59,562 bases of DNA from Oscillospiraceae bacterium (GTDB lineage: Bacteria; Bacillota; Clostridia; Oscillospirales; Oscillospiraceae): assembly GCA_017412765.1 (NCBI GenBank), contig JAFPWN010000036.1, positions 1 through 59,562 on the forward strand. The letters run 5' to 3'. Numbering within the stretch: the first letter of the stretch is position 1; every line of letters starts with the position of its first letter. Under the pieces are notes generated by a model. It was not told the DNA's origin. It saw only the letters and a program-made list of their open reading frames with translations, and did not search any database. Below are positions 1 to 59,562 of this stretch, one piece after another. The position numbers and the translations under genes were made by a program.

Positions 1-196
1 GTAGCCCGTCAGAGCCTGGTTAACATACGGGCTAACAATTGACAGAGAAGCCGGAAACATAGGAAACACAAGGCTTTCCGGCACTGAAAACCATTGAAGT
101 ACGGCCTCAAGGCAGCCCGTCGCGCTCCCCAGTTCAGCAAGAGATAACCTGTCAAAAGCTTACAAAAGACTCGCTTTTTGCGGGTCTTTTGTTTTT
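1..196 (+). ncRNA. 3' part of an unidentified structured RNA
   Basis: This stretch has no plausible reading frame but is rich in complementary segments. TAGCCCGT (2-9) pairs with ACGGGCTA (27-34). TTGACAG (39-45) pairs with CTGTCAA (149-155) and encloses GCCGGAAA/TTTCCGGC (50-57/75-82) and a small GCCT/AGGC hairpin near 104-115. It ends in an intrinsic terminator. This is what the end of a stable RNA looks like, with its 5' end cut off by the window. I could not match it to RNase P, tmRNA, 6S or SRP RNA; alternatively it is a structured 3' UTR of an upstream gene. Confidence 0.4.
164..196 (+). terminator. Rho-independent terminator
   Basis: AAAAGAC (164-170) pairs with GTCTTTT (184-190), extended inward by a short C/G-rich stem and followed by GTTTTT. 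It separates the upstream RNA from the queT promoter, which begins five bases later. Confidence 0.8.
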
Positions 197-200
197 CATC

Positions 201-229
201 TTGCTTTTTACGCGGCAGTCTGCTATAAT
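201..229 (+). promoter_or_regulatory. Sigma-A promoter of queT
   Basis: TTGCTT (201-206), a 17-bp spacer and a perfect TATAAT (224-229). The predicted start near 236 places the riboswitch-like hairpins at the very 5' end of the transcript. Confidence 0.8.
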
Positions 230-247
230 GCCGAAGTTCGCAAGAAC

Positions 248-289
248 CGACAGTTCATTTGTACCTTCCTGTCGTTAAGCAAAACCGGG
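248..289 (+). ncRNA. Candidate preQ1-I riboswitch
   Basis: CGACAG (248-253) pairs with CTGTCG (269-274) around a pyrimidine-rich loop that contains TACC. The stem is followed by an A-rich tail (TTAAGCAAAACCGGG) whose GG can pair with the loop CC to form an H-type pseudoknot. This is the layout of preQ1-I aptamers, and the tail closely resembles the A-rich tail of known examples as I recall them. It lies between a strong promoter and a terminator upstream of a queuosine-precursor transporter gene. The loop is about three bases longer than usual, so the class is not certain. It is preceded by a GNRA-capped hairpin (GTTC-GCAA-GAAC). Confidence 0.55.
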
Positions 290-353
290 ACTGCAAACAA
301 GGCGGCACTTTGCCCCGACGTATGTGGCTTTGCGTTTTGCAAGGTCATTTTTT
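289..353 (+). terminator. Leader terminator before queT (expression platform)
   Basis: GACTGCAAAC (289-298) is largely complementary to 334-346 (GTTTTGCAAGGTC), which is followed by ATTTTTTT. The ascending arm begins inside the putative pseudoknot strand (GGGAC). Ligand binding could therefore be coupled to transcription termination. Confidence 0.6.
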
Positions 354-370
354 GTTAAGGGGGTGAAGTT

Positions 371-850
371 TTGAACACCAAAAAGCTTGTCCGCGCGGCT
401 CTCGTCGCCGCGATCTACACTGCGCTGAGCTATTTTGCCAACATCTTCGGCATTACCTACGGCCCGATACAGTGCAGATTTTCCGAGGCGCTGACGATCC
501 TGCCCTTTGTATGGCCCGAGACTACCTGGGGACTCTTCATCGGCTGCATTCTGACGAATATCCTTAGCCCGATGGGTATTCCGGATCTCATTTTCGGCTC
601 GCTTGCGACGCTTATCGCCGCGCTTGTGACGTCAAAGTGCAGGAATCGCTGGATCGCCGGCATTCCGCCCGTGGTGTCGAACGGCGTTATCATAGGCGCC
701 GTCATCGCGTGGTACGAGGTCGGTTTCACCGGCGCGTTTTTCGGCGCGTGGCTCTATAACTGCGTTACCGTCGCCGTCGGCGAGGCGATCGCGGTATTCG
801 TTCTCGGCGAGCTGCTCCTCACCGGAGTGCAGAAGCTCAAGAAGGACTGA
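371..850 (+). CDS. queT: Queuosine precursor transporter QueT
   Basis: A 159-residue integral membrane protein of the QueT family (formerly COG4708/DUF988), the substrate-binding S component of an ECF importer for queuosine precursors such as preQ1. The sequence shows the family features: an N-terminal basic stretch, the segment GPIQCRFSEALT after the first helix, and several hydrophobic helices. No energising ECF module is encoded here, so it presumably shares one encoded elsewhere. Translation starts at TTG 371 behind an AAGGGGG Shine-Dalgarno site. Control by the upstream preQ1-like leader fits the known regulation of this family. Confidence 0.9.
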   Translation: MNTKKLVRAALVAAIYTALSYFANIFGITYGPIQCRFSEALTILPFVWPETTWGLFIGCILTNILSPMGIPDLIFGSLATLIAALVTSKCRNRWIAGIPPVVSNGVIIGAVIAWYEVGFTGAFFGAWLYNCVTVAVGEAIAVFVLGELLLTGVQKLKKD

Positions 851-943
851 AAAAGAAATCATCCGCAAAAAGGAAGCGCCTCCTTTGTCAGCAAAAATTG
901 ACAATATATTCTTTTCTGTAAATCTCTGTTTGCGGAGGCGGTT

Positions 944-1465
944 ATGATATTAAAAATATCAGACTACAATAAGATAGACCAAAGGAAGCTGATGGATGTC
1001 TATTCCGAAAGCAATCTTGAAAACACGGATTATTTCTATCCTGATGAAAAGAACAAAGAAGTCGCCGTCAGTAAGGTTGAATCCGGATTTCTGCATTTTT
1101 TGAAGGATGATTTTTACAGATATGCGAAAGCCGCATACTGGGTTTTTGAAGAAGATGGCATATGGATCAGTGCGTTAAGAACTTGTGAAATCCGACCCGG
1201 TCTGTATTACCTTGAAGCACTTGAAACTCGCCCGGATTACAGGCAAAAGGGATATGGGTATCTTCTTCTTTCCGGCGTTTTGGAAAAAATGAAAGCAGAC
1301 GGCCCGTTCCGGCTCTGCGATTGTGTCGGGAAAAAGAATACCGCATCATTGAAGACTCATGAAAAATGCGGCTTCCGGATCGTGTCAGATAAAGGATATG
1401 ATTACCTGCACGAAGAAACGGATGATCACGATTTCGGGTTGGAATACAGATATTTGGGAGAGTAA
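944..1465 (+). CDS. GNAT-family N-acetyltransferase
   Basis: A 173-residue protein with the GNAT acetyl-CoA-binding signature: a beta strand reading YLEALETRPDYRQKGYGYLL, in which RQKGYG is the pyrophosphate-binding loop. A C-terminal CGF motif typical of the fold follows. The acetyl acceptor cannot be predicted. GGAGG at 934-938 supports the ATG at 944. The gene stands alone, bounded by queT and a strong terminator, and is less GC-rich than its neighbours, which hints at separate acquisition. Confidence 0.8.
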   Translation: MILKISDYNKIDQRKLMDVYSESNLENTDYFYPDEKNKEVAVSKVESGFLHFLKDDFYRYAKAAYWVFEEDGIWISALRTCEIRPGLYYLEALETRPDYRQKGYGYLLLSGVLEKMKADGPFRLCDCVGKKNTASLKTHEKCGFRIVSDKGYDYLHEETDDHDFGLEYRYLGE

Positions 1466-1549
1466 CAAACACCCTGCTCGCGGAGATCGGATTCTATCGT
1501 CCACAGATATAACAAGCATCGGATTTTGCCCACAAAATCCAAGAGACAA

Positions 1550-1580
1550 AATCGGCGTGACCGCAATGGTCACGCCGATT
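1550..1580 (+). terminator. Terminator after the acetyltransferase gene
   Basis: A 13-bp perfect stem (1550-1562 with 1568-1580) carries only a modest T-rich tail (TTTCATATCCTTT). Confidence 0.6.
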
Positions 1581-1668
1581 TCATATCCTTTCCTTTTGCG
1601 CCGGTAATTGCCGCCTCAAAGCAGCTTCCTTGCGGCAGCGCCGCCGAGCGGGTGCTTTTTTCATTTCC

Positions 1669-1697
1669 TTGACTTTTTGTGCCGCAGAGGATATTAT
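1669..1697 (+). promoter_or_regulatory. Sigma-A promoter of the permease-kinase gene
   Basis: TTGACT (1669-1674), 17-bp spacer, TATTAT (1692-1697). The predicted transcription start near 1704 rules out the longer upstream open frame and favours translation from ATG 1737. Confidence 0.75.
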
Positions 1698-1736
1698 ATA
1701 GAATTAGGTATCATGTCCTTGAAAGGATCTGAGCAA

Positions 1737-4700
1737 ATGGATAAAAAGACAGATAAGCCGCAGCTTAGAAGACATTTATCGCCTCTCGGCGCGTGGGCGC
1801 TCGCATTCGGCTGCGCCGTCGGCTGGGGCGCTTTTGTTATGCCCGGAACTACGTTTCTGCCTATTGCCGGCCCCGCCGGAACCGTGATCGGCATCGCGCT
1901 CGGCGCGGCGGTTATGGCGATAATCGCGGTGAACTACTCATATATGCTGAACGCCTATCCCGACGCGGGCGGCGCATTCAGCTACGCGAAGCGCACCTTC
2001 GGCTATGACCACGGCTTTCTCTCGGCGTGGTTTCTGATCCTGACGTATATCGCGATAATCTGGGCAAACGCCTCCGCGCTGCCGCTCATCGCGCGAAATC
2101 TCCTCGGAAGCACTTTTCAGTTCGGCTTCAACTACACTATCGCGGGATTTCACGTCTGGTTCGGTGAACTGCTTCTCGCAGTCGCCGCGCTTGCGGTCGC
2201 CGCGATCATCTGCCTGAATAATAAGATATCAAAGATAGTCCAGATTATCGCGGCGCTCGTCATGTGCGCGGGGATCGGCGCGGCGTATTTTGCCTGCCGC
2301 ACCGCCGGAGCCTCTCCGGAGCCGGCTTTTTCGCCGTTGGGTCAGCCGGTGCGCGAGATCCTCAACATAATCTGCCTCGCGCCGTGGGCTTTCGTAGGCT
2401 TTGAGAGCATATCCCACTCCGCGGCGGAGTTCAAATTCGACAAGAAAAAGAGCCTCGGCATAATGCTCATCTCCCTGCTGACTGCCGGCACAGCCTACGC
2501 CATGCTTGCGGTGACAGGCACGATGGTGCTTCCGGAGGGCGTCGGCTCCTGGACGGAGTACGTCGCAAGGCTCGGAGAATTTTCGGGACTTGAATCGATC
2601 CCGACGTTCTTTGCCTCCGTGAGCCGGCTCGGCGATATGGGAAAGCTCATTATGGGGGTGACGGCTCTCGGAGCTATTCTGACGGGACTCGTCGGCAACC
2701 TCATCGCCGCAAGCCGCCTCCTGTACGCCATGGCGGAGGATAAGCTCCTGCCCGACTGGTTCGGAAGCCTCACTGACTCCGGAACGCCGAAAAACGCGAT
2801 ACTCTTTATCCTTGCGCTGTCGCTTCCGTTTCCGTTCCTCGGGCGCACGGCTATCAGCTGGATTGTGGACGTCACCACCGTCGGCGCGGCGATCGCATAC
2901 GCCTACGTTTCAGGCTGCGCTCTGAAGCTGTCGCGCGAGAAGAAAAATACACCGATTATGGTGTTCGCGGGCGCGGGACTTGCCGCGAGCGGTGTTTTCG
3001 CCCTGTATTTCCTCGTTCCGAATATGCTCTCGGTAACTACGCTCTCGACTGAGAGCTATCTCATACTCGCCGCGTGGAGCATCCTCGGCTTTCTGTTTTA
3101 CCGTATGGTGTTCAAGAACGACACAGAGCATCGCCTCGGACGCTCGACGGTAGTGTGGATCGCGCTCCTCGCGCTCATCATCTTCACCTCGCTCGTCTGG
3201 GCGCGGCAGAGCACCGAAAAGGCAGTGGTGGACGCGGTGAGCCCGATCCAGGAGCACTACGCGAGCCGCGTTGACGAGACGATTGCGGAGGAGGCGGAGA
3301 GCAAGCAGAAAATAAACGAGGTGCTCGACACCGTCGAAAGCTCGCTGACGGCGAATATTCTCGTCTACACAGGGCTGATCGTGGCCGCTATCGCCATAAT
3401 CTTCAACGTCTATTCGATCCTTCAGAGGCGCGAGAAGCAGATAATGGTCGAAAAGGCGCTTGCGGAGGAGTCAAGCCGCGCAAAGACGAGCTTCCTCAGC
3501 AATATGAGCCACGAGATAAGAACGCCGATGAACGCGATCATCGGACTTGACAACATCGCCCTGAAGGATCCGGCGCTCCCGCCGCAGACGCGCGAGCAGC
3601 TCGAGAAGATCGGCGCGAGCGCGAGGCACCTCCTGGGACTAATCAACGATATCCTCGATATGAGCCGCATCGAATCGGGCAGAATGGTGCTGAAAAGCGA
3701 GGAATTTGCCTTCAAAGACCTCGTTGAGGCGGTAAATATCATCATAAACGGACAATGCGCCGACAAGGGTCTCAGCTATGAGTTCATTCCCTCCGGCGAC
3801 ATCGACGAGTACTTCATCGGCGACGATATGAAGCTCAAGCAGGTGCTCATCAACATCCTCGGCAACTCCGTAAAGTTCACGCCGGCGCCCGGCAAGGTCA
3901 CGCTGACGGTCGAGGAAACGGCGCGGTTTGAGGGTCACTGCACCCTGCGCTTTACGATGAAGGATACCGGCATCGGCATGGATAAGGAGTACATTCCGAA
4001 GCTCTTTGAGGCTTTCTCGCAGGAGGACGCGACTACGACCAACCGCTACGGCGGCAGCGGCCTCGGAATGGCGATAACGAAAAACCTCGTTGATATGATG
4101 AACGGCGATATAAAGGTCGAGAGCGAGAAGGGCGTAGGCTCCACGTTTTTCGTGACCGTGACGCTCAGAGCCAGCGGCAGAGCCTCGCGCGAGAGCGAGA
4201 AGAACCGCAATCTCAGCCGCCTTCGCGTCCTCGTCGTTGACGACGACCCGGTCGCCTGCGAGCACGCGCAGATGGTGCTCAGCGAGATGGGCATCGAGGC
4301 GGAGACCTGCCAGCGCAGCACCGAGGCGTACAGCCTTATTCGCCAGCGCTGGACTGACTGCAAGCCCTTCCACATAGTTATGACCGACTACCGTATGCCC
4401 GTGATGGACGGCGGCGCGCTCACGGAGGAGATCCGCCGCTTCGACAACGGCAGAACGGCGATAATCGTCCTCACCGGCTACGATATAGACGAGATCGGTG
4501 AAAAGGCGAAGAAAGCCGGCGCGGACAGCGTTCTTCCGAAGCCGCTCTTCTCGGATTCCCTCCAGAGGGAGATCCAGGCCGTCATGCGCACGCGGGGAGA
4601 GGCGTTCGAGGAAGAGGAGACGCCGGATGTGAATATACTCGAGGGAAAGCGCGTGCTTATGGTGGAGGATATCGAGATAAACGCCGAGATCCTCGCGGAT

Positions 4701-5024
4701 CTGCTCGAAATGCGCGGAGTTTCCTCCGAGCACGCGGAGAACGGCGCCGTCGCGGTCGATATGTTCGCCGCCGCCGAGCCGGGCTACTATGACGCGGTGC
4801 TTATGGACGTGCGTATGCCCGTAAAGGACGGACTTGAGGCGACCCGGTGCATCCGCGCGCTCGACAAGGCGGACGCAAAGACCGTTCCGATTATAGCCAT
4901 GACCGCCGACGCCTTTGACGAGGACGTTCAGCGCTCGCTCCAGGCGGGCATGAACGCGCATCTGTCGAAGCCGGTCGATCCCGAGCGGCTGTACGATACG
5001 CTCGCAAAGTTTATAAAGGGATAG
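1737..5024 (+). CDS. Amino acid permease fused to hybrid histidine kinase with two receiver domains
   Basis: A 1095-residue protein. Residues 1 to about 480 form an APC-superfamily amino acid permease with about 12 membrane helices, beginning with a conserved GCAVGWGAF segment. A further extracytoplasmic loop, membrane helix and short coiled segment lead into a HisKA domain (NMSHEIRTPMNAIIG, His592). An HATPase domain follows (N box ILGNSVKFTP, G boxes DTGIGM and GGSGLGMAI), then two receivers with phospho-acceptors Asp884 and Asp1024. The architecture predicts a sensor whose transport module detects a solute, comparable in principle to CbrA. No DNA-binding output domain is attached or adjacent. 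GAAAGGA before ATG 1737 and the promoter decide the start. Confidence 0.9.
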   Translation: MDKKTDKPQLRRHLSPLGAWALAFGCAVGWGAFVMPGTTFLPIAGPAGTVIGIALGAAVMAIIAVNYSYMLNAYPDAGGAFSYAKRTFGYDHGFLSAWFLILTYIAIIWANASALPLIARNLLGSTFQFGFNYTIAGFHVWFGELLLAVAALAVAAIICLNNKISKIVQIIAALVMCAGIGAAYFACRTAGASPEPAFSPLGQPVREILNIICLAPWAFVGFESISHSAAEFKFDKKKSLGIMLISLLTAGTAYAMLAVTGTMVLPEGVGSWTEYVARLGEFSGLESIPTFFASVSRLGDMGKLIMGVTALGAILTGLVGNLIAASRLLYAMAEDKLLPDWFGSLTDSGTPKNAILFILALSLPFPFLGRTAISWIVDVTTVGAAIAYAYVSGCALKLSREKKNTPIMVFAGAGLAASGVFALYFLVPNMLSVTTLSTESYLILAAWSILGFLFYRMVFKNDTEHRLGRSTVVWIALLALIIFTSLVWARQSTEKAVVDAVSPIQEHYASRVDETIAEEAESKQKINEVLDTVESSLTANILVYTGLIVAAIAIIFNVYSILQRREKQIMVEKALAEESSRAKTSFLSNMSHEIRTPMNAIIGLDNIALKDPALPPQTREQLEKIGASARHLLGLINDILDMSRIESGRMVLKSEEFAFKDLVEAVNIIINGQCADKGLSYEFIPSGDIDEYFIGDDMKLKQVLINILGNSVKFTPAPGKVTLTVEETARFEGHCTLRFTMKDTGIGMDKEYIPKLFEAFSQEDATTTNRYGGSGLGMAITKNLVDMMNGDIKVESEKGVGSTFFVTVTLRASGRASRESEKNRNLSRLRVLVVDDDPVACEHAQMVLSEMGIEAETCQRSTEAYSLIRQRWTDCKPFHIVMTDYRMPVMDGGALTEEIRRFDNGRTAIIVLTGYDIDEIGEKAKKAGADSVLPKPLFSDSLQREIQAVMRTRGEAFEEEETPDVNILEGKRVLMVEDIEINAEILADLLEMRGVSSEHAENGAVAVDMFAAAEPGYYDAVLMDVRMPVKDGLEATRCIRALDKADAKTVPIIAMTADAFDEDVQRSLQAGMNAHLSKPVDPERLYDTLAKFIKG

Positions 5025-5030
5025 TATAAG

Positions 5031-5065
5031 GGGCTGTGATGTTTTTCTCACAGCCCGCGCTTTTT
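5031..5065 (+). terminator. Terminator after the permease-kinase gene
   Basis: GGGCTGTGA (5031-5039) pairs perfectly with TCACAGCCC (5048-5056) and is followed by GCGCTTTTTG. Confidence 0.75.
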
Positions 5066-5080
5066 GTCGGGCGATTGTCA

Positions 5081-5109
5081 TTGACAGTCAAGCGAAAAAG
5101 CGATAAAAT
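5081..5109 (+). promoter_or_regulatory. Sigma-A promoter of the pgsA operon
   Basis: Consensus TTGACA (5081-5086), 17-bp spacer, TAAAAT (5104-5109), starting transcription near 5116 ahead of pgsA. Confidence 0.8.
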
Positions 5110-5143
5110 AAAAGGTGGAATAATATTCATCGGAGAGCCGAAA

Positions 5144-5731
5144 ATGGAAGATAAAAAACTGACAGAGAGAGCGTGGGAAATATTCAGGCGCGACTGGAAA
5201 AGCATCCCGAATTTTCTGAGCTACCTGCGATTTATACTGATACCGGTATTCGTCTGGCTCTACGTTGGCAGGAGAGCGTATATGTGGGCGGCTGTCGTAG
5301 TCGTTGCGAGCTTTATCACCGACGTTCTGGACGGCTGGGTCGCGCGCACCTTTCACATGACGACCGAGATGGGGCAGATACTCGACCCCGTTGCCGACAA
5401 GGCGACGCAGATAACGATGTTCCTGTGCCTTATATCGCGCTATAAGCTCGCCATTCCGCTCGTCGCCATAATGGTGGCGAAGGAGATCACCGTCGGCGCG
5501 ATCGGCGTCAAGCTCTTCCGCGACACCGGAAAGGTTGAAAAAGCCAAGTGGTTCGGCAAGGCCGCAACCTTCGTGATCGTCGCCGTCGCCTTTACGCTCG
5601 TCTTGTGGTTTGAGATCCCCGCGCCCGTCGCTGATGTTCTTCTGTGGCTTGCCATCGGCTTTGCGTCGTTCGGCTTTGCCATGTACGTTATCTCCCTCCT
5701 GAAAGAGATTAAAGAAGCAAAGAAGGGCTGA
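5144..5731 (+). CDS. pgsA: CDP-diacylglycerol-glycerol-3-phosphate 3-phosphatidyltransferase
   Basis: A 195-residue membrane enzyme of the CDP-alcohol phosphatidyltransferase family, which makes phosphatidylglycerol-phosphate. The family signature D-x2-DG-x2-AR-x8-G-x3-D-x3-D is present, beginning DVLDGWVAR and ending LDPVADK. It is followed by hydrophobic helices. A GGAGA site before ATG 5144 and the promoter position exclude the longer upstream frame. It is the first gene of an apparent three-gene membrane operon with the acyltransferase and the AI-2E-type transporter. Confidence 0.9.
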   Translation: MEDKKLTERAWEIFRRDWKSIPNFLSYLRFILIPVFVWLYVGRRAYMWAAVVVVASFITDVLDGWVARTFHMTTEMGQILDPVADKATQITMFLCLISRYKLAIPLVAIMVAKEITVGAIGVKLFRDTGKVEKAKWFGKAATFVIVAVAFTLVLWFEIPAPVADVLLWLAIGFASFGFAMYVISLLKEIKEAKKG

Positions 5732-5734
5732 AAA

Positions 5735-6547
5735 ATGGAGGTTTACTATCTCACTCTGATCCTCGGCGCGGTATTCGGCGGGCTCGACATAGGATTGAAC
5801 TGGTTTACCGTATGGAGCCTTGTGCGCTTTCCGTTCTGGGTGCTCGGCACCATGCTTGCCGGCTTTATCATATACTGGATCGTAATGGGCGCGTTCTGCC
5901 TGCCGATAGACATGAAAAAGGAGTACGATAAGCCGAATCCCTTTTACCTCGATCTCATCCGCTACACCTTCGGCTACGGACTTACGATCTTCGGCTTCCG
6001 CGTGAAGCTCGTCGGGGAAGAAAAGATCCCCGCGAATACGCGCTTTCTCGTGACCGCGAATCACACGACCGCGTTTGACCCGCTTATAGTCTGCCACGCG
6101 CTCAGAAAGTTCGACATCGTTTTCATAACGAAGCCGGAAAACTACAAGATCCCCATAATCCGCCGCTATATGCACGCCTGCCGTCACCTTCCCATCGACC
6201 GAGACGATCCGCGCAAGGCGATCAAAACCATAAACGAGGCGGCGGAGATGATAGCCTCCGACGTTGTGAGCGTCGGCATCTTCCCCGAGGGCACGCGCTC
6301 GCGCGACGGAAAGACCGGGGAGTTCAAGCCCGGCAGCTACAAGATCGCGCAGAAGGCTAAAAGCCCCGTAGTTCTGCTCGCCATCAAGGGCGGCAAAAAC
6401 TTCAAAAAGAACTTCCCGTTCAGGCTCACGCCCATCGAGGTCATTGTCGAGCGCGTTCTCACGCCGGAGGAGGTCGGCTCCATGAAAACCGTGGAGATCG
6501 CCGCGCTCAGCGAGAGCCTCGTTAAAGCGGAGCTTGGAGAGGTTTAA
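5735..6547 (+). CDS. plsC: 1-acyl-sn-glycerol-3-phosphate acyltransferase family protein
   Basis: A 270-residue protein of the PlsC/LPLAT family, expected to acylate lysophosphatidic acid to phosphatidic acid. The catalytic NHTTAFDP box (H-x4-D) and the substrate-binding FPEGTRSRDG box are clear. Two N-terminal hydrophobic segments anchor it to the membrane. It starts four bases after the pgsA stop, with a Shine-Dalgarno site inside the end of pgsA, so the two are translationally linked. The pairing makes sense as both act in phospholipid synthesis. Distinguishing PlsC from a related lysolipid acyltransferase is not possible from sequence alone. Confidence 0.88.
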   Translation: MEVYYLTLILGAVFGGLDIGLNWFTVWSLVRFPFWVLGTMLAGFIIYWIVMGAFCLPIDMKKEYDKPNPFYLDLIRYTFGYGLTIFGFRVKLVGEEKIPANTRFLVTANHTTAFDPLIVCHALRKFDIVFITKPENYKIPIIRRYMHACRHLPIDRDDPRKAIKTINEAAEMIASDVVSVGIFPEGTRSRDGKTGEFKPGSYKIAQKAKSPVVLLAIKGGKNFKKNFPFRLTPIEVIVERVLTPEEVGSMKTVEIAALSESLVKAELGEV

Positions 6548-6570
6548 TTCCAGCGAAAAGGAGCGTAAAG

Positions 6571-7731
6571 ATGCAGCTTGACCGCGAAAATATGAAAAAA
6601 ATAATCGTCATCGGCTGCTCGGTGGTGCTTTTCTGGGCAGTGCTGACGCATCTCGGCGTAGTCTGGTCGAGCATTCTGTGGCTTATCGACGTATTTATGC
6701 CGGTCATAATCGGCGTCGCCGTGGCGTTTTTGATGACGCCGCTCGCGCAGATATTTGAGGAGCTGTTTCTGAGACCGGCGAAAAAGAGCAAAAAACCGCT
6801 CTTTTCGGGGAAGGTGGCGCGCACGCTCAGCGTTCTTGTGGCGACTCTGCTCGTCCTCGCGTTCATCGCGCTCTTTATCCTCATTATTTTCCCTGAGCTG
6901 CAGGAGGCGTTCAGCCTGCTGCGAGACAGCCTTCCGACGACTATCGAAAACGGCGTCGTGTGGCTCGACAATACAGCCGCCTCGTTCGGCGTGGAGCTTG
7001 AGTTCTCTGATTTCAACGGCATCGACTGGTCGAAGGTCATAACCCAGCTGCGCGATATTCTGTTCCCTTCTGAGGGCGACGGAAAGGGACTGATCGGCTC
7101 GGTAGTCGGGATTGCCTCGAGCGTGGTTTCGGCGCTTGTGAACCTCGGACTCGGATTTATAATCGGTATCTATATCATAACCGCGCGCGAGGGCGTTGAG
7201 CGGTTTTTCAGCCGCTTTGTAAGGGCGTTTGCCGGCGCTGAGGCCGCCGAAAAGCTCTTCGGCTTCTTCGACCTGTGCATGACCTCGTTCCGCGACTTCA
7301 TAACCGGTCAGCTGCTGGAGGCGATCGCCATGAGCGCGATGTGCTCCGTCGGCCTTTCGATCTTCCGCTTCCCCTACGCTATCGCGGCGGGCTTTACGAT
7401 GGGTCTTACGGCGCTTATCCCGGTGTTCGGCGCGTGGATCGGCGGTATCGTAGGCTTCCTGCTCGCGCTGACGGAGAGCCCCGTCAAGGCGCTGCTGTTC
7501 ATAGTGTTTATCGTCTGCCTCCAGGCATTCGACAATACCTTCATCTATCCGAGGATCGTCGGCAACTCCATGAAGCTGCACGGTTTGCTCGTTTTTGTTG
7601 CGGTAACGGTCGGCGGCTCGCTCGCGGGAGTTCCGGGAATGGTGCTCGGCGTTCCGGCGGTCAGCGTTATCTACACGCTGCTGAACAGGAGCATTGATAA
7701 GCGGCTCAAGGCAAAGCACATAAAAGGGTAA
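6571..7731 (+). CDS. AI-2E family transporter (PerM/UPF0118)
   Basis: A 386-residue membrane protein with an N-terminal helix pair, a central extracytoplasmic region (about residues 100-180), and a C-terminal block of helices containing the family segments IPVFGAWIGGI and VGNSMKLHGLL. Family members have been linked to autoinducer-2 or ion export, but substrates differ and none can be assigned here. A clear AAAGGAG precedes ATG 6571. It lies 23 bases after the acyltransferase gene and is probably the last gene of the pgsA operon. Confidence 0.85.
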   Translation: MQLDRENMKKIIVIGCSVVLFWAVLTHLGVVWSSILWLIDVFMPVIIGVAVAFLMTPLAQIFEELFLRPAKKSKKPLFSGKVARTLSVLVATLLVLAFIALFILIIFPELQEAFSLLRDSLPTTIENGVVWLDNTAASFGVELEFSDFNGIDWSKVITQLRDILFPSEGDGKGLIGSVVGIASSVVSALVNLGLGFIIGIYIITAREGVERFFSRFVRAFAGAEAAEKLFGFFDLCMTSFRDFITGQLLEAIAMSAMCSVGLSIFRFPYAIAAGFTMGLTALIPVFGAWIGGIVGFLLALTESPVKALLFIVFIVCLQAFDNTFIYPRIVGNSMKLHGLLVFVAVTVGGSLAGVPGMVLGVPAVSVIYTLLNRSIDKRLKAKHIKG

Positions 7732-7737
7732 AAATTA

Positions 7738-7771
7738 TCCCACGGAGCTCATATCTCCGTGGGATTTTTTT
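7738..7771 (+). terminator. Terminator between convergent genes
   Basis: TCCCACGGAG (7738-7747) pairs with CTCCGTGGGA (7755-7764), followed by a long T run. On the other strand it lies immediately after the GGDEF gene stop, so it may serve both genes. Confidence 0.85.
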
Positions 7772-8672
7772 ACGTTGCCATTCTCAGAAACGGTTTTGAG
7801 CGGAAGCGGCGCTTTCCGGCGGCCTTTGCGGCGTAAAGCTCGAGATCCGCCTCGTGGATCATATTGCGCAGATCCGAGGGAGTCTGACAGTGACCGTAAA
7901 CGAAGCCGCCGGAGATCGGTACCGGGAAATCCTTCCCGTCTAGCTTGACGTCCGACATCAGCTTCTTCAGCTTTTCGATCCGCGCTCTGAACTCGTCAAG
8001 AGACAGGGTGGAGATCACGAGAAATTCATCGCCGCCGTAGCGGTAGCAGCTTTCCGCGCCGAATACCTTTGTGAGATTTGTGCCGATCTCCATAAGGACG
8101 TAATCTCCGACGTCGTGGCTGTAATCGTCGTTAAAGTGCTTGAAATCATCGGCGTCCATCATCATAACGTTGAGGTCGCGCCCGGAGTAGCTGGCGTAAT
8201 CGCGCCTGAGCGCGTAGCGGTTGCGCAGCCCCGTGAGCTGATCCGCCATCGAAGCCTCGGCGAGAATTTTGTTGTCGTCGGTAAGCATTTCGTTGAGCTC
8301 GCGAAGCTTGGCAACCGTTGCGTCGTGAGCGTTCTTGAGCCTGCCGACGAATATGAGCACCAGCACCTCGCCGATGAACACTACCGCAAGCTTCTGGAGG
8401 TTTAAGGGAGTGTACTGCACCATCGTGTTGTCAGTAGAAAAGAAGAACATCGAGTAGAGAAACATGACGGCGGCGGAGCTGACACCTTCGTGCCAGCCGA
8501 AAAGCGCCGTTGTCACAACAAGACACGATATAAGTATCATGTTCGGGTTCGGAATCTTAAAAAAATATACGACCGCGCAGAGGAGAAGCATCATACCTAT
8601 ACTGATTAGCTGCTTCTGCCAGAATTTCCATGCGCGGTACGAGCTTGAATCGAATAAATCTACGTCTTTCAC
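7770..8672 (-). CDS. Membrane-anchored diguanylate cyclase (GGDEF)
   Basis: A 300-residue protein with about five N-terminal membrane helices, a short coiled linker and a GGDEF domain containing the intact signature YGGDEFL and the substrate segment DADDFKHFND. It should synthesise cyclic di-GMP; there is no obvious RxxD inhibitory site just before GGDEF. An open frame extends 26 codons further upstream, but GGAGG eight bases before the GTG at 8672 and a promoter ending at 8706 fix the start. The gene is monocistronic. Confidence 0.85.
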   Translation of the reverse strand: MKDVDLFDSSSYRAWKFWQKQLISIGMMLLLCAVVYFFKIPNPNMILISCLVVTTALFGWHEGVSSAAVMFLYSMFFFSTDNTMVQYTPLNLQKLAVVFIGEVLVLIFVGRLKNAHDATVAKLRELNEMLTDDNKILAEASMADQLTGLRNRYALRRDYASYSGRDLNVMMMDADDFKHFNDDYSHDVGDYVLMEIGTNLTKVFGAESCYRYGGDEFLVISTLSLDEFRARIEKLKKLMSDVKLDGKDFPVPISGGFVYGHCQTPSDLRNMIHEADLELYAAKAAGKRRFRSKPFLRMAT

Positions 8673-8705
8673 TGAAGAAGCCTCCAGACATATTATGTAC
8701 TGTTC

Positions 8706-8734
8706 ATTATAGTACCGGACGCACGTATTGGCAA
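8706..8734 (-). promoter_or_regulatory. Promoter of the diguanylate cyclase gene
   Basis: On the minus strand TTGCCA (8734-8729), a 17-bp spacer and a perfect TATAAT (8711-8706) start transcription near 8699, just before GTG 8672. Confidence 0.75.
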
Positions 8735-8748
8735 CTGCAAAAATGCAC

Positions 8749-8771
8749 AAAAATGCCCGCTGACGCGGGCA
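8749..8771 (-). terminator. Terminator of the PAP2-SDR operon
   Basis: Read on the minus strand, TGCCCGC-GTCA-GCGGGCA is followed by TTTTTGTGC. It lies just downstream of the reductase gene. Confidence 0.6.
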
Positions 8772-8788
8772 TAGCTGTTAATGATTTG

Positions 8789-9517
8789 TCAAAGGCTCAG
8801 ACCGCCGTCAACGGTGATGACCTGACCTGTGATGAATTCCGCGTCGGCGCCGACGAGAAACGCGACAGCCCTTGCGATATCCGCAGGATAGCCGACCCTG
8901 CCGAGCGGAGTTTCCTCGCAGAGAGAGGCGACGGTTTCGGGGCTGAGAGCGGCGTTCATATCGGTCATGATAAGCCCCGGGCAGACGCAGTTTACCGTTA
9001 TGCCGCTTGGACCGAGCTCCTTTGCAAGCGACCTTGTCAGCCCGATAAGCCCCGCCTTCGCCGCGCTGTAAGCGCTCTCACAGCTCGCGCCGACGACGCC
9101 CCACATACTCGAGATCAGCACTATCCTGCCGAACTTCTCGCGTATCTGATACTTTGCGTTCACGGAAACGGTGTTGTACGCGCCCTCGAGATCGACGGAG
9201 ATGAGCCTTCGGAGCATTTCCGGCGTTGTGTCCTGCACCTGGCTCATGAGGCTCACTCCGGCGTTCAGAATAAGAACACCCGCGCCGCCGAGGTCGCTGA
9301 CCATAGTATTAATTTCATCGGGCGAGGACATATCCGCCCTGTACGCCGCGCCACCGCATTCTTTGGCGACCGCCTCGGCTTTTTCGGCGCTTTTTGAGTA
9401 GTTTACCGCGACAAAACAGCCGCGCCTGCCAAGCTCGCGGCATATCTCCGCGCCGATACCGCGGCTTCCGCCCGTAACGAGGGCGCGGCGGGTAAAATCA
9501 CTTCTCGGGGTTTGCAT
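8789..9517 (-). CDS. Short-chain dehydrogenase/reductase, FabG-like
   Basis: A 242-residue classical SDR. It has the Rossmann motif TGGSRGIG near residue 15, the NAG structural motif, catalytic Ser in LISSMWG and the YSAAKAG active-site motif, and it ends in TVDGGLSL as 3-oxoacyl-ACP reductases do. It may reduce 3-oxoacyl-ACP, but no fatty-acid genes adjoin it, so another ketone substrate is possible. The start overlaps the end of the PAP2 gene by 20 bases, indicating cotranscription and coupled translation. Confidence 0.85.
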   Translation of the reverse strand: MQTPRSDFTRRALVTGGSRGIGAEICRELGRRGCFVAVNYSKSAEKAEAVAKECGGAAYRADMSSPDEINTMVSDLGGAGVLILNAGVSLMSQVQDTTPEMLRRLISVDLEGAYNTVSVNAKYQIREKFGRIVLISSMWGVVGASCESAYSAAKAGLIGLTRSLAKELGPSGITVNCVCPGLIMTDMNAALSPETVASLCEETPLGRVGYPADIARAVAFLVGADAEFITGQVITVDGGLSL

Positions 9518-10130
9518 TTTTGATGCTCTTACGCTCCTCGAATTTCTTGTAGCAGAAGGAAACGAGCGCGCCGGCGATAAAGCCTGCTCCGATTCCGAAG
9601 ATCATGCCGAACAGCACGTCCGAGGGGTAGTGGACCTGAAGCCAGTTGCGGCTGATGCCCATAAGAACGATGTATAGGATCGCCCAGGGGACGTACTTCT
9701 TGCCGTTTGCATAGCAGAAGGCGACGGAAAAATCGGCGGCGGCGTTTGTGTGTCCGGAGGGGAAGGAGCCGTCGGACTCGGTGTGCGAGCCAACAAAGGT
9801 CCACCATGAGCGGATATCGGCGTTGAAAACGTAGGGGCGCGGGCGCATGATGAGCGGCTTAACGATGACGTTGACTAAAATCGCGCCGACCGTCAGTCCT
9901 GCAAGACAGTAAATGCCGGTGCGGCGTGTCTTTTTGAAGCAGATCATCACGATAGAGGCGATGATGAGGGGTATGCCGCTCTTCGCGGTGTAGCTTATGC
10001 CGACCATTATCGGTGTTATCCACGGGCAGGCGAGGGCGAGCGCGTGATAGATCGCAAGGATCTGATAGTCGAGGGCGAAGAAGAGGTTGTTTATGACCTC
10101 CGCCGCCGGTGTGAGCGTTATTGCTTCCAT
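9498..10130 (-). CDS. PAP2-family membrane phosphatase
   Basis: A 210-residue membrane protein with the three phosphatase motifs in order: KPLIMRPRPY, PSGHTNAA and SRNWLQVHYPSD. The arginines and two histidines expected for lipid phosphate hydrolysis are all present. Likely substrates are undecaprenyl pyrophosphate or phosphatidylglycerophosphate; the sequence does not decide. The start at 10130 is set by GGAGG five bases upstream. It is the first gene of a two-gene operon with the SDR reductase. Confidence 0.88.
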   Translation of the reverse strand: MEAITLTPAAEVINNLFFALDYQILAIYHALALACPWITPIMVGISYTAKSGIPLIIASIVMICFKKTRRTGIYCLAGLTVGAILVNVIVKPLIMRPRPYVFNADIRSWWTFVGSHTESDGSFPSGHTNAAADFSVAFCYANGKKYVPWAILYIVLMGISRNWLQVHYPSDVLFGMIFGIGAGFIAGALVSFCYKKFEERKSIKNANPEK

Positions 10131-10171
10131 AGAATCCTCCAAAAACAGAACTAAATCGACAAAACTTCCTA

Positions 10172-10200
10172 TTTACAAATTCTGGAAATTCTGCTAAGAT
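10172..10200 (+). promoter_or_regulatory. Promoter facing away from the PAP2 gene
   Basis: TTTACA (10172-10177), 17-bp spacer, TAAGAT (10195-10200) on the plus strand, where no gene follows; it appears to drive the short RNA described next. Confidence 0.5.
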
Positions 10201-10206
10201 ACAGAC

Positions 10207-10284
10207 AAGCTTCCGAACCGAAGCTCATATCTTTATCCCACAACCCTTTTTTGCCCGCCTTCCGAGAAGGCGGGCGCTTTTTTT
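10207..10284 (+). ncRNA. Candidate 78-nt small RNA
   Basis: From the predicted start at about 10207, the transcript would form AGCTTC/GAAGCT (10208-10213/10220-10225), a single-stranded middle part, and a strong GCCCGCCTT/AAGGCGGGC terminator followed by GCTTTTTTT. The T run exists only on the plus strand, while both flanking genes lie on the minus strand, so the terminator cannot belong to them. The 3' end touches the last codons of the dCMP deaminase gene in antisense. Its function is unknown. Confidence 0.45.
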
Positions 10285-10756
10285 ACAGCGAATCGTCCTC
10301 GTCGATCCACTGCTGAACGTCGATGACCTCGTACTCGCCGTTATCGCCGAGGCGGTTTATGACGGTCGAGATGCCGGCGTTGATGATGTGCCTGCGGCAC
10401 ATGGAGCAGCTTGTGGTGTCGGTGAGCAGGGCGCCGGTCTTGGCGTCGCGCCCGGCGAGGTACATAGTGGCGCCGAGGGTGTCGCGGCGGGACGCGGAAA
10501 TTATCGCGTTCGCCTCCGCGTGTACGGAGCGGCAGAGCTCGTAGCGCTGGCCGGAGGGGATCTTCAGCTCCTCGCGCTTGCAGTAGCCGAGATCCATGCA
10601 GTTCTTTCTGCCGCGCGGCGCGCCGTTGTAGCCGGTGGAGATGATCTCGTCGGCTTTTACGATTATAGCGCCGTAGTGCCTGCGCATACAGGTAGAGCGC
10701 TCGCAAACGGTCTGGGCAATATCGAGGTAATAGTTGATTTTATCTCTGCGTTCCAT
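10283..10756 (-). CDS. dCMP deaminase
   Basis: A 157-residue zinc-dependent deaminase of the ComEB/dCMP deaminase type, converting dCMP to dUMP for thymidylate synthesis. The catalytic HAEANAI motif (zinc His and proton-shuttle Glu) and the second zinc site SCSMCRR are present. N-terminal residues CMRRHYGAIIV and YNGAPRG are family hallmarks. A GGAGG site precedes ATG 10756. It is a single-gene unit whose promoter stands back-to-back with that of the TPP riboswitch. Confidence 0.92.
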   Translation of the reverse strand: MERRDKINYYLDIAQTVCERSTCMRRHYGAIIVKADEIISTGYNGAPRGRKNCMDLGYCKREELKIPSGQRYELCRSVHAEANAIISASRRDTLGATMYLAGRDAKTGALLTDTTSCSMCRRHIINAGISTVINRLGDNGEYEVIDVQQWIDEDDSL

Positions 10757-10789
10757 ATCGAAAAAGCCTCCTGCACACTATAATATATA

Positions 10790-10818
10790 AGTATATCAAA
10801 TAAGCGCGAAAAAGTAAA
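10790..10818 (-). promoter_or_regulatory. Promoter of the dCMP deaminase gene
   Basis: Minus-strand TTTACT (10818-10813), 17-bp spacer, TATACT (10795-10790). Confidence 0.6.
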
Positions 10819-10825
10819 CATATTA

Positions 10826-10854
10826 TTGACAAATCGGACGCTCCGCCATATAAT
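10826..10854 (+). promoter_or_regulatory. Promoter of the TPP riboswitch-thiT unit
   Basis: Consensus TTGACA (10826-10831), 17-bp spacer, consensus TATAAT (10849-10854). The aptamer starts immediately at the predicted transcription start. Confidence 0.85.
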
Positions 10855-10859
10855 AACCC

Positions 10860-10943
10860 TCGAACAGGGGCGCCGAAAGGCTGAGACGCGATATCGCGGA
10901 CCCTCGAACCTGATACGGGTAATGCCGGCGAAGGAAGTTCCGA
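10860..10943 (+). ncRNA. TPP riboswitch (THI element)
   Basis: The conserved core is plain: AGGGGCGCC, then GGCTGAGA, ACCCTCGAACCTGAT, GGGTAATGCCGGCG and AAGGAAGTTCC. The outer helix TCGAAC/GTTCCGA closes it. It is followed by an intrinsic terminator (10957-10985), so high thiamine pyrophosphate should stop transcription before thiT. Confidence 0.95.
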
Positions 10944-10956
10944 TATTGTTTCCTTT

Positions 10957-10985
10957 GCCGCGCCTATTGATGGTGCGGTTTTTTT
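10957..10985 (+). terminator. TPP riboswitch terminator
   Basis: GCCGCGCC (10957-10964) pairs with GGTGCGGT (10972-10979), followed by seven T residues. It is positioned as the expression platform of the THI element. Confidence 0.8.
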
Positions 10986-11039
10986 ATGTGGGCAACGCCA
11001 AACACTTACAGCGGCGGCGCTTTGCGGCGCTTTTTCGCC

Positions 11040-11122
11040 TCAACTTTGCCGGAAAACCTTGAAATACACAAAGTATTCCTGCGGTTTTCCGACTTCGCTG
11101 AGACAAAAAATCCCTCGCAAAT
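11040..11122 (+). repeat. Dispersed palindromic repeat B, divergent copy
   Basis: It shares the centre TACACAAAGTA and the end CGCTGAGACAAAAAATC with two closer copies at 14797-14890 and 21679-21772. It lies in the thiT leader, between the riboswitch terminator and the thiT start. Confidence 0.5.
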
Positions 11123-11184
11123 CGCTCTTGCTGAAGTGTTCGCCGCAGCCCTTGAGACGAAAGAAAGGAAAATGGTGGTAAATT

Positions 11185-11739
11185 ATGAAAAACAAAAATC
11201 TCAGAGCGCTCACAGAGGGCGCGGTAATGGTCGCGCTCAGCATCGCGCTGAGCTTCCTCAAGATCCCCATCGGCGCGGGATTCGGCGGCTTCGGCGGGTC
11301 GATCGACCTCGTTATGGTGCCGCTCATCATCTACGCCGTGCGCTACAACGCGGCGTGGGGTCTCGGCGCCGGACTCGTTTTCGGCACGATCAAGTATTTT
11401 CTCGGCGGCTCGGCTATCGACTGGGTCAGCATAATCTTCGACTATTCCGCAGCCTATATGTTCGTCGGCTTCGCGGGACTTCTCAACAAAACGTACAAGA
11501 CGCTCCCGCTCGCGGCGCTTATCGGCTGCTTCGGCAGATTCGCAGTCCACTTTGTCTCCGGCGTGACCGTTTACGCAAAGTGGATGCCCGAGGAGTTCAT
11601 GGGCATATCAGGTATGACCCCGCCCTTGTATTCGCTCCTCTATAACGGCACCTATATGCTCCCGAACACCATTCTCGCCATCGCGGTCTGCGCGGCGCTG
11701 ATCGTTCCGATGCAGAAGCTCGATAAGACAAAAAAGTGA
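11185..11739 (+). CDS. thiT: Thiamine transporter ThiT (ECF S component)
   Basis: A 184-residue membrane protein of the ThiT/YuaJ family, the thiamine-binding S component of a group II ECF transporter. The conserved stretch GAGFGGFGGSIDLVMVPL and six hydrophobic segments fit, as does the length. The energising EcfA/T module must be encoded elsewhere. Control by the TPP riboswitch directly upstream supports thiamine as substrate. Translation probably starts at ATG 11185 behind GGTGG. Confidence 0.93.
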   Translation: MKNKNLRALTEGAVMVALSIALSFLKIPIGAGFGGFGGSIDLVMVPLIIYAVRYNAAWGLGAGLVFGTIKYFLGGSAIDWVSIIFDYSAAYMFVGFAGLLNKTYKTLPLAALIGCFGRFAVHFVSGVTVYAKWMPEEFMGISGMTPPLYSLLYNGTYMLPNTILAIAVCAALIVPMQKLDKTKK

Positions 11740-11756
11740 GCGCGGAAAAATTTTTC

Positions 11757-11786
11757 TTGACATAACGGCGCTTAATAAGGTACAAT
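11757..11786 (+). promoter_or_regulatory. Promoter of the rpmH cluster
   Basis: TTGACA (11757-11762), 18-bp spacer, TACAAT (11781-11786). The leader then contains a hairpin built on CCCTA/TAGGG (11792-11813). Confidence 0.7.
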
Positions 11787-11883
11787 AAACACCCTATGGT
11801 TTAACCGTAGGGTGTTACTTTGTAACTGCTCCGCGTTTTACGCGGTGTCGAGTTTAGATTATCCTACATAAGGAGTGAAAGAA

Positions 11884-12018
11884 ATGAAGAGAACGTATCA
11901 GCCCAAGAAGCTTCAGCGCTCCAAGGAGCACGGCTTCCGCAAGAGAATGGCCACCGCCAACGGCCGCAAGGTACTCCATCGCAGACGCGCTAAGGGACGC
12001 GCCCGCCTTACCCACTAA
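11884..12018 (+). CDS. rpmH: 50S ribosomal protein L34
   Basis: A 44-residue very basic protein beginning [20 protein letters not shown] and ending in the L34 signature [14 protein letters not shown] perfect AAGGAG precedes ATG 11884. It heads the rpmH-rnpA-yidD-yidC-jag cluster found in most bacteria. dnaA, usually just upstream on the other strand or nearby, is absent; thiT occupies that position. Confidence 0.98.
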
Positions 12019-12106
12019 TGGAGAAAAGGCTGTAATACTGATTTTTTAAGCCCGGGGCAACTCGGGCTCATTCGGTTTGCACCGGATGAAGCGGAGGGAA
12101 GCGGAA

Positions 12107-12442
12107 ATGATCTTTTCGGGAAGGCTTAAGGATAATTACGCTTTCAGAAAGGCATATCACAAGGGAAAAAGCGCCGGCGGGGCATATATGCTCGTCTATG
12201 CCCGCAAGCGTGCGGTGCCGAGGAGCAGGCTGGGACTGACCGTGTCCACCAAGATCGGCAAGGCGGTGCGCCGCAACCGCATAAAGAGGCGCTTTCGTGA
12301 GATCTACAGACTGAACGAGGCAAGGCTCTGTCCCGGCTACGATATAGTCATCGTCGCCCGCTCCAAGGCGGACGGCGCGGATTATCACAGGATGGAGGCG
12401 GAGTTTCTGCGCCTTGCGGAAAAGGTGGGGATAACTGCGTGA
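12107..12442 (+). CDS. rnpA: Ribonuclease P protein component
   Basis: The protein subunit that binds RNase P RNA for 5' maturation of tRNAs. The family RNR signature is present in [16 protein letters not shown], and the N-terminus [17 protein letters not shown] is typical. ATG 12107 (111 residues) is preferred over two upstream in-frame ATGs because it is preceded by GGAGGGAAGCGG and aligns with family starts. The stop overlaps the yidD start. Confidence 0.96.
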
Positions 12443-12657
12443 AAAAGCTCATGCTCTGGCTGATAAAATTCTATCGCCGCAACATTTCCCCGCTGACGCC
12501 GCCATCGTGCCGGTTTCGCCCGACCTGCTCGCAGTATGCTCTCGAGGCAATCGAGAAGTACGGCGCTCTCAAGGGCGGCTGGCTGGCATTAAAGAGGCTC
12601 AGCCGCTGCCACCCCTTCCACTTTAAGGAGTTAGACTATTACGACCCCGTTCCCTGA
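12439..12657 (+). CDS. yidD: Membrane protein insertion efficiency factor YidD
   Basis: A 72-residue protein with the family motifs [31 protein letters not shown] and CHPF, including the conserved cysteines. It starts at GTG 12439, overlapping the rnpA stop by four bases. It assists YidC-dependent membrane insertion and is found in this gene position in most bacteria. Confidence 0.96.
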
Positions 12658-12688
12658 GTACACAAAAGTCTACGACAGGAGAGTACCA

Positions 12689-13864
12689 ATGAGACTAATT
12701 GCAACCCCCTTCGGTATTCTGATGATGTGGCTGTACAACGTCACGCAGAACTACGGTGTGGCGATAATCCTGTTCGCCATTATCGTAAGGCTCATCATGC
12801 TGCCCTTCCAGATGAAATCGAAAAAGGGCATGATGCGCACGCAGCTCATTCAGCCGAGACAGCAGGAGCTGCAGAAGAAGTACGGCTCCAATCAGCAGAA
12901 GTATTCCGAGGAGCTCCAGAAGCTCTATAAGGAGGAGGGCGTCAACCCGATGGGCGGATGCCTCTGGAGCCTTATCCCGTTCCCCGTTCTTATCGCGCTC
13001 TACTACGCGATCCGCGAGCCGCTGACGACGATGATGCAGGTACCGACCGAGCTTTTGGCTGAGGGCGGCGCCATCGCAGAAAAGCTCACCGAGCTCGGCT
13101 TCGAGCTTTCAAGCCGCTCCGCCTACGCTGAGATCGAGATGTCGAAGTTCATCTCCGACCACTTCGAGGCATTCTCCTCGCTCAGCGACAAGCTCGTCAA
13201 GATCGACTACAACTTCCTTGGAATCGATCTCGGCGCGACCCCCAACTGGCAGATCTGGACCTACGATTTCTCCGATCCCGCAGCTATATGGCCGCAGATC
13301 GGACTCTTCCTCATTCCGATCGCCGCCGCCGGCCTCAGCTATCTTCAGAGCGTTATGAGCCAGAAGCTCAACCCCTCCGCAGACCCGCAGGCCGCCGCAA
13401 CCAGCAATTCAATGATGATGATGATGCCGCTCATGACGATCTTCTTCTGCTTCATGATGCCCGGCGCGCTCGGCCTTTACTGGGCGATCGGCTCCGTCAT
13501 CAGCATCGTTCAGGAGCTCATTCTGACCGACTACTACAAAAAGCAGCTCGCTGTCGAGACCGCCGAGTCCGACCGCCGACGCGCCGAGCGCGAGGCGGAG
13601 CTTGAGGCAAAGCGCGCTGAGACCGAGCGCCTCAAGGCAGCCGGCGAGCAGACCGAGAATGAGTCCACCTCCAAGAAGAAGAAGGCGCTCCGCGAGAAGC
13701 AGGAGCGCGAAAAGGCAGAGCGCGAGTATAACGATGCGAAGACCGGCGAGGAGAAGTACGAGCCCTCCAGAGTCGGCCACCGCAAGTATGCCCGCGGCAG
13801 AGCCTATGACCCCGACCGCTACACGAGAAAAGAAGAAAATACCGAAGAAACCGCCGAGGAGTAA
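12689..13864 (+). CDS. yidC: Membrane protein insertase YidC/Oxa1
   Basis: A 391-residue insertase of the Gram-positive type. An N-terminal helix is followed by the conserved core (RLIMLPFQMKSKKGM, then KYGSNQQKYSEELQKLY), a further transmembrane region and a helix reading PLMTIFFCFMMPGALGLYW. The tail from about residue 285 is highly charged and low-complexity, rich in Glu, Arg and Lys, as in proteins that contact the ribosome. There is no lipobox. GGAGAG precedes ATG 12689. Confidence 0.95.
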   Translation: MRLIATPFGILMMWLYNVTQNYGVAIILFAIIVRLIMLPFQMKSKKGMMRTQLIQPRQQELQKKYGSNQQKYSEELQKLYKEEGVNPMGGCLWSLIPFPVLIALYYAIREPLTTMMQVPTELLAEGGAIAEKLTELGFELSSRSAYAEIEMSKFISDHFEAFSSLSDKLVKIDYNFLGIDLGATPNWQIWTYDFSDPAAIWPQIGLFLIPIAAAGLSYLQSVMSQKLNPSADPQAAATSNSMMMMMPLMTIFFCFMMPGALGLYWAIGSVISIVQELILTDYYKKQLAVETAESDRRRAEREAELEAKRAETERLKAAGEQTENESTSKKKKALREKQEREKAEREYNDAKTGEEKYEPSRVGHRKYARGRAYDPDRYTRKEENTEETAEE

Positions 13865-13870
13865 AAAGCT

Positions 13871-14788
13871 ATGCTCAAATACATAGAAAAAACCGGAGTT
13901 ACCGAGGACGACGCCATCGCCGCAGCCCTCGAAGAGCTTCATCTCAGCCGCGACGACGTATCGGTTGAGATCATCGAGCGCGCAGCAAAGGGATTTCTCG
14001 GGATCGGCAGAAAGGACGCCAAGGTAAAGGTCTCTTACGAGGTACCGGACGAGAAGCCCGAGAGAAAACCTGAGCCGAAGAAGCCCGAGCCTGAGAAGAA
14101 GCCGCAGCCCGAGAAAAAGCCGCAGCCCGAGAAAAAGCCCGAACCCAGGAAGGAAAAAAAGGAAAAGAAGATCCAGCCCGTTTCGGATGAGAATCTCTCC
14201 GGGAAGGCGGAGAAGCTCAGAGTTTTCCTTGACGGGCTTTTCCAGCGTATGGGCGTTGAGGCGGAAGCCGTTATCACCGAGAATGCCGCAGAGGGCGTTA
14301 TTAACGTAGAGCTCCGCGGTCAGAAGGTCGGCGCGCTTATCGGCCGCCGCGGTGAGACGCTCGACGCCATTCAGCATCTCTCCAACTACGTCATCAATTC
14401 CGGCGACGACGCGCGCATCCGCATCAACATCGACGCCGAGAATTATCGCGCCAAGCGCGCCGAGAGCCTTGACAGCCTTGCGAAAAAGACCGCCGAGAAG
14501 GTAGTCAAGTACCGCAAGAACAAGATGCTCGAGCCGATGAACGCCTATGAGCGCCACGTTATCCACACCGCGCTCCAGGATTATCCCAACGTCACCACCT
14601 ATTCCACCGGCACGGAGCCGAACCGCCGCGTAGTCGTCGCTTACGAGGGCACCGGCGAGCCTGTTGAGGAAAAGCCGCAGAGAAGAGAGCGCAGAGGCGG
14701 CCGCCGCGACCGCTCCTCTCAGCCGAGAACGACCGAGCTCAAGGAGCCGGTAGTCAAGGAAACTAAGCCCACCCGCGAGTGGTGCTGA
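13871..14788 (+). CDS. jag: RNA-binding protein Jag/KhpB
   Basis: A 305-residue protein with an N-terminal Jag domain (AAKGFLGIGRKDAKV). A Pro/Glu/Lys-rich linker at about 60-100 contains tandem KPQPEK units. A KH domain (GALIGRRGETLDAIQ) and an R3H domain (MNAYERHVIH) follow, then a basic tail. KhpB partners with KhpA as a global RNA chaperone affecting cell elongation. It directly follows yidC, as in other Firmicutes. Confidence 0.95.
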   Translation: MLKYIEKTGVTEDDAIAAALEELHLSRDDVSVEIIERAAKGFLGIGRKDAKVKVSYEVPDEKPERKPEPKKPEPEKKPQPEKKPQPEKKPEPRKEKKEKKIQPVSDENLSGKAEKLRVFLDGLFQRMGVEAEAVITENAAEGVINVELRGQKVGALIGRRGETLDAIQHLSNYVINSGDDARIRINIDAENYRAKRAESLDSLAKKTAEKVVKYRKNKMLEPMNAYERHVIHTALQDYPNVTTYSTGTEPNRRVVVAYEGTGEPVEEKPQRRERRGGRRDRSSQPRTTELKEPVVKETKPTREWC

Positions 14789-14796
14789 TTTTCTCA

Positions 14797-14890
14797 GCGG
14801 ATCTTTTCCGCTGATACTTCGCTGAACTATCTTGCAGTACACAAAGTACAGCTTCGATAATTCATCTTCGTCTCAGCGAAAAATCTCTCG
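14797..14890 (+). repeat. Dispersed palindromic repeat B (94 bp)
   Basis: Nearly identical in sequence and equal in length to 21679-21772. The centre is GTACACAAAGTAC, flanked by GAACTATC and GATAATTC arms, and the ends carry CTCAGCG/CGCTGAG. It lies between jag and acpP. Confidence 0.8.
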
Positions 14891-14933
14891 CTGAGATGAG
14901 CCATAATTGTTAGAAGAAAGGAGCGTATTTCCA

Positions 14934-15158
14934 ATGTTTGAGAAGGTAAAAGCCATTATCGTTGAGCAGTTGGATATCGACCCCGAGCGCATTACCGTGG
15001 ATACGAGCCTTGCCGATGATATCGGCGCCGATTCCCTCGACGTAGTTGACCTGCTCGTTACCCTCGAGGACGAGCTTGGCATCACGATCCCGCAGGAGGA
15101 CGTCAAGGACGTTACCACGGTCGGCGAGCTTTGCGAGGTTATCGAGAACCTCAGATAA
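14934..15158 (+). CDS. acpP: Acyl carrier protein
   Basis: A 74-residue acidic protein with the phosphopantetheine attachment motif GADSLDVVDL. It carries acyl chains in fatty-acid synthesis. GAAAGGAG precedes ATG 14934. It stands apart from other fatty-acid genes, separated from jag by repeat B and from the next gene by repeat A. Confidence 0.95.
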   Translation: MFEKVKAIIVEQLDIDPERITVDTSLADDIGADSLDVVDLLVTLEDELGITIPQEDVKDVTTVGELCEVIENLR

Positions 15159-15183
15159 CGAAAAAAGTGCGTTAAAACGACGC

Positions 15184-15290
15184 AGAGTGTCATTGCGAGG
15201 CTCCGTTAGGAGCCGTGGCAATCCGTTGCCTTGCAAAAGGGTATTACGGATTCCCACGCCAGTTTGCGAACTGGCTCGGAATGACACTCT
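15184..15290 (+). repeat. Dispersed palindromic repeat A
   Basis: The ends are 11-bp inverted repeats AGAGTGTCATT (15184-15194) and AATGACACTCT (15280-15290). Between them lie GAGGCTCC/GGAGCC and other nested palindromes. A second copy lies at 25640-25740. The TGTCATTGCGAG...GGAATGACA layout is that of a small non-autonomous or REP-like repeat. Confidence 0.8.
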
Positions 15291-15310
15291 TTGTATTTTA
15301 CCCGCCCAAT

Positions 15311-16510
15311 TTACCTTCCGAACGCCGTGAGTATCATCAGCACAAGATCCCAGAGGGTCAGCCGCTCGACGCTCTCCGCGGCGATGAGAGGCACGCGGGC
15401 AAGCTCAGCCCCGTCGAGGGTCATTACGAGGTAGCCGAGCTCCTCACCCTCGGAGACCGGCGCGTCCACGCGCCCGTCAAGCTCAAATGCGCGATCTATC
15501 CTGCCGACGTCGGCTTTTCTGACGAGCACCGGGTCGCAGTTTTCTATCACCGGCTGGACGTATTTCTGCCTGCCGAGCGTGACCTCAACGGGCGGGATCG
15601 GCTCGGAAGCCTCGACCGGAACGAGGGTGAAGGTCGAAAAACCGTAGCTCAGCAGCGTTTTCGCGGAGTTGAAGCGATCGTCCGAGGTCGCGCAGTTCAG
15701 AACGACCGCGACGTACTCGACCCCGTCGCGCTCCGCCGAGGCGGCAAGGCAGCGCCCGGCCTTCGAGGTGTAGCCGGTCTTAAGCCCGGTCGCGCCGGGA
15801 AAGTAGCGGATGAGCTTATTCGTGTTCGTCAGCCCGAATTCACCGTTTCTTATCGTATCCGTCCATATCTGTGTAAAATCGCGCAGCCACTTGTGCTTTA
15901 TTACCTCGCGGCTCATTATCGCTATATCGCGCGCGGTCGTGAGGTGCTCATCGTCGTCGTAGAGGCCGGTGCAGTTTGTGAAATGCGTGTTCACCATGCC
16001 AAGCTCGGCGGCGCGGGCGTTCATCCTGCCGGCGAAGGCGCTCTCGCTGCCCGCAAGGTGCTCCGCCATCGCAACGGCGCAGTCATTCGCGGAAACGACC
16101 ACGATGCACTTGAGCATATCGCGCACAGTCATCGTCTCGCCCTCCTTGAGATAGACCTGGCTGCCGCCCATCGACGCGGCGAAGGCGCTCGTTGTTACGG
16201 TATCGTCGAGCGAAACGTCGCCGGAGTCTATCGCCTCAGCGATAAGCAGAATAGTCATGACCTTTGTAACTGACGCCGGACGGAGCTTTTCGTCGGCGTT
16301 TTTTTCGTAGAGGACGGCGCCGGTGTCGCGCTCCATAAGGATCGCGCTCGGCGCGGGTATGGAAAGCTCGGAGGCGGACGCGGGCACAGTCAGATCGTCG
16401 AATACCTCGACCGACCACTCGCCGTCGTCGATCTCGAAGTCGTATTCCGCGGCGAAGGCAGGCGTGATAAATACAGTCAGCGCAAGAAGCAGGCACAGTA
16501 GTTTTTTCAT
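15311..16510 (-). CDS. D-alanyl-D-alanine carboxypeptidase (DacF/PBP5 family)
   Basis: A 399-residue exported penicillin-binding protein that trims the terminal D-Ala of peptidoglycan stem peptides. A signal peptide ends at FAA near residue 21. The catalytic motifs are SVTK (Ser80-Lys83), SAN (140-142) and KTG (244-246), followed by a C-terminal beta-rich domain and a hydrophobic end helix that could hold it on the membrane. The product resembles sporulation-associated DacF or vegetative DacA; sequence alone does not tell which. Confidence 0.92.
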   Translation of the reverse strand: MKKLLCLLLALTVFITPAFAAEYDFEIDDGEWSVEVFDDLTVPASASELSIPAPSAILMERDTGAVLYEKNADEKLRPASVTKVMTILLIAEAIDSGDVSLDDTVTTSAFAASMGGSQVYLKEGETMTVRDMLKCIVVVSANDCAVAMAEHLAGSESAFAGRMNARAAELGMVNTHFTNCTGLYDDDEHLTTARDIAIMSREVIKHKWLRDFTQIWTDTIRNGEFGLTNTNKLIRYFPGATGLKTGYTSKAGRCLAASAERDGVEYVAVVLNCATSDDRFNSAKTLLSYGFSTFTLVPVEASEPIPPVEVTLGRQKYVQPVIENCDPVLVRKADVGRIDRAFELDGRVDAPVSEGEELGYLVMTLDGAELARVPLIAAESVERLTLWDLVLMILTAFGR

Positions 16511-16666
16511 TTCGTATCACCTCCGTAGATGGTATGAAGTTTTTCCCGGAATAATACGTGAATCAGCACAGTCCGTAGGTATTATTTTCTTGCGACACAA
16601 CTCAATATTGTATGAAACACGAATTATGTGTGCATTTTTATGTGGTAAAAATGCATGCTCCTTTCA

Positions 16667-16870
16667 ATGCACATTTTTATTATAGTTTCTGTTATTTTCG
16701 GGATTAAATTGATGCAGGACAATTATCTAATGACCGTTGGAATTGTGATTCTTATAGGCGGCTCTGTCGCTTAGTGGGTTGGAAGCTTTGTGCTATATGG
16801 CTTCGGAGAACTGGTTGATAATTCGGACAAGATTGTAACTTTAATGGAAAGCACAAAAACAAAAGAATAA
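16667..16870 (+). pseudogene. Small membrane protein gene interrupted by an in-frame amber codon
   Basis: An AT-rich frame from ATG 16712 (or 16667) encodes a hydrophobic helix ending GIVILIGGSVA. It meets TAG at 16772-16774 and continues in the same frame with WVGSFVLYGFGELVDNSDKI up to TAA 16868. The second half resembles small clostridial membrane proteins that carry a GSF-LYGFG-LI-N-D segment, so one gene seems to have been broken by a single stop. Readthrough or a sequencing error are alternatives. A weak hairpin with a T run follows at 16886-16914. Confidence 0.55.
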
Positions 16871-16996
16871 TATCAACACCTTAAAGGGCAGGTCATTCGA
16901 CCCGCTCTTTTCTATGAACTTTTTTACAAAAAATTCACCCAAAAAGCGGAAACGGGGTTATAATAGGCATAGATGATACGATGGAGAGTGATAAAT

Positions 16997-17698
16997 ATGC
17001 CGAAAAAGATACTTGTTATTGAGGACGAGGCGAATATTGCCGAGCTTTTGCGCCTCTATCTTGAAAAGGAGGGCTACGAGACCGCTGTCGCCAGAGACGG
17101 CGGCGCCGGAGTTGCCGCGTTCGACGCGGAGAAGCCCGACCTCGTGCTCCTCGATATAATGCTCCCCGTTATGGACGGCTGGCAGGTGCTGCGCGAGATC
17201 CGCGCAAAGAGCAAAACGCCCGTCATCATGCTCACCGCCAAGGGCGAAACGCAGGACAAGATCGCAGGACTTGAGTCCGGCGCCGACGATTACATCACGA
17301 AGCCCTTTGAGGTCAAGGAGGTAGTCGCGCGCATACACGCCGTTCTGCGCCGCTTCGGGGAGGACGAAAAGACCTCGGAGAGAGTTCTCACCTTTGACAA
17401 GCTTATCATAGATATGGATTCGTTCGAGCTTACGGTGGACGGCAGGAAGCTCGACATTCCGCCCAAGGAGATGGAGCTCCTTTTCCACCTCGCCTCCAGC
17501 CCAAACAGAGTCTACACCCGCAATCAGCTCCTCGACGAGGTCTGGGGCTTCGATTACTTCGGTGACAGCCGCACGGTAGACGTTCACGTCAAGCGCCTGC
17601 GCGAAAAGCTGGAGGGCGTTAGCGACAAGTGGAGCCTCAAAACAGTATGGGGCGTGGGCTATAAGTTCGAGGTGAACGGTCAGAGTGCCGGAAAATGA
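16997..17698 (+). CDS. OmpR-family response regulator
   Basis: A 233-residue regulator with a receiver domain (acidic pair Glu9-Asp10, phospho-acceptor Asp53 in LLDIMLP, conserved Lys in ITKPF). The C-terminal winged helix ends VDVHVKRLREK and WGVGYKF. ATG 16997 is chosen because GGAG lies just upstream and the receiver begins at once. It overlaps the sensor kinase gene by four bases (ATGA). Targets are not predictable; such pairs in Clostridia often sense envelope conditions. Confidence 0.93.
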   Translation: MPKKILVIEDEANIAELLRLYLEKEGYETAVARDGGAGVAAFDAEKPDLVLLDIMLPVMDGWQVLREIRAKSKTPVIMLTAKGETQDKIAGLESGADDYITKPFEVKEVVARIHAVLRRFGEDEKTSERVLTFDKLIIDMDSFELTVDGRKLDIPPKEMELLFHLASSPNRVYTRNQLLDEVWGFDYFGDSRTVDVHVKRLREKLEGVSDKWSLKTVWGVGYKFEVNGQSAGK

Positions 17699-19131
17699 GA
17701 AAATTTCATTCGATTTACATTAAAAACTTCATAACGATCGCCGTTATCGTCGCAATTTCGTTTGCGATAATGGCGGTTTCCTTTGCCGCCGTCAGCTACG
17801 GCTACATCATAAACTCCAAGACGCAGGATATGATGGGCTCAGCGCTCGCCGCGAGCCGCCTTATCTCGAGCTACGCCTCGGCGGCGGAGCTTGATTCTCT
17901 CGATATCCGCGGGCTTATCGTGCTTCTCGGTGAAACGCGCGAGATGCACATCCTCATCACCGACGAGACCGGCACGATAGTATCCTGCTCGGACAGAGAG
18001 CTTGAGTGCGAGCACATCGGAAAGAGCATACCGCGAGCCGTTGTAAGCGCCATCAACAACTCCGGACAGTACACCGCGCTCTCGAAGCTCGGCGGCGTTT
18101 ATGACGACGACCGCTACGTAGTCGGCGTTTCTCTGCACCAGGACTGGGAGTACCCGAGCTTCGACGGACTTCTCATAATATCCGGCAAGGGCGAGAATCT
18201 GAGCTTCGTGTGGCGCAAATCGAGCAGAATGTTCCTCGCCATCGGTATTCTCGTCATGCTCGCGGCGTTTGTCGTGAGCTTCATAACGACGAAAAAGCAG
18301 GCGAAGCCCCTGAAGGAGATAGCCGACGCCGCCGCGAGATTCGGAAAGGGCGATTTCTCCGTCCGCGTGGACGAGAACGACAGACTCGACGAGATAGGCG
18401 AGCTGAGCCGCGCCTTCAACAAGATGGCGGACTCCCTCGAGCGCGGCGAAAACGCGCGCCGCGACCTGATCGCAAACGTATCGCACGAACTCAAGACCCC
18501 GATGACGACCATCACCGGCTTTGCCGACGGCATTCTCGACGGCACCATTCCGCCCGAGAAGGAGCGGGAGTATCTCGGAGTTATCTCGAGCGAAACGAAG
18601 CGTCTCAGCCGCCTTGTGCGCGGTATGCTCGATATGTCGCGCGTTCAGGCGATAGACAGGGAAGAGGCGATGCAGAAATCCTTTGACCTCGGCGAGGTGA
18701 TACGCCTCGCGCTCGTCAGCCTCGAGAAGAAGATTCTTGACCGCGGGCTCGACGTGGACGCGAATATTCCCGAGGAGCCGGTCATGGTCTGCGGCGACCG
18801 CGACTCGATAACGCAGGTAGTCTACAATCTCATCGACAACGCGGCGAAATTCGCCTACTCCGGCACGAGCATCGGCATCGAGCTGTATAAGGAGCGGGAG
18901 AGAGCGTTCGTCTCCGTGTCCAACGAGGGCGATACGATTTCAAAGGAGGAGCTGCCGCTCATCTTCGACCGCTTCCACAAGACCGACCGCTCGAGAAGCA
19001 TGGATAAGGACGGCGTGGGACTCGGGCTGTATATCGTCAAAACCATTCTCGACAGCCACGGCGGCGAGATATACGTCACGAGTGAGAATAATCTCACCTC
19101 GTTCGTTTTCAGCCTCGCGCTGAAGGATTGA
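17695..19131 (+). CDS. Sensor histidine kinase
   Basis: A 478-residue membrane kinase: helix at 15-38, an extracytoplasmic domain of about 130 residues, a second helix, a HAMP linker, then HisKA ([14 protein letters not shown], His264). The HATPase domain has an N box [10 protein letters not shown] and G boxes GVGLGLYIV. It phosphorylates the regulator encoded just upstream, whose stop it overlaps. The external domain gives no hint of the ligand. Confidence 0.93.
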
Positions 19132-19136
19132 CAGTC

Positions 19137-19344
19137 AGGCGGGCAGTTTAGCCCGCCTCAGACTGTAGACAAAAAGGAAAAAGCGTTGGATAAAGGAGGC
19201 GGGGATCTGTGAAGGGGCCGGCCGAGAGGCCCCTTCACGTCGCATAACCCGCCCGCAGGCGTCATATTTTGCGCTCTCGGAGCGCAAAATATGTTCGATG
19301 CGGAGACTTTGTCGACGCATTGAGGCGGGCAGTTTAGCCCGCCT
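19137..19344 (+). repeat. Pair of identical hairpins flanking a structured segment
   Basis: AGGCGGGC-AGTTTA-GCCCGCCT occurs twice, at 19137-19158 and 19323-19344. The segment between holds further hairpins (GGGGCC/GGCCCC near 19205-19233; ATTTTGCG/CGCAAAAT near 19263-19290; ATGCG/CGCAT near 19298-19320). Only the second copy is followed by a T run, so it can terminate the two-component operon. A 12-codon frame with a Shine-Dalgarno site exists inside but is probably chance. Confidence 0.65.
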
Positions 19345-19475
19345 GTTAGTTTTTTAACTATACAATCCGCGCCGGAATGTCGCAAAAAACCTTGTCAAAA
19401 TGACATACGGAAAATGAAATTTTACTTGCAAGAATTGTCACAAGGTAGAAAACAGCGAAAACGCTCGAAAAACCG

Positions 19476-19504
19476 TTGACAAACGCGGCCTCTTCGGATA
19501 ATAT
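19476..19504 (+). promoter_or_regulatory. Promoter of the purine riboswitch-xpt unit
   Basis: TTGACA (19476-19481), 17-bp spacer, TAATAT (19499-19504). Confidence 0.8.
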
Positions 19505-19536
19505 GTGCTCGCAAGCGAAAAGTTAATAGCGTTTTG

Positions 19537-19626
19537 CCAATATAGTTTCGGATAAGTTTGCGCAGTGCGCCGAGCCCGAATGTTTCTACCGCAACGCTTC
19601 GGTTGACCGTAAGTTGCGACTATTGG
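19537..19626 (+). ncRNA. Purine (guanine-type) riboswitch with enlarged loops
   Basis: P1 is CCAATA/TATTGG. The junction contains TATAGT, the hallmark GTTTCTACC, and GACTAT before the closing strand, with the cytosine that specifies guanine-type ligands. P3 is GCAAC/GTTGC with a 17-nt loop containing ACCGTAA. P2 is TTCGG/CCGAA, and its loop holds an additional GCGC/GCGC hairpin. Both apical loops are normally seven bases, so this aptamer is a variant. Its position before xpt supports purine sensing. Confidence 0.85.
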
Positions 19627-19668
19627 TTTTAGATACTCCCGAGGTAATCGGGGGAGAATTGTCTATTG

Positions 19669-19700
19669 CGGCAGGCGTGTTTTTATCGTTTGCCGTTTTT
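19669..19700 (+). terminator. Purine riboswitch terminator
   Basis: CGGCAGGCG (19669-19677) pairs with CGTTTGCCG (19687-19695), followed by TTTTTATATTTTTT. It is the likely expression platform for xpt. A separate CTCCCGA/TCGGGGGAG hairpin lies between aptamer and terminator. Confidence 0.8.
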
Positions 19701-19723
19701 ATATTTTTTCGGGGGTGTTTTCG

Positions 19724-20296
19724 TTGCAGCTTATGGAGGAGAAAATCCTTGCCGAGGGCGAGGTTCTTCCCGGCGGTATCCTTAAGGTCGGCTCCTTCCT
19801 TAATCAGCAGATCGACGTAGCATTTCTGCGCTCTGTCGCGGCTGAGGTCGCGCGCCTTTTCGACGGCTGCGGCGTCAACAAAATACTCACCATCGAGTCC
19901 AGCGGCATTGCGATCGCGACTGCGGTGGGGCTTGCCATGAACGCGCCGGTCGTCTTTGCGAAAAAGCACAAGACCTCCAACGTGGACGGCGACGTCTATT
20001 CCGCCACCGTGCATTCTTTCACGCACAATATCGACAATACCATCATGGTCTCCAAGGACTATCTCACGGAGAAGGACTGCGTCCTTATCGTGGACGATTT
20101 CCTTGCCGCCGGCAACGCCCTCAAGGGGCTTATTGCGCTGTGCAGGCAGGCCGGAGCGAAGGTCGCCGGCTGCTCCTGCGCCATCGAGAAGGGCTTCCAG
20201 AAGGGCGGCGACGAGGTGCGCGCAATGGGCATCCGCTGCGAGAGCCTTGCCATTATCGATGAGATGACCGACACTATGATCAAATTCCGCTCATAA
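19724..20296 (+). CDS. xpt: Xanthine phosphoribosyltransferase
   Basis: A 190-residue type I phosphoribosyltransferase for salvage of xanthine (and guanine) to the nucleoside monophosphate. The PRPP-binding motif VLIVDDFLAAGNAL and the N-terminal ILKVGSFLNQQIDV segment are diagnostic. TTG 19724 is chosen over GTG 19715 because GGGGGTG is then correctly spaced and the N-terminus matches the family. The riboswitch represses it when purines are plentiful. The transporter genes that follow may be part of the same unit. Confidence 0.93.
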   Translation: MQLMEEKILAEGEVLPGGILKVGSFLNQQIDVAFLRSVAAEVARLFDGCGVNKILTIESSGIAIATAVGLAMNAPVVFAKKHKTSNVDGDVYSATVHSFTHNIDNTIMVSKDYLTEKDCVLIVDDFLAAGNALKGLIALCRQAGAKVAGCSCAIEKGFQKGGDEVRAMGIRCESLAIIDEMTDTMIKFRS

Positions 20297-20407
20297 GCGC
20301 TGAGTGCGCGTATGGGCGCATTTTTATCCCCGCGTGTGACCGCAACAGCGGTTTCATATAGAAGCAAGATGAAAAATTGGACATTTTTTTAGGAGGAAAA
20401 ATCCAAC

Positions 20408-21673
20408 ATGAAGAAAATCCTTGCTATCGCACTTTGCACCATCATGGTAATTGGCGTTCTTGCCGGCTGCACTTCTCAGCCCGCGACCAACAACAATGCC
20501 GACAACACCCCCGCAAGCAACGCCCCCGCAACGAACGATACTCCCGCAAACAACACTCCCGCAGCTGAGGGCAAGACCGTAAAGGTCGGCTTCATCACCC
20601 TCCACGACGAGAACTCCACCTACGACAAGAACTTCATCGACGCCGCAAAGGCCGCCTGCGAGACCGCCGGCGTTGAGTACATCATCAAGTCGAACGTTCC
20701 CGAGGGTTCTGAGTGCTTCGACACCGCCGAGGAGCTTATCGACGAGGGCTGCAACGTAATCTTCGCGGACTCCTTCGGTCATGAGGACTTCATGATCCAG
20801 GCTGCCAAGGCTCACGCTGACGTTATGTTCTGCCACGCCACCGGCACCAAGGCTCACACCACCGGTCTTGACAACTTCCACAATGCTTTCGCCGCCATCT
20901 ACGAGGGCCGTTATCTTGCAGGCGTTGCCGCAGGCATGAAGCTCAACGAGATGATCGCAAACGGTGAGTTCACCGCTGATGAGGCGAAGATCGGCTACGT
21001 CGGCGCCTTCCCCTATGCAGAGGTCAAGAGCGGCTACACCAGCTTCTTCCTCGGCGCCCGTTCCATCTGCCCGACCGCCACTATGGAAGTCACCTTCACC
21101 AACTCCTGGTATGACGAGGCTCTCGAGAAGGAAGCCGCAAACAAGCTCATCAACCGCGGCTGCAAGCTCATCAGCCAGCACGCCGACTCCATGGGCGCTC
21201 CGACCGCCTGCGAGACCGCCGGTGTTCCCGACGTTTCCTACAACGGCTCCACCGTCGCCGCCTGCCCCAACACCTTCATCATCTCCAGCCGCATCAACTG
21301 GGAGCCCTACTTCCTCCACATGATCGACTGCGCTCGCACCGGCGCTGCTCTTGAGGCTGACTGGACCGGCACCATCGCCACCAGCTCCGTCGAGCTCAGC
21401 GAGCTGAATGACGCCGCCGCTGCAGCCGGCACTGCCGAGAAGATCGCAGAGGTCAAGGCTCAGTTCGAGGCCGGCACTCTCAAGGTCTTTGCTACCGACA
21501 CCTTCACCGTAGGCGGCGCGACTCTCACCGAGTACCTCGCTGACGTTGACGATATGGGCGACTTCCAGCCTGAGACCAACGTCATCTCCGACGGCTACTT
21601 CCATGAGTCCGAGTACCGTTCCGCTCCTTACTTCGACATCGACATCGACGGCATCACCAACATCGACGCGTAA
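20408..21673 (+). CDS. BMP-family nucleoside-binding lipoprotein
   Basis: A 421-residue exported lipoprotein with lipobox VLAGC, then an Asn/Pro/Ala-rich linker with NTPA-like repeats, then a BMP (PnrA-like) periplasmic-binding fold starting VKVGFITLHDENSTYDKNF. It is the substrate receptor of the ABC importer encoded downstream. Family members bind purine nucleosides, which fits the riboswitch-xpt context. Codon use is strongly biased to C-ending codons, suggesting high expression. Confidence 0.92.
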   Translation: MKKILAIALCTIMVIGVLAGCTSQPATNNNADNTPASNAPATNDTPANNTPAAEGKTVKVGFITLHDENSTYDKNFIDAAKAACETAGVEYIIKSNVPEGSECFDTAEELIDEGCNVIFADSFGHEDFMIQAAKAHADVMFCHATGTKAHTTGLDNFHNAFAAIYEGRYLAGVAAGMKLNEMIANGEFTADEAKIGYVGAFPYAEVKSGYTSFFLGARSICPTATMEVTFTNSWYDEALEKEAANKLINRGCKLISQHADSMGAPTACETAGVPDVSYNGSTVAACPNTFIISSRINWEPYFLHMIDCARTGAALEADWTGTIATSSVELSELNDAAAAAGTAEKIAEVKAQFEAGTLKVFATDTFTVGGATLTEYLADVDDMGDFQPETNVISDGYFHESEYRSAPYFDIDIDGITNIDA

Positions 21674-21678
21674 GATGC

Positions 21679-21772
21679 GCGGATCTTTTCTGCCGATACT
21701 TCACTGAATTATCCCGCAGTACACAAAGTACAGCTTCGATAATTCATCATCGTCCCGACAAAAAATCTCTCG
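21679..21772 (+). repeat. Dispersed palindromic repeat B (94 bp)
   Basis: Second close copy, equal in length to 14797-14890 and sharing GCGGATCTTTTC at the left, GCAGTACACAAAGTACAGC in the centre and AAAATCTCTCG at the right. It sits six bases after the lipoprotein gene and could fold at the mRNA 3' end. Confidence 0.8.
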
Positions 21773-21802
21773 TGCTTGTATTGACAGAAAAAACATCACC
21801 TG

Positions 21803-21955
21803 ATGATAACGGGGGCTCCCGCCAATAGGCGGGGGCAGACCCCGATTATCATATATAGGAAACGCTGAATAAATCGCATTTCTGATTTAATCAGCGCTTC
21901 CTTTGTACTGCAGAGGATTGCACAGAAAAGCCAATTTGCTTCTGTACCTTCCTGT
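21803..21955 (+). promoter_or_regulatory. Structured leader of the nucleoside ABC genes
   Basis: Three hairpins follow one another: a GC-rich one closed by ATGATAA/TTATCAT (21803-21852); a palindrome built on AACGCTGA/TCAGCG (21858-21901); and TGCACAG/CTGTGCA (about 21929-21957) with an inner AAGC/GCTT stem. The last contains TGTACCTTCCTGT, which also occurs in the queT leader. I cannot assign it to a known riboswitch class; it may be read-through structure within the operon. No convincing promoter was found between the lipoprotein and ATPase genes. Confidence 0.35.
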
Positions 21956-21999
21956 GCAGTATTTGTGTTAGTTGTGTATTATAAAAAAGGAGCTGTATA

Positions 22000-23532
22000 A
22001 TGTCAGAAAAAACTCCGGTCATCAAGATGCGCGATATTTCCAAGGCCTTCGGCTCAAAGATTGCCAACGACAAGGTCTGGCTGGATATCTACCGCGGCGA
22101 GATCCTCGCCCTGCTCGGCGAGAACGGCAGCGGCAAGACTACCCTTATGAATATGCTCTCCGGCATTTACTTCCCGGACGAGGGCGAGATCTACATCGAC
22201 GACAAGCCCGTGACCATCGGCTCCCCGAAGGACGCGTTCGGCTTCGGCATCGGCATGATACACCAGCACTTCAAGCTCGTTGACGTCCTCTCCGCGACCG
22301 AGAACATCGTTCTCGGACTTCCGGGCAAGCTCGATCTTAAGGGCGCGCGCGAGGCGATAAAGAAGATCTGCGATACCTACGGCTTTGACGTAAATCCCGA
22401 CAAGAAGATCTACGAGATGAGCGTTTCCGAAAAGCAGACCGTTGAGATCGTCAAGGCGCTCTACCGTGGCGCCGAGATACTCATTCTCGACGAGCCGACG
22501 GCCGTCCTTACCCCGCAGGAGACGGACAAGCTCTTCAACGTCCTGCGCGCGATGCGCGACGACGGCAAGGCTATCGTGATTATCACCCATAAGATGCACG
22601 AGGTCGAGGCTCTATCAGACCGCGTAGCAGTCCTGCGCCACGGCCACTTCGTCGGCGATATGCTCACGAAGGACACGAACGCCCAGGAAATGACCAACAT
22701 GATGGTCGGCAGACCGGTCGTTCTCAACATCGACCGCCCGGAGCCGAAGGATCCGAAGCCTCGTATCGAGGTCAAGAACCTCACCGTCCGAGATATGGAC
22801 GGCATTATCAAGCTCGACAACGTTTCGTTTACCGCCAACACCGGCGAGATCCTCGGCATCGCGGGCATCTCCGGCTGCGGTCAGAAGGAGCTGCTTGAGG
22901 CGATAGCCGGACTCCAGCCCGTGGAGAGCGGCACCGTGACCTATATTGAGGACGACGGCAAGCGCGAGGAGCTTCTCGGCAAGGATCCGCTTGAGATACA
23001 GAATATGGGCGTTGCGCTCTCGTTCGTGCCCGAGGACCGCCTCGGCATGGGACTTGTCGGCAACATGGATCTCTCCGACAATATGATGCTCCGCTCCTTC
23101 CGCCGCGGCAAGGGCGTTTTCGCGGACCGCAAGAGCCCGCACAAGCTCGCGGAGAAGGTTGTCCACGACCTCGAGGTCGTGACTCCCTCCGTTTCGACGC
23201 CCGTCAGACTTCTCTCGGGTGGAAACGTGCAGAAGGTGCTCGTCGGACGCGAGATCGCCGAGGCGCCGACCGTCCTCCTGACAGCCTACGCTGTCCGTGG
23301 ACTCGACATCAACGCAAGCTACATGATTTACGACCTCATCAACAAGCAGAAGGCGGCGGGAGTCGCCGTGATCTACGTCGGCGAGGATCTCGACGTGCTT
23401 CTCGAGCTGTCTGACCGCATCCTCGTCCTCTGCGGCGGCAAGGTCAGCGGCATAGTACCCGGACGCGGCGCGAAAAAGCGCGACGTCGGTATGATGATGA
23501 CGAGACTGGGGGGATCGAAGGATGAAAAATAA
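22000..23532 (+). CDS. Nucleoside ABC transporter, double ATP-binding protein
   Basis: A 510-residue ATPase with two fused ABC domains, like NupO/YufO. Domain one (about 8-235) has Walker A GENGSGKT, the unusual signature VSEKQ and Walker B LILDEPT. Domain two (about 255-500) has the degenerate P-loop GISGCGQKE, signature LSGGN and VRGLD. It powers uptake by the two permeases encoded next. GGAGC precedes ATG 22000, and the stop overlaps the first permease start by 11 bases. Confidence 0.93.
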   Translation: MSEKTPVIKMRDISKAFGSKIANDKVWLDIYRGEILALLGENGSGKTTLMNMLSGIYFPDEGEIYIDDKPVTIGSPKDAFGFGIGMIHQHFKLVDVLSATENIVLGLPGKLDLKGAREAIKKICDTYGFDVNPDKKIYEMSVSEKQTVEIVKALYRGAEILILDEPTAVLTPQETDKLFNVLRAMRDDGKAIVIITHKMHEVEALSDRVAVLRHGHFVGDMLTKDTNAQEMTNMMVGRPVVLNIDRPEPKDPKPRIEVKNLTVRDMDGIIKLDNVSFTANTGEILGIAGISGCGQKELLEAIAGLQPVESGTVTYIEDDGKREELLGKDPLEIQNMGVALSFVPEDRLGMGLVGNMDLSDNMMLRSFRRGKGVFADRKSPHKLAEKVVHDLEVVTPSVSTPVRLLSGGNVQKVLVGREIAEAPTVLLTAYAVRGLDINASYMIYDLINKQKAAGVAVIYVGEDLDVLLELSDRILVLCGGKVSGIVPGRGAKKRDVGMMMTRLGGSKDEK

Positions 23533-24610
23533 GCTTTTCCACGTATCCAGGCGCCCCGCTATGCCGTGGTGGAAGGCGCTGCTCATCAGAGTCGCCGCAA
23601 TCGCGCTCGCACTTCTCGTCTGCGCCGTCGTGACGATGCTCTTTACCGGCGAGAACCCCCTCAACGTATTCTCCGCGATGATCTCCGGCTCCTTCGGAAC
23701 GAGCCGCAAGATCTGGGCGCTGCTTCAGGGCATAGCGATCCTCCTCTGCGTGTCGCTCGCGGTAACTCCGGCGTTCAGAATGCGCTTCTGGAATGTCGGC
23801 GGCGAGGGCCAGATACTTATGGGCGGACTTGCCTGCGCCGCCTGCATGATCTACTTCGGCGAGGTGGTCCCGAACTGGGTGCTTATCCTCATGATGACCG
23901 TTTCCGCTGTCGTCGCGGGCGCGATCTGGGGCGGCATTCCGGCAATCTTCAAGGCAAAGTGGAACACGAACGAAACGCTCTTCACCCTCATGATGAACTA
24001 TATCGCAACCCAGCTCGTGGCGTTCTTCTGCAACATCTGGGATAAGAAGGGAAGCGGCATCGTCGGCATTATCAATCCCTCCACTGAGGCGGGCTGGTTC
24101 CCGGTGCTCGGCGGTCAGAGATACCTCCTGAACGTCATCATCGTCGCGCTGCTCGTAGTTTTCGTCTACATCTACCTCAACTATTCCAAGCACGGCTATG
24201 AGCTGACCGTCGTCGGCGAGAGCGAAAAGACCGCGCGCTACGTCGGCATCAAGGTCGAAAAGGTCATCGTCCGCACGATGCTCCTCTCCGGCGCTCTCTG
24301 CGGAGTCGCGGGACTTCTGCTCGTCGGCGGCACCGACCACTCCATCTCCACGACGATCGCCGGCGGACGCGGCTTCACAGCCGTCATGGTATCGTGGCTT
24401 GCGAAGTTCAATCCCGTGGTCATGATTCTCACCTCGTTCATCATCGTATTCCTCGAGCGCGGATCGAGCGATATTACCTCGCGCTTCGGACTCAACAAGT
24501 CGTTTTCCGATATTCTCACCGGCATAATCCTCTTTTTCATCATCGGAAGCGAGTTCTTTATCAACTACCGCATCGACTTTGTTCACAACTCTGAAAAGGA
24601 GGCGAAGTAA
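23522..24610 (+). CDS. Nucleoside ABC transporter permease (NupP-type)
   Basis: A 362-residue membrane protein of the branched-chain/ribose permease superfamily, with about ten helices and the motifs FRMRFWNVGGEGQILMG and TNETLFTLMMNYIA typical of BMP-associated permeases. It pairs with the second permease encoded two bases downstream to form the channel of the nucleoside importer. The start overlaps the ATPase gene. Confidence 0.92.
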   Translation: MKNKLFHVSRRPAMPWWKALLIRVAAIALALLVCAVVTMLFTGENPLNVFSAMISGSFGTSRKIWALLQGIAILLCVSLAVTPAFRMRFWNVGGEGQILMGGLACAACMIYFGEVVPNWVLILMMTVSAVVAGAIWGGIPAIFKAKWNTNETLFTLMMNYIATQLVAFFCNIWDKKGSGIVGIINPSTEAGWFPVLGGQRYLLNVIIVALLVVFVYIYLNYSKHGYELTVVGESEKTARYVGIKVEKVIVRTMLLSGALCGVAGLLLVGGTDHSISTTIAGGRGFTAVMVSWLAKFNPVVMILTSFIIVFLERGSSDITSRFGLNKSFSDILTGIILFFIIGSEFFINYRIDFVHNSEKEAK

Positions 24611-24612
24611 TC

Positions 24613-25605
24613 ATGATGTCACAGATCGCCTTCTACTTCTCGAGAGCCATTCAGCAGGGCATACCGCTCCTGTTCGGCTCCACCGGTGAAACGCTGACCG
24701 AAAAGAGCGGCAACCTCAACCTCGGTATCCCGGGCGTCATGTACGTCGGAGCCATTTCCGGCGTTATCGGCGCGTTCTTCTACGAGCAGTCCGGCGGGAC
24801 GCTCAATCCCGCGCTCGGCATACTCATTCCGCTTCTTTGCTCGCTTCTCGGCTCGCTTATTATGGGACTTATCTACTCGTTCCTCACCGTAACGCTCCGC
24901 GCAAATCAGAACGTCACCGGTCTTGCCCTCACCACCTTCGGCGTCGGCATCGGCAACTTCTTCGGCGGCTCGCTCATCAAGATCAGCGGCGCGGACGTTC
25001 CCTCGCTCGCGCTCAGCCAGACGAGCGCTTTCTTCCGCACGAAGCTCCCGTTTGCCGATTCGCTCGGCTGGTTCGGCGAGATGTTCCTCTCCTACAGCTT
25101 CCTCGCCTACGCCGCCATCATCATCGCCTTCATCGCGGCGTTCGTGCTCAATAAGACCCGCCTCGGACTGCACCTGCGCGCCGTCGGTGAAAACCCCAAG
25201 ACAGCGGATGCCGCCGGTATTAACGTCAGCAGATATAAGTACGTCGCAACCTGCGTCGGATCCATGATCGCCGGCCTCGGCGGACTCTACTACGTTATGG
25301 ACTACGCCTCCGGAGTGTGGTCGAACGACGGCTTCGGTGACCGCGGCTGGCTCGCCATCGCGCTCGTCATCTTCACGATCTGGAAGCCGGACATCGGAGT
25401 TCTCGCCTCCATCCTCTACGGCGGCGTGTACATCCTCGCAATAAACCTCCTGCCCACCGGCGGCATCGCCGCTGTGCGCGAGCTTTACAAGGCGCTTCCG
25501 TATCTCATGACGATCATCGTTCTCGTTATCACCTCCATGAGAAACAAGAAGGAAAATCAGCCGCCCGAGAGCCTCGGACTTGCCTATTTCCGCGAGGACA
25601 GATAA
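24613..25605 (+). CDS. Nucleoside ABC transporter permease (NupQ-type)
   Basis: A 330-residue permease with the family motif LTEKSGNLNLGIPGVM near the N-terminus and LRAVGENPKTADAAGINV in the cytoplasmic coupling loop. It is the last gene of the importer. It is followed by repeat A, whose right end runs into six T residues and might end transcription. Confidence 0.92.
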   Translation: MMSQIAFYFSRAIQQGIPLLFGSTGETLTEKSGNLNLGIPGVMYVGAISGVIGAFFYEQSGGTLNPALGILIPLLCSLLGSLIMGLIYSFLTVTLRANQNVTGLALTTFGVGIGNFFGGSLIKISGADVPSLALSQTSAFFRTKLPFADSLGWFGEMFLSYSFLAYAAIIIAFIAAFVLNKTRLGLHLRAVGENPKTADAAGINVSRYKYVATCVGSMIAGLGGLYYVMDYASGVWSNDGFGDRGWLAIALVIFTIWKPDIGVLASILYGGVYILAINLLPTGGIAAVRELYKALPYLMTIIVLVITSMRNKKENQPPESLGLAYFREDR

Positions 25606-25639
25606 AAATATTTTTGGGCGTTTTGCAAAAAAGTCAATT

Positions 25640-25740
25640 GTGTCATTGCGAGGCTCCGAAAGGAGCCGTGGGGTCCGTTCCCCTGAACAGAGGATATTAC
25701 GGATTCCCACGCCGGTGTGCGCACCGGCTCGGAATGACAC
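25640..25740 (+). repeat. Dispersed palindromic repeat A
   Basis: Terminal GTGTCATT (25640-25647) and AATGACAC (25733-25740) plus nested GGCTCC/GGAGCC and GCCGGTG/CACCGGC palindromes. It is homologous to 15184-15290. The adjoining T run (25741-25746) may let it act as a terminator. Confidence 0.8.
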
Positions 25741-25840
25741 TTTTTTGCTGTTTGCAAAGCGCCTGCTTTTCTAGTATTGCAAAATCTGCATTTCAGGTTT
25801 ATAATAATATCGAAATTATGTGCATAGGAGATGTACAGAT

Positions 25841-27211
25841 ATGGATTATGACGTAATCATCGTCGGCGCGGGACCCGGCGGTATTTTTTCTGCCTACGAG
25901 CTCGTTACGAAAAAGCCCGGCGTCAGGGTTGCTGTTTTCGAGACCGGCAACCCGCTTGACAAGCGCAAGTGCCCCATCGACGGCAAGAAGATCACGCGCT
26001 GCATAAACTGCCCGACCTGCGCGATCATGAACGGCTTCGGAGGCGCCGGCGCGTTTTCCGACGGAAAATACAACATCACGAACGACTTCGGCGGCACGCT
26101 CTACGAGTATATCGGCAGGGAAAAGGCGATAGAGCTGATGAAGTACGTTGACGATATAAATATGCGCTACGGCGGCGAGGGCACGAAGCTCTATTCCACC
26201 GCGGGCAGCGAGTTCAAAAAGCTCTGTATGCAGAACGGGCTTCAGCTGCTCGAGGCGTCGGTCCGCCACCTCGGCACCGATATAAACTACGTCGTTCTCG
26301 AAAATATCTACAATGAGCTGAAGGGGAGCGTAGATTTCTTCTTCCGCACGCCAGTCGAGCATATCGAGCGCGTTGAGGGCGGGCTGAAGATCGACTACAA
26401 GGGCGGCTCCGCGACCGCTGAGAAGTGCATAGTATCCGTCGGCAGAAGCGGCTCGAAGTGGATGGAATCGGTCTGCTCCGAGCTCGGCATCAACACGCAC
26501 TCAAACCGCGTCGATCTCGGCGTGAGAGTCGAGATACCGGCGGCGATATTCAGCCACATCACCGAGAAACTCTATGAGTCGAAGATAGTCTACCGCACGA
26601 AGAAGTTTGAGGACTCCGTCCGCACGTTCTGCATGAACCCGAACGGCATCGTTGTAAACGAGAACACAAACGGCATCGTGACCGTAAACGGACACAGCTT
26701 CGAGGATCCGACGAAGAAAACGGACAACACAAACTTCGCCCTGCTCGTTTCAAAGCACTTTTCCGAGCCGTTCAAGGACTCGAACGGCTACGGCGAGAGT
26801 ATCGCGCGGCTCAGTAATATGCTGGGCGGCGGCGTTATCGTCCAGCGCTTCGGCGACCTTGAGCGCGGGCGCAGAAGCACGGTCAAGCGCATCGAGGAGA
26901 ACACGCTGAGGCCCACTCTCTCCGCCACGCCGGGCGACCTCAGCCTCGTGCTTCCGAAGCGCATTCTCGACGGAATAATCGAGATGATCTACGCCCTTGA
27001 CAAGATCGCGCCGGGCACCGCGAACGACGATACACTGCTCTACGGCGTGGAGGTCAAGTTCTACAATATGGAGGTCGAGCTGAATGAGAAGCTCGAGACC
27101 GTAGTGCCGGGGCTGTACATAATCGGCGACGGCAGCGGAGTGACGCACTCGCTCTCCCACGCCTCCGCCAGCGGCGTTTTCGTCGCGGACGAGATTTTGG
27201 GCATCGAATAA
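25841..27211 (+). CDS. FAD-dependent dehydrogenase-like protein
   Basis: A 456-residue flavoprotein. The N-terminal dinucleotide-binding motif is VGAGPGGIFSAYEL and the C-terminal FAD segment is IGDGSGVTHSLSHASASG. Between residues 45 and 65, a CxxC-x-Met motif precedes GFGGAGAFSDGKYN, which is characteristic of a broad group of uncharacterised FAD proteins in Firmicutes and Bacteroidetes. Substrate is unknown. The start is ATG 25841 behind GGAGATG. It is a single-gene unit with a very strong terminator. Confidence 0.8.
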   Translation: MDYDVIIVGAGPGGIFSAYELVTKKPGVRVAVFETGNPLDKRKCPIDGKKITRCINCPTCAIMNGFGGAGAFSDGKYNITNDFGGTLYEYIGREKAIELMKYVDDINMRYGGEGTKLYSTAGSEFKKLCMQNGLQLLEASVRHLGTDINYVVLENIYNELKGSVDFFFRTPVEHIERVEGGLKIDYKGGSATAEKCIVSVGRSGSKWMESVCSELGINTHSNRVDLGVRVEIPAAIFSHITEKLYESKIVYRTKKFEDSVRTFCMNPNGIVVNENTNGIVTVNGHSFEDPTKKTDNTNFALLVSKHFSEPFKDSNGYGESIARLSNMLGGGVIVQRFGDLERGRRSTVKRIEENTLRPTLSATPGDLSLVLPKRILDGIIEMIYALDKIAPGTANDDTLLYGVEVKFYNMEVELNEKLETVVPGLYIIGDGSGVTHSLSHASASGVFVADEILGIE

Positions 27212-27227
27212 TAATCGCTTTAGATAC

Positions 27228-27262
27228 AATAATTCCCTGAACGACTTGTTCAGGGAATTATT
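27228..27262 (+). terminator. Bidirectional terminator
   Basis: A 15-bp perfect stem (AATAATTCCCTGAAC with GTTCAGGGAATTATT) with a five-base loop and T runs on both strands, between two convergent genes. Confidence 0.9.
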
Positions 27263-27263
27263 T

Positions 27264-27509
27264 TTACTTTTCGAGGTAGCTCAGAACGAGCTCAGCGAGC
27301 AGCTCATCGCGGTCGATGCGGCAGATGAGCGCGCGCGCGTTGTTATAGTTTGTGATGTAGGTCGGATCCTCGGAGAGAATGTAGCCCACGATCTGATTTA
27401 CGGGATTATAGCCCTTGAGCTTCAGAGAATCGTAAACAGAAGCCAGGATCTCTCGGGTGCCTATCTTCTTATCTATAATGTCGAATTTGCGGGTGAACTG
27501 ATTGTCCAT
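27264..27509 (-). CDS. ireB: IreB-family regulatory phosphoprotein (UPF0297)
   Basis: An 81-residue protein starting MDNQFTRKFDIIDKKIGTRE and containing GYNPVNQIVGYILSEDPTYI, both family signatures. In Enterococcus, IreB is a phosphorylation target of the Ser/Thr kinase IreK in cephalosporin tolerance. The longer upstream frame is excluded by AAAGGAG before ATG 27509 and by the promoter location. In many Firmicutes it is cotranscribed with ruvX; here it is alone. Confidence 0.92.
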   Translation of the reverse strand: MDNQFTRKFDIIDKKIGTREILASVYDSLKLKGYNPVNQIVGYILSEDPTYITNYNNARALICRIDRDELLAELVLSYLEK

Positions 27510-27540
27510 ATTCCCAGCTCCTTTCCTTAGTATTATAATT

Positions 27541-27568
27541 ATTGTAGCACATTTTTTCGTGCTGTAAA
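27541..27568 (-). promoter_or_regulatory. Promoter of ireB
   Basis: Minus-strand TTTACA (27568-27563), 16-bp spacer, TACAAT (27546-27541). The spacer itself is a GCAC/GTGC inverted repeat, a possible operator. Confidence 0.5.
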
Positions 27569-27579
27569 GTGACAAAAGA

Positions 27580-27744
27580 TTACAAAGTGGTATTTTTATC
27601 GCGCTTTTTGCACTCAACGAGCCTGCCGCCCTGCCAGACCGCTACGCGGATCCGCTTCTTCGGCTCTGGCGCGGAAGCGGCGGGCTTTTCGGGCGGCTTC
27701 TCAGCCGGCTTTTCGCCCGGATAAAAGACCTCAAATTTCGGCAT
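27580..27744 (-). CDS. Small Pro/Lys-rich hypothetical protein
   Basis: A 54-codon frame starting MPKFEVFYPGEKPAEK, followed by alternating Lys-Pro-Glu residues and a conserved-looking C-terminal half RIRVAVWQGGRLVECKKRDK. An AGGGG site precedes the ATG, but it lies within the arm of a hairpin (CCCCTCTGCA/TGCAGAGGGG) that follows the upstream gene. No family is recognised. Codon use resembles its neighbours, which supports a real gene. Confidence 0.5.
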   Translation of the reverse strand: MPKFEVFYPGEKPAEKPPEKPAASAPEPKKRIRVAVWQGGRLVECKKRDKNTTL

Positions 27745-27785
27745 AAGAAAGACCCCTCTGCAAGTCTATGCAGAGGGGCGCGCTT

Positions 27786-28322
27786 TTATTCAACGGTGTA
27801 GCTGCCCTTTATGAAGAGCACGGTGTTGTCGCTCGTTGCCTTTACGCCGTTATCGACTATCGAGACGAAGTAGAGGTGGTTCTTCGCTATCGCTTCGCCG
27901 GCATTCGTAACCGGCGTTCCGTCGGTCTCGTCGATGAGGCGCGGCGCGTCGGGACCGAAGGACTGCGCTCCGCCGAGGCGAAGGATAAGCTCCGTGCCGT
28001 AACGGCAGGTGACGGTCTGATTCTTCTGAAGAGTGACCTTTTCCCAGACGACCGCGTCCCCGACAGTCTCGGCGCCCTCGCTCTGAGCGGCGATCTTCGC
28101 GTCAACGTCGCGCAGGAGCGCCTCGACCTTGTCGTTTGCGATGCGATCGACCTCTTCCATGATGGCGGGAGTCAGCACCGAATCGACGTAGCTCTTCGTG
28201 ACGAGCGGATCGGAGCGGCTTCCGTAGACGGAGTCCGCGACCGCCATGCCGGTAATGCCGGCGGTCAGGGCGATGACCGCGATAAGCGCGGCGCCGATGA
28301 GTATTTTCGTGGATTTTTTCAT
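27786..28322 (-). CDS. Exported hypothetical protein
   Basis: A 178-residue protein with one N-terminal hydrophobic segment (ILIGAALIAVIALTAGI), then an extracytoplasmic part. Residues 40-85 are predicted helical and charged, followed by a compact beta-rich C-terminus (QTVTCRYGTELILRLGGA, then LYFVSIVDNGVKATSDNTV). I recognise no domain. It starts about 40 bases after the mazF stop and may be cotranscribed with it. Confidence 0.7.
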   Translation of the reverse strand: MKKSTKILIGAALIAVIALTAGITGMAVADSVYGSRSDPLVTKSYVDSVLTPAIMEEVDRIANDKVEALLRDVDAKIAAQSEGAETVGDAVVWEKVTLQKNQTVTCRYGTELILRLGGAQSFGPDAPRLIDETDGTPVTNAGEAIAKNHLYFVSIVDNGVKATSDNTVLFIKGSYTVE

Positions 28323-28361
28323 TGGTATTCTCCTCTATGTACGGCGGGTCGCACCCGCCGG

Positions 28362-28712
28362 TCAGCTCAGACCCAGGGAAACCGCGATGGCATTGTCAAT
28401 TTTTGTCATCACGTCCTCGTCAACTCTGCCCATCTTCTCCTTGAGGCGGCGCTTGTCGATGGTGCGCACCTGCTCGAGAAGCACGATGGAGTCGCGCGTG
28501 AGCCCGAATGAATTGCCGCTCAGCTCTATGTGGGTCGGCAGCCGCGCCTTATCGGTTTTCGAGGTGATCGCGGCGGCTATGACCGTCGGGCTGTGCTTGT
28601 TGCCGGTGTCGTTCTGAACGATTAGCACCGGCCGGACGCCGCCCTGCTCGCTTCCTACTACGGGGCTGAGGTCGGCGTAATAGATATCTCCGCGTTTAAC
28701 GCCTGTAAGCAC
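28362..28712 (-). CDS. ndoA: MazF/NdoA-type mRNA interferase toxin
   Basis: A 116-residue PemK/MazF-fold ribonuclease beginning [20 protein letters not shown], with RPVLIVQND and the ITSKTDK and PTHIEL segments that form the active site. It matches the EndoA/MazF of Firmicutes. It starts at GTG 28712 behind GGAGAG. The usual ribbon-helix-helix antitoxin gene between alr and the toxin is missing: the 133 bases upstream contain no suitable frame. The toxin may be housekeeping, or its antitoxin may be elsewhere. Confidence 0.9.
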
Positions 28713-28845
28713 TTTAATTCACTCTCCGGCAAGATCGTATTTGTCAGTTTATATGTAACCGACTGATGTAATTCTGCCTCACTCGGGCGGAAATTATACA
28801 TCCGCGATCTCGCTCAGTCCATTATATGCTCACATTGGCTTTCGT

Positions 28846-29967
28846 TTACTTATATACGCGCGGCACGCGCTTCGATACGGAGCACATCAGCTCGTAGGTT
28901 ATCGTTCCCGCGGCGTCCGCGATCGGCTGGAGGGGGTTGCGCGAGCCGAAGATCTCAACGAGGGAGTCGAGGTTGACCTCGGGCAGATCCGTGAGATCGA
29001 CCATGCACATATCCATGCAGATCCTGCCGACCTGAGGCGCGGCGCCCGACGGGGTCATGACGGAGAATTTTCCGCTCAGAGCGCGCAGCAGCCCGTCCGC
29101 GTAGCCGATGGGCAGAACGCCCATGCGCGTGTGGCGGGAGGTTTTGTATATGCCGCCGTAGGAAACGGCTACGCCCTCGTCGTAGTGCTTTATGGTGCTG
29201 ACCGTCGTCATGAGATCCATGCAGGGTCTGAGGTCGAGCCTGCCCTCGCCGCCGTAGCCGTAAAGCAGGATGCCGGGGCGGACCATATCGAGCGCGAATT
29301 CGGGGTAGTTCACGACGGCGCCGGAGTTGGCGCAGTGGCGGATGCGGAATCTGAAGCCGCCGGCGCTCTCGGCCGCCTCGATAACGCGGGTGAAAAGCTC
29401 GAACTGCGCGCGCGTATAGCGCTCGTTTTCTTCGCCCGGCTCGTCAGAAACAGCAAAGTGCGTGAAAACGCCCTCTGCGTCGAGATTCGGCATTTTTACG
29501 GCGCTCACTACGTTTTTTACGCCGTCCGCAAAGTGGTGGCGGTCGCAGAGAAAACCGAGACGGCTCATGCCTGTGTCGAGCGCGATATGCACTCTCAGCG
29601 TGCCGCCGCATTTTACCGCTTCATCGGAAAATTCTATCGCCTTCGCCTCGCAGGTAACTGTCTGCGTGATGTCGTTTTCAATGAGTATCGGCACGTAGCG
29701 CGGGGGAGTGTGACCGAGTATCAGTATCGGCATTTTAATTCCCGCGTCCCTCAGCTCCAGCGCCTCGTCAAGACAGCTCACCGCGAGATAGTCCGCGCCG
29801 AGCCTTTCGAGCAGCTTCGACACCTCGACCGCGCCGTGACCGTAGGCGTCCGCCTTGACTACGCCGAGAAACTTCGTTCCCCCGGGTATGTGCGCGCGGA
29901 GAACGCGGTAGTTGTGCTCAATATTTCCGAGGCTTATCTCCGCCCAGGTTCTCTTTTGCAGGTCCAT
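28846..29967 (-). CDS. alr: Alanine racemase
   Basis: A 373-residue PLP enzyme that converts L- to D-alanine for peptidoglycan. The PLP lysine lies in VVKADAYGHGA near residue 38. Family segments HIALDTGMSRLGF and GYADGLLR are present, as is GRICMDMCMVDLT. AGGAGC precedes ATG 29967. Gene order nnrD, ydcC-like, alr, mazF is the Firmicute arrangement. Confidence 0.95.
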   Translation of the reverse strand: MDLQKRTWAEISLGNIEHNYRVLRAHIPGGTKFLGVVKADAYGHGAVEVSKLLERLGADYLAVSCLDEALELRDAGIKMPILILGHTPPRYVPILIENDITQTVTCEAKAIEFSDEAVKCGGTLRVHIALDTGMSRLGFLCDRHHFADGVKNVVSAVKMPNLDAEGVFTHFAVSDEPGEENERYTRAQFELFTRVIEAAESAGGFRFRIRHCANSGAVVNYPEFALDMVRPGILLYGYGGEGRLDLRPCMDLMTTVSTIKHYDEGVAVSYGGIYKTSRHTRMGVLPIGYADGLLRALSGKFSVMTPSGAAPQVGRICMDMCMVDLTDLPEVNLDSLVEIFGSRNPLQPIADAAGTITYELMCSVSKRVPRVYK

Positions 29968-29978
29968 TTCGGTAGCTC

Positions 29979-30515
29979 CTAATAAATAAATTCCGCGCTG
30001 AGCGCTCTTGCGCCCTCCTCGGTGAGAAGCGCGGCGACGGGGGAGAGGGTGGAGGCGTCAAACTCCGCGCGGAGCGAAACTGTATCGGATACGTAATAGT
30101 CCACTGTAAGCTTTTCGCCGTCGAGCCACGCTGAGGCGACCGTGCCGCTCCTGAAGCAGTCGAGCATAAAGGGCAGAGACGCGACGGGACTAAGTCCGGA
30201 GCCGGTGACAGCGCCGGAAAAGACCTCCGCGCCGGAGTAGACGAGGCTTACGCCGCCGCCGGATAAGCGCGCCTTTATGCCGCTGACCTCGTCCGGCGCG
30301 AGGATCGTGATCTCGTCGCCCTCGAGAGAGAGCGTGAACTCTGAGAGTCTGTCGCCGTAGTCCGCGATCACGCGCGCGGTGAGCGCCGGCTCCGACGCTT
30401 CATTATAGTAGTTTTTCACTTCATTTGCAAGCGCATAGGCGTCTTTTCCGCCCTTACAGCCGGATAAAAGGATAAAAAGTGCGAAAATCGGGAGTAATAC
30501 GCGCGCTTTTTTCAA
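29979..30515 (-). CDS. YdcC-like lipoprotein
   Basis: A 178-residue lipoprotein with signal peptide and lipobox LLSGC near residue 20. The rest is beta-rich and LolA/LppX-like in character. Sequence conservation is low; the identification rests mainly on its position between nnrD and alr, where B. subtilis has ydcC, and on the lipobox. It starts four bases after the nnrD stop and ends 11 bases before alr, so the three are cotranscribed. Confidence 0.6.
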   Translation of the reverse strand: MKKARVLLPIFALFILLSGCKGGKDAYALANEVKNYYNEASEPALTARVIADYGDRLSEFTLSLEGDEITILAPDEVSGIKARLSGGGVSLVYSGAEVFSGAVTGSGLSPVASLPFMLDCFRSGTVASAWLDGEKLTVDYYVSDTVSLRAEFDASTLSPVAALLTEEGARALSAEFIY

Positions 30516-30519
30516 AAAA

Positions 30520-31353
30520 TCACCTTAAAACTTCACCGAGACACGCGATCGTGTCTGACGGGGTCATCGCGTACTGCCCGTATTTCTCCGCGGCTATGTC
30601 GCCGGCAAGACCGTGGTAGTAGACCGCGGCCTTGATCCCCTCGGAAAAGCCGAGCTGAGGAACGAGCGCGGCAGCCATTCCGGCGAGCACGTCGCCCGAG
30701 CCGCCCTTCGCCATGCCGGGGTTGCCGGTCGGGTTTATGAAGGCGCTGCCGTCCGGAAAGGCGACGACGGTGCCGCTGCCCTTCAGAACGAGCGTAACGC
30801 CGTGCTCTTCGGCAAAGGAGCGCGCGGCATATTCGCGGCCCTTGGAGAGATCGCCGCCGAGACGGAGAAATTCGCCCTCGTGGGGCGTGAGCGCGATGGG
30901 GCATTTTGCCCCGCTGAGTAATTCTATGCGCTTCGATACGGCGGTTATGCCGTCGGCGTCGATGATAAGCGGCACGCGGCACGCTTCGATAACGGAATAT
31001 ACTATATTATATAATGTATCTCCAAGCCCGAGACCGGGACCGATGAGGCATGAGTCGCAGCGCCCGAGCCGCGCGAGTATCTCGCTGAGCGCACCGGCGG
31101 AGAGCCTTCCGCTTTCACCGGGAAGCGGAAATACCATCGCCTCGTCGTTTTTAACCGCCTCGATCCCGTAAATTTCCTGCGGCACCCCGAGAAAAACGAG
31201 CCCTGCGCCGCTCCTGACCGCGGCTCGGGAGGCAAAGCTCGGCGCGCCGGTGTAGCCGACGGAGCCGGCTATTATGAGCACCCTTCCGAAGTCGCCCTTG
31301 TGCGCCTCGCGCCGGCGAGAGGGAAGAGCGGGTTTATCGATCACAGTCAGCAC
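30520..31353 (-). CDS. nnrD: ADP-dependent NAD(P)H-hydrate dehydratase
   Basis: A 277-residue ribokinase-fold enzyme that repairs hydrated NAD(P)H using ADP. Hallmarks are GDFGRVLIIAGSVGYTGA at the N-terminus, the LTPHEGEF segment and NPGMAKGGSGDVLAG near the C-terminus. The epimerase (NnrE) domain often fused in front is absent. GTG 31353 behind GGAGG is chosen; the further upstream frame overlaps the promoter. Confidence 0.93.
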   Translation of the reverse strand: MLTVIDKPALPSRRREAHKGDFGRVLIIAGSVGYTGAPSFASRAAVRSGAGLVFLGVPQEIYGIEAVKNDEAMVFPLPGESGRLSAGALSEILARLGRCDSCLIGPGLGLGDTLYNIVYSVIEACRVPLIIDADGITAVSKRIELLSGAKCPIALTPHEGEFLRLGGDLSKGREYAARSFAEEHGVTLVLKGSGTVVAFPDGSAFINPTGNPGMAKGGSGDVLAGMAAALVPQLGFSEGIKAAVYYHGLAGDIAAEKYGQYAMTPSDTIACLGEVLR

Positions 31354-31377
31354 AGTCTCGCCTCCTTTGTGGATATG

Positions 31378-31406
31378 AGTATAGCACAAAGAGCGCGGAA
31401 ACGCAA
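31378..31406 (-). promoter_or_regulatory. Promoter of the nnrD-ydcC-alr-mazF operon
   Basis: Minus-strand TTGCGT (31406-31401), 17-bp spacer, TATACT (31383-31378). Confidence 0.65.
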
Positions 31407-31444
31407 GGTTGGGCATCGAACGCGAACTTTCTCTAATCTTTTTC

Positions 31445-31473
31445 TTGCTTTCTGCCTCAAAATACCATATAAT
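31445..31473 (+). promoter_or_regulatory. Promoter of pheST
   Basis: TTGCTT (31445-31450), 17-bp spacer, perfect TATAAT (31468-31473). The start of transcription lies about 32 bases before pheS, leaving no room for a T-box leader. Confidence 0.75.
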
Positions 31474-31511
31474 AAAAGTTACTGTGAAAATAAGTCACGG
31501 AGATGATACCA

Positions 31512-32537
31512 ATGAAGGAAATGCTTAAAAAAATCAAGGAAGAGGCGATGAACGCCCTCTCCGGCGCGACAGGTCAGACCGAGCTGGAGGAGCTGAGAGT
31601 AAAGTATCTCGGCAAAAAGGGCGAGCTTACCGCCATTCTCAAGCAGATGGGCAAGCTCAGCGCCGATGAGCGCCCGCAGATGGGACAGCTTGCAAACGAA
31701 GTCCGCGCCTCGATCGAGGAGAGCCTCGCAGAGGCGAAGGAGCACCTTGACGCGATGGCGCTCGAGGCAAAGCTCGAGGCTGAGACCGTTGACGTCACCA
31801 TTCCCGGAGAGACGGTCGAGCTCGGTCACCGTCATCCGATGAACATCGCCCTCGACGAGATGAAGGAGATCTTTGTCGGCATGGGCTTTGAGGTGCTTGA
31901 GGGCCCCGAAATAGAGGAGAGCGTCTACAACTTCGACCGCCTCAACACCGACGAGGGTCACCCGAGCCGCGACTGGGGCGACACCTTCTACTTTACCGAG
32001 GATTCCTCGCTCCTCCTGCGTACTCAGACGAGCGCCATGCAGGTACACGCGATGGAGACGAGAGAGCTGCCGATCCGCATCGTAGCGCCCGGCAGAGTTT
32101 ACCGCAAGGACGAGGTGGACGCGACCCACTCCCCGATGTTCCACCAGATCGAGGGTCTCGTTATCGACGAGGGCATTACGATGGCCGACCTCAAGGGCAC
32201 GCTGCACACCGTTGCCGAAAAGATCTTCGGCAAGGGAACCGTCACCCGCTTCCGCCCGCACCACTTCCCGTTCACCGAGCCGAGCTGCGAGGTGGACGTT
32301 CAGTGCCACGAGTGCGGCGGCAAGGGCTGCCGCGTCTGCAAGGGCGAGGGCTGGATCGAGCTTCTCGGCGCCGGCATGGTACACCCGAAGGTGCTCAGGA
32401 TGAGCGGCATCGACCCGGATAAATACTCCGGCTGGGCATTCGGCTTCGGACTCGAGCGCCTTGCGATGCGCCGCTTCAATATCTCCGATCTGCGTCTTAT
32501 CTTCGAGAACGACGTCAGATTCCTCGAGCAGTTTTAA
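31512..32537 (+). CDS. pheS: Phenylalanine-tRNA ligase alpha subunit
   Basis: A 341-residue class II synthetase subunit. It has an N-terminal coiled coil (tRNA-binding) and then the catalytic domain with motif 2-type residues FHQIEGLVID and the FRPHHFPFTEPSCEVDV segment, ending with motif 3 GFGLERLAM. A CxxC-x2-GCxxC-like cluster at HECGGKGCRVCKGEGW is a normal feature. ATG 31512 has the better-spaced GGAG. The pheT gene follows after 17 bases. Confidence 0.97.
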   Translation: MKEMLKKIKEEAMNALSGATGQTELEELRVKYLGKKGELTAILKQMGKLSADERPQMGQLANEVRASIEESLAEAKEHLDAMALEAKLEAETVDVTIPGETVELGHRHPMNIALDEMKEIFVGMGFEVLEGPEIEESVYNFDRLNTDEGHPSRDWGDTFYFTEDSSLLLRTQTSAMQVHAMETRELPIRIVAPGRVYRKDEVDATHSPMFHQIEGLVIDEGITMADLKGTLHTVAEKIFGKGTVTRFRPHHFPFTEPSCEVDVQCHECGGKGCRVCKGEGWIELLGAGMVHPKVLRMSGIDPDKYSGWAFGFGLERLAMRRFNISDLRLIFENDVRFLEQF

Positions 32538-32554
32538 GGAAGGAGGGCTCAGAA

Positions 32555-34990
32555 ATGCAACTTTCACGCAAATGGCTTAATGAATTTACCGACGTTTCTT
32601 CCGTCGGCGACCGCGAGTTCTGCGAAAGAATGACGCTCTCCGGCTCCAAGGTGGAAACTTATTCCTCCGCTTACGACACTGTTAAAAACGTAGTAGTCGG
32701 CAGAGTTGACGCGCTCCGCCGCCACCCCGACTCCGACCACCTCTGGATCTGCCAGGTGAACGTGGGCGATAAGCTTCTCCAGATCGTCACCGGCGCGCAG
32801 AATCTCAAGGAGGGCGATATCGTACCCGTCGCGCTCGACGGCAGCGTGCTGCCCGGCGGCAAGGAGATACACTCCGGCGCTCTGCGCGGCGTTGAGTCAG
32901 ACGGTATGCTCTGCTCGCTCGGCGAGCTTGGACTTGATACCCACGATTTTCCCGACGCCGTTGAGGACGGCATCTGGGTCATCACCGAGAAGGTCAAGCT
33001 CGGCAGCGACATTCGCCCGCTTATGAACGCGGACGACACCGTCGTTGAGTTCGAGATCACCCCGAACCGCCCCGACTGCCTCTCGATGATCGGTCTTGCG
33101 CGCGAGGCTCACGCGACCTTCGGCACGGAGCTGAAGCTCCACACCCCGGTCGTGAAGGGCAGCGGCGGAAACGCCGCGGAGCTCGTCAGCGTAACGATCG
33201 AAAACCCCGAGCTCTGCCCGAGATATACCGCGAGAGTCGTCAAAAACGTAAAGATCGGCCCCTCGCCGCTCTGGATGCGTCAGCGCCTTCGCGCCTGCGG
33301 CGTTCGCCCGATCTCCAATATCGTTGACATCACCAATTACGTCATGCTTGAGTACGGTCAGCCGATGCACGCCTTCGACTTTTCGTGCGTTGAGGGCGGC
33401 CACATCGTAGTCCGCACCGCGCGCGAGGGCGAGGAGATCACGACTCTCGACGATAAGCCCCACGCGCTCAAGTCCTCGATGCTCTGCATCTGCGACGAGC
33501 AGAAGCCCGTCTGCGTCGCCGGCGTCATGGGCGGCGCGAACTCCGAGATCATCGGCGACACCGCGACGGTGCTTTTCGAGGCGGCAAACTTCAACGGCCC
33601 CTCGGTCCGCCGCACCGCGATCGCCCTCGGCACGCGCACCGATTCCTCCGGAAGATTTGAAAAGGGTCTCGACGTCATGAACACCCTCGCGGCTGTGAAC
33701 CGCGCCTGCGAGCTCGTTGAGCTTCTCGGCTGCGGCGAGGTCGTGGACGGCGTCGTTGACGTATTCCCGAATAAGCCCGAGCCGACCGTTCTCGCGCTTC
33801 AGCCCGATAAGATAAACGCTCTTCTCGGCACCGACATATCCGAGGCGGAGATGATCCGCATACTCCGCACGCTCGACTTCGAGGTAGGCACGGAGATCAA
33901 GATCCCCGCGGGACTTCTCGGCGTTCTCGGCGCGACCGCCACGACGCTTGTCAAGGTACCGTCCTTCCGCGGCGACGTCGAGCACTACTCCGATCTCGCT
34001 GAGGAGGTCGCCCGCTTCTACGGCTACAACAACCTGCCGGCAACGCTCCAGCGCGGCGCCGGCACCACCGGCGGCTACTCCGAGACTCAGCTTGCCGAAA
34101 AGACCATCGGCGAGGCGGCGAGAGCCTGCGGCTACTCAGAGATCATCACATACTCATTCGTTTCGCCGTCGAGTCTCGACAAAATACGCGAGCCGGCGGA
34201 CTCAATCCTGCGCGATACCTATAAAATACTCAATCCTCTCGGCGAGGATACGAGCGTTATGCGCACCACCGCGCTGCCGAGCATGCTCGGCACCCTCGCG
34301 CGAAACGATGCCAAGGGCAACGCGGACGTAAAGCTCTATGAGATAGCGAAGATCTACCTCAAGCCCACGGAAAAGCGCGCCGACCGCTACGCCGACGAGC
34401 CGAAGGTGCTGACCCTCGGAGCCTACGGCGAGGGAATGGACTTCTTTAAGTTCAAGGGCGCAGTCGAGGCGATACTCTCCGCGCTCCGCATTGAGAACGT
34501 CGAGTACACCGCAAAGACCGACGCGCCCGCGTTCCACCCCGGCCGCTGCGCCGAGGTAAGCGCAAACGGCGTGCTTCTCGGCATGTTCGGTCAGATACAT
34601 CCGCTCACCGCGAAGAACTTCGGCGCCGACGTCGATTTCTACGCCGCCGAGCTGAGAGTCGATAAGCTCCTCGCCGTGCGCGGCAAGGGCGCGACCTATA
34701 AGCCGCTGCCCCGTTTCCCGGCGGTTACCCGCGATATCGCGGTCATCGCCGACAAGGAAGTGACGGTCGGCAAGATCGAAAAGACGATCAGAACCGCCGG
34801 CGGCGAGCTGCTGCGCGACGTAAAGCTCTTCGACGTCTACGAGGGCGCGGGTATTCCGTTTGGCAAGCGCAGCACCGCCTATTCGCTCGTTCTCCGCTCC
34901 GATGATTCGACTCTCAAGGTCGAGGACGCGGACGCGGTAATGGACAGGGTAGTCGCCGCGCTCCGCGAGATCGGCGCCGAGCGCAGATGA
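32555..34990 (+). CDS. pheT: Phenylalanine-tRNA ligase beta subunit
   Basis: An 811-residue subunit of normal length: an N-terminal EMAP-like tRNA-binding domain (GRVDALRRHPDSDHLWICQV), B3/B4 editing domain, B5 domain, catalytic-like core and a C-terminal anticodon-recognition domain (FPAVTRDIAVIADKEV). It forms the heterotetramer with PheS that charges tRNA-Phe. AAGGAGGG precedes ATG 32555. Confidence 0.97.
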   Translation: MQLSRKWLNEFTDVSSVGDREFCERMTLSGSKVETYSSAYDTVKNVVVGRVDALRRHPDSDHLWICQVNVGDKLLQIVTGAQNLKEGDIVPVALDGSVLPGGKEIHSGALRGVESDGMLCSLGELGLDTHDFPDAVEDGIWVITEKVKLGSDIRPLMNADDTVVEFEITPNRPDCLSMIGLAREAHATFGTELKLHTPVVKGSGGNAAELVSVTIENPELCPRYTARVVKNVKIGPSPLWMRQRLRACGVRPISNIVDITNYVMLEYGQPMHAFDFSCVEGGHIVVRTAREGEEITTLDDKPHALKSSMLCICDEQKPVCVAGVMGGANSEIIGDTATVLFEAANFNGPSVRRTAIALGTRTDSSGRFEKGLDVMNTLAAVNRACELVELLGCGEVVDGVVDVFPNKPEPTVLALQPDKINALLGTDISEAEMIRILRTLDFEVGTEIKIPAGLLGVLGATATTLVKVPSFRGDVEHYSDLAEEVARFYGYNNLPATLQRGAGTTGGYSETQLAEKTIGEAARACGYSEIITYSFVSPSSLDKIREPADSILRDTYKILNPLGEDTSVMRTTALPSMLGTLARNDAKGNADVKLYEIAKIYLKPTEKRADRYADEPKVLTLGAYGEGMDFFKFKGAVEAILSALRIENVEYTAKTDAPAFHPGRCAEVSANGVLLGMFGQIHPLTAKNFGADVDFYAAELRVDKLLAVRGKGATYKPLPRFPAVTRDIAVIADKEVTVGKIEKTIRTAGGELLRDVKLFDVYEGAGIPFGKRSTAYSLVLRSDDSTLKVEDADAVMDRVVAALREIGAERR

Positions 34991-35106
34991 GCAATCGTAG
35001 ATTTTGCGGGAAGAGGAGCCGCAGCGAAAGATATGAAGCTTGCGGTGACGAAAAACGACTGGAAAAAAATATTTTCGATTTTTGTAACTATTTTGTAACT
35101 TTCCTA

Positions 35107-35135
35107 TTGACAAGCTAAATTAGCTGTGCTAAAAT
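35107..35135 (+). promoter_or_regulatory. Promoter of the SLH-protein gene
   Basis: TTGACA (35107-35112), 17-bp spacer, TAAAAT (35130-35135). The spacer contains AGCTAA/TTAGCT symmetry. Confidence 0.75.
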
Positions 35136-35141
35136 GACCGC

Positions 35142-35452
35142 ATTGAAGGGAATGCTATCGCTATTTTCTTCGATATAACAGATGGTGCGGATTCTTAGAG
35201 CCTGAAAAAGGTAAAAAAGTTTTCAAACTTTTGAGGAACTTTTCCGAAGCCTTAAGAGTCTTCATTATGTAAGTGTACGGCGGAGCTTCCAGGGCCGCCC
35301 GACCTCAAAGGTCTCCGCCGTACTCCTCCTTTTTAGGGAGGCAAAACCATCTTAACGGTGCAAACGGGAAACCCGTTTACATACAAATCGCCGGGTTCAT
35401 GTAACCGGCAAAACTTCATTAGTAATTTATTTTTATAAGGAGGAAACACTAC
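35142..35452 (+). promoter_or_regulatory. Long structured 5' leader of the SLH-protein mRNA
   Basis: From the predicted start near 35142, the leader is about 310 nt. It folds into a long imperfect hairpin (GATTCTTA near 35192 with TAAGAGTC near 35260), then GTACGGCGGAG (about 35276) with CTCCGCCGTAC (about 35312) followed by TCCTCCTTTTT, a possible attenuator. The last part has two hairpins, one with an AAACGGG/CCCGTTT stem. The final AAGGAGG precedes ATG 35453. No known riboswitch class was recognised. Confidence 0.5.
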
Positions 35453-37822
35453 ATGAAGACCCTGAAAAAGACACTTGCACTTGTTCTGGCTCTTGTCATG
35501 GTAGTCGGCACCCTCGCTATCAGCGCTTCCGCTGCAAGCGATAACCTCGCCGGTTATGATGACAAGGCTGCTGCAAAGGCAAGCGATTATGCTGACGCTG
35601 CCAACGTATCCGTTGGTCTCGGCATAATCAAAGGTTACTCCGACAAAGAGCTCGGAATCAACCTGAACCTCACCCGCGAGCAGGCTGCTAAGGTTGCTGC
35701 CTACCTCAAGCTTGGCGAGAGCCTTGCTGAGAAGCTTCCTGCTTCCGCCACTGCTTTCACCGACGTTGCTGCTTCTGACTGGGCGAGCAAGTATATTGCT
35801 TACATCGCTTCCGAAGGCATCATCAACGGCAACGGTGACGGCACCTTCGCTCCCCAGGGCGAGCTTACCGGCTATGCTTTCGCCAAGATCCTTCTCAACA
35901 GCCTTGGCAAGGGCATCAGCACCACCGATAAGGGCGAAAAAGTCAATGCTTACACCGGCAACTATTGGATGACCAAGGTTGCTCAGGATGCAGCTACTGT
36001 CGGCATCTTCGCAGGCGTTGCTGCTGACGTTGACCTCACCAGCGCTATCTCCCGCGGCGTTGCAATGCAGATGCTCTACAACGCTCTCAAGGCTGATAAC
36101 GCCGCTGCTGCCAAAGATCAGAAGTTCAATGATTCTTATCACTGGACCGCTACTAACGGCACCGACAACGGCCAGCCCATCGTAACCCTTACCAAGGGCA
36201 CCACCACCATTGCAGTTATTGCTGCCGATCCCACCGCTACCGCTACCGTTACCGCTGCTACTGCCGGTGCTTTCAGCGCCGATCAGCTCAACAAGGTATT
36301 CGGCGTTGCTGCTGACGCTACCTCCAAGTACACCACTGACGGCGCTACCGTCTATCTCAACGGCGAGGTCGCTACCACCGCATTCGTAGCCGGCGACGAG
36401 GTTGCTATCTACGCCAACAACATGGCTGTCAACAACGTTCAGATCACCCGTTACGCTCTTGCCAAGGTCACCGGCGAGGCTAAAGTCACCACCGCTCCCG
36501 CCGCTCCCAACAAGGACGCCAAGGTTAAGTACACCCTTACCTTCGTTGACAACTCCACCATGGATGTCTATGACATCAACGTAAACGGCACTCTTGCCAA
36601 GGACGATTACGTTATCGTAGCATGCCAGGGCGATGCTCTTGCTAACAATAAGATCCTTGCTGTTAAGACTGCTGAGCAGGTTTCCGGCAAGGTCACCGCT
36701 TCCAAGGGCGCCACTTATTACATCGGCTCCAAGGGCTATGCTTCCACCGTTGCTCTTACCGTCGGCTCCTCCGAGGGCACTTGGGCACTCGATGCTCAGG
36801 GCAGAATCGCCATGGTCGTAACCGCTAAGGAAGCTGCCAAGGTTGACGATTACATCTTCATCTACAGCGTTCTCGTCGCCGGCACCAACGGCAACGTTTC
36901 CGATACCGGCGTTGTTGGCACTGGCTCCAAGACCTACACCGTTTACGGCGTTGACAACAACGGCAAGCTTATGAAGGCTGCTGTTAAGGAAGCCACCGCT
37001 AAGGCCATCACCGGAGAAGACAGCTTCAGCGTTGGTCAGTCCATTGACACCGCTAAATTGACCGGCTACAAGATGGTTGATGGCTATCTTACCATTGCTG
37101 CCGGCAACCTTACTGCCAACAACCTTTCAAACTATTCTACCACTGGTAATGCTAAGATCGGCACTTCCTATGCTAACGCCAACACCACCTTCTACTTCCT
37201 CAGCGTTGATAAGGGTGAGTACAAGGTTGAGACCATCAAGGGCTACAAGACCGTTAAGGTTGAGAATCCTTCCGAGGTCGGTTACCTTGTTGACAGCAAG
37301 AACACTGCTACCGTAGTATTCGTTAAGGGTGCTGCCGCTACTGTTGGCGGTCAGGAGACTCCCGCAACCCTCGTATTCGTCAAGTCTGACGATCTTGCCG
37401 GTCTGTACGATGGCACCAAGTACACCTACACTCTCACTGCTCTCGATGGCTCCAAGGTCACCTTCACTACTAACACTGACGTTCTTAAGGATGTCAATGG
37501 TGATGTTGCTGCTAACAGCCTTGTTGCTGTTAAGACCACTGACGGTGCTCTTACCTCCGTCGAGGTTCTCACTCCGTTCGAATCCACCGCTCTTAGTGTT
37601 GTAGACTATGTTTCCGGCGCAGAGCTTATCTCCGGCGATAACGAGTACAATGTTGCAAATGCCAAGGTCTATGAGATCACGGTCAAGGATGGCAACTATA
37701 GCGTAGCTTCTGGCGAGCTTAAGAAGGATCAGAAAGTTTACCTCGTTGGCGTAAGCGCTAATGACAAAACTCCTGAGACTGTTATCATCGTTCCCGCGCA
37801 GCTTGTTGCTGTAGCTAGCTAA
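35453..37822 (+). CDS. S-layer homology (SLH) domain surface protein
   Basis: A 789-residue secreted protein with a signal peptide cleaved near ISASA, then SLH repeats over roughly residues 30-215 (for example DVAASDWASKYIAYIASEGIINGNGDGTFAPQ), which bind pyruvylated cell-wall polymer. The remaining 570 residues are Thr/Ala/Val/Asp-rich and beta-structured without recognised domains. Codon choice is strongly biased and the leader long, both typical of an abundant S-layer-like protein. A strong terminator follows. Confidence 0.88.
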   Translation: MKTLKKTLALVLALVMVVGTLAISASAASDNLAGYDDKAAAKASDYADAANVSVGLGIIKGYSDKELGINLNLTREQAAKVAAYLKLGESLAEKLPASATAFTDVAASDWASKYIAYIASEGIINGNGDGTFAPQGELTGYAFAKILLNSLGKGISTTDKGEKVNAYTGNYWMTKVAQDAATVGIFAGVAADVDLTSAISRGVAMQMLYNALKADNAAAAKDQKFNDSYHWTATNGTDNGQPIVTLTKGTTTIAVIAADPTATATVTAATAGAFSADQLNKVFGVAADATSKYTTDGATVYLNGEVATTAFVAGDEVAIYANNMAVNNVQITRYALAKVTGEAKVTTAPAAPNKDAKVKYTLTFVDNSTMDVYDINVNGTLAKDDYVIVACQGDALANNKILAVKTAEQVSGKVTASKGATYYIGSKGYASTVALTVGSSEGTWALDAQGRIAMVVTAKEAAKVDDYIFIYSVLVAGTNGNVSDTGVVGTGSKTYTVYGVDNNGKLMKAAVKEATAKAITGEDSFSVGQSIDTAKLTGYKMVDGYLTIAAGNLTANNLSNYSTTGNAKIGTSYANANTTFYFLSVDKGEYKVETIKGYKTVKVENPSEVGYLVDSKNTATVVFVKGAAATVGGQETPATLVFVKSDDLAGLYDGTKYTYTLTALDGSKVTFTTNTDVLKDVNGDVAANSLVAVKTTDGALTSVEVLTPFESTALSVVDYVSGAELISGDNEYNVANAKVYEITVKDGNYSVASGELKKDQKVYLVGVSANDKTPETVIIVPAQLVAVAS

Positions 37823-37848
37823 TTAAAGATTCTTCTAATCAAAAAGAC

Positions 37849-37876
37849 AACCCCACGGGATTTCCCGTGGGGTTGT
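37849..37876 (+). terminator. Terminator of the SLH-protein gene
   Basis: A 12-bp GC-rich stem (CAACCCCACGGGA with CCCGTGGGGTTG) followed by TTTTCG. Confidence 0.85.
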
Positions 37877-37891
37877 TTTCGTCAATTAAAA

Positions 37892-37917
37892 TATCCCGCA
37901 GGAAATGACCTGCGGGA
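37892..37917 (-). terminator. Terminator of the dipeptidase gene
   Basis: ATCCCGCAGG/CCTGCGGGAT; on the minus strand it is followed by ATTTTAATTG. Confidence 0.65.
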
Positions 37918-37923
37918 TAACAG

Positions 37924-39312
37924 TTATTTACAAAACTTAATTATCGTTTCTGCGAAGATCGCGGCTGCGAGCTTAAGATCGGAAACGGGTGTGTTTTCGT
38001 CCGGCTCGTGCATCTTCGGAGTTCTGCCCGGGAAGGTCGCACCAAAAGCGACGCCGCCCTCAATGTCGTGGACGTAAGTGCCGCCGCCGATTGCGATAGA
38101 TTCGCCGTTTTCGCCGGTGTAGCTGTTGTATATATCAAGCAGTCCGCGCACGAAGTCGCTGTCGGAGGGCACCTCATGGGGGGCGGCCTTGCCTTTAAGC
38201 TCAACAGTCGCGTCGCCGCCGATGAACTCAGTGAGCTTCTTGTCGATTTCCTCTGCGCTGCTGCACACGGGAACGCGGCAGTCGAGCGTGGCTTTCAGCC
38301 CGTCCCAGACGGAATATTGAAGTGTTCCGAGATTGACTGTCAGCGCGCCGCTTGCGTCGGCGCAGTCCGCGCCGAATGCCTTGCCGCTGTAATCACCGTA
38401 GGGCAGCGCCCTTGCGAGAGCTGTCAGCGCGCGGTTGCCGACTGTATCGTCAAGCTTCAGAGCGTCAATAAGCTTCAGAAGCGCCTGAAGAGCGTTTTTT
38501 CCGTCCTGCGGGAGCGAAGCGTGCGCCGCTACGCCGTGCGCCGAGATATGCACGTTGCCGTACTCGCAGACGCGCGCATCAAAGCTCACGCCGGGGGTGC
38601 TCAGGGCGGCTATGGCGGCGTTGACCTCGTCGAGCGTAACGCCGACTATCCCGCAGCTTGCCTCACCCGCGACAGCGTTTGCGACGTGACCGCCCTGCAT
38701 TCTGCGGACGTGACGGCTCTTTTCCTCTGAGGCTGGGCAGCTTATGAGGAACGCAGCGCGTCCTTTCTCGACGTTTACGACCGGAAAATCTCCGTCGGGC
38801 GTGAATACTTTGGGCGGCATCTTGTAGTGCGCGAGGTACCAGTCAATGTCGTCGGATCCGGTCTCCTCACAGCTTCCGAGCAGAAGCTGAACCTTTTTCG
38901 TAAGCTTGACGCCGCTCTCGCGCACCGCCTTCATTGCATAGAGAGCTGCAATTGCGGGGCCTTTGTCGTCGGCAACGCCGCGGCCGTAGAGCATATCGCC
39001 CTCGCGCACCGGCGAGTAAGGCTCGCACTTCGTCCAGCCGGTTCCTGCGGGTACTACGTCGAGGTGTGCCAGCATACCGAGCGCCGCTTCGCCCTCGCCA
39101 AGCTCCGCTACGAGAACGCGGTCGCCGCGTATCTCAGCCGAAAATCCGCTTTTCTCAGCGATCTCCTTCGCCGTTTCGAGAGCCTTGCGCGGGCCGGCGC
39201 CGTATGGCGCTCCGTCGAGCGGCTCCGTGCGCTCTGAGTTGACGCGGCAGACTGTGAAGATGTCCTCAACGAGCGAGTTTTCCTGCTCGTCCATGTATTT
39301 TTTGAAGTCCAT
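37924..39312 (-). CDS. M20-family dipeptidase (PepV/Sapep type)
   Basis: A 462-residue metallopeptidase. The zinc ligands are visible in GMLAHLDVVPAGTGW, GRGVADDKGP (bridging Asp) and CEETGSDD (catalytic Glu). A lid domain is inserted between residues about 190 and 380, as in PepV and Sapep, which cleave dipeptides with two metal ions. Single-gene unit. Confidence 0.9.
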   Translation of the reverse strand: MDFKKYMDEQENSLVEDIFTVCRVNSERTEPLDGAPYGAGPRKALETAKEIAEKSGFSAEIRGDRVLVAELGEGEAALGMLAHLDVVPAGTGWTKCEPYSPVREGDMLYGRGVADDKGPAIAALYAMKAVRESGVKLTKKVQLLLGSCEETGSDDIDWYLAHYKMPPKVFTPDGDFPVVNVEKGRAAFLISCPASEEKSRHVRRMQGGHVANAVAGEASCGIVGVTLDEVNAAIAALSTPGVSFDARVCEYGNVHISAHGVAAHASLPQDGKNALQALLKLIDALKLDDTVGNRALTALARALPYGDYSGKAFGADCADASGALTVNLGTLQYSVWDGLKATLDCRVPVCSSAEEIDKKLTEFIGGDATVELKGKAAPHEVPSDSDFVRGLLDIYNSYTGENGESIAIGGGTYVHDIEGGVAFGATFPGRTPKMHEPDENTPVSDLKLAAAIFAETIIKFCK

Positions 39313-39398
39313 TGACTACCTCCTGAGTTTCGATAAGGTAAGTATATCACGGTTTAGAATGATATTCAAGTGCAGGACAAGAATTGAGAAAATGTGTA

Positions 39399-39427
39399 TT
39401 GACAAAAATGAAAGGGTATGTTAAAAT
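39399..39427 (+). promoter_or_regulatory. Promoter of the tRNA-Ser genes
   Basis: TTGACA (39399-39404), 17-bp spacer, TAAAAT (39422-39427), 14 bases before the first tRNA. Confidence 0.8.
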
Positions 39428-39440
39428 TTATAGGCTATTC

Positions 39441-39529
39441 GGAGAGATACCGAAGTGGTCATAACGGAGCGGTCTTGAAAACCGTCGGCGGGCAACCGTC
39501 CGTGGGTTCGAATCCCACTCTCTCCGCCA
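39441..39529 (+). tRNA. tRNA-Ser (UGA)
   Basis: Acceptor GGAGAGA/TCTCTCC, anticodon loop CTTGAAA with anticodon TGA, a long variable arm (class II), T-arm GTGGGTTCGAATCCCAC and encoded GCCA end. Confidence 0.95.
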
Positions 39530-39575
39530 ATCGGAGGGCGGGATCGCCGCCCTCCGGTAACTGAATAATAAACCT

Positions 39576-39668
39576 GCGGAAGTACCCAAGAGGCCGAAGG
39601 GGCTCCCCTGCTAAGGGAGTAGGCGGTCTTAAAGCCGCGCGAGGGTTCAAATCCCTCCTTCCGCGCCA
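39576..39668 (+). tRNA. tRNA-Ser (GCU), integration target
   Basis: Acceptor GCGGAAG/CTTCCGC, anticodon GCT in CTGCTAA, long variable arm, T-arm GAGGGTTCAAATCCCTC, encoded GCCA end. Its 3' end, from the T loop onward, is duplicated at 59207-59229 and forms the attachment site of the element that starts here. The gene remains intact. Confidence 0.95.
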
Positions 39669-39707
39669 AAATCCTGCACTGAAAAGTGCAGGATTTTGCT
39701 ATATATG
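39646..39707 (+). repeat. attL (62-bp direct repeat)
   Basis: Starts in the T loop of tRNA-Ser(GCU) with TTCAAATCCC and runs through the tRNA 3' end and its downstream hairpin AAAATCCTGCACT/AGTGCAGGATTTT to ATATATG. It is identical to 59207-59268. The hairpin probably terminates the tRNA transcript. Confidence 0.95.
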
Positions 39708-39849
39708 ACGCAAATTCGCCATAATTACGCAGAAAAAGTTAGAAAAACAAATTGAGCAAAAGCTCTGACCACTTATTTGACCACTAAATTAACGTTTTTA
39801 GGTGTATTATTTGTACTGAAACCACCTGAAAATACAGAAAATAATGGTC

Positions 39850-41013
39850 TTATCTGCCGGAAACGTTACGAATAAACCGCTCCATTCGCTCCGCACTCTG
39901 CTTCCTCATTCGCTGCGAGACGTGGCCGTAAACGTCAAGGGTAAAGCTTGCGGTAGCATGGCCGAGATTTCCCTGAACGGTTTTTATATCGTCGCCGCTT
40001 TCGATGGATACGACGGCATAGCTATGCCGGAGATCGTGGAAGCGCTCTTCTGGAATTCCGATATCCGTTACAAGGCGCTTGAAGTACTTGTAAACCGTGA
40101 AATGACATAAATTACCGCCGAGCTCGTTTGTAAATACGAGATTCATCGGATTATTCCAAGCGCTGCTCGCTGCAATCATATTTTGATGCTGCTTGAACGA
40201 TTCCGCTTTTAGAGCCGCCATCACAGAATCAGCCACAGTTATCAGCCTTGAGCGGCCGGACTTCGTGCTGACAAGGGTGTAGGTGCCGCCGACCTTCTGG
40301 GTTTTCTGGAGCTGCTTATTGATATAGATGGTGTTATGCTCAAAATCGACACAGTCCCAGGTCAGACCGAGAACCTCCCCCTGACGCATTCCCGTAAAGA
40401 GGGTGACCATATACACGTTTTCAAAGCGGGTCCCTTTGATTACCTTGAGGAAGGCGGCGATGTCCTTTTCCTCCATAGGGTGAAATTCTTTGCGCCGTAC
40501 CTTCGGAAGAGTGCAAAGGTCTGATGGGTTGCTTTTGATCATCTCCATCTTCACTGCCTGCTCTAACGCGTGGTGAAAGATGCCGTGAATGTTTTTTACC
40601 GTTTTTGCGGATAGATCGTGCTCGGATTGCAGTGAGTTGTATAGCTGTTGAATCTGTATTGCGTGCAGCTGACCCAGCGCGATGTTGCCGAGTGTCGGCT
40701 TGATGTAGTGATCGCAGGCATTTTTGTACGAGGCAACAGTGTATGGCTTCAACACGGGTTCGATATACGTTTTCAGCCAAAGATCAAGCCATGCGCTGAT
40801 TTTCATTTTGCTCGGCTCAAGATAATTGCCCTCGTCAACCTGTACTGCGATTTCAGAAAGCTTTTGCCTTACCTCTTTTTGCGTTTTCCCATAGTAATAT
40901 TTTATTTTAGGCTTACCGGTTTTGGGATCAAAGCCGAGGGTGTATCGACCTTCCCAGCGCCCGTCAGGACGCTTTCTTATCATACCGGTGCCTTTTGGAG
41001 CTCTACCGGACAT
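39850..41013 (-). CDS. int: Tyrosine recombinase integrase
   Basis: A 387-residue integrase of the Tn916/phage type: an N-terminal AP2-like arm-binding domain (GRWEGRYTLGFDPKTGKPK), a core-binding SAM-like domain (about 65-160) and a catalytic domain with Arg in GMRQGEVLGL, HDLRHSYA, LGHATASF and the nucleophilic Tyr in LDVYGHVS. All catalytic residues are present. It would insert and, with the small excisionase-like protein, excise the element at the tRNA-Ser site. Confidence 0.95.
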   Translation of the reverse strand: MSGRAPKGTGMIRKRPDGRWEGRYTLGFDPKTGKPKIKYYYGKTQKEVRQKLSEIAVQVDEGNYLEPSKMKISAWLDLWLKTYIEPVLKPYTVASYKNACDHYIKPTLGNIALGQLHAIQIQQLYNSLQSEHDLSAKTVKNIHGIFHHALEQAVKMEMIKSNPSDLCTLPKVRRKEFHPMEEKDIAAFLKVIKGTRFENVYMVTLFTGMRQGEVLGLTWDCVDFEHNTIYINKQLQKTQKVGGTYTLVSTKSGRSRLITVADSVMAALKAESFKQHQNMIAASSAWNNPMNLVFTNELGGNLCHFTVYKYFKRLVTDIGIPEERFHDLRHSYAVVSIESGDDIKTVQGNLGHATASFTLDVYGHVSQRMRKQSAERMERFIRNVSGR

Positions 41014-41107
41014 TATACCTCTCTTTCTTCAGTATAGAATTCGTACCTGTCAAAGCAAATTCCATGGTCATTATATCACTTTAATACTTTAAATCAAGAC
41101 AAAATAG

Positions 41108-41137
41108 TGAGCCGCCTGATTTTGCTTCAGGCGGCTC
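41108..41137 (-). terminator. Terminator between excisionase-like gene and integrase
   Basis: GAGCCGCCTGA/TCAGGCGGCTC stem; on the minus strand followed by ACTATTTTGTC. Confidence 0.65.
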
Positions 41138-41144
41138 ATTGTCT

Positions 41145-41336
41145 TTAACTGAACTGGCGCTCAATCCAGGCGGCGAGCTTGTCCTTAGGAACGACCATGC
41201 GTCTGCCTAAGTACAGGGTGGGGAAGCCCTCCATGTGCATGAGGTTATATGCTCCCGCACGGGAAATGCCGAGAAAACCTGCAACCTGAGCTGCGTTAAG
41301 GGCGTAGGGAAGATCTTCAAATTTAATGTTGTTCAT
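41145..41336 (-). CDS. xis: Excisionase-family helix-turn-helix protein
   Basis: A 63-residue MerR-like HTH protein. AAQVAGFLGISRAGAYNLMH forms the helix-turn-helix and FPTLYLGRRMVVPKDKLAAWI the wing, the standard pattern of DNA-binding excisionases. It lies upstream of int in the same direction, separated by a terminator hairpin that may set the Xis/Int ratio. It may alternatively be only a regulator of int. Confidence 0.85.
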   Translation of the reverse strand: MNNIKFEDLPYALNAAQVAGFLGISRAGAYNLMHMEGFPTLYLGRRMVVPKDKLAAWIERQFS

Positions 41337-41518
41337 AATATTACTCCTTTAATTATTTTAGATTTTGTTTTTATCCATCCAAGCGTACGATTTTGCACGC
41401 AAGACGGGCATAGGTTTGTTTTATCTTGTATTATTGTTTACATAACTCTTTCAATTTTTCAAGAGGTTTCGTTAATTTCGGCATCTTATCGTATTTAAAA
41501 AGAATTTCAAAATAATCT

Positions 41519-41540
41519 GTACATACGTACGAGCGTACGG
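41519..41540. repeat. GTAC triplet site, copy 1
   Basis: Three GTAC tetramers at exactly 8-bp spacing (41519, 41527, 41535), just downstream of the helicase/primase stop codon. Related to sites at 44500, 45392 and 45990. Confidence 0.7.
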
Positions 41541-42830
41541 TCAGATCAGCGATTCGATGCCGAGAAAGCCGCGAACACGGCGGCCGGAGCCGATGTAGAT
41601 GTTGTTCGTAGCCTCGAGATTGTAAACCTTTTCGTTTTCATGCAGAAACAGGCTGACGCTTCGCTCGCTCAGCGGGTGAAAAGAATTATCCTCGCACCAG
41701 AGCTTGTACGCAGCGTACAGATCCTTCGTGCTGATCTCACCATCAGCCTTTAGCCGGATGTAACCCTCAGACGCCATGAATTCCACGAGGTTATTTCCGT
41801 CGCTCACAACAGAGTCGATATTTTTACGAGCCTTGCTGCTAATGGTGAAAGCATAGTTATTTGCAATCAGCCGCTTTAACCCCTCGAGGCACCAAAGAAA
41901 TATTTCGTCTCGCTCAGAAATCAGCTTCTCCGAGAGATTCGGATCGTCAGCGCGGTCTTTATCTCTTGGCTTCGTGGTGAGAATGATCTGCCTGCGAAAG
42001 AAGCCGTCGCTGCGGTCGTAGAGCGCTTTAAGTGAACCGTTCCCGAAGCCGAGAAAACGCACGTACAGCTCAGCCTGATAGCTCTGCTGGCACTTGCGCT
42101 CCAGATCCATCGGAAGCTCAGCCGTTATGAGCGATTTGATGTAGTTCGTCTGCGGCAAGCCCTCGGTTTTCATATCGTCGTCAATCATAACGAGAGCGTG
42201 TTCCAAGTCGGCTCTTGCGAAGCGGTTTGTTTCGACCTTGTTGATGTTGCCGTTCACGGCGTTCTCACCGAGAAGTGAGCGCATTACGACGCCGATACGG
42301 CTCTTGCCCTCGCCGCCGCGACCTATTAGCATCAGCATTTTTTGTGCCTTGGTCGTCGGTATGAGGCAGTAGCCCATATACTCCTGCAAAGTCGGTATAT
42401 CTTCTGCATCTAACAGGTCATCGAGAAAGCTGAGCCAGCGGTTCGGAGCTCTTGCGTTGTGATTGTAGACTACCGGCAGTCTGTTTCGGCAAAATACCTT
42501 GCTGAGAGTGAAAGTGCCGTCAAGACTGAGCGTGCCGTTTTCGATGTGTATGCGGTCGGTTTCTATCGGAAGATCGTCAACGTAAGCCTCAGAACGAAGG
42601 ACTTCGAGAAGATTATCTACCTTTTTGGCAACGCCGGTCTTTATGACCGGCTTTAACATTTCATAGATTTCCTCTTTCAGCTCGCGCTCGTCAGATACGC
42701 GCTTGTCTATCGTAAAGAAAGTGCCGCGCATACAGACCATCGGATGGTCGGCGAGAAAGCTCTTGCAGAAGCTTACCTCGTCCACTCCCTTTCCGTCGAA
42801 CCACGGTGCGGCTGAGTTGTTTCCTTCCAA
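41541..42830 (-). CDS. Phage/plasmid-type SF3 helicase (primase C-terminal family)
   Basis: A 429-residue protein of the D5/P4 alpha-type replication family. The P-loop is LMLIGRGGEGKS near residue 165, the Walker B acidic stretch is VMIDDDMK, and motif C-like residues FGNGSLKALYD follow, with an arginine-rich RRQIILTT segment. A C-terminal winged helix begins near EISTKDLYAAYKLW. It probably unwinds the element origin during excised replication; no primase active site is seen in the N-terminal 130 residues. It starts at TTG 42830 behind GGAGG and overlaps the relaxase fragment by 58 bases. Confidence 0.8.
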   Translation of the reverse strand: MEGNNSAAPWFDGKGVDEVSFCKSFLADHPMVCMRGTFFTIDKRVSDERELKEEIYEMLKPVIKTGVAKKVDNLLEVLRSEAYVDDLPIETDRIHIENGTLSLDGTFTLSKVFCRNRLPVVYNHNARAPNRWLSFLDDLLDAEDIPTLQEYMGYCLIPTTKAQKMLMLIGRGGEGKSRIGVVMRSLLGENAVNGNINKVETNRFARADLEHALVMIDDDMKTEGLPQTNYIKSLITAELPMDLERKCQQSYQAELYVRFLGFGNGSLKALYDRSDGFFRRQIILTTKPRDKDRADDPNLSEKLISERDEIFLWCLEGLKRLIANNYAFTISSKARKNIDSVVSDGNNLVEFMASEGYIRLKADGEISTKDLYAAYKLWCEDNSFHPLSERSVSLFLHENEKVYNLEATNNIYIGSGRRVRGFLGIESLI

Positions 42831-43831
42831 TCGTTTTCCTCCTTTCCCAAGTATTTTTCCTGCTCGTCCAAGAGCCGTTCAAGCTCCTCGCGTGTTTTGG
42901 CTGAGCGATTGATGATGTCATCGCAAAGCCCCATTTGCTTTCGAAGCTTGGCAAGCTCCTTTGTAAGGGCGGCAATTTGCTCCTTCATAGATTCAGCTTC
43001 GTCAACATTTCCATTTCTGTTTAGTTTTCTGACAAGAATGTGAAGCTCCTTGCGCATATCGTAAAGCTCGCTCATCTTGTCTTTCACGCTCTTCTGAAAA
43101 GCGAAAAGATCCTCGTGGGTTTCGATGTTATTCTTGCCCATCAGCCTTGTTTCTGCGTCGATGCGGTCAAGCCTTATTAAATCCTCACGCAAATGCTGAG
43201 ATACCCGCGTTGCCGCAAGCGGATGCTTCTCGATGATATGCAGCTCGTAGCAGTAGCGGATGTACATACGATAAAGGCTTGAGTGCTTCATATAAAACGG
43301 CGGCGGGTTATCTCTGCGATACTCCTGAATAATGCGTTCTTCCTTGTTGAAATACTCATGCTTTGGATAGCCGTTCCTCCATACTCTTCGATCTATGGTG
43401 TCGAGATCGTAGCCTCTGCCGAGCTTGTGAAAGCGGAAGAAGCCTTTTGCTCCCGGCGGCTTAAGGCTTGGATATGAGAGCCATTTTCCGTCCTGCGTGT
43501 AAAGCTTCAGTTCATAGCCCAGGCTTTCAAGGTTTTCGTAGAAGTTTTCTGTAGTCAAGCTTCCCTTTATTGCGTTATCTATGTCCTTGCGGATCATACC
43601 TCTCAAGGTGGGCTTGCGCTCGTATACGCTCTTTCTCCGGCGAGAATACGACCGCACCTGCGTCAAACGTTTTTTAGCTTGACGGATTTGCCCCTCTTGT
43701 GATATGGTAGAAGAAACGGTAGCATTTCCTCCGTCACGACGAGTCCGTGTAGGCGTGGCGGCAGTAGCGCCGGAAGAGTCGTGTACCTCTCCGGTTGCAT
43801 ATGCTGCCGTTCTTTGCTTTTCGTTTATCAT
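42773..43831 (-). CDS. C-terminal part of a relaxase/mobilisation protein
   Basis: A 352-residue protein that matches the distal half of clostridial MobA-type relaxases: KPTLRGMIRKDIDNAI, ELKLYTQDGKWLSYPSLKPP and GAKGFFRFHKLGRGYDLD are hallmark segments. A long coiled coil follows (about 245-325). The N-terminal nuclease domain, with its catalytic Tyr and His triad, is missing; instead the first 50 residues are low-complexity Thr/Ala/Arg. The relaxase start is present as a relic at 43978-44019. It cannot nick DNA by itself, though it may retain a role in replication or DNA binding. Confidence 0.75.
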   Translation of the reverse strand: MINEKQRTAAYATGEVHDSSGATAATPTRTRRDGGNATVSSTISQEGQIRQAKKRLTQVRSYSRRRKSVYERKPTLRGMIRKDIDNAIKGSLTTENFYENLESLGYELKLYTQDGKWLSYPSLKPPGAKGFFRFHKLGRGYDLDTIDRRVWRNGYPKHEYFNKEERIIQEYRRDNPPPFYMKHSSLYRMYIRYCYELHIIEKHPLAATRVSQHLREDLIRLDRIDAETRLMGKNNIETHEDLFAFQKSVKDKMSELYDMRKELHILVRKLNRNGNVDEAESMKEQIAALTKELAKLRKQMGLCDDIINRSAKTREELERLLDEQEKYLGKEENDWKETTQPHRGSTEREWTR

Positions 43832-43839
43832 CCAGCGCT

Positions 43840-43868
43840 TGACAGATTTCGTTGGAGCGTGATATATT
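43840..43868 (+). promoter_or_regulatory. Promoter of the rod RNA
   Basis: TTGACA (43840-43845), 17-bp spacer, TATATT (43863-43868), pointing opposite to the mobilisation genes. Confidence 0.6.
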
Positions 43869-43875
43869 ACCTATA

Positions 43876-43963
43876 GAGAAAGCGTATTCGGTATGCGGAG
43901 AGATGTTGGCTGTGCAGAATTATCTGTCATAGCCCTCCGGGAACCTACGCTCTCTCTTTTTTT
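43876..43963 (+). ncRNA. Candidate 88-nt rod-shaped RNA in the relaxase gap
   Basis: The predicted start coincides with the first base of an 11-bp stem (GAGAAAGCGTA 43876-43886 with TACGCTCTCTC 43946-43956). Inward follow CGGAG/CTCCG, GGCTGTG/CATAGCC and CAGA/TCTG helices separated by internal loops. Seven T residues follow the last paired base. The whole molecule is thus one elongated hairpin from start to terminator. It is antisense to the interval between mobC and the relaxase fragment. It may be an antisense regulator of the mobilisation or replication mRNA. No known RNA family recognised. Confidence 0.55.
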
Positions 43964-43977
43964 CACTATATTTTTCT

Positions 43978-44019
43978 CTAATGCCCATATTTAATTGGCC
44001 ATAATGCAGTTACCGCCAT
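43978..44019 (-). pseudogene. Relic of the relaxase N-terminus
   Basis: One base after the mobC stop, a 13-codon frame reads MAVTALWPIKYGH and stops. MAVT-LWPIK is a common beginning of relaxases that follow mobC, and GGAGG lies six bases upstream in the mobC end. This is most likely the true relaxase start, cut off by a deletion that joined it to unrelated sequence. Confidence 0.65.
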
Positions 44020-44020
44020 A

Positions 44021-44338
44021 TTACGCCTCCATAGAATAGGCTTCGACAATGAGCCGGGTTGCGTTTCTCAGCTCGTCAAGGTCCTTGCGTAAAAGCGGAG
44101 CGTCAATGAAGCCGGTGGAATTAGCACGTTTCTGCACCTCGTTCACGTTGGCTCCGATCCGCCGCAGCTCACGCAGCATACTCCGCACGTCGGCAGAAGG
44201 CGCTTCCTTGACTTCCGCTCCGTTCAATATGCGCCTGCAAAACTCCTCTCGGGATAGCTGTGTACGCTTCGCCTTTGCGGTAAGTGTACGCAGTTCCTCG
44301 CTAGTAAAGCGGATGATCATAGCTTTAGTTCTTTTCAA
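44021..44338 (-). CDS. mobC: MobC-family relaxosome protein
   Basis: A 105-residue protein with an N-terminal ribbon-helix-helix-like region (MIIRFTSEELRTLTAKAK) and the C-terminal MobC segment LRELRRIGANVNEVQKRAN. MobC helps the relaxase open DNA at oriT. It starts at TTG 44338 behind GGAGG. Its presence with a broken relaxase suggests a formerly mobilisable element. Confidence 0.88.
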   Translation of the reverse strand: MKRTKAMIIRFTSEELRTLTAKAKRTQLSREEFCRRILNGAEVKEAPSADVRSMLRELRRIGANVNEVQKRANSTGFIDAPLLRKDLDELRNATRLIVEAYSMEA

Positions 44339-44459
44339 AATATTCCTCCTTTCCTCGGGGTCATAGGGGCGGAAGCCCCTGCCAAGCGGTCAAGTGATAG
44401 CACTCGGCGTTGCTTGTCAAGATAGTAAAAAGTACGTCTTATGTGATAATGCTCACCTC

Positions 44460-44832
44460 CTTCTTCTGAACCATATTCAGATAAAATGTTCCGAGGATCG
44501 TACAGATGTACGCTTGTACGGAGGATTTGCAATTCCTTTTATATGTGCTATTTGTCCTCTCACCCCCCCCGCAAACTCGGGACTCATATGGTGCTCGGTT
44601 GCGATCCGATAACATAGGACTTTCACCTCCGCCGGGAACACCGCCGGCCGCCATCGCTTCGATGACGGAAGTATCATTATTCCCCCACACCTGTCATTGC
44701 CGCCACCGGTTGCTGTCCGGCTTTCGATGTCTAAGCTTGATCGCTCGCTTCCTTTCAGAAGGTCCTGGCGCGCCTACATCCACAGCTCGAGGTGCGGGTT
44801 TTTCCCATATGAGTGATATTCAATTTTCAAGG
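44460..44832. repeat. Long direct repeat, copy 1
   Basis: Begins near CTTCTTCTGAACCATATTC and ends near TTTTCAAGGTGC. It matches 45342-45727 over nearly its full length with scattered substitutions and small indels, including a shortened C run and extra bases before the GTAC site in copy 2. Confidence 0.85.
44500..44521. repeat. GTAC triplet site, copy 2
   Basis: GTACAGATGTACGCTTGTAC followed by GGAGGATTTGCAATTCC. The downstream part is a near palindrome. Confidence 0.7.
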
Positions 44833-45221
44833 TGCGTAGATCCCCTCAAGTGGTAGATCACGGGAAAGCCAAAAATATAAGGCTTCGGAGAAAAAACATT
44901 TCTATGGCATCAAAATTGATGCCACTCGACTAAAACCCGCTTTCGTCTTAGCTTTTTGGCGCCAAAACGGAGCCAACTCCCGGTGCTCTCTCGAATCTGG
45001 CGCCAAAACGGAGCCAATCTCTCACAAAATCTCCTCCCACACTCCTACCGCAACCTTCGAGCCTCCAAAACGACATTTATTTTCACAATTTCTTGAAACC
45101 ATTTTGGAGCGTCCTATTTGCCGGTAAAGGGGGCCTGTATCTGCTCGGCCTCTTCATTCCCTTACAGCAACATGAATGGTCAAAAGACGACATCTTATTT
45201 CTCTCTTTTTGAAAAACTTTC

Positions 45222-45339
45222 TCTACTCCTGTACCGCACGGTTTTGAGGCAAAAAGTAAACACCGGGCTGAAAATTTCCTTCTACTCCTGTACCGCAACA
45301 TCCAAAGCAAAATAGTAAACACGGCATCGAAACTTTTTC
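45222..45339. repeat. Tandem pair of about 60-bp units
   Basis: TCTACTCCTGTACCGCA occurs at 45222-45238 and 45281-45297, each followed 33 bases from its start by AGTAAACAC (45255, 45314) and ending in TTTCCT. The two units abut. This resembles iterons more than a CRISPR, since the spacers are themselves related. Confidence 0.65.
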
Positions 45340-45341
45340 CT

Positions 45342-45727
45342 CTTTCTTCTGAACCATATTCAGATAAAATGTTCCTGCAGATTACACCCACGTACAGATG
45401 TACGCTTGTACGGAGGATTTGCAATTTCTTTTATATATGCTATTTGTCCTCTCACGCCCCGCATACTCGGGACTCATATGGTGCTCGGTTGCGATCCGAT
45501 AACATAGGATTCTCACCTCCGCCGGGAACACCGCCGGCCGCCATCGCTCTGATGACGGAAGTATCATTATTCCCCCCACATCTGTCGTTGCCGCCACCGG
45601 TTGCTGTCCGGCTTGCGATGTCTAAGCTTTATCGCTCGCTTCCTTACGGAAGGTCTCGGCGCGCCTACATCCACAGCTCGAGGTGCGGGTTTTTCCCATA
45701 TGAGTGATATTCTATTTTCAAGGTGCT
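45342..45727. repeat. Long direct repeat, copy 2
   Basis: Second copy of the 44460-44832 block. The two copies are about 880 bp apart and could recombine to delete the intervening DNA. Confidence 0.85.
45392..45413. repeat. GTAC triplet site, copy 3
   Basis: Same GTACAGATGTACGCTTGTAC core as copy 2, followed by GGAGGATTTGCAATTTC. Confidence 0.7.
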
Positions 45728-45989
45728 TTTGAAACTCGAATGAGCTTCCACATACGACCCATCGAGAAGGTACAAAGTGTGACCGATTTTGCAAAACTTT
45801 TTCACTTTTGTAATTGTGCTCAAAATGAAGCGCGGATTTTTGTGCAATTTTTCTCGTTGATGAAATACCCCTCTATTAACTAGCCCGTGAGAAAGGCCAA
45901 AAACGGACAATTTTTTGAAACTTTTTAATTTTTGTAGAGAAGCACAATTTCGATCACCTTATTTTGTTCAGATTGCCGTCATCGGTACG

Positions 45990-46024
45990 GTACAGATGTA
46001 CGTATGTACGGGGGATTTGCAAAT
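45990..46024. repeat. GTAC triplet site, copy 4
   Basis: GTACAGATGTACGTATGTAC followed by GGGGGATTTGCAAATCC, whose GGATTTGCAAATCC is a perfect 14-bp palindrome. A fourth GTAC lies just upstream at 45985. This copy is outside the long direct repeat, so the site is conserved for itself. Confidence 0.7.
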
Positions 46025-46123
46025 CCTTATATATCTGTATTTCAGAAAGGTGCCCTCAACTTTCTTATCTTTTCTGCGACATAGATAATAAAAAATAAAG
46101 TGGCAAAAAACTTGCCACTTTTA

Positions 46124-46163
46124 GAAAAAATATGAGCTCTTTCCGTTTTTGCCGGAAAGGGCT
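46124..46163 (-). terminator. Terminator of the SLOG gene
   Basis: On the minus strand GAGCCCTTTCCGG/CGGAAAGAGCTC is followed by ATATTTTTTCT. A second hairpin, GTGGCAA/TTGCCAC (46101-46123), lies beyond. Confidence 0.75.
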
Positions 46164-46171
46164 CGATGTAT

Positions 46172-46642
46172 TTAGTTGGCAGTCAGTAGATTCAGATATT
46201 GTTTTCCGGTTTTCTTAGCGTATTGCATCGCCCTCCATGCGCCGCCATAGCTATGCGCTACATAGAATACGCAAAGATTTGATCGTTCGATCATGCTTTT
46301 ATTTCGTATGGTGATAGCATTCTTCGGATGGGAGTTTGCAGCGGCTTCACAAATTTCAATGCTGTCATAGTATCGCTCATATGCTTGCAGATTGTGTTCA
46401 ATTTCAGCCGATTTATATGGCAAAATGAGTGAGAGAGAGCAGTTGTCTGCGTCAAGACGTCGCTTAACGCGATGAAACGCAGAGGAAACGATCTGATCAT
46501 AATCGCCATCCTGTCCGACAAGAAAATCCACATATTCTCGCTCGCGGATAAGGCTTTCAATTACAGCTTCTGTTCGCTTGTCAGCAAGGTCAAAGTCCAC
46601 AATACTTCTGTGCCCGAAGAAGCTTACCGTGTAGATCTGCAA
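46172..46642 (-). CDS. SLOG-superfamily nucleotide-binding protein
   Basis: A 156-residue protein starting LQIYTVSFFGHRSIVDF, with FLVGQDGDYDQIVSSA and, near the C-terminus, VFYVAHSYGGAWRAMQYAKKTGK. These are the strand-loop motifs of the SLOG (DprA/LOG-like, DUF1273-type) Rossmann family, proposed to bind or process nucleotide ligands. TTG 46642 behind GGGAG is favoured because the upstream extension would overlap the operator and promoter. It is divergently transcribed from an XRE regulator, a typical arrangement on such elements; a signalling role is possible but unproven. Confidence 0.7.
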   Translation of the reverse strand: MQIYTVSFFGHRSIVDFDLADKRTEAVIESLIREREYVDFLVGQDGDYDQIVSSAFHRVKRRLDADNCSLSLILPYKSAEIEHNLQAYERYYDSIEICEAAANSHPKNAITIRNKSMIERSNLCVFYVAHSYGGAWRAMQYAKKTGKQYLNLLTAN

Positions 46643-46670
46643 AATAGTTCGCTCCCGTTTTGAAACACTA

Positions 46671-46690
46671 ATACCAACAATCGTTGGTAT
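46671..46690. promoter_or_regulatory. Operator-like palindrome
   Basis: ATACCAACAATCGTTGGTAT has perfect 8-bp arms around a 4-bp centre. It lies at the predicted transcription start of the SLOG gene and next to the XRE gene, so it is a likely binding site for that regulator. Confidence 0.6.
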
Positions 46691-46697
46691 ATAAATG

Positions 46698-46726
46698 ATT
46701 GTAATCATCCATAATGTCATTGTCAA
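46698..46726 (-). promoter_or_regulatory. Promoter of the SLOG gene
   Basis: Minus-strand TTGACA (46726-46721), 17-bp spacer, TACAAT (46703-46698). Confidence 0.75.
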
Positions 46727-46750
46727 GAACGAACATTTGTGGGTGATAAA

Positions 46751-46975
46751 ATGAGAGAAAAACTATCTGAACGTTTGAAGGAATGCAGAAAAGAGGCAGG
46801 TCTCACTCAGTGGGAGGTTGCCGTCTACTGCGACATAACTGAGAAGACATACCAGAATTACGAGCTTATGACGCGCGAGCCGAAGATTGAAATTCTCATG
46901 CGCATTGCGGACAAGTTCGGTGTGTCGATAGATTATCTCGTGGGCAGAACGAATGTTAAAGATGTGAATAGATAA
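46751..46975 (+). CDS. XRE-family transcriptional regulator
   Basis: A 74-residue Cro/CI-type helix-turn-helix protein: LSERLKECRKEAGLTQWEVA, then EKTYQNYELMTREPKIEILM, ending with FGVSIDYLVGRT. ATG 46751 is preferred to the GTG 12 bases upstream as it begins the HTH domain directly and has GGGTGAT in front. It probably controls the divergent SLOG gene and itself through the palindrome at 46671. Confidence 0.9.
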   Translation: MREKLSERLKECRKEAGLTQWEVAVYCDITEKTYQNYELMTREPKIEILMRIADKFGVSIDYLVGRTNVKDVNR

Positions 46976-47045
46976 GAAATTGCACAATGATTTATTAAGC
47001 CATCGCCTCGAACAGAGGAGATGGCTCAAGTCGTTTATCAGGAAA

Positions 47046-47100
47046 TTCTATTTCGCATTTTTAAAAATTCGTTGATTTTGCGAAATAGAAACTGTATAAT
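47046..47100 (+). promoter_or_regulatory. Inverted repeat and promoter of the DUF4143 ATPase gene
   Basis: TTCTATTTCGCA (47046-47057) and TGCGAAATAGAA (47079-47090) form a 12-bp perfect inverted repeat with a 21-bp spacer. TTGATT (47072-47077), 17 bp and TATAAT (47095-47100) make a promoter overlapped by the right arm, so binding of a protein here would block transcription. An almost identical 35-bp core lies outside the element at 59285-59319. Confidence 0.65.
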
Positions 47101-47119
47101 AGATGCGAGGTGATATGCT

Positions 47120-48313
47120 ATGAGGCTTATCGAGCGAGATTTCTATCTGAATGAGCTGAAAGAAGTGATGGGGACTCCGGATATTAAGGTGATTACCGGT
47201 GTACGACGCAGCGGAAAGTCCAAGCTGATGGAATCTTTTATTGACTATGTTCGCCGGAATGATCCGTCTGCTAACATCATCCATATTAATTTCAATCTGA
47301 ACGAAAATGAAGGCTTAATGGAGTATCATGCGCTGAATGCTTATATTCAGGATGCCTATATTCCGGGGAAGAACAATTTTGTTTTTATTGACGAGGTTCA
47401 GATGTGCACGGGCTTTGAAAGAGCTATTAACAGCCTTCACGCCACTGAGAAATATGATATTTATATCACCGGCTCAAATGCTTTTCTCATGAGCAGCGAT
47501 CTTGCTACGCTCTTTGTTGGGCGCACCTTTGAGATCGAAGTTTTCCCTTTCTCATTTAAGGAGTTTATGCAGTATTACGAGCTAAGCGATCAATACTCTG
47601 CTTTCAAACAATATATTCAAGAGGGCGGTATGTCCGGATCGTATCTTTACAAGACGCCAGAATCAAAATATGACTATATTGCCGATGTGTTTAATACTCT
47701 TATAGTCCGCGATATTCAGCAAAAATATAAGCTTCGCAATAAGTCGTTGATGGAGCGGCTTTGCGATTTTCTGATTGATAATATTTCAAATCAGACTTCC
47801 ACGCGAAGTGTTGCGGCAGCCTTCACAAGCGAACAAGTGAAAACAAACGACCGCACGATCAGCACATATATCAAGTATCTCTGCAACGCGTTTGCGTTCT
47901 ATAAGGTGAGACGATATGATATTCAGGGCAAACGTTATCTTGCCTCAAATGATAAGTATTATCTATGCGACCACTCTTTCAAATATGCTAAGCTCGGTAC
48001 AAAAAACGCCGACTATGGCAGAATGATTGAAAATATCGTTGCTATTGAGCTTCTTCGCAGAGGCTATGAGCTGTATGCCGGAGTTCTATATAAAAAGGAA
48101 ATCGATTTTGTGGCAATTAAGCGCGGCGAAAAGACATATATACAGGTTGCAAACAGTATTGATGGCCCTGATACGTTTGAACGTGAGGTTGATCCTCTGC
48201 TGAAAATTAAGGATGCATATCCTAAGATGATACTCGCACGCACAAGACAGGAAGCGTATCAGTATGAAGGCGTTCAAATTGTGGACGTTGCTGATTGGCT
48301 GGCTATGAATTAA
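47120..48313 (+). CDS. AAA ATPase with DUF4143 domain
   Basis: A 397-residue protein with P-loop TGVRRSGKSKLM near residue 27, Walker B FVFIDEVQ and sensor YITGSNAFL, then a DUF4143 winged-helix region and a C-terminal PD-(D/E)XK-like fold (EIDFVAIKRGEKTYIQV). Such ATPases are common in Clostridia and Bacteroidetes, occur next to mobile DNA, and have no proven role. It lies 15 bases before hsdR and could be the first gene of the defence operon, placing the island under the inverted-repeat promoter. Confidence 0.85.
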   Translation: MRLIERDFYLNELKEVMGTPDIKVITGVRRSGKSKLMESFIDYVRRNDPSANIIHINFNLNENEGLMEYHALNAYIQDAYIPGKNNFVFIDEVQMCTGFERAINSLHATEKYDIYITGSNAFLMSSDLATLFVGRTFEIEVFPFSFKEFMQYYELSDQYSAFKQYIQEGGMSGSYLYKTPESKYDYIADVFNTLIVRDIQQKYKLRNKSLMERLCDFLIDNISNQTSTRSVAAAFTSEQVKTNDRTISTYIKYLCNAFAFYKVRRYDIQGKRYLASNDKYYLCDHSFKYAKLGTKNADYGRMIENIVAIELLRRGYELYAGVLYKKEIDFVAIKRGEKTYIQVANSIDGPDTFEREVDPLLKIKDAYPKMILARTRQEAYQYEGVQIVDVADWLAMN

Positions 48314-48328
48314 TACCGAGGTGGTAGT

Positions 48329-50863
48329 ATGAAAGCGAAAGAAGCTAAAGCTCGCATAAAGATCAATAAGTTGCTCGAGGCCGCTGGGTGGCGGTTCTTT
48401 GATGATAAGTATGGTCCTGCAAATATTCAGGTGGAGGCCAATGTCAAAATCACGAAGAAGCAATTTGATGACTTTGGAGAAAATTTTGAAAAAGTGAAGA
48501 ATGGGTTTATTGATTTCCTACTTCTTGATGAGCAGGGAAAGCCTTTTATTGTCCTCGAAGCGAAATCCGAGGATAAAGATCCCCTTGTTGGCAAAGAACA
48601 GGCACGAGCATATGCCAAAAGCAATTTCGTGAAGTATGTGATTCTGTCCAACGGAAATATTCATTACTTCTGGAATATCTACAAAGGGAATCCTCAGATT
48701 ATTCTTTCTTTTCCGACATATGAAAGCGTTCGGGAAAGTAAGGCTTTGAATGCTGACCCTTCCAGACTTTACAACGAAGAGATTACGCCGGATTATATTG
48801 CTGTAGTTCGTGAACCCCGTTATGCAGAGGCACCAGAATACAAAAATCCAGATACACGGGCGCAGTATCTAAAAGACCGTGGTTTACGGATGATGCGTAA
48901 ATATCAGGTCAACGCAATCAAAGCTCTCCAGCAATCTGTGAGAGAAGGAAATCAACGCTTTCTCTTTGAAATGGCAACAGGAACTGGAAAAACGCTTACT
49001 TCCGCAGCGGTTATTCGCTTATTCTTGCGAAGCGGTAACGCCAATCGTGTTCTCTTCTTGGTTGATAGAATTGAGCTTGAAAACCAAGCAAAGAAGAACT
49101 TTATCAATTACCTTAAGCCCGATTACGAAACCGTCATCTTCAAAGAACACACCGAGGATTGGCGCAAAGCTGATATTGTTGTTTCCACGGTTCAGACACT
49201 TGCATATAACAACAAATACAAAACTGTGTTCAAGCCTACGGATTTTTCGCTGATTATTGCAGACGAAAGCCATCGTTCAATTAGCGGAAACAGCCGTGCT
49301 GTATTTGAGTACTTTATTGGATATAAACTTGGCCTGACTGCTACACCGAAGGACTATCTTAAAAACGTAGATGCTGATGATCTGGCGGCAAACGATCCTC
49401 GCGCTTGGGAGCGTAGGCAACTGCTTGATACATATCGCACGTTCGGCTGCGAGAGCGGAGAACCTACTTTCCGGTATTCATTGATTGACGGAGTAAATGA
49501 TCCCGATGGACCTTACCTTGTGAACCCCACTGTTGTCGACGCCAGGACGGATATTACAACACAACTCCTTGCTGATAAGGGATACGCCGTTTTGCGCTCC
49601 GGAGACGAGCAGGACGAAGATGAAGAGGAAACCTTCTTCGCACGTGACTTTGAAAAGAAGTTTTTCTCTGACGAGACGAACAAGGTATTTGTCAAAACCT
49701 TTATGGACAATGCTCTGCGTGATCCGATTACAGGAGAGATCGGCAAAGGAATTGTATTTTGTGTCAGCCGGAAGCATGCCGCGAAAATCACGCAATTGCT
49801 GAACATTTACGCGGATAAGATGTTCCCGGATATGTACTACTCAGATTTTGCCATGCAAATCACATCCGACGTTCAGAACGCTCAGGAATATACGATAAAC
49901 TTCCAGAACAATAATCTGAGTGGAACGACCAAGTTCCTCGAAGGATACCGCTCTTCCAAAACTCGTATCTGTGTGACCGTTGGTATGATGACCACAGGGT
50001 ATGACTGTGAAGATCTGCTGAATATCGGGCTGTTTCGTCCCATATTCTCCCCGACGGATTTCATTCAGATCAAAGGCCGAGGCACCAGAACCTTCACGTT
50101 TACTTATAAGACCAAAGCCAACGGCGTTGACGAAATCCATGAAGCGCCGAAAGACACCTTTAAGCTTTTTGATTTCTTCGGAAACTGCGAGTACTTTGAG
50201 GAGAAGTTTGATTACGATGAGGTCATCAAGCTGCCGAAACCTGCTTCTCAAAGCTCTGGTCTTGGCGGCGGCGTAACGGTGACCACCTTTGAAAACTTCG
50301 ATCCCGATCCTCTGAAAACGATGACGGAAACAAAAATCGGATTACAGGGCATGAAAATCGACCGCATGTTCTTCCAGAAGTTTGAGGATGAGGTCAAGCA
50401 AGACGAAACTGCCCGCGCACATTATGAGCATGGTAATTACGCTGCCGCCCAACGGTATATCGAGGAAACATATCTCGACAAACCCACCGAACACTTCACC
50501 TGGGACAAGCTCAGGCGTGCTACCGGCGTGGATCGCCGCGTGACTGTCCGGGAAATGTTGGATAAGATATTTGGCGCAATACCGTCCTTCAAGAGTAAGA
50601 AGGAGCTGGTCAGTGACGAGTTTGACGGCTACCTTCTGACCTGCGGCGTCCCGGCGGGAGATTACCACGAAATACGGCGCTTCTTTGAGACGTACCTGAC
50701 TGACAAGGATGTACGTCGAGCCATTGAGGATAAGAAGTTCCAGCTTCTCGGAACGCAGATCCCAAGCTATACATTTTCCGATTTAAAACGGTTAGGAGTC
50801 GCCAATATGAACAGCGTCATCGGCTACGTCAATGACAATGTCAATCTATCCAGATTTATGTGA
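48329..50863 (+). CDS. hsdR: Type I restriction endonuclease subunit R
   Basis: An 844-residue motor/nuclease subunit. The N-terminal nuclease has Asp62 (FIDFLLLD) and Glu77-x-Lys79 (VLEAK). The helicase has Walker A MATGTGKT (215-222), the DESHR box and the C-terminal motif QIKGRGTRTF. The C-terminal helical region contacts the methylase. It is shorter than EcoKI HsdR and resembles EcoEI/KpnAI-type R proteins. GGTGG precedes ATG 48329; nine bases separate it from the methylase-specificity gene. Confidence 0.93.
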   Translation: MKAKEAKARIKINKLLEAAGWRFFDDKYGPANIQVEANVKITKKQFDDFGENFEKVKNGFIDFLLLDEQGKPFIVLEAKSEDKDPLVGKEQARAYAKSNFVKYVILSNGNIHYFWNIYKGNPQIILSFPTYESVRESKALNADPSRLYNEEITPDYIAVVREPRYAEAPEYKNPDTRAQYLKDRGLRMMRKYQVNAIKALQQSVREGNQRFLFEMATGTGKTLTSAAVIRLFLRSGNANRVLFLVDRIELENQAKKNFINYLKPDYETVIFKEHTEDWRKADIVVSTVQTLAYNNKYKTVFKPTDFSLIIADESHRSISGNSRAVFEYFIGYKLGLTATPKDYLKNVDADDLAANDPRAWERRQLLDTYRTFGCESGEPTFRYSLIDGVNDPDGPYLVNPTVVDARTDITTQLLADKGYAVLRSGDEQDEDEEETFFARDFEKKFFSDETNKVFVKTFMDNALRDPITGEIGKGIVFCVSRKHAAKITQLLNIYADKMFPDMYYSDFAMQITSDVQNAQEYTINFQNNNLSGTTKFLEGYRSSKTRICVTVGMMTTGYDCEDLLNIGLFRPIFSPTDFIQIKGRGTRTFTFTYKTKANGVDEIHEAPKDTFKLFDFFGNCEYFEEKFDYDEVIKLPKPASQSSGLGGGVTVTTFENFDPDPLKTMTETKIGLQGMKIDRMFFQKFEDEVKQDETARAHYEHGNYAAAQRYIEETYLDKPTEHFTWDKLRRATGVDRRVTVREMLDKIFGAIPSFKSKKELVSDEFDGYLLTCGVPAGDYHEIRRFFETYLTDKDVRRAIEDKKFQLLGTQIPSYTFSDLKRLGVANMNSVIGYVNDNVNLSRFM

Positions 50864-50872
50864 GGAATCGCT

Positions 50873-53365
50873 ATGCTGAACTTTGATGTAAAACGGAAAA
50901 TCAATACCCTGCGGGATATCCTTGTCGGTAAGGTTCCCGATCCCAAGGCGCAGGTAGAGCAGATCACCATTGCGCTGATCTACAAGTTTATGGACGATAT
51001 AGACCAGCAAAGCGCAGATTTCGGAGGAAGCCGGGAGTTTTTCAAGGACGAATATGAGAAGTATGCGTTCACGCAAATCATGCTGCCGGAGCACAGCGCC
51101 CAAGATAGGCTGAATTTGTACGCAGAAGGCATCGAAAAGATGACCAACAATCCCGATCTGCCCAAACTGTTCCGGGATATTCTGCGCAATGCCTATATCC
51201 CTTACCGTGACCCGGAGACGCTAAACCGCTTCTTAAAGGAAATTGCGGAATTCTCCTACGAGGACAGTGAAGAACTGGGTAATGCCTTTGAATACCTGCT
51301 TTCCATCATGGGCAGCCAGGGCGACGCAGGCCAGTTCCGTACACCCCGCCATATCATTGATATGATGGTGGAGATCACGGCCCCGGCCAAGAACGAGACG
51401 ATTCTTGATCCGGCCTGCGGCACGGCGGGCTTCCTCATCAGCGCTTACAATTACATCAAAAAGACCAATCTGGACGAGCAAGGTAAATCCACGCTGGTTG
51501 CGGATGACATGACCCGGATGACCAAAAATTTTGCAGGCTATGACATTTCTCCGGACATGGTACGGCTTTCCCGTGTCAACATGTATCTGCACGGCTTTAC
51601 GTCGCCGAATATCAGCGAATATGACACGCTGACCAGCTTGGAGAAATGGACTGACAACTACGATGTCATTTTCTCCAATCCACCGTTTATGACGCCAAAG
51701 GGCGGCATCACCCCACACAGCCGTTATCGGGTCTCTGCAAAGCGTGCGGAGGTTCTGTTTGTGGACTATATTGCAGAGCATCTTGAATCTAAGGGGCGTG
51801 CGGCAATTATTGTCCCCGAGGGAATTGTGTTTCAATCTCAATTCGCATATAAAACCCTACGAAAATATCTTATTGATGAATGGGGTTTATATGGTGTAAT
51901 CTCCCTTCCCGCCGGTGTGTTCAACCCATACAGCGGCGTTAAGACCAGCATACTATTAATTGATAAGACGCTGGCCAAGGAGCGGGACAGCATTCTCTTT
52001 GTGAAGCTGAATAATGATGGCTTTGATCTCGGTGCACAGCGCCGGGAAATCAAGGGCAGCGAGATCCCGGATGTGATCAACATTTTCAAAGAATATCAAA
52101 CGGGCGTAGATGTTACCGGGCGGGAGAATGTTGTTCTTGCGAAAAAGAGTGAGATTGCTGAACAAGATTATATTCTGGTGGGAGAACGATATGCTAAAAC
52201 TATTGAACGTAGCGGAGCCTTCCCACTTGTTAGTTTAGGGGACACAAACATATTCAGAATTGAATCCGGTGGAACTCCTGATACAAAAAATGCCGATTAT
52301 TGGGATGGAAACATCTGTTGGGCGACTTTGATTGACCTACCCGCCGATAATACGATTACATATCTTTACGATACCGAAAGACATATTACCGAAGCTGGGC
52401 TTTATGGTTCTTCCGCAAAGCTATTGCCAGCGGACAGTATCCTCGTTTCTTCTCGTGCCACAATTGGCAGAATTGCAATTACACGATGCGAGACCGCAAC
52501 AAATCAGGGTTTTAAGAATATCATAATAACCGACAAATCGCGTGCGCTTACAAAATACGTGGCATATATGCTGACTAAGTTGGTGCCCAAGATGGTCGCC
52601 CTATCTGCTGGAGGTACTTTTAAGGAAATCTCTAAAACTAATTTATCAACGCTTCAAATGCCCCTCCCTCCGCTGACCGTACAGGAAGAAATCGTTGCCG
52701 AGATCGAAAGCTATCAGAAGATCATCGACGGCGCCCGTCAAGTCGTGGAAAACTACAAGCCGGTGATCAAGATTGACCCGGCGTGGGAGATAAAACCACT
52801 TCAGGAATTATGCGAAGTCATCACGAAAGGTACCACACCAACTACATACGGATTTGATTTTATAGATGATGGCATCAATTTTGTTAAAATAGAGTCCATT
52901 TCTGCTTCTGGTAAGATTGAAAAAGAACGGTTGGCTTGTATCTCAGAAGAATGTAATGCTGCTCTTCGGAGAAGCCAATTAGAGAAAAACGATATTCTAT
53001 TTTCCATAGCGGGATCGATGGGAACTGCCACAATAGTTGAAGAAGATATATTACCGGCTAATACAAATCAAGCATTAAGTATCATTCGATTGATTGATAA
53101 AAGCTATGTGCCGTATGTATTTCAATACTTGAGAAGTTCAGCTATCTTTAATGAAATCGAAAGGATAAAAGTCGGTGTCGCTCAGTTCAATTTATCATTG
53201 AAGCAAGTCGGAGAATTCCGTATTCCGATTCCACCAAAAGATAAGTGTGCCGATATTGTTTCTGCGATAAATGAAGAATTACAAATTATCGAGCAAAACA
53301 AACGTCTTATTGAAATTTTCCAGCAGAAGATCAAAGACAAGATTGCCGAGGTCTGGGGGGATTAA
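50873..53365 (+). CDS. Fused type I methyltransferase-specificity protein (HsdM-HsdS)
   Basis: An 830-residue fusion. Residues 1-440 are an N6-adenine methyltransferase with an N-terminal helical domain, SAM motif I DPACGTAGF (179-187) and catalytic NPPF (269-272). From about 445 it continues as an HsdS subunit with two target recognition domains (starting LVSLGDTNIFRIESGGTPDT and IKPLQELCEVITKGTTPT), separated by a conserved coiled coil (QEEIVAEIESYQKIIDGARQ). In most systems M and S are separate polypeptides. The fusion dictates 1:1 stoichiometry and suggests an M1S1-type complex. Confidence 0.92.
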   Translation: MLNFDVKRKINTLRDILVGKVPDPKAQVEQITIALIYKFMDDIDQQSADFGGSREFFKDEYEKYAFTQIMLPEHSAQDRLNLYAEGIEKMTNNPDLPKLFRDILRNAYIPYRDPETLNRFLKEIAEFSYEDSEELGNAFEYLLSIMGSQGDAGQFRTPRHIIDMMVEITAPAKNETILDPACGTAGFLISAYNYIKKTNLDEQGKSTLVADDMTRMTKNFAGYDISPDMVRLSRVNMYLHGFTSPNISEYDTLTSLEKWTDNYDVIFSNPPFMTPKGGITPHSRYRVSAKRAEVLFVDYIAEHLESKGRAAIIVPEGIVFQSQFAYKTLRKYLIDEWGLYGVISLPAGVFNPYSGVKTSILLIDKTLAKERDSILFVKLNNDGFDLGAQRREIKGSEIPDVINIFKEYQTGVDVTGRENVVLAKKSEIAEQDYILVGERYAKTIERSGAFPLVSLGDTNIFRIESGGTPDTKNADYWDGNICWATLIDLPADNTITYLYDTERHITEAGLYGSSAKLLPADSILVSSRATIGRIAITRCETATNQGFKNIIITDKSRALTKYVAYMLTKLVPKMVALSAGGTFKEISKTNLSTLQMPLPPLTVQEEIVAEIESYQKIIDGARQVVENYKPVIKIDPAWEIKPLQELCEVITKGTTPTTYGFDFIDDGINFVKIESISASGKIEKERLACISEECNAALRRSQLEKNDILFSIAGSMGTATIVEEDILPANTNQALSIIRLIDKSYVPYVFQYLRSSAIFNEIERIKVGVAQFNLSLKQVGEFRIPIPPKDKCADIVSAINEELQIIEQNKRLIEIFQQKIKDKIAEVWGD

Positions 53366-53368
53366 TTG

Positions 53369-54373
53369 ATGAACAATGAAAGAATCAAGGAATGTACAGG
53401 GTTATCGTCAGATATTCTAAAAAATTTTGAATTATCTGAAATACCTGTTAGCAACATCATTTTAAAATGCTTACGGCTTTGTCGATTGCTTGGTGATGAA
53501 GACGGGGTTTTGCTTTTCACATATGAATCTTCCGGATATCCAAACGAGCCAGATGGCATGTCACCTGATTCTTGGAGAATATCTAAGATAGCAGGAAGAA
53601 GATACTTTTCAAAAGAAAAAGATAAATCCGGTAAAGAAAAAAACATTGAATATGCAAAACTTACCTTAATAGCGGAAATGGAAGAACTAATTGCTTCGCA
53701 GAAAATTCGCTTATCTTCTTCACAAGATCCTAATGTTTCTTTATCATCGGCCAACCCAAATCAAATGGTATTTGCTCCGCAAGGCAACGCCGACGAAAGA
53801 AATAGGATAGTATCATCTATTAGAGAGTCGCAAAAATGGATTCAAATAATAACAGGATGTTTATATAATTACATATTGAAAATATACAACAAACTATCTT
53901 ATGGTAACATTATTGAAGATACTTTTACTAAATCCCGTTTATTGACAAATGATAAATTGGCTACCATGTGTCCTCAATCAATCAGCAAATTTGTTTCAGT
54001 ATATGAAAATATGGATTCGGACAATCCGGAAGATTGGGCAAATGCAGTCCATTCATGCCGCCGCATTCTTGTTGATTTAGCTGATGTATTATACCCACCT
54101 CGAGATGAGCCGATTGAGATAGGTGGAAAGCCGATTAAAGTTGGGCAGGAACAATATATTAATAGGCTTGTACAGTTTATTGCAAGCAAAACCGGAAGCG
54201 AGACATATCGGGATGTAGTGGGAGCGGATCTGTCCAACATCGGTAAACGCCTTGATGCAATCAATGATGCCGTATGTAAAGGCACTCATACAGAGATTTC
54301 AAAAGATGAAGCGTCAAGATACATTATTCATACCTATTTGCTTATTAGCGATATTGTTGCACTGATTGATTGA
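53369..54373 (+). CDS. AbiTii-domain-like abortive infection protein
   Basis: A 334-residue protein following the methylase gene after three bases. The N-terminal 80 residues (VSNIILKCLRLCRLLGDEDG, then a short GYPN segment) resemble the AbiTii domain found in phage-defence proteins. The remainder is helical, with a central region PQSISKFVSVYEN and a C-terminal DLSNIGKRLDAINDAVCKGTHTE that looks like an interaction domain. No catalytic motif is evident. The location inside a restriction-modification operon supports a defence role. It overlaps the next open frame by eight bases, though the true start there is 54387. Confidence 0.6.
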   Translation: MNNERIKECTGLSSDILKNFELSEIPVSNIILKCLRLCRLLGDEDGVLLFTYESSGYPNEPDGMSPDSWRISKIAGRRYFSKEKDKSGKEKNIEYAKLTLIAEMEELIASQKIRLSSSQDPNVSLSSANPNQMVFAPQGNADERNRIVSSIRESQKWIQIITGCLYNYILKIYNKLSYGNIIEDTFTKSRLLTNDKLATMCPQSISKFVSVYENMDSDNPEDWANAVHSCRRILVDLADVLYPPRDEPIEIGGKPIKVGQEQYINRLVQFIASKTGSETYRDVVGADLSNIGKRLDAINDAVCKGTHTEISKDEASRYIIHTYLLISDIVALID

Positions 54374-54386
54374 GAGGGTTGTTTAT

Positions 54387-55571
54387 ATGCCCGAAGAAGT
54401 AAAAAAGCCGATTATATTCGATATTGGCAAAATTTCAAAGGCTGTATCAAAAGCCTTTGAAGCAGAACATCCAGAGTTTGCGATTTCCGATCCTCCGGAC
54501 GAACTGTTCAAAATGCTTGAATACCTGCCGGAAGAGTTTGCGGACGAAACCGAAGAGAAGTACATAGAGGCTCTTATTTTGGCCGCTCAGACCAGTTACG
54601 AGAACGGGCTGTATCAGTTCGCTTATGTGCAATATCACATGCTGTTTATGACAGCGGTGTATTATGCGATTTTGAAGGTATCGGTCCTTCATGAGGAAGA
54701 ACTGAAGAAGGCTCTCTACTACTTGCTGAAAGATCGGTATGCTGATTTCTGGAAAGAAACAAACACCAAGAACGGAAAGCTCTATTTCGGTAGCTTTGCT
54801 GTAATCAGCGAAAGCGATGTATTTATGCTTCTGAGGGTGGTTGGCCTTGATAATAATCTGTTGGGTGAGCTGCAAAAGCTGGTGCAGGAGCGAAACAAGT
54901 ACGCCCATGCCAACGGCCAGCTGCAGCTTACATCTGACGAACTTTTCATGGAGGCATTGAATAGCTACAACGCTAAAATCCAACGGGTTGTTGATCTTCT
55001 GAAAAATGATCTGATTGTGTTTTACAAAAAGACGATCAGTGAACCGGATTTTTATGATCCTGAAATCCGGGCATATCTTGACCCAGATGAGCAGATCATC
55101 CAAGAATTCATCAAAGAGTACTCTCTTTCAAGAACAGAACTGAACTGGCTGCGCAAAATTCGGATGTCCGACTTTGACGGTTGTGGGGGAGATGATGAAA
55201 TCAAAACGCTGCATGGCGCTTTGATTCATTACTATCGAGAACTCACGCAAGATGAATATCAGCCTTTCGATGATCCGTTTGTACTGTACAAGTACAAGAA
55301 CAACGCAGCGGAATTCGTAGAAAGAGAGCTGGAAATCAGCGCCTATGAATGTGGTAAAGAAGGCGGAGAGTTCCCCGTGTATGAGTGTCCAGAATGCGGC
55401 GAAGAACAGCTAGTTCATGATGCGGAAAAAGGAACTTATCATTGCTTTGCCTGTGATAAGAACTATACAGATGAAGATTTGACCTTCTGTGAAAAATGTG
55501 GAAGCCTCATGCAGCGAAACGAAGATGTCCCCATCTGCCAGAACTGCATCGAGAATATGGAAAAAGAGTAA
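54387..55571 (+). CDS. HEPN-like protein with C-terminal zinc ribbons
   Basis: A 394-residue protein of no recognised family. Residues about 55-215 are helical and contain ERNKYAHANG, an R-x4-H arrangement (Arg169, His174) as in HEPN ribonucleases. The last 60 residues hold two zinc ribbons (CPEC...CFAC and CEKC...CQNC). Such a layout could couple RNA cleavage to nucleic-acid or protein sensing. ATG 54387 is preceded by GAGAGGG. It lies between the AbiTii-like gene and the Argonaute gene in one direction. Function is inference from the motif and context. Confidence 0.55.
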   Translation: MPEEVKKPIIFDIGKISKAVSKAFEAEHPEFAISDPPDELFKMLEYLPEEFADETEEKYIEALILAAQTSYENGLYQFAYVQYHMLFMTAVYYAILKVSVLHEEELKKALYYLLKDRYADFWKETNTKNGKLYFGSFAVISESDVFMLLRVVGLDNNLLGELQKLVQERNKYAHANGQLQLTSDELFMEALNSYNAKIQRVVDLLKNDLIVFYKKTISEPDFYDPEIRAYLDPDEQIIQEFIKEYSLSRTELNWLRKIRMSDFDGCGGDDEIKTLHGALIHYYRELTQDEYQPFDDPFVLYKYKNNAAEFVERELEISAYECGKEGGEFPVYECPECGEEQLVHDAEKGTYHCFACDKNYTDEDLTFCEKCGSLMQRNEDVPICQNCIENMEKE

Positions 55572-55600
55572 AGAAATAGTCAGAAACTATAGGAGGACTT

Positions 55601-58600
55601 ATGCTAACACAAGAGCAATTTATTCGCAACTTTAGTGTGATGGCCGACGGAGAAGTTGACTTCTTTCTCGGTGCAGGTGCCTCCTTGGCCTCAGGTATTC
55701 CTACTGGCGGTGACTTGATTTGGGAATTTAAGCGTACCCTGTACTGTTCTGAATGCGACATATCTACAGAGAAATATAAAGATTTGGCTCTTCCCTCTAC
55801 CCGGAAAATGTTGCAAGAATATTTTGACAAAAAAGGAGGCTACCCGGCACAATATGCACCGGAGGAATACTCATTTTATTTTGAACAGTGCTATAGCGAT
55901 CCGTTAGCCAGAAAACGGTTTATTGAGAGTATCGTTTCTGACCGGGAGCCATCTATTGGTTATCTGTGCATGGCAGAAGCTGTGGCGCAAGGAAAGGTAA
56001 AGAATGTTTGGACGACAAACTTTGATCCTTTGCTCGAGAATGCGCTTCACCGTCTCTATCCGATGAACAATGTTCTGGTGTGCAGCGAAGTAAACCGTGA
56101 TAGCGTTCGTTTGCTTAACCCGCAGTATCCAGTGATCGGAAAGCTACACGGCGATTATCGTTATGATTGGCTGAGAAATACAGAGAGTGAATTACAGCAG
56201 ATAGAGGAGAAACTCAAAGAGTATGCATCAAGTCAGCTGGTGGACAAGCAGCTGGTGGTGATCGGTTACTCAGGTAATGATGAATCTATTATGTCTTTTC
56301 TCGAGAGCTGTATTGATGATCCGGTTTTGCTGACCAAGGGAATACTTTGGACAATTCGGAGAGAGAGTCGGGTTAATCCGAGAGTAAATAAGCTAATCGA
56401 AAGAGCACGGAAAAACGGAAAATCTGCCGATATTATGGAGATAGACGGATTCGACAAGCTGATGTTTTCCATTTATAAGATTCAGAATTATCACAACGAG
56501 ATCATCGATGGACAAGGACGTATGCTGCGTGAAAGGAGCGACATTCGCTTTTCTGGTCAGCCGGTTGATTCTTTTATAAAACTGAATGCATATAGAGCTG
56601 AAGGCTGCCCGCTCTGCAATGTGTTTGAGACCGATATTACAAGCTGGAATGAACTTCGTACAATTATTGCAGATCGAGATATACTGGCGGCCCTGTATAA
56701 CAAGCACATATATGCCTTTTCCTCCAAAGAAAAGCTCGAGACAGTATTTCAAAAGCACATATTATCTCAGATAACGAGAGAAGAGGTTCCGGATAGAATC
56801 ATAAACAAATATAACTCTATATATATCTGGCTGATATATCAATTAATCATACGAACATTCATCTCAAAGGGCATGTCTTCCTTTGCAAAGAACAAGGTGT
56901 ATAATCCCGACTCTCGCAGAGACGACAAAGGTTATCAAGTCTTTGATGCTGTGGAGATAGCTGTTAGCTTTATAGATGGAACACTATACTTAAATCTCTT
57001 GCCAACAGTCCATGTGCGCAACGCCAAAGGTGATCGCTTGGATAGAGAAATATACCAGAGCCAAGTTAATCGTATTGTATCGAGCATATATAATCAGCAA
57101 TACAATGAGAAGCTTAGATTCTGGGAGACACTACTGCTATCTTCTGGTAAGCTTCGATTTGAAAATGATGGCTTTTCAGTTTCTTTTATTGCCCCCGCAA
57201 TCAGCATAGGCGGCGATAAAAGAAATCCCAAATGGATGACTTTGCCATCTTGTAAATATGACGAGCCGATGATGTGTTTTTCTGATACAGACAAGTCAAA
57301 GCAGACGGTGAATCAACTCAAAGGGCTATGCCAATATGGACCAATCGATTGCTCATACATGAGAAGTGGTGCTACTCGCCCATCTGTACGGCTCGCAGTT
57401 CTTTCACCAGATCGTGACATGGATAAAATTCTGGCACACCTGAACAGGCTCAATACCCATGTACAAAACAGTGGAAGAGACAACTTCCTGCCTCATTATG
57501 AAGGGTTTGAACGTGTTTATCGGCGTTCCCTTTCTGTTCCAACGAAGGAGCAGAAAGACATCTGTATCGGCTACAATGCAAATACAGTACTAAAGATGAC
57601 ACCAGAGAAGTTCCTGGCATTTATGAAACGAGGGATTGAGCATTTTTCGCTACTTGATTCAGATTTTGATATCCTTGTTATTTACATCCCAAAGAGCTTT
57701 GCAGCTTTTCGTACTGCTTCAGTCATTTCTGCTGATTTTAACCTTCACGACGCACTAAAGCTTTATGCGACAGAAAAAGGGATTAAACTTCAGCTGATAG
57801 AAGAGAAATCCGTAAATAGCTATGATCCTTGCAAAGTGATGTGGGGATTATCTACAAGCTTGTATGCTAAAGCCACTGGTATTCTATGGCACCCGGAAAC
57901 GATTCGAGATGATACGGCATATGTTGGCATAAGCTATGCTTTTTCAGAGGAAAAACGAATTTGTATTGGTTGCAGTCAACTCTTCGATTCTACTGGAACC
58001 GGTATTAGGATGGTGCTGAGAAAAATCAATAATCCTATATTTCATGGCAGAAGTAATCCTTATATGCGTGAAGACGATGCCCGCTCTATGATGACTGAGT
58101 TACGTGAACAATACAATCGTTCAGCGCCTGTAAACAATCTTAAGAGGGTTGTGATCCATAAAACCACACCATTCATTCAGGAAGAAATCACTGGTATTAT
58201 GCAAGCCTTTAGTGGTATCGAAGTTGAACTGGTTCAAATACAAGATTATTGTTCATGGCGTGGAATTCGATTTGGCTCAATCCCGGGAAAAACTGCATTT
58301 GGGTATCCTGTAAAAAGAGGAATGGCTGTAAAGCTGGATCAAAACAGTTTCCTTCTTTGGACACATGGTTCTGTGATTCATCCCGAACTCTCAGGCACAA
58401 ATAATTATTTCAAAGGCTCACGAGGTATCCCTGCACCTCTGCTTGTAAGACGCTTTGCTGGAAAAACAAGTGGTGATACGTTGGCCAAGGAAATACTTAT
58501 GCTCACAAAAATGAATTGGAACAGCGGCGATAGCCTATATAAAACACTTCCCGTTACGTTGGACTTCGCTAAAGTATTAGCACGGATGTCAAAACAGGAA

Positions 58601-58645
58601 GAGGCAATATTTGATAAAGCATATGATTTTAGATTTTTTATGTAA
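55601..58645 (+). CDS. Single-chain SIR2-APAZ-MID-PIWI prokaryotic Argonaute
   Basis: A 1014-residue protein. Residues 1-290 form a SIR2 domain with the NAD loop FFLGAGAS (21-28), TTNFD (138-142), catalytic-type His183 in KLHGD and GYSGND (222-227). Residues about 300-640 fit an APAZ region. The MID domain (about 650-745, with LVIYIPKSF) leads into PIWI (about 746-1014), with GLSTSLYAKATGILW, AYVGISYAF and RVVIHKTTPF. The first catalytic Asp of active PIWI domains is replaced in VGISY, so it should not slice. Known short Argonaute-SIR2 systems use guide-directed target binding to trigger NAD+ depletion; here both parts are one polypeptide. AGGAGG precedes the ATG. Confidence 0.9.
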   Translation: MLTQEQFIRNFSVMADGEVDFFLGAGASLASGIPTGGDLIWEFKRTLYCSECDISTEKYKDLALPSTRKMLQEYFDKKGGYPAQYAPEEYSFYFEQCYSDPLARKRFIESIVSDREPSIGYLCMAEAVAQGKVKNVWTTNFDPLLENALHRLYPMNNVLVCSEVNRDSVRLLNPQYPVIGKLHGDYRYDWLRNTESELQQIEEKLKEYASSQLVDKQLVVIGYSGNDESIMSFLESCIDDPVLLTKGILWTIRRESRVNPRVNKLIERARKNGKSADIMEIDGFDKLMFSIYKIQNYHNEIIDGQGRMLRERSDIRFSGQPVDSFIKLNAYRAEGCPLCNVFETDITSWNELRTIIADRDILAALYNKHIYAFSSKEKLETVFQKHILSQITREEVPDRIINKYNSIYIWLIYQLIIRTFISKGMSSFAKNKVYNPDSRRDDKGYQVFDAVEIAVSFIDGTLYLNLLPTVHVRNAKGDRLDREIYQSQVNRIVSSIYNQQYNEKLRFWETLLLSSGKLRFENDGFSVSFIAPAISIGGDKRNPKWMTLPSCKYDEPMMCFSDTDKSKQTVNQLKGLCQYGPIDCSYMRSGATRPSVRLAVLSPDRDMDKILAHLNRLNTHVQNSGRDNFLPHYEGFERVYRRSLSVPTKEQKDICIGYNANTVLKMTPEKFLAFMKRGIEHFSLLDSDFDILVIYIPKSFAAFRTASVISADFNLHDALKLYATEKGIKLQLIEEKSVNSYDPCKVMWGLSTSLYAKATGILWHPETIRDDTAYVGISYAFSEEKRICIGCSQLFDSTGTGIRMVLRKINNPIFHGRSNPYMREDDARSMMTELREQYNRSAPVNNLKRVVIHKTTPFIQEEITGIMQAFSGIEVELVQIQDYCSWRGIRFGSIPGKTAFGYPVKRGMAVKLDQNSFLLWTHGSVIHPELSGTNNYFKGSRGIPAPLLVRRFAGKTSGDTLAKEILMLTKMNWNSGDSLYKTLPVTLDFAKVLARMSKQEEAIFDKAYDFRFFM

Positions 58646-58653
58646 TATTAGCA

Positions 58654-58679
58654 GCGAGACTACTATTTAGTAGTCTCGC
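58654..58679 (+). terminator. Hairpin after the Argonaute gene
   Basis: A 12-bp stem (GCGAGACTACTA with TAGTAGTCTCGC) with a two-base centre, but without a T run on either strand. It may stabilise the mRNA end or terminate weakly. Confidence 0.45.
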
Positions 58680-58692
58680 AGTGGGAACATTA

Positions 58693-59040
58693 TTATTGGC
58701 TAATTAGCTCGGTATAAACAACTTTTTCTACGGTCTCCCGTATCTCGTTCATCGCGCCAATCCATGCGAGCTGATCCTTCGCCTTCAGCTCCTCGGTCAC
58801 GCCATCGCGGGCGGCATACTCTTTTATCAGCCGGTCAAACATTTCGTTTGCCTGCCTGTCAACATCTTCGAGGTGCGCGTTGAGTTTACCGGTGAGAAAC
58901 AGACCGGTGTAGATCGGATTCTTATATTTTCGCAGATATTCCCTTCTGCGGTAGCCCCAGATGTCGATTTTAGGACTCTCCGGAGCTATGAGATCGGGGA
59001 GATAGTAGTCGCCGGAACGGTGATATGAGATATTATTCAT
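58693..59040 (-). CDS. TnpV-family transposon protein
   Basis: A 115-residue protein with the TnpV features: YHRSGDYYLPDL near the start, WGYRRREYLRKYKNPIYTGL and a long C-terminal helical region. TnpV-type proteins occur in clostridial transposons and mobilisable elements of the Tn4451/5397 kind; their function is unknown. It is the last gene of the element, facing away from attR. Confidence 0.8.
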   Translation of the reverse strand: MNNISYHRSGDYYLPDLIAPESPKIDIWGYRRREYLRKYKNPIYTGLFLTGKLNAHLEDVDRQANEMFDRLIKEYAARDGVTEELKAKDQLAWIGAMNEIRETVEKVVYTELISQ

Positions 59041-59206
59041 GTCAGAATGCCTCCTTATTTTGCATCAGATATTGACCACTTAACTGACCATGTAAATGAA
59101 GAAAATGTGTGGAAACATTGAATTGACAGGTACAAAAAAGTACTGATATTAGACAAAAATAATCATTTTAGGCCATAAAAAGTTTGAAATAGTTGCCATA
59201 TTTCAA
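59041..59206. other. Right terminal segment of the element
   Basis: AT-rich non-coding sequence between TnpV and attR, without a supportable gene. It probably holds integrase arm-binding sites; no clear repeat of them was seen. Confidence 0.4.
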
Positions 59207-59268
59207 TTCAAATCCCTCCTTCCGCGCCAAAATCCTGCACTGAAAAGTGCAGGATTTTGCTATATATG
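59207..59268 (+). repeat. attR (62-bp direct repeat)
   Basis: Identical to 39646-39707. It begins with the tRNA-Ser T-loop sequence TTCAAATCCC, here not preceded by the rest of a tRNA. Confidence 0.95.
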
Positions 59269-59284
59269 GACTTAACGGACGCTG

Positions 59285-59319
59285 TTTCGCATTTTTGAAT
59301 AATTATCAATTTTGCGAAA
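59285..59319. repeat. 35-bp inverted-repeat site outside the element
   Basis: TTTCGCA (59285-59291) and TGCGAAA (59313-59319) are separated by 21 bp, the same layout and largely the same bases as the operator-like site at 47051-47085. Confidence 0.6.
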
Positions 59320-59325
59320 CGGCTT

Positions 59326-59562
59326 TTACCCAAGCGCTACGTCGAGCGCCATCATCACCGTAAAGCCGAGCGAAAACATTATCGCGGGAATATCTGAATG
59401 TCTGCCCTCGCTCATCTCGGGGATGAGTTCCTCCACGACGACGTAGATCATCGCGCCGGCGGCAAATGACAAAAGATACGGCAGCGCGGCGGTCACAAAG
59501 CTTGCGGCGAGGATAGTCAGGATCGCGCCTATCGGCTCGACGACGCCGGAGAGAATGCCGTA
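59326..59562 (-). CDS. ZIP-family metal transporter (C-terminal part)
   Basis: The final 78 residues of a membrane protein whose gene continues past the window end. It contains SGVVEPIGAIL, SFAAGAMIYVVVEELIPEM (conserved His/Glu metal-site region) and the ending GFTVMMALDVALG, all typical of ZIP/ZupT divalent-metal importers. It belongs to the backbone, as shown by its high GC content and location beyond attR. Confidence 0.88.
   Translation of the reverse strand, partial: YGILSGVVEPIGAILTILAASFVTAALPYLLSFAAGAMIYVVVEELIPEMSEGRHSDIPAIMFSLGFTVMMALDVALG

Follow-up and report, generated by a model that had tools for sequence, protein, structure and literature searches.

Short pAgo systems such as SPARTA, SPARDA and SPARHA are composed of MID-PIWI, APAZ and a coupled effector, which they have in common with the locus described here. 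For systems with a SIR2 effector, the subclades S1A (fusions) and S1B (operons) are cited in the accessible text of PMC12205087. The fusions correspond to the group Ia APAZ proteins (Ryazansky et al. 2018, PMC6299218), and the available part of PMC10810196 mentions that NAD(P)ase-APAZ effectors are sometimes joined to pAgo as a single protein. The S1B system of Geobacter sulfurreducens, GsSPARSA (PDB 8in8, 8jkz, 8k87, 8y7z and 8y80), consists of two genes, SIR2-APAZ and Ago, whose products form a heterodimer. As described in the accessible text of its papers, the SIR2 NADase is unleashed when the chain carrying guide RNA meets matching single-stranded DNA (PMC10474274, PMC10781750). Activation was presented as heterodimeric, and higher-order assembly as absent, in PMC10474274; a later PDB entry of SPARSA (8y80) is a tetramer, and tetramerisation is cited for SPARSA in PMC12205087. 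The initial annotation of our locus had stated that most studied SIR2 systems are two-gene complexes, which agrees with both SPARSA structure papers (PMC10474274 and PMC10781750), where, as far as their accessible text goes, two-gene GsSPARSA was used.

No study centred on a fused member appeared, by title, among the literature matches listed, the class itself being described. A fused Paraburkholderia protein was reportedly tested by Zaremba et al. in 2022.

Domain organization of the fused protein

The window analysed here is the whole stretch of 59,562 nucleotides from an Oscillospiraceae bacterium. Its ORF at 55601-58645 (+) is complete (1014 residues) and starts 29 nt past the end of the preceding gene, and the last base of a Shine-Dalgarno motif (AGGAGG) lies 4 nt 5' of the ATG. 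The product is very likely a fused SPARSA of the S1A type, gathering a guide-RNA holder, a target-DNA sensor and a killer enzyme in one chain. This assignment was based on PADLOC, matches to solved structures, fold, tree and dN/dS, and the family, structure, fold and tree evidence bore out the single-chain SIR2-APAZ-Argonaute proposed initially. The PADLOC model PDLC02420 (1010 positions, SIR2-APAZ-Argonaute architecture) matched residues 1-1014 over model positions 3-1010 with 1441.8 bits, and Pfam recognized SIR2_2 at residues 135-254. Among solved structures, phmmer aligned residues 2-311 with GsSPARSA Sir2 (E 3.1e-45) and residues 554-1014 with GsSPARSA Ago (E 2.8e-66); GsSPARSA was the closest solved fold.

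Four parts could be distinguished, all on the + strand: the SIR2 NADase domain (residues about 1-295, 55601-56485, upper boundary approximate), a linker with the APAZ region (about 296-542, 56486-57226), the MID domain (about 543-745, 57227-57835, inner boundary approximate) and the PIWI domain (about 746-1014, 57836-58645). APAZ was recognized by profile, with the SIR2-APAZ chain of GsSPARSA matched as far as profile position 434, and by structural alignment of the predicted model to 8y80_E (residues 2-539). The rmsd of this alignment was 13.4 A over 511 residues: agreement with SIR2-APAZ chains was limited to individual domains, so that the placement of SIR2 in the model is unreliable. The two GsSPARSA chains aligned on either side of residue 540-543, where the fused protein has its join. 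The span 290-650 first given for the APAZ-type region overruns APAZ into MID, which starts near residue 543. Residues 746-1014 displayed a clear PIWI match.

The same single-chain domain order, the same length (the full model being matched) and a PIWI domain devoid of its first Asp characterize S1A systems, and no feature distinguishing the window protein from them was found. It is thus an intact but ordinary member of a class already described, a new and well-preserved example of a known architecture. A Cys pair (CPLC, residues 336-339, 56606-56617, +) had been singled out initially; in an alignment of 21 full-length proteins (the window and 20 loci with a full-length ORF), C336 occurred in 4, C339 in 14 and both in 3, window included. 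The pair is unconserved and appears as a local variant for which no function is proposed; a zinc site was considered and rejected on this ground. The addition of a fused S1A example, placed on a bounded island (see below), leaves the overall picture of short Argonautes unchanged. A single chain of 1014 residues would be convenient for testing the effect of fusion on SPARSA activation, because subunits would no longer have to assemble.

Key residues and proposed mode of action

Residues were compared in 25 rows, i.e. the 21 above, three ORFs truncated at contig ends and one viral-contig locus. The SIR2 Asn-His dyad (N140 and H183) and Y90 were invariant in all 22 covering rows, the three others being gapped at the dyad. 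They aligned with N142, H186 and Y89 of Gs Sir2 (numbering from the accessible text of PMC10781750). At the R187 column (Gs Sir2 R190), 13 of the 22 covering rows, including the window, displayed Arg and 9 displayed Leu; R190, together with Y89, matters for NADase activity.

MID residues H716, Q731 and K757 were invariant in 25/25 rows and common to Gs, Lys occupied the K720 column in 24/25, and the C-terminal residue was Met in every row. This Lys/Gln set and the C-terminus would bind the guide 5'-phosphate. None of the 25 rows displayed an Asp at columns 774-779, the place of the first PIWI catalytic Asp; the strand reads VGISY in the window, and the suggestion of an inactive PIWI with a disrupted first Asp thus proved correct.

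GsSPARSA and the window protein have in common their domains, the SIR2 dyad and the MID histidine; Gs His166, aligned with H716, stacks on guide base 1 as reported in the accessible portion of PMC10474274. In contrast, identity with the GsSPARSA Ago was only about 30%, and the Arg190 of Gs Ago, by which guide base 2 is displaced, aligned with S740 of the window, in a column with no Arg and a single Lys in 25 rows. K745 is invariant in all 25 rows, where Gs has Asn. Judging from these two positions, guide recognition may differ from that of GsSPARSA.

By analogy with GsSPARSA, the protein probably recognizes invading DNA by means of a small RNA guide and then degrades the NAD+ of the cell. The MID pocket would be occupied by a small RNA with a 5'-phosphate, and this guide would pair with single-stranded DNA of the invader in the channel that runs between PIWI and APAZ. 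The target would not be cleaved, because PIWI lacks the catalytic Asp; pairing would rather free the N-terminal SIR2 domain for NAD+ hydrolysis, and the infected or plasmid-bearing cell would stop growing, thereby protecting the population.

Distribution and phylogeny

One scan of genome contigs provided 37 related loci, with record titles including Clostridia, Gastranaerophilales, Bacteroidales and Treponema; the closest relatives that carry a name belong to Clostridia. Two of these loci (L034 and L035) carry separate Ago genes limited to MID-PIWI (24-25% identity). Few genomes in the order of the window have the full architecture: matches to PDLC02420 occurred in 15 of 394 genomes, with the full model in G000 and G173 only, while 12 of the 13 others matched its SIR2 part and one (G151) its MID-PIWI. 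At the phylum level, PDLC02384 matched in 7 of 398 genomes and, besides G000, most of the model lay in one frame only in G757. Matches were recorded in 4 of 50,697 phage records, none with one place covering 80%, and in 121 of 72,556 plasmid records. Viral contigs provided one related locus (L074), where two serine recombinases lie upstream.

In a MID-PIWI tree of 37 rows, including L035 and the 473-aa Argonaute of L076 and rooted on 8 other short pAgos outside both SIR2 clades, the 25 fused rows formed one clade (96/91). Four two-gene SIR2-APAZ/Ago systems formed a second clade (99/95) beside it. The window protein accordingly falls beside SPARSA, within the Argonautes, as the initial annotation had anticipated, and the grouping agrees with subclades S1A and S1B as cited in the accessible text of PMC12205087. 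Within the fused clade, L039 and L075 form a pair on a long branch (the program flagged L039 and one more row, and the first 67 model positions are missing from the match at the L075 locus); the remaining 23 fused rows grouped with 100/99. A tree of 36 rows grouped 24 fused rows (94/88). The fused rows had been chosen for their resemblance to the window or to PADLOC models of fused proteins, and the tree contains no proteobacterial fusions, so that the fused clade does not show a single fusion origin.

Locus L042 was left out of the 37-row tree, its end branch reaching 2.84 in the 36-row tree. It belongs to G151, a genome of the same genus as the window, where the ORF upstream of it matched PADLOC TIR-APAZ models, which indicates a SPARTA-like pair there instead. 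This very long-branched short pAgo (444 aa) and its partner lie beside an integrase-like ORF.

A probable mobile island with defence cargo

The gene lies within a 19.56-kb stretch (39646-59268) bounded by identical 62-bp direct repeats, 19,561 bp apart. The left copy (39646-39707, +) derives from the 3' end of tRNA-Ser(GCT), and both it and the right copy (59207-59268, +) are probable att sites. GC content was 44.4% between 39669 and 59206, versus 56.3% for bases 1-39640. The stretch codes for a tyrosine integrase (39850-41013, -), an AlpA/HTH protein, a NikA-like mobilisation protein, a DUF5906 protein, an AAA_14 ATPase, a type I restriction system (48329-53365, +), an AbiTii family protein from the same gene run (53366-54373, +), a HEPN-like/zinc-ribbon protein, the Argonaute and TnpV. 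The restriction system comprises an HsdR-like helicase (48329-50863) and an HsdM-HsdS fusion (50873-53365); the latter is an 830-aa protein in which Pfam recognized N6_Mtase and two Methylase_S stretches. No relaxase was seen among the ORFs scanned, and no empty integration site was found in relatives, where the right flank matched in part at several places. The stretch has the appearance of an integrative mobilisable element carrying defence genes, and the SIR2-Ago gene is probably mobile cargo of this integrated island, which also bears the type I restriction system and AbiTii.

At gathering thresholds, Rfam reported only two tRNAs and two pemK RNAs between 39000 and 59562. The pemK cis-regulatory matches (44612-44680 and 45502-45570, -) are about 890 bp apart.

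Type I genes were searched by phmmer in 40 loci, the hsd queries being taken from the window and from L016 and L037 (the families of the two latter being confirmed). A match was found upstream of the Ago, or of what remains of it, in eight (L006, L010, L016, L021, L023, L030, L037 and L039), many contigs being too short to tell; the ResIII helicase of L004 is not specific to type I. A serine recombinase occurred within the fetched DNA of eight of the 40 loci, many contigs again being short.

The upstream HEPN-like/zinc-ribbon gene

Directly upstream of the SIR2-Ago gene lies a gene of 401 codons (54366-55571, +) whose product is weakly HEPN-like, with a C-terminal cysteine-rich, zinc-ribbon-like region. 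Its adjacency, found in both the window and L006, raises the alternative that SIR2-Ago works together with it, either as a two-effector system (NADase and RNase) or gated by this gene. The last 30 codons of the gene are kept before the Ago of L023, and the motif RNKYAH (residues 176-181) fits a HEPN RNase. Such cooperation is nevertheless unlikely. Among the 37 related loci, 24 of which have over 1300 bases in front of the match, the gene occurred only in L006 and its scar only in L023, and in G053 the gene that comes after a copy with 89% identity codes for a HamA protein rather than Ago. Moreover, the HEPN assignment remained below the Pfam cut-off (17.1 bits versus 28.4), as did the zinc-ribbon match, and the AlphaFold model was unusable (pLDDT 41.7). 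As an obligate partner the gene was rejected, since the test of conserved linkage failed (one of 37 loci and one scar, with HamA in G053); it is a neighbour, not a fixed partner.

Homology of the G053 locus (L056) to the window ends at 55490 and that of L023 begins at 55485 (L023:6280), both points leaving about 80-85 nt of the HEPN-like/zinc-ribbon gene downstream. Beyond this breakpoint, the window, L006 and L023 have Ago as the effector and L056 has HamA; a nearly shared breakpoint with different effectors, albeit from only two loci, argues against a fixed partnership. The gene might serve the restriction operon as an interchangeable adaptor or sensor, coupled to whichever effector lies downstream (SIR2-Ago in the window and L006, HamA in G053) and with its last 25-30 residues swapped along with it, a reading that we regard as quite improbable. 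A literature search found no paper on HEPN and zinc ribbon with type I restriction.

Gene maintenance and SIR2 chemistry

The fused SPARSA gene is intact and maintained under purifying selection. Whole-gene Nei-Gojobori dN/dS between the window copy and its close relatives in L002, L006 and L023 was 0.070, 0.066 and 0.064, respectively, with large dS (1.2-1.7) and saturated APAZ-region synonymous differences for L006 and L023. Decay does occur among relatives: in L005 (8004-11042), codon 737 is an in-frame stop that leaves two separate ORFs (736 and 257 codons), and remnants of the Argonaute C-terminus lie away from contig ends at L033:8001-8444, L037:8001-8201 and L038:8001-8276. That the window copy is likewise a decaying or inactive gene, kept by chance on a mobile island, is very improbable given its full length, its Shine-Dalgarno motif, its intact tested SIR2 and MID residues and a dN/dS of about 0.07. 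The remnant in L037 sits about 90 bases after hsdR.

The Pfam name SIR2_2 by itself leaves the chemistry unsettled, but a deacylase or signalling enzyme in place of a cell-killing NADase is hardly credible, since the solved SIR2 relatives GsSPARSA (in its papers), ThsA and KomC are described as NADases (some KomC entries are also named deacetylase) and the NCBIfam deacylase model NF001753 gave 10.4 bits against a cut-off of 243.
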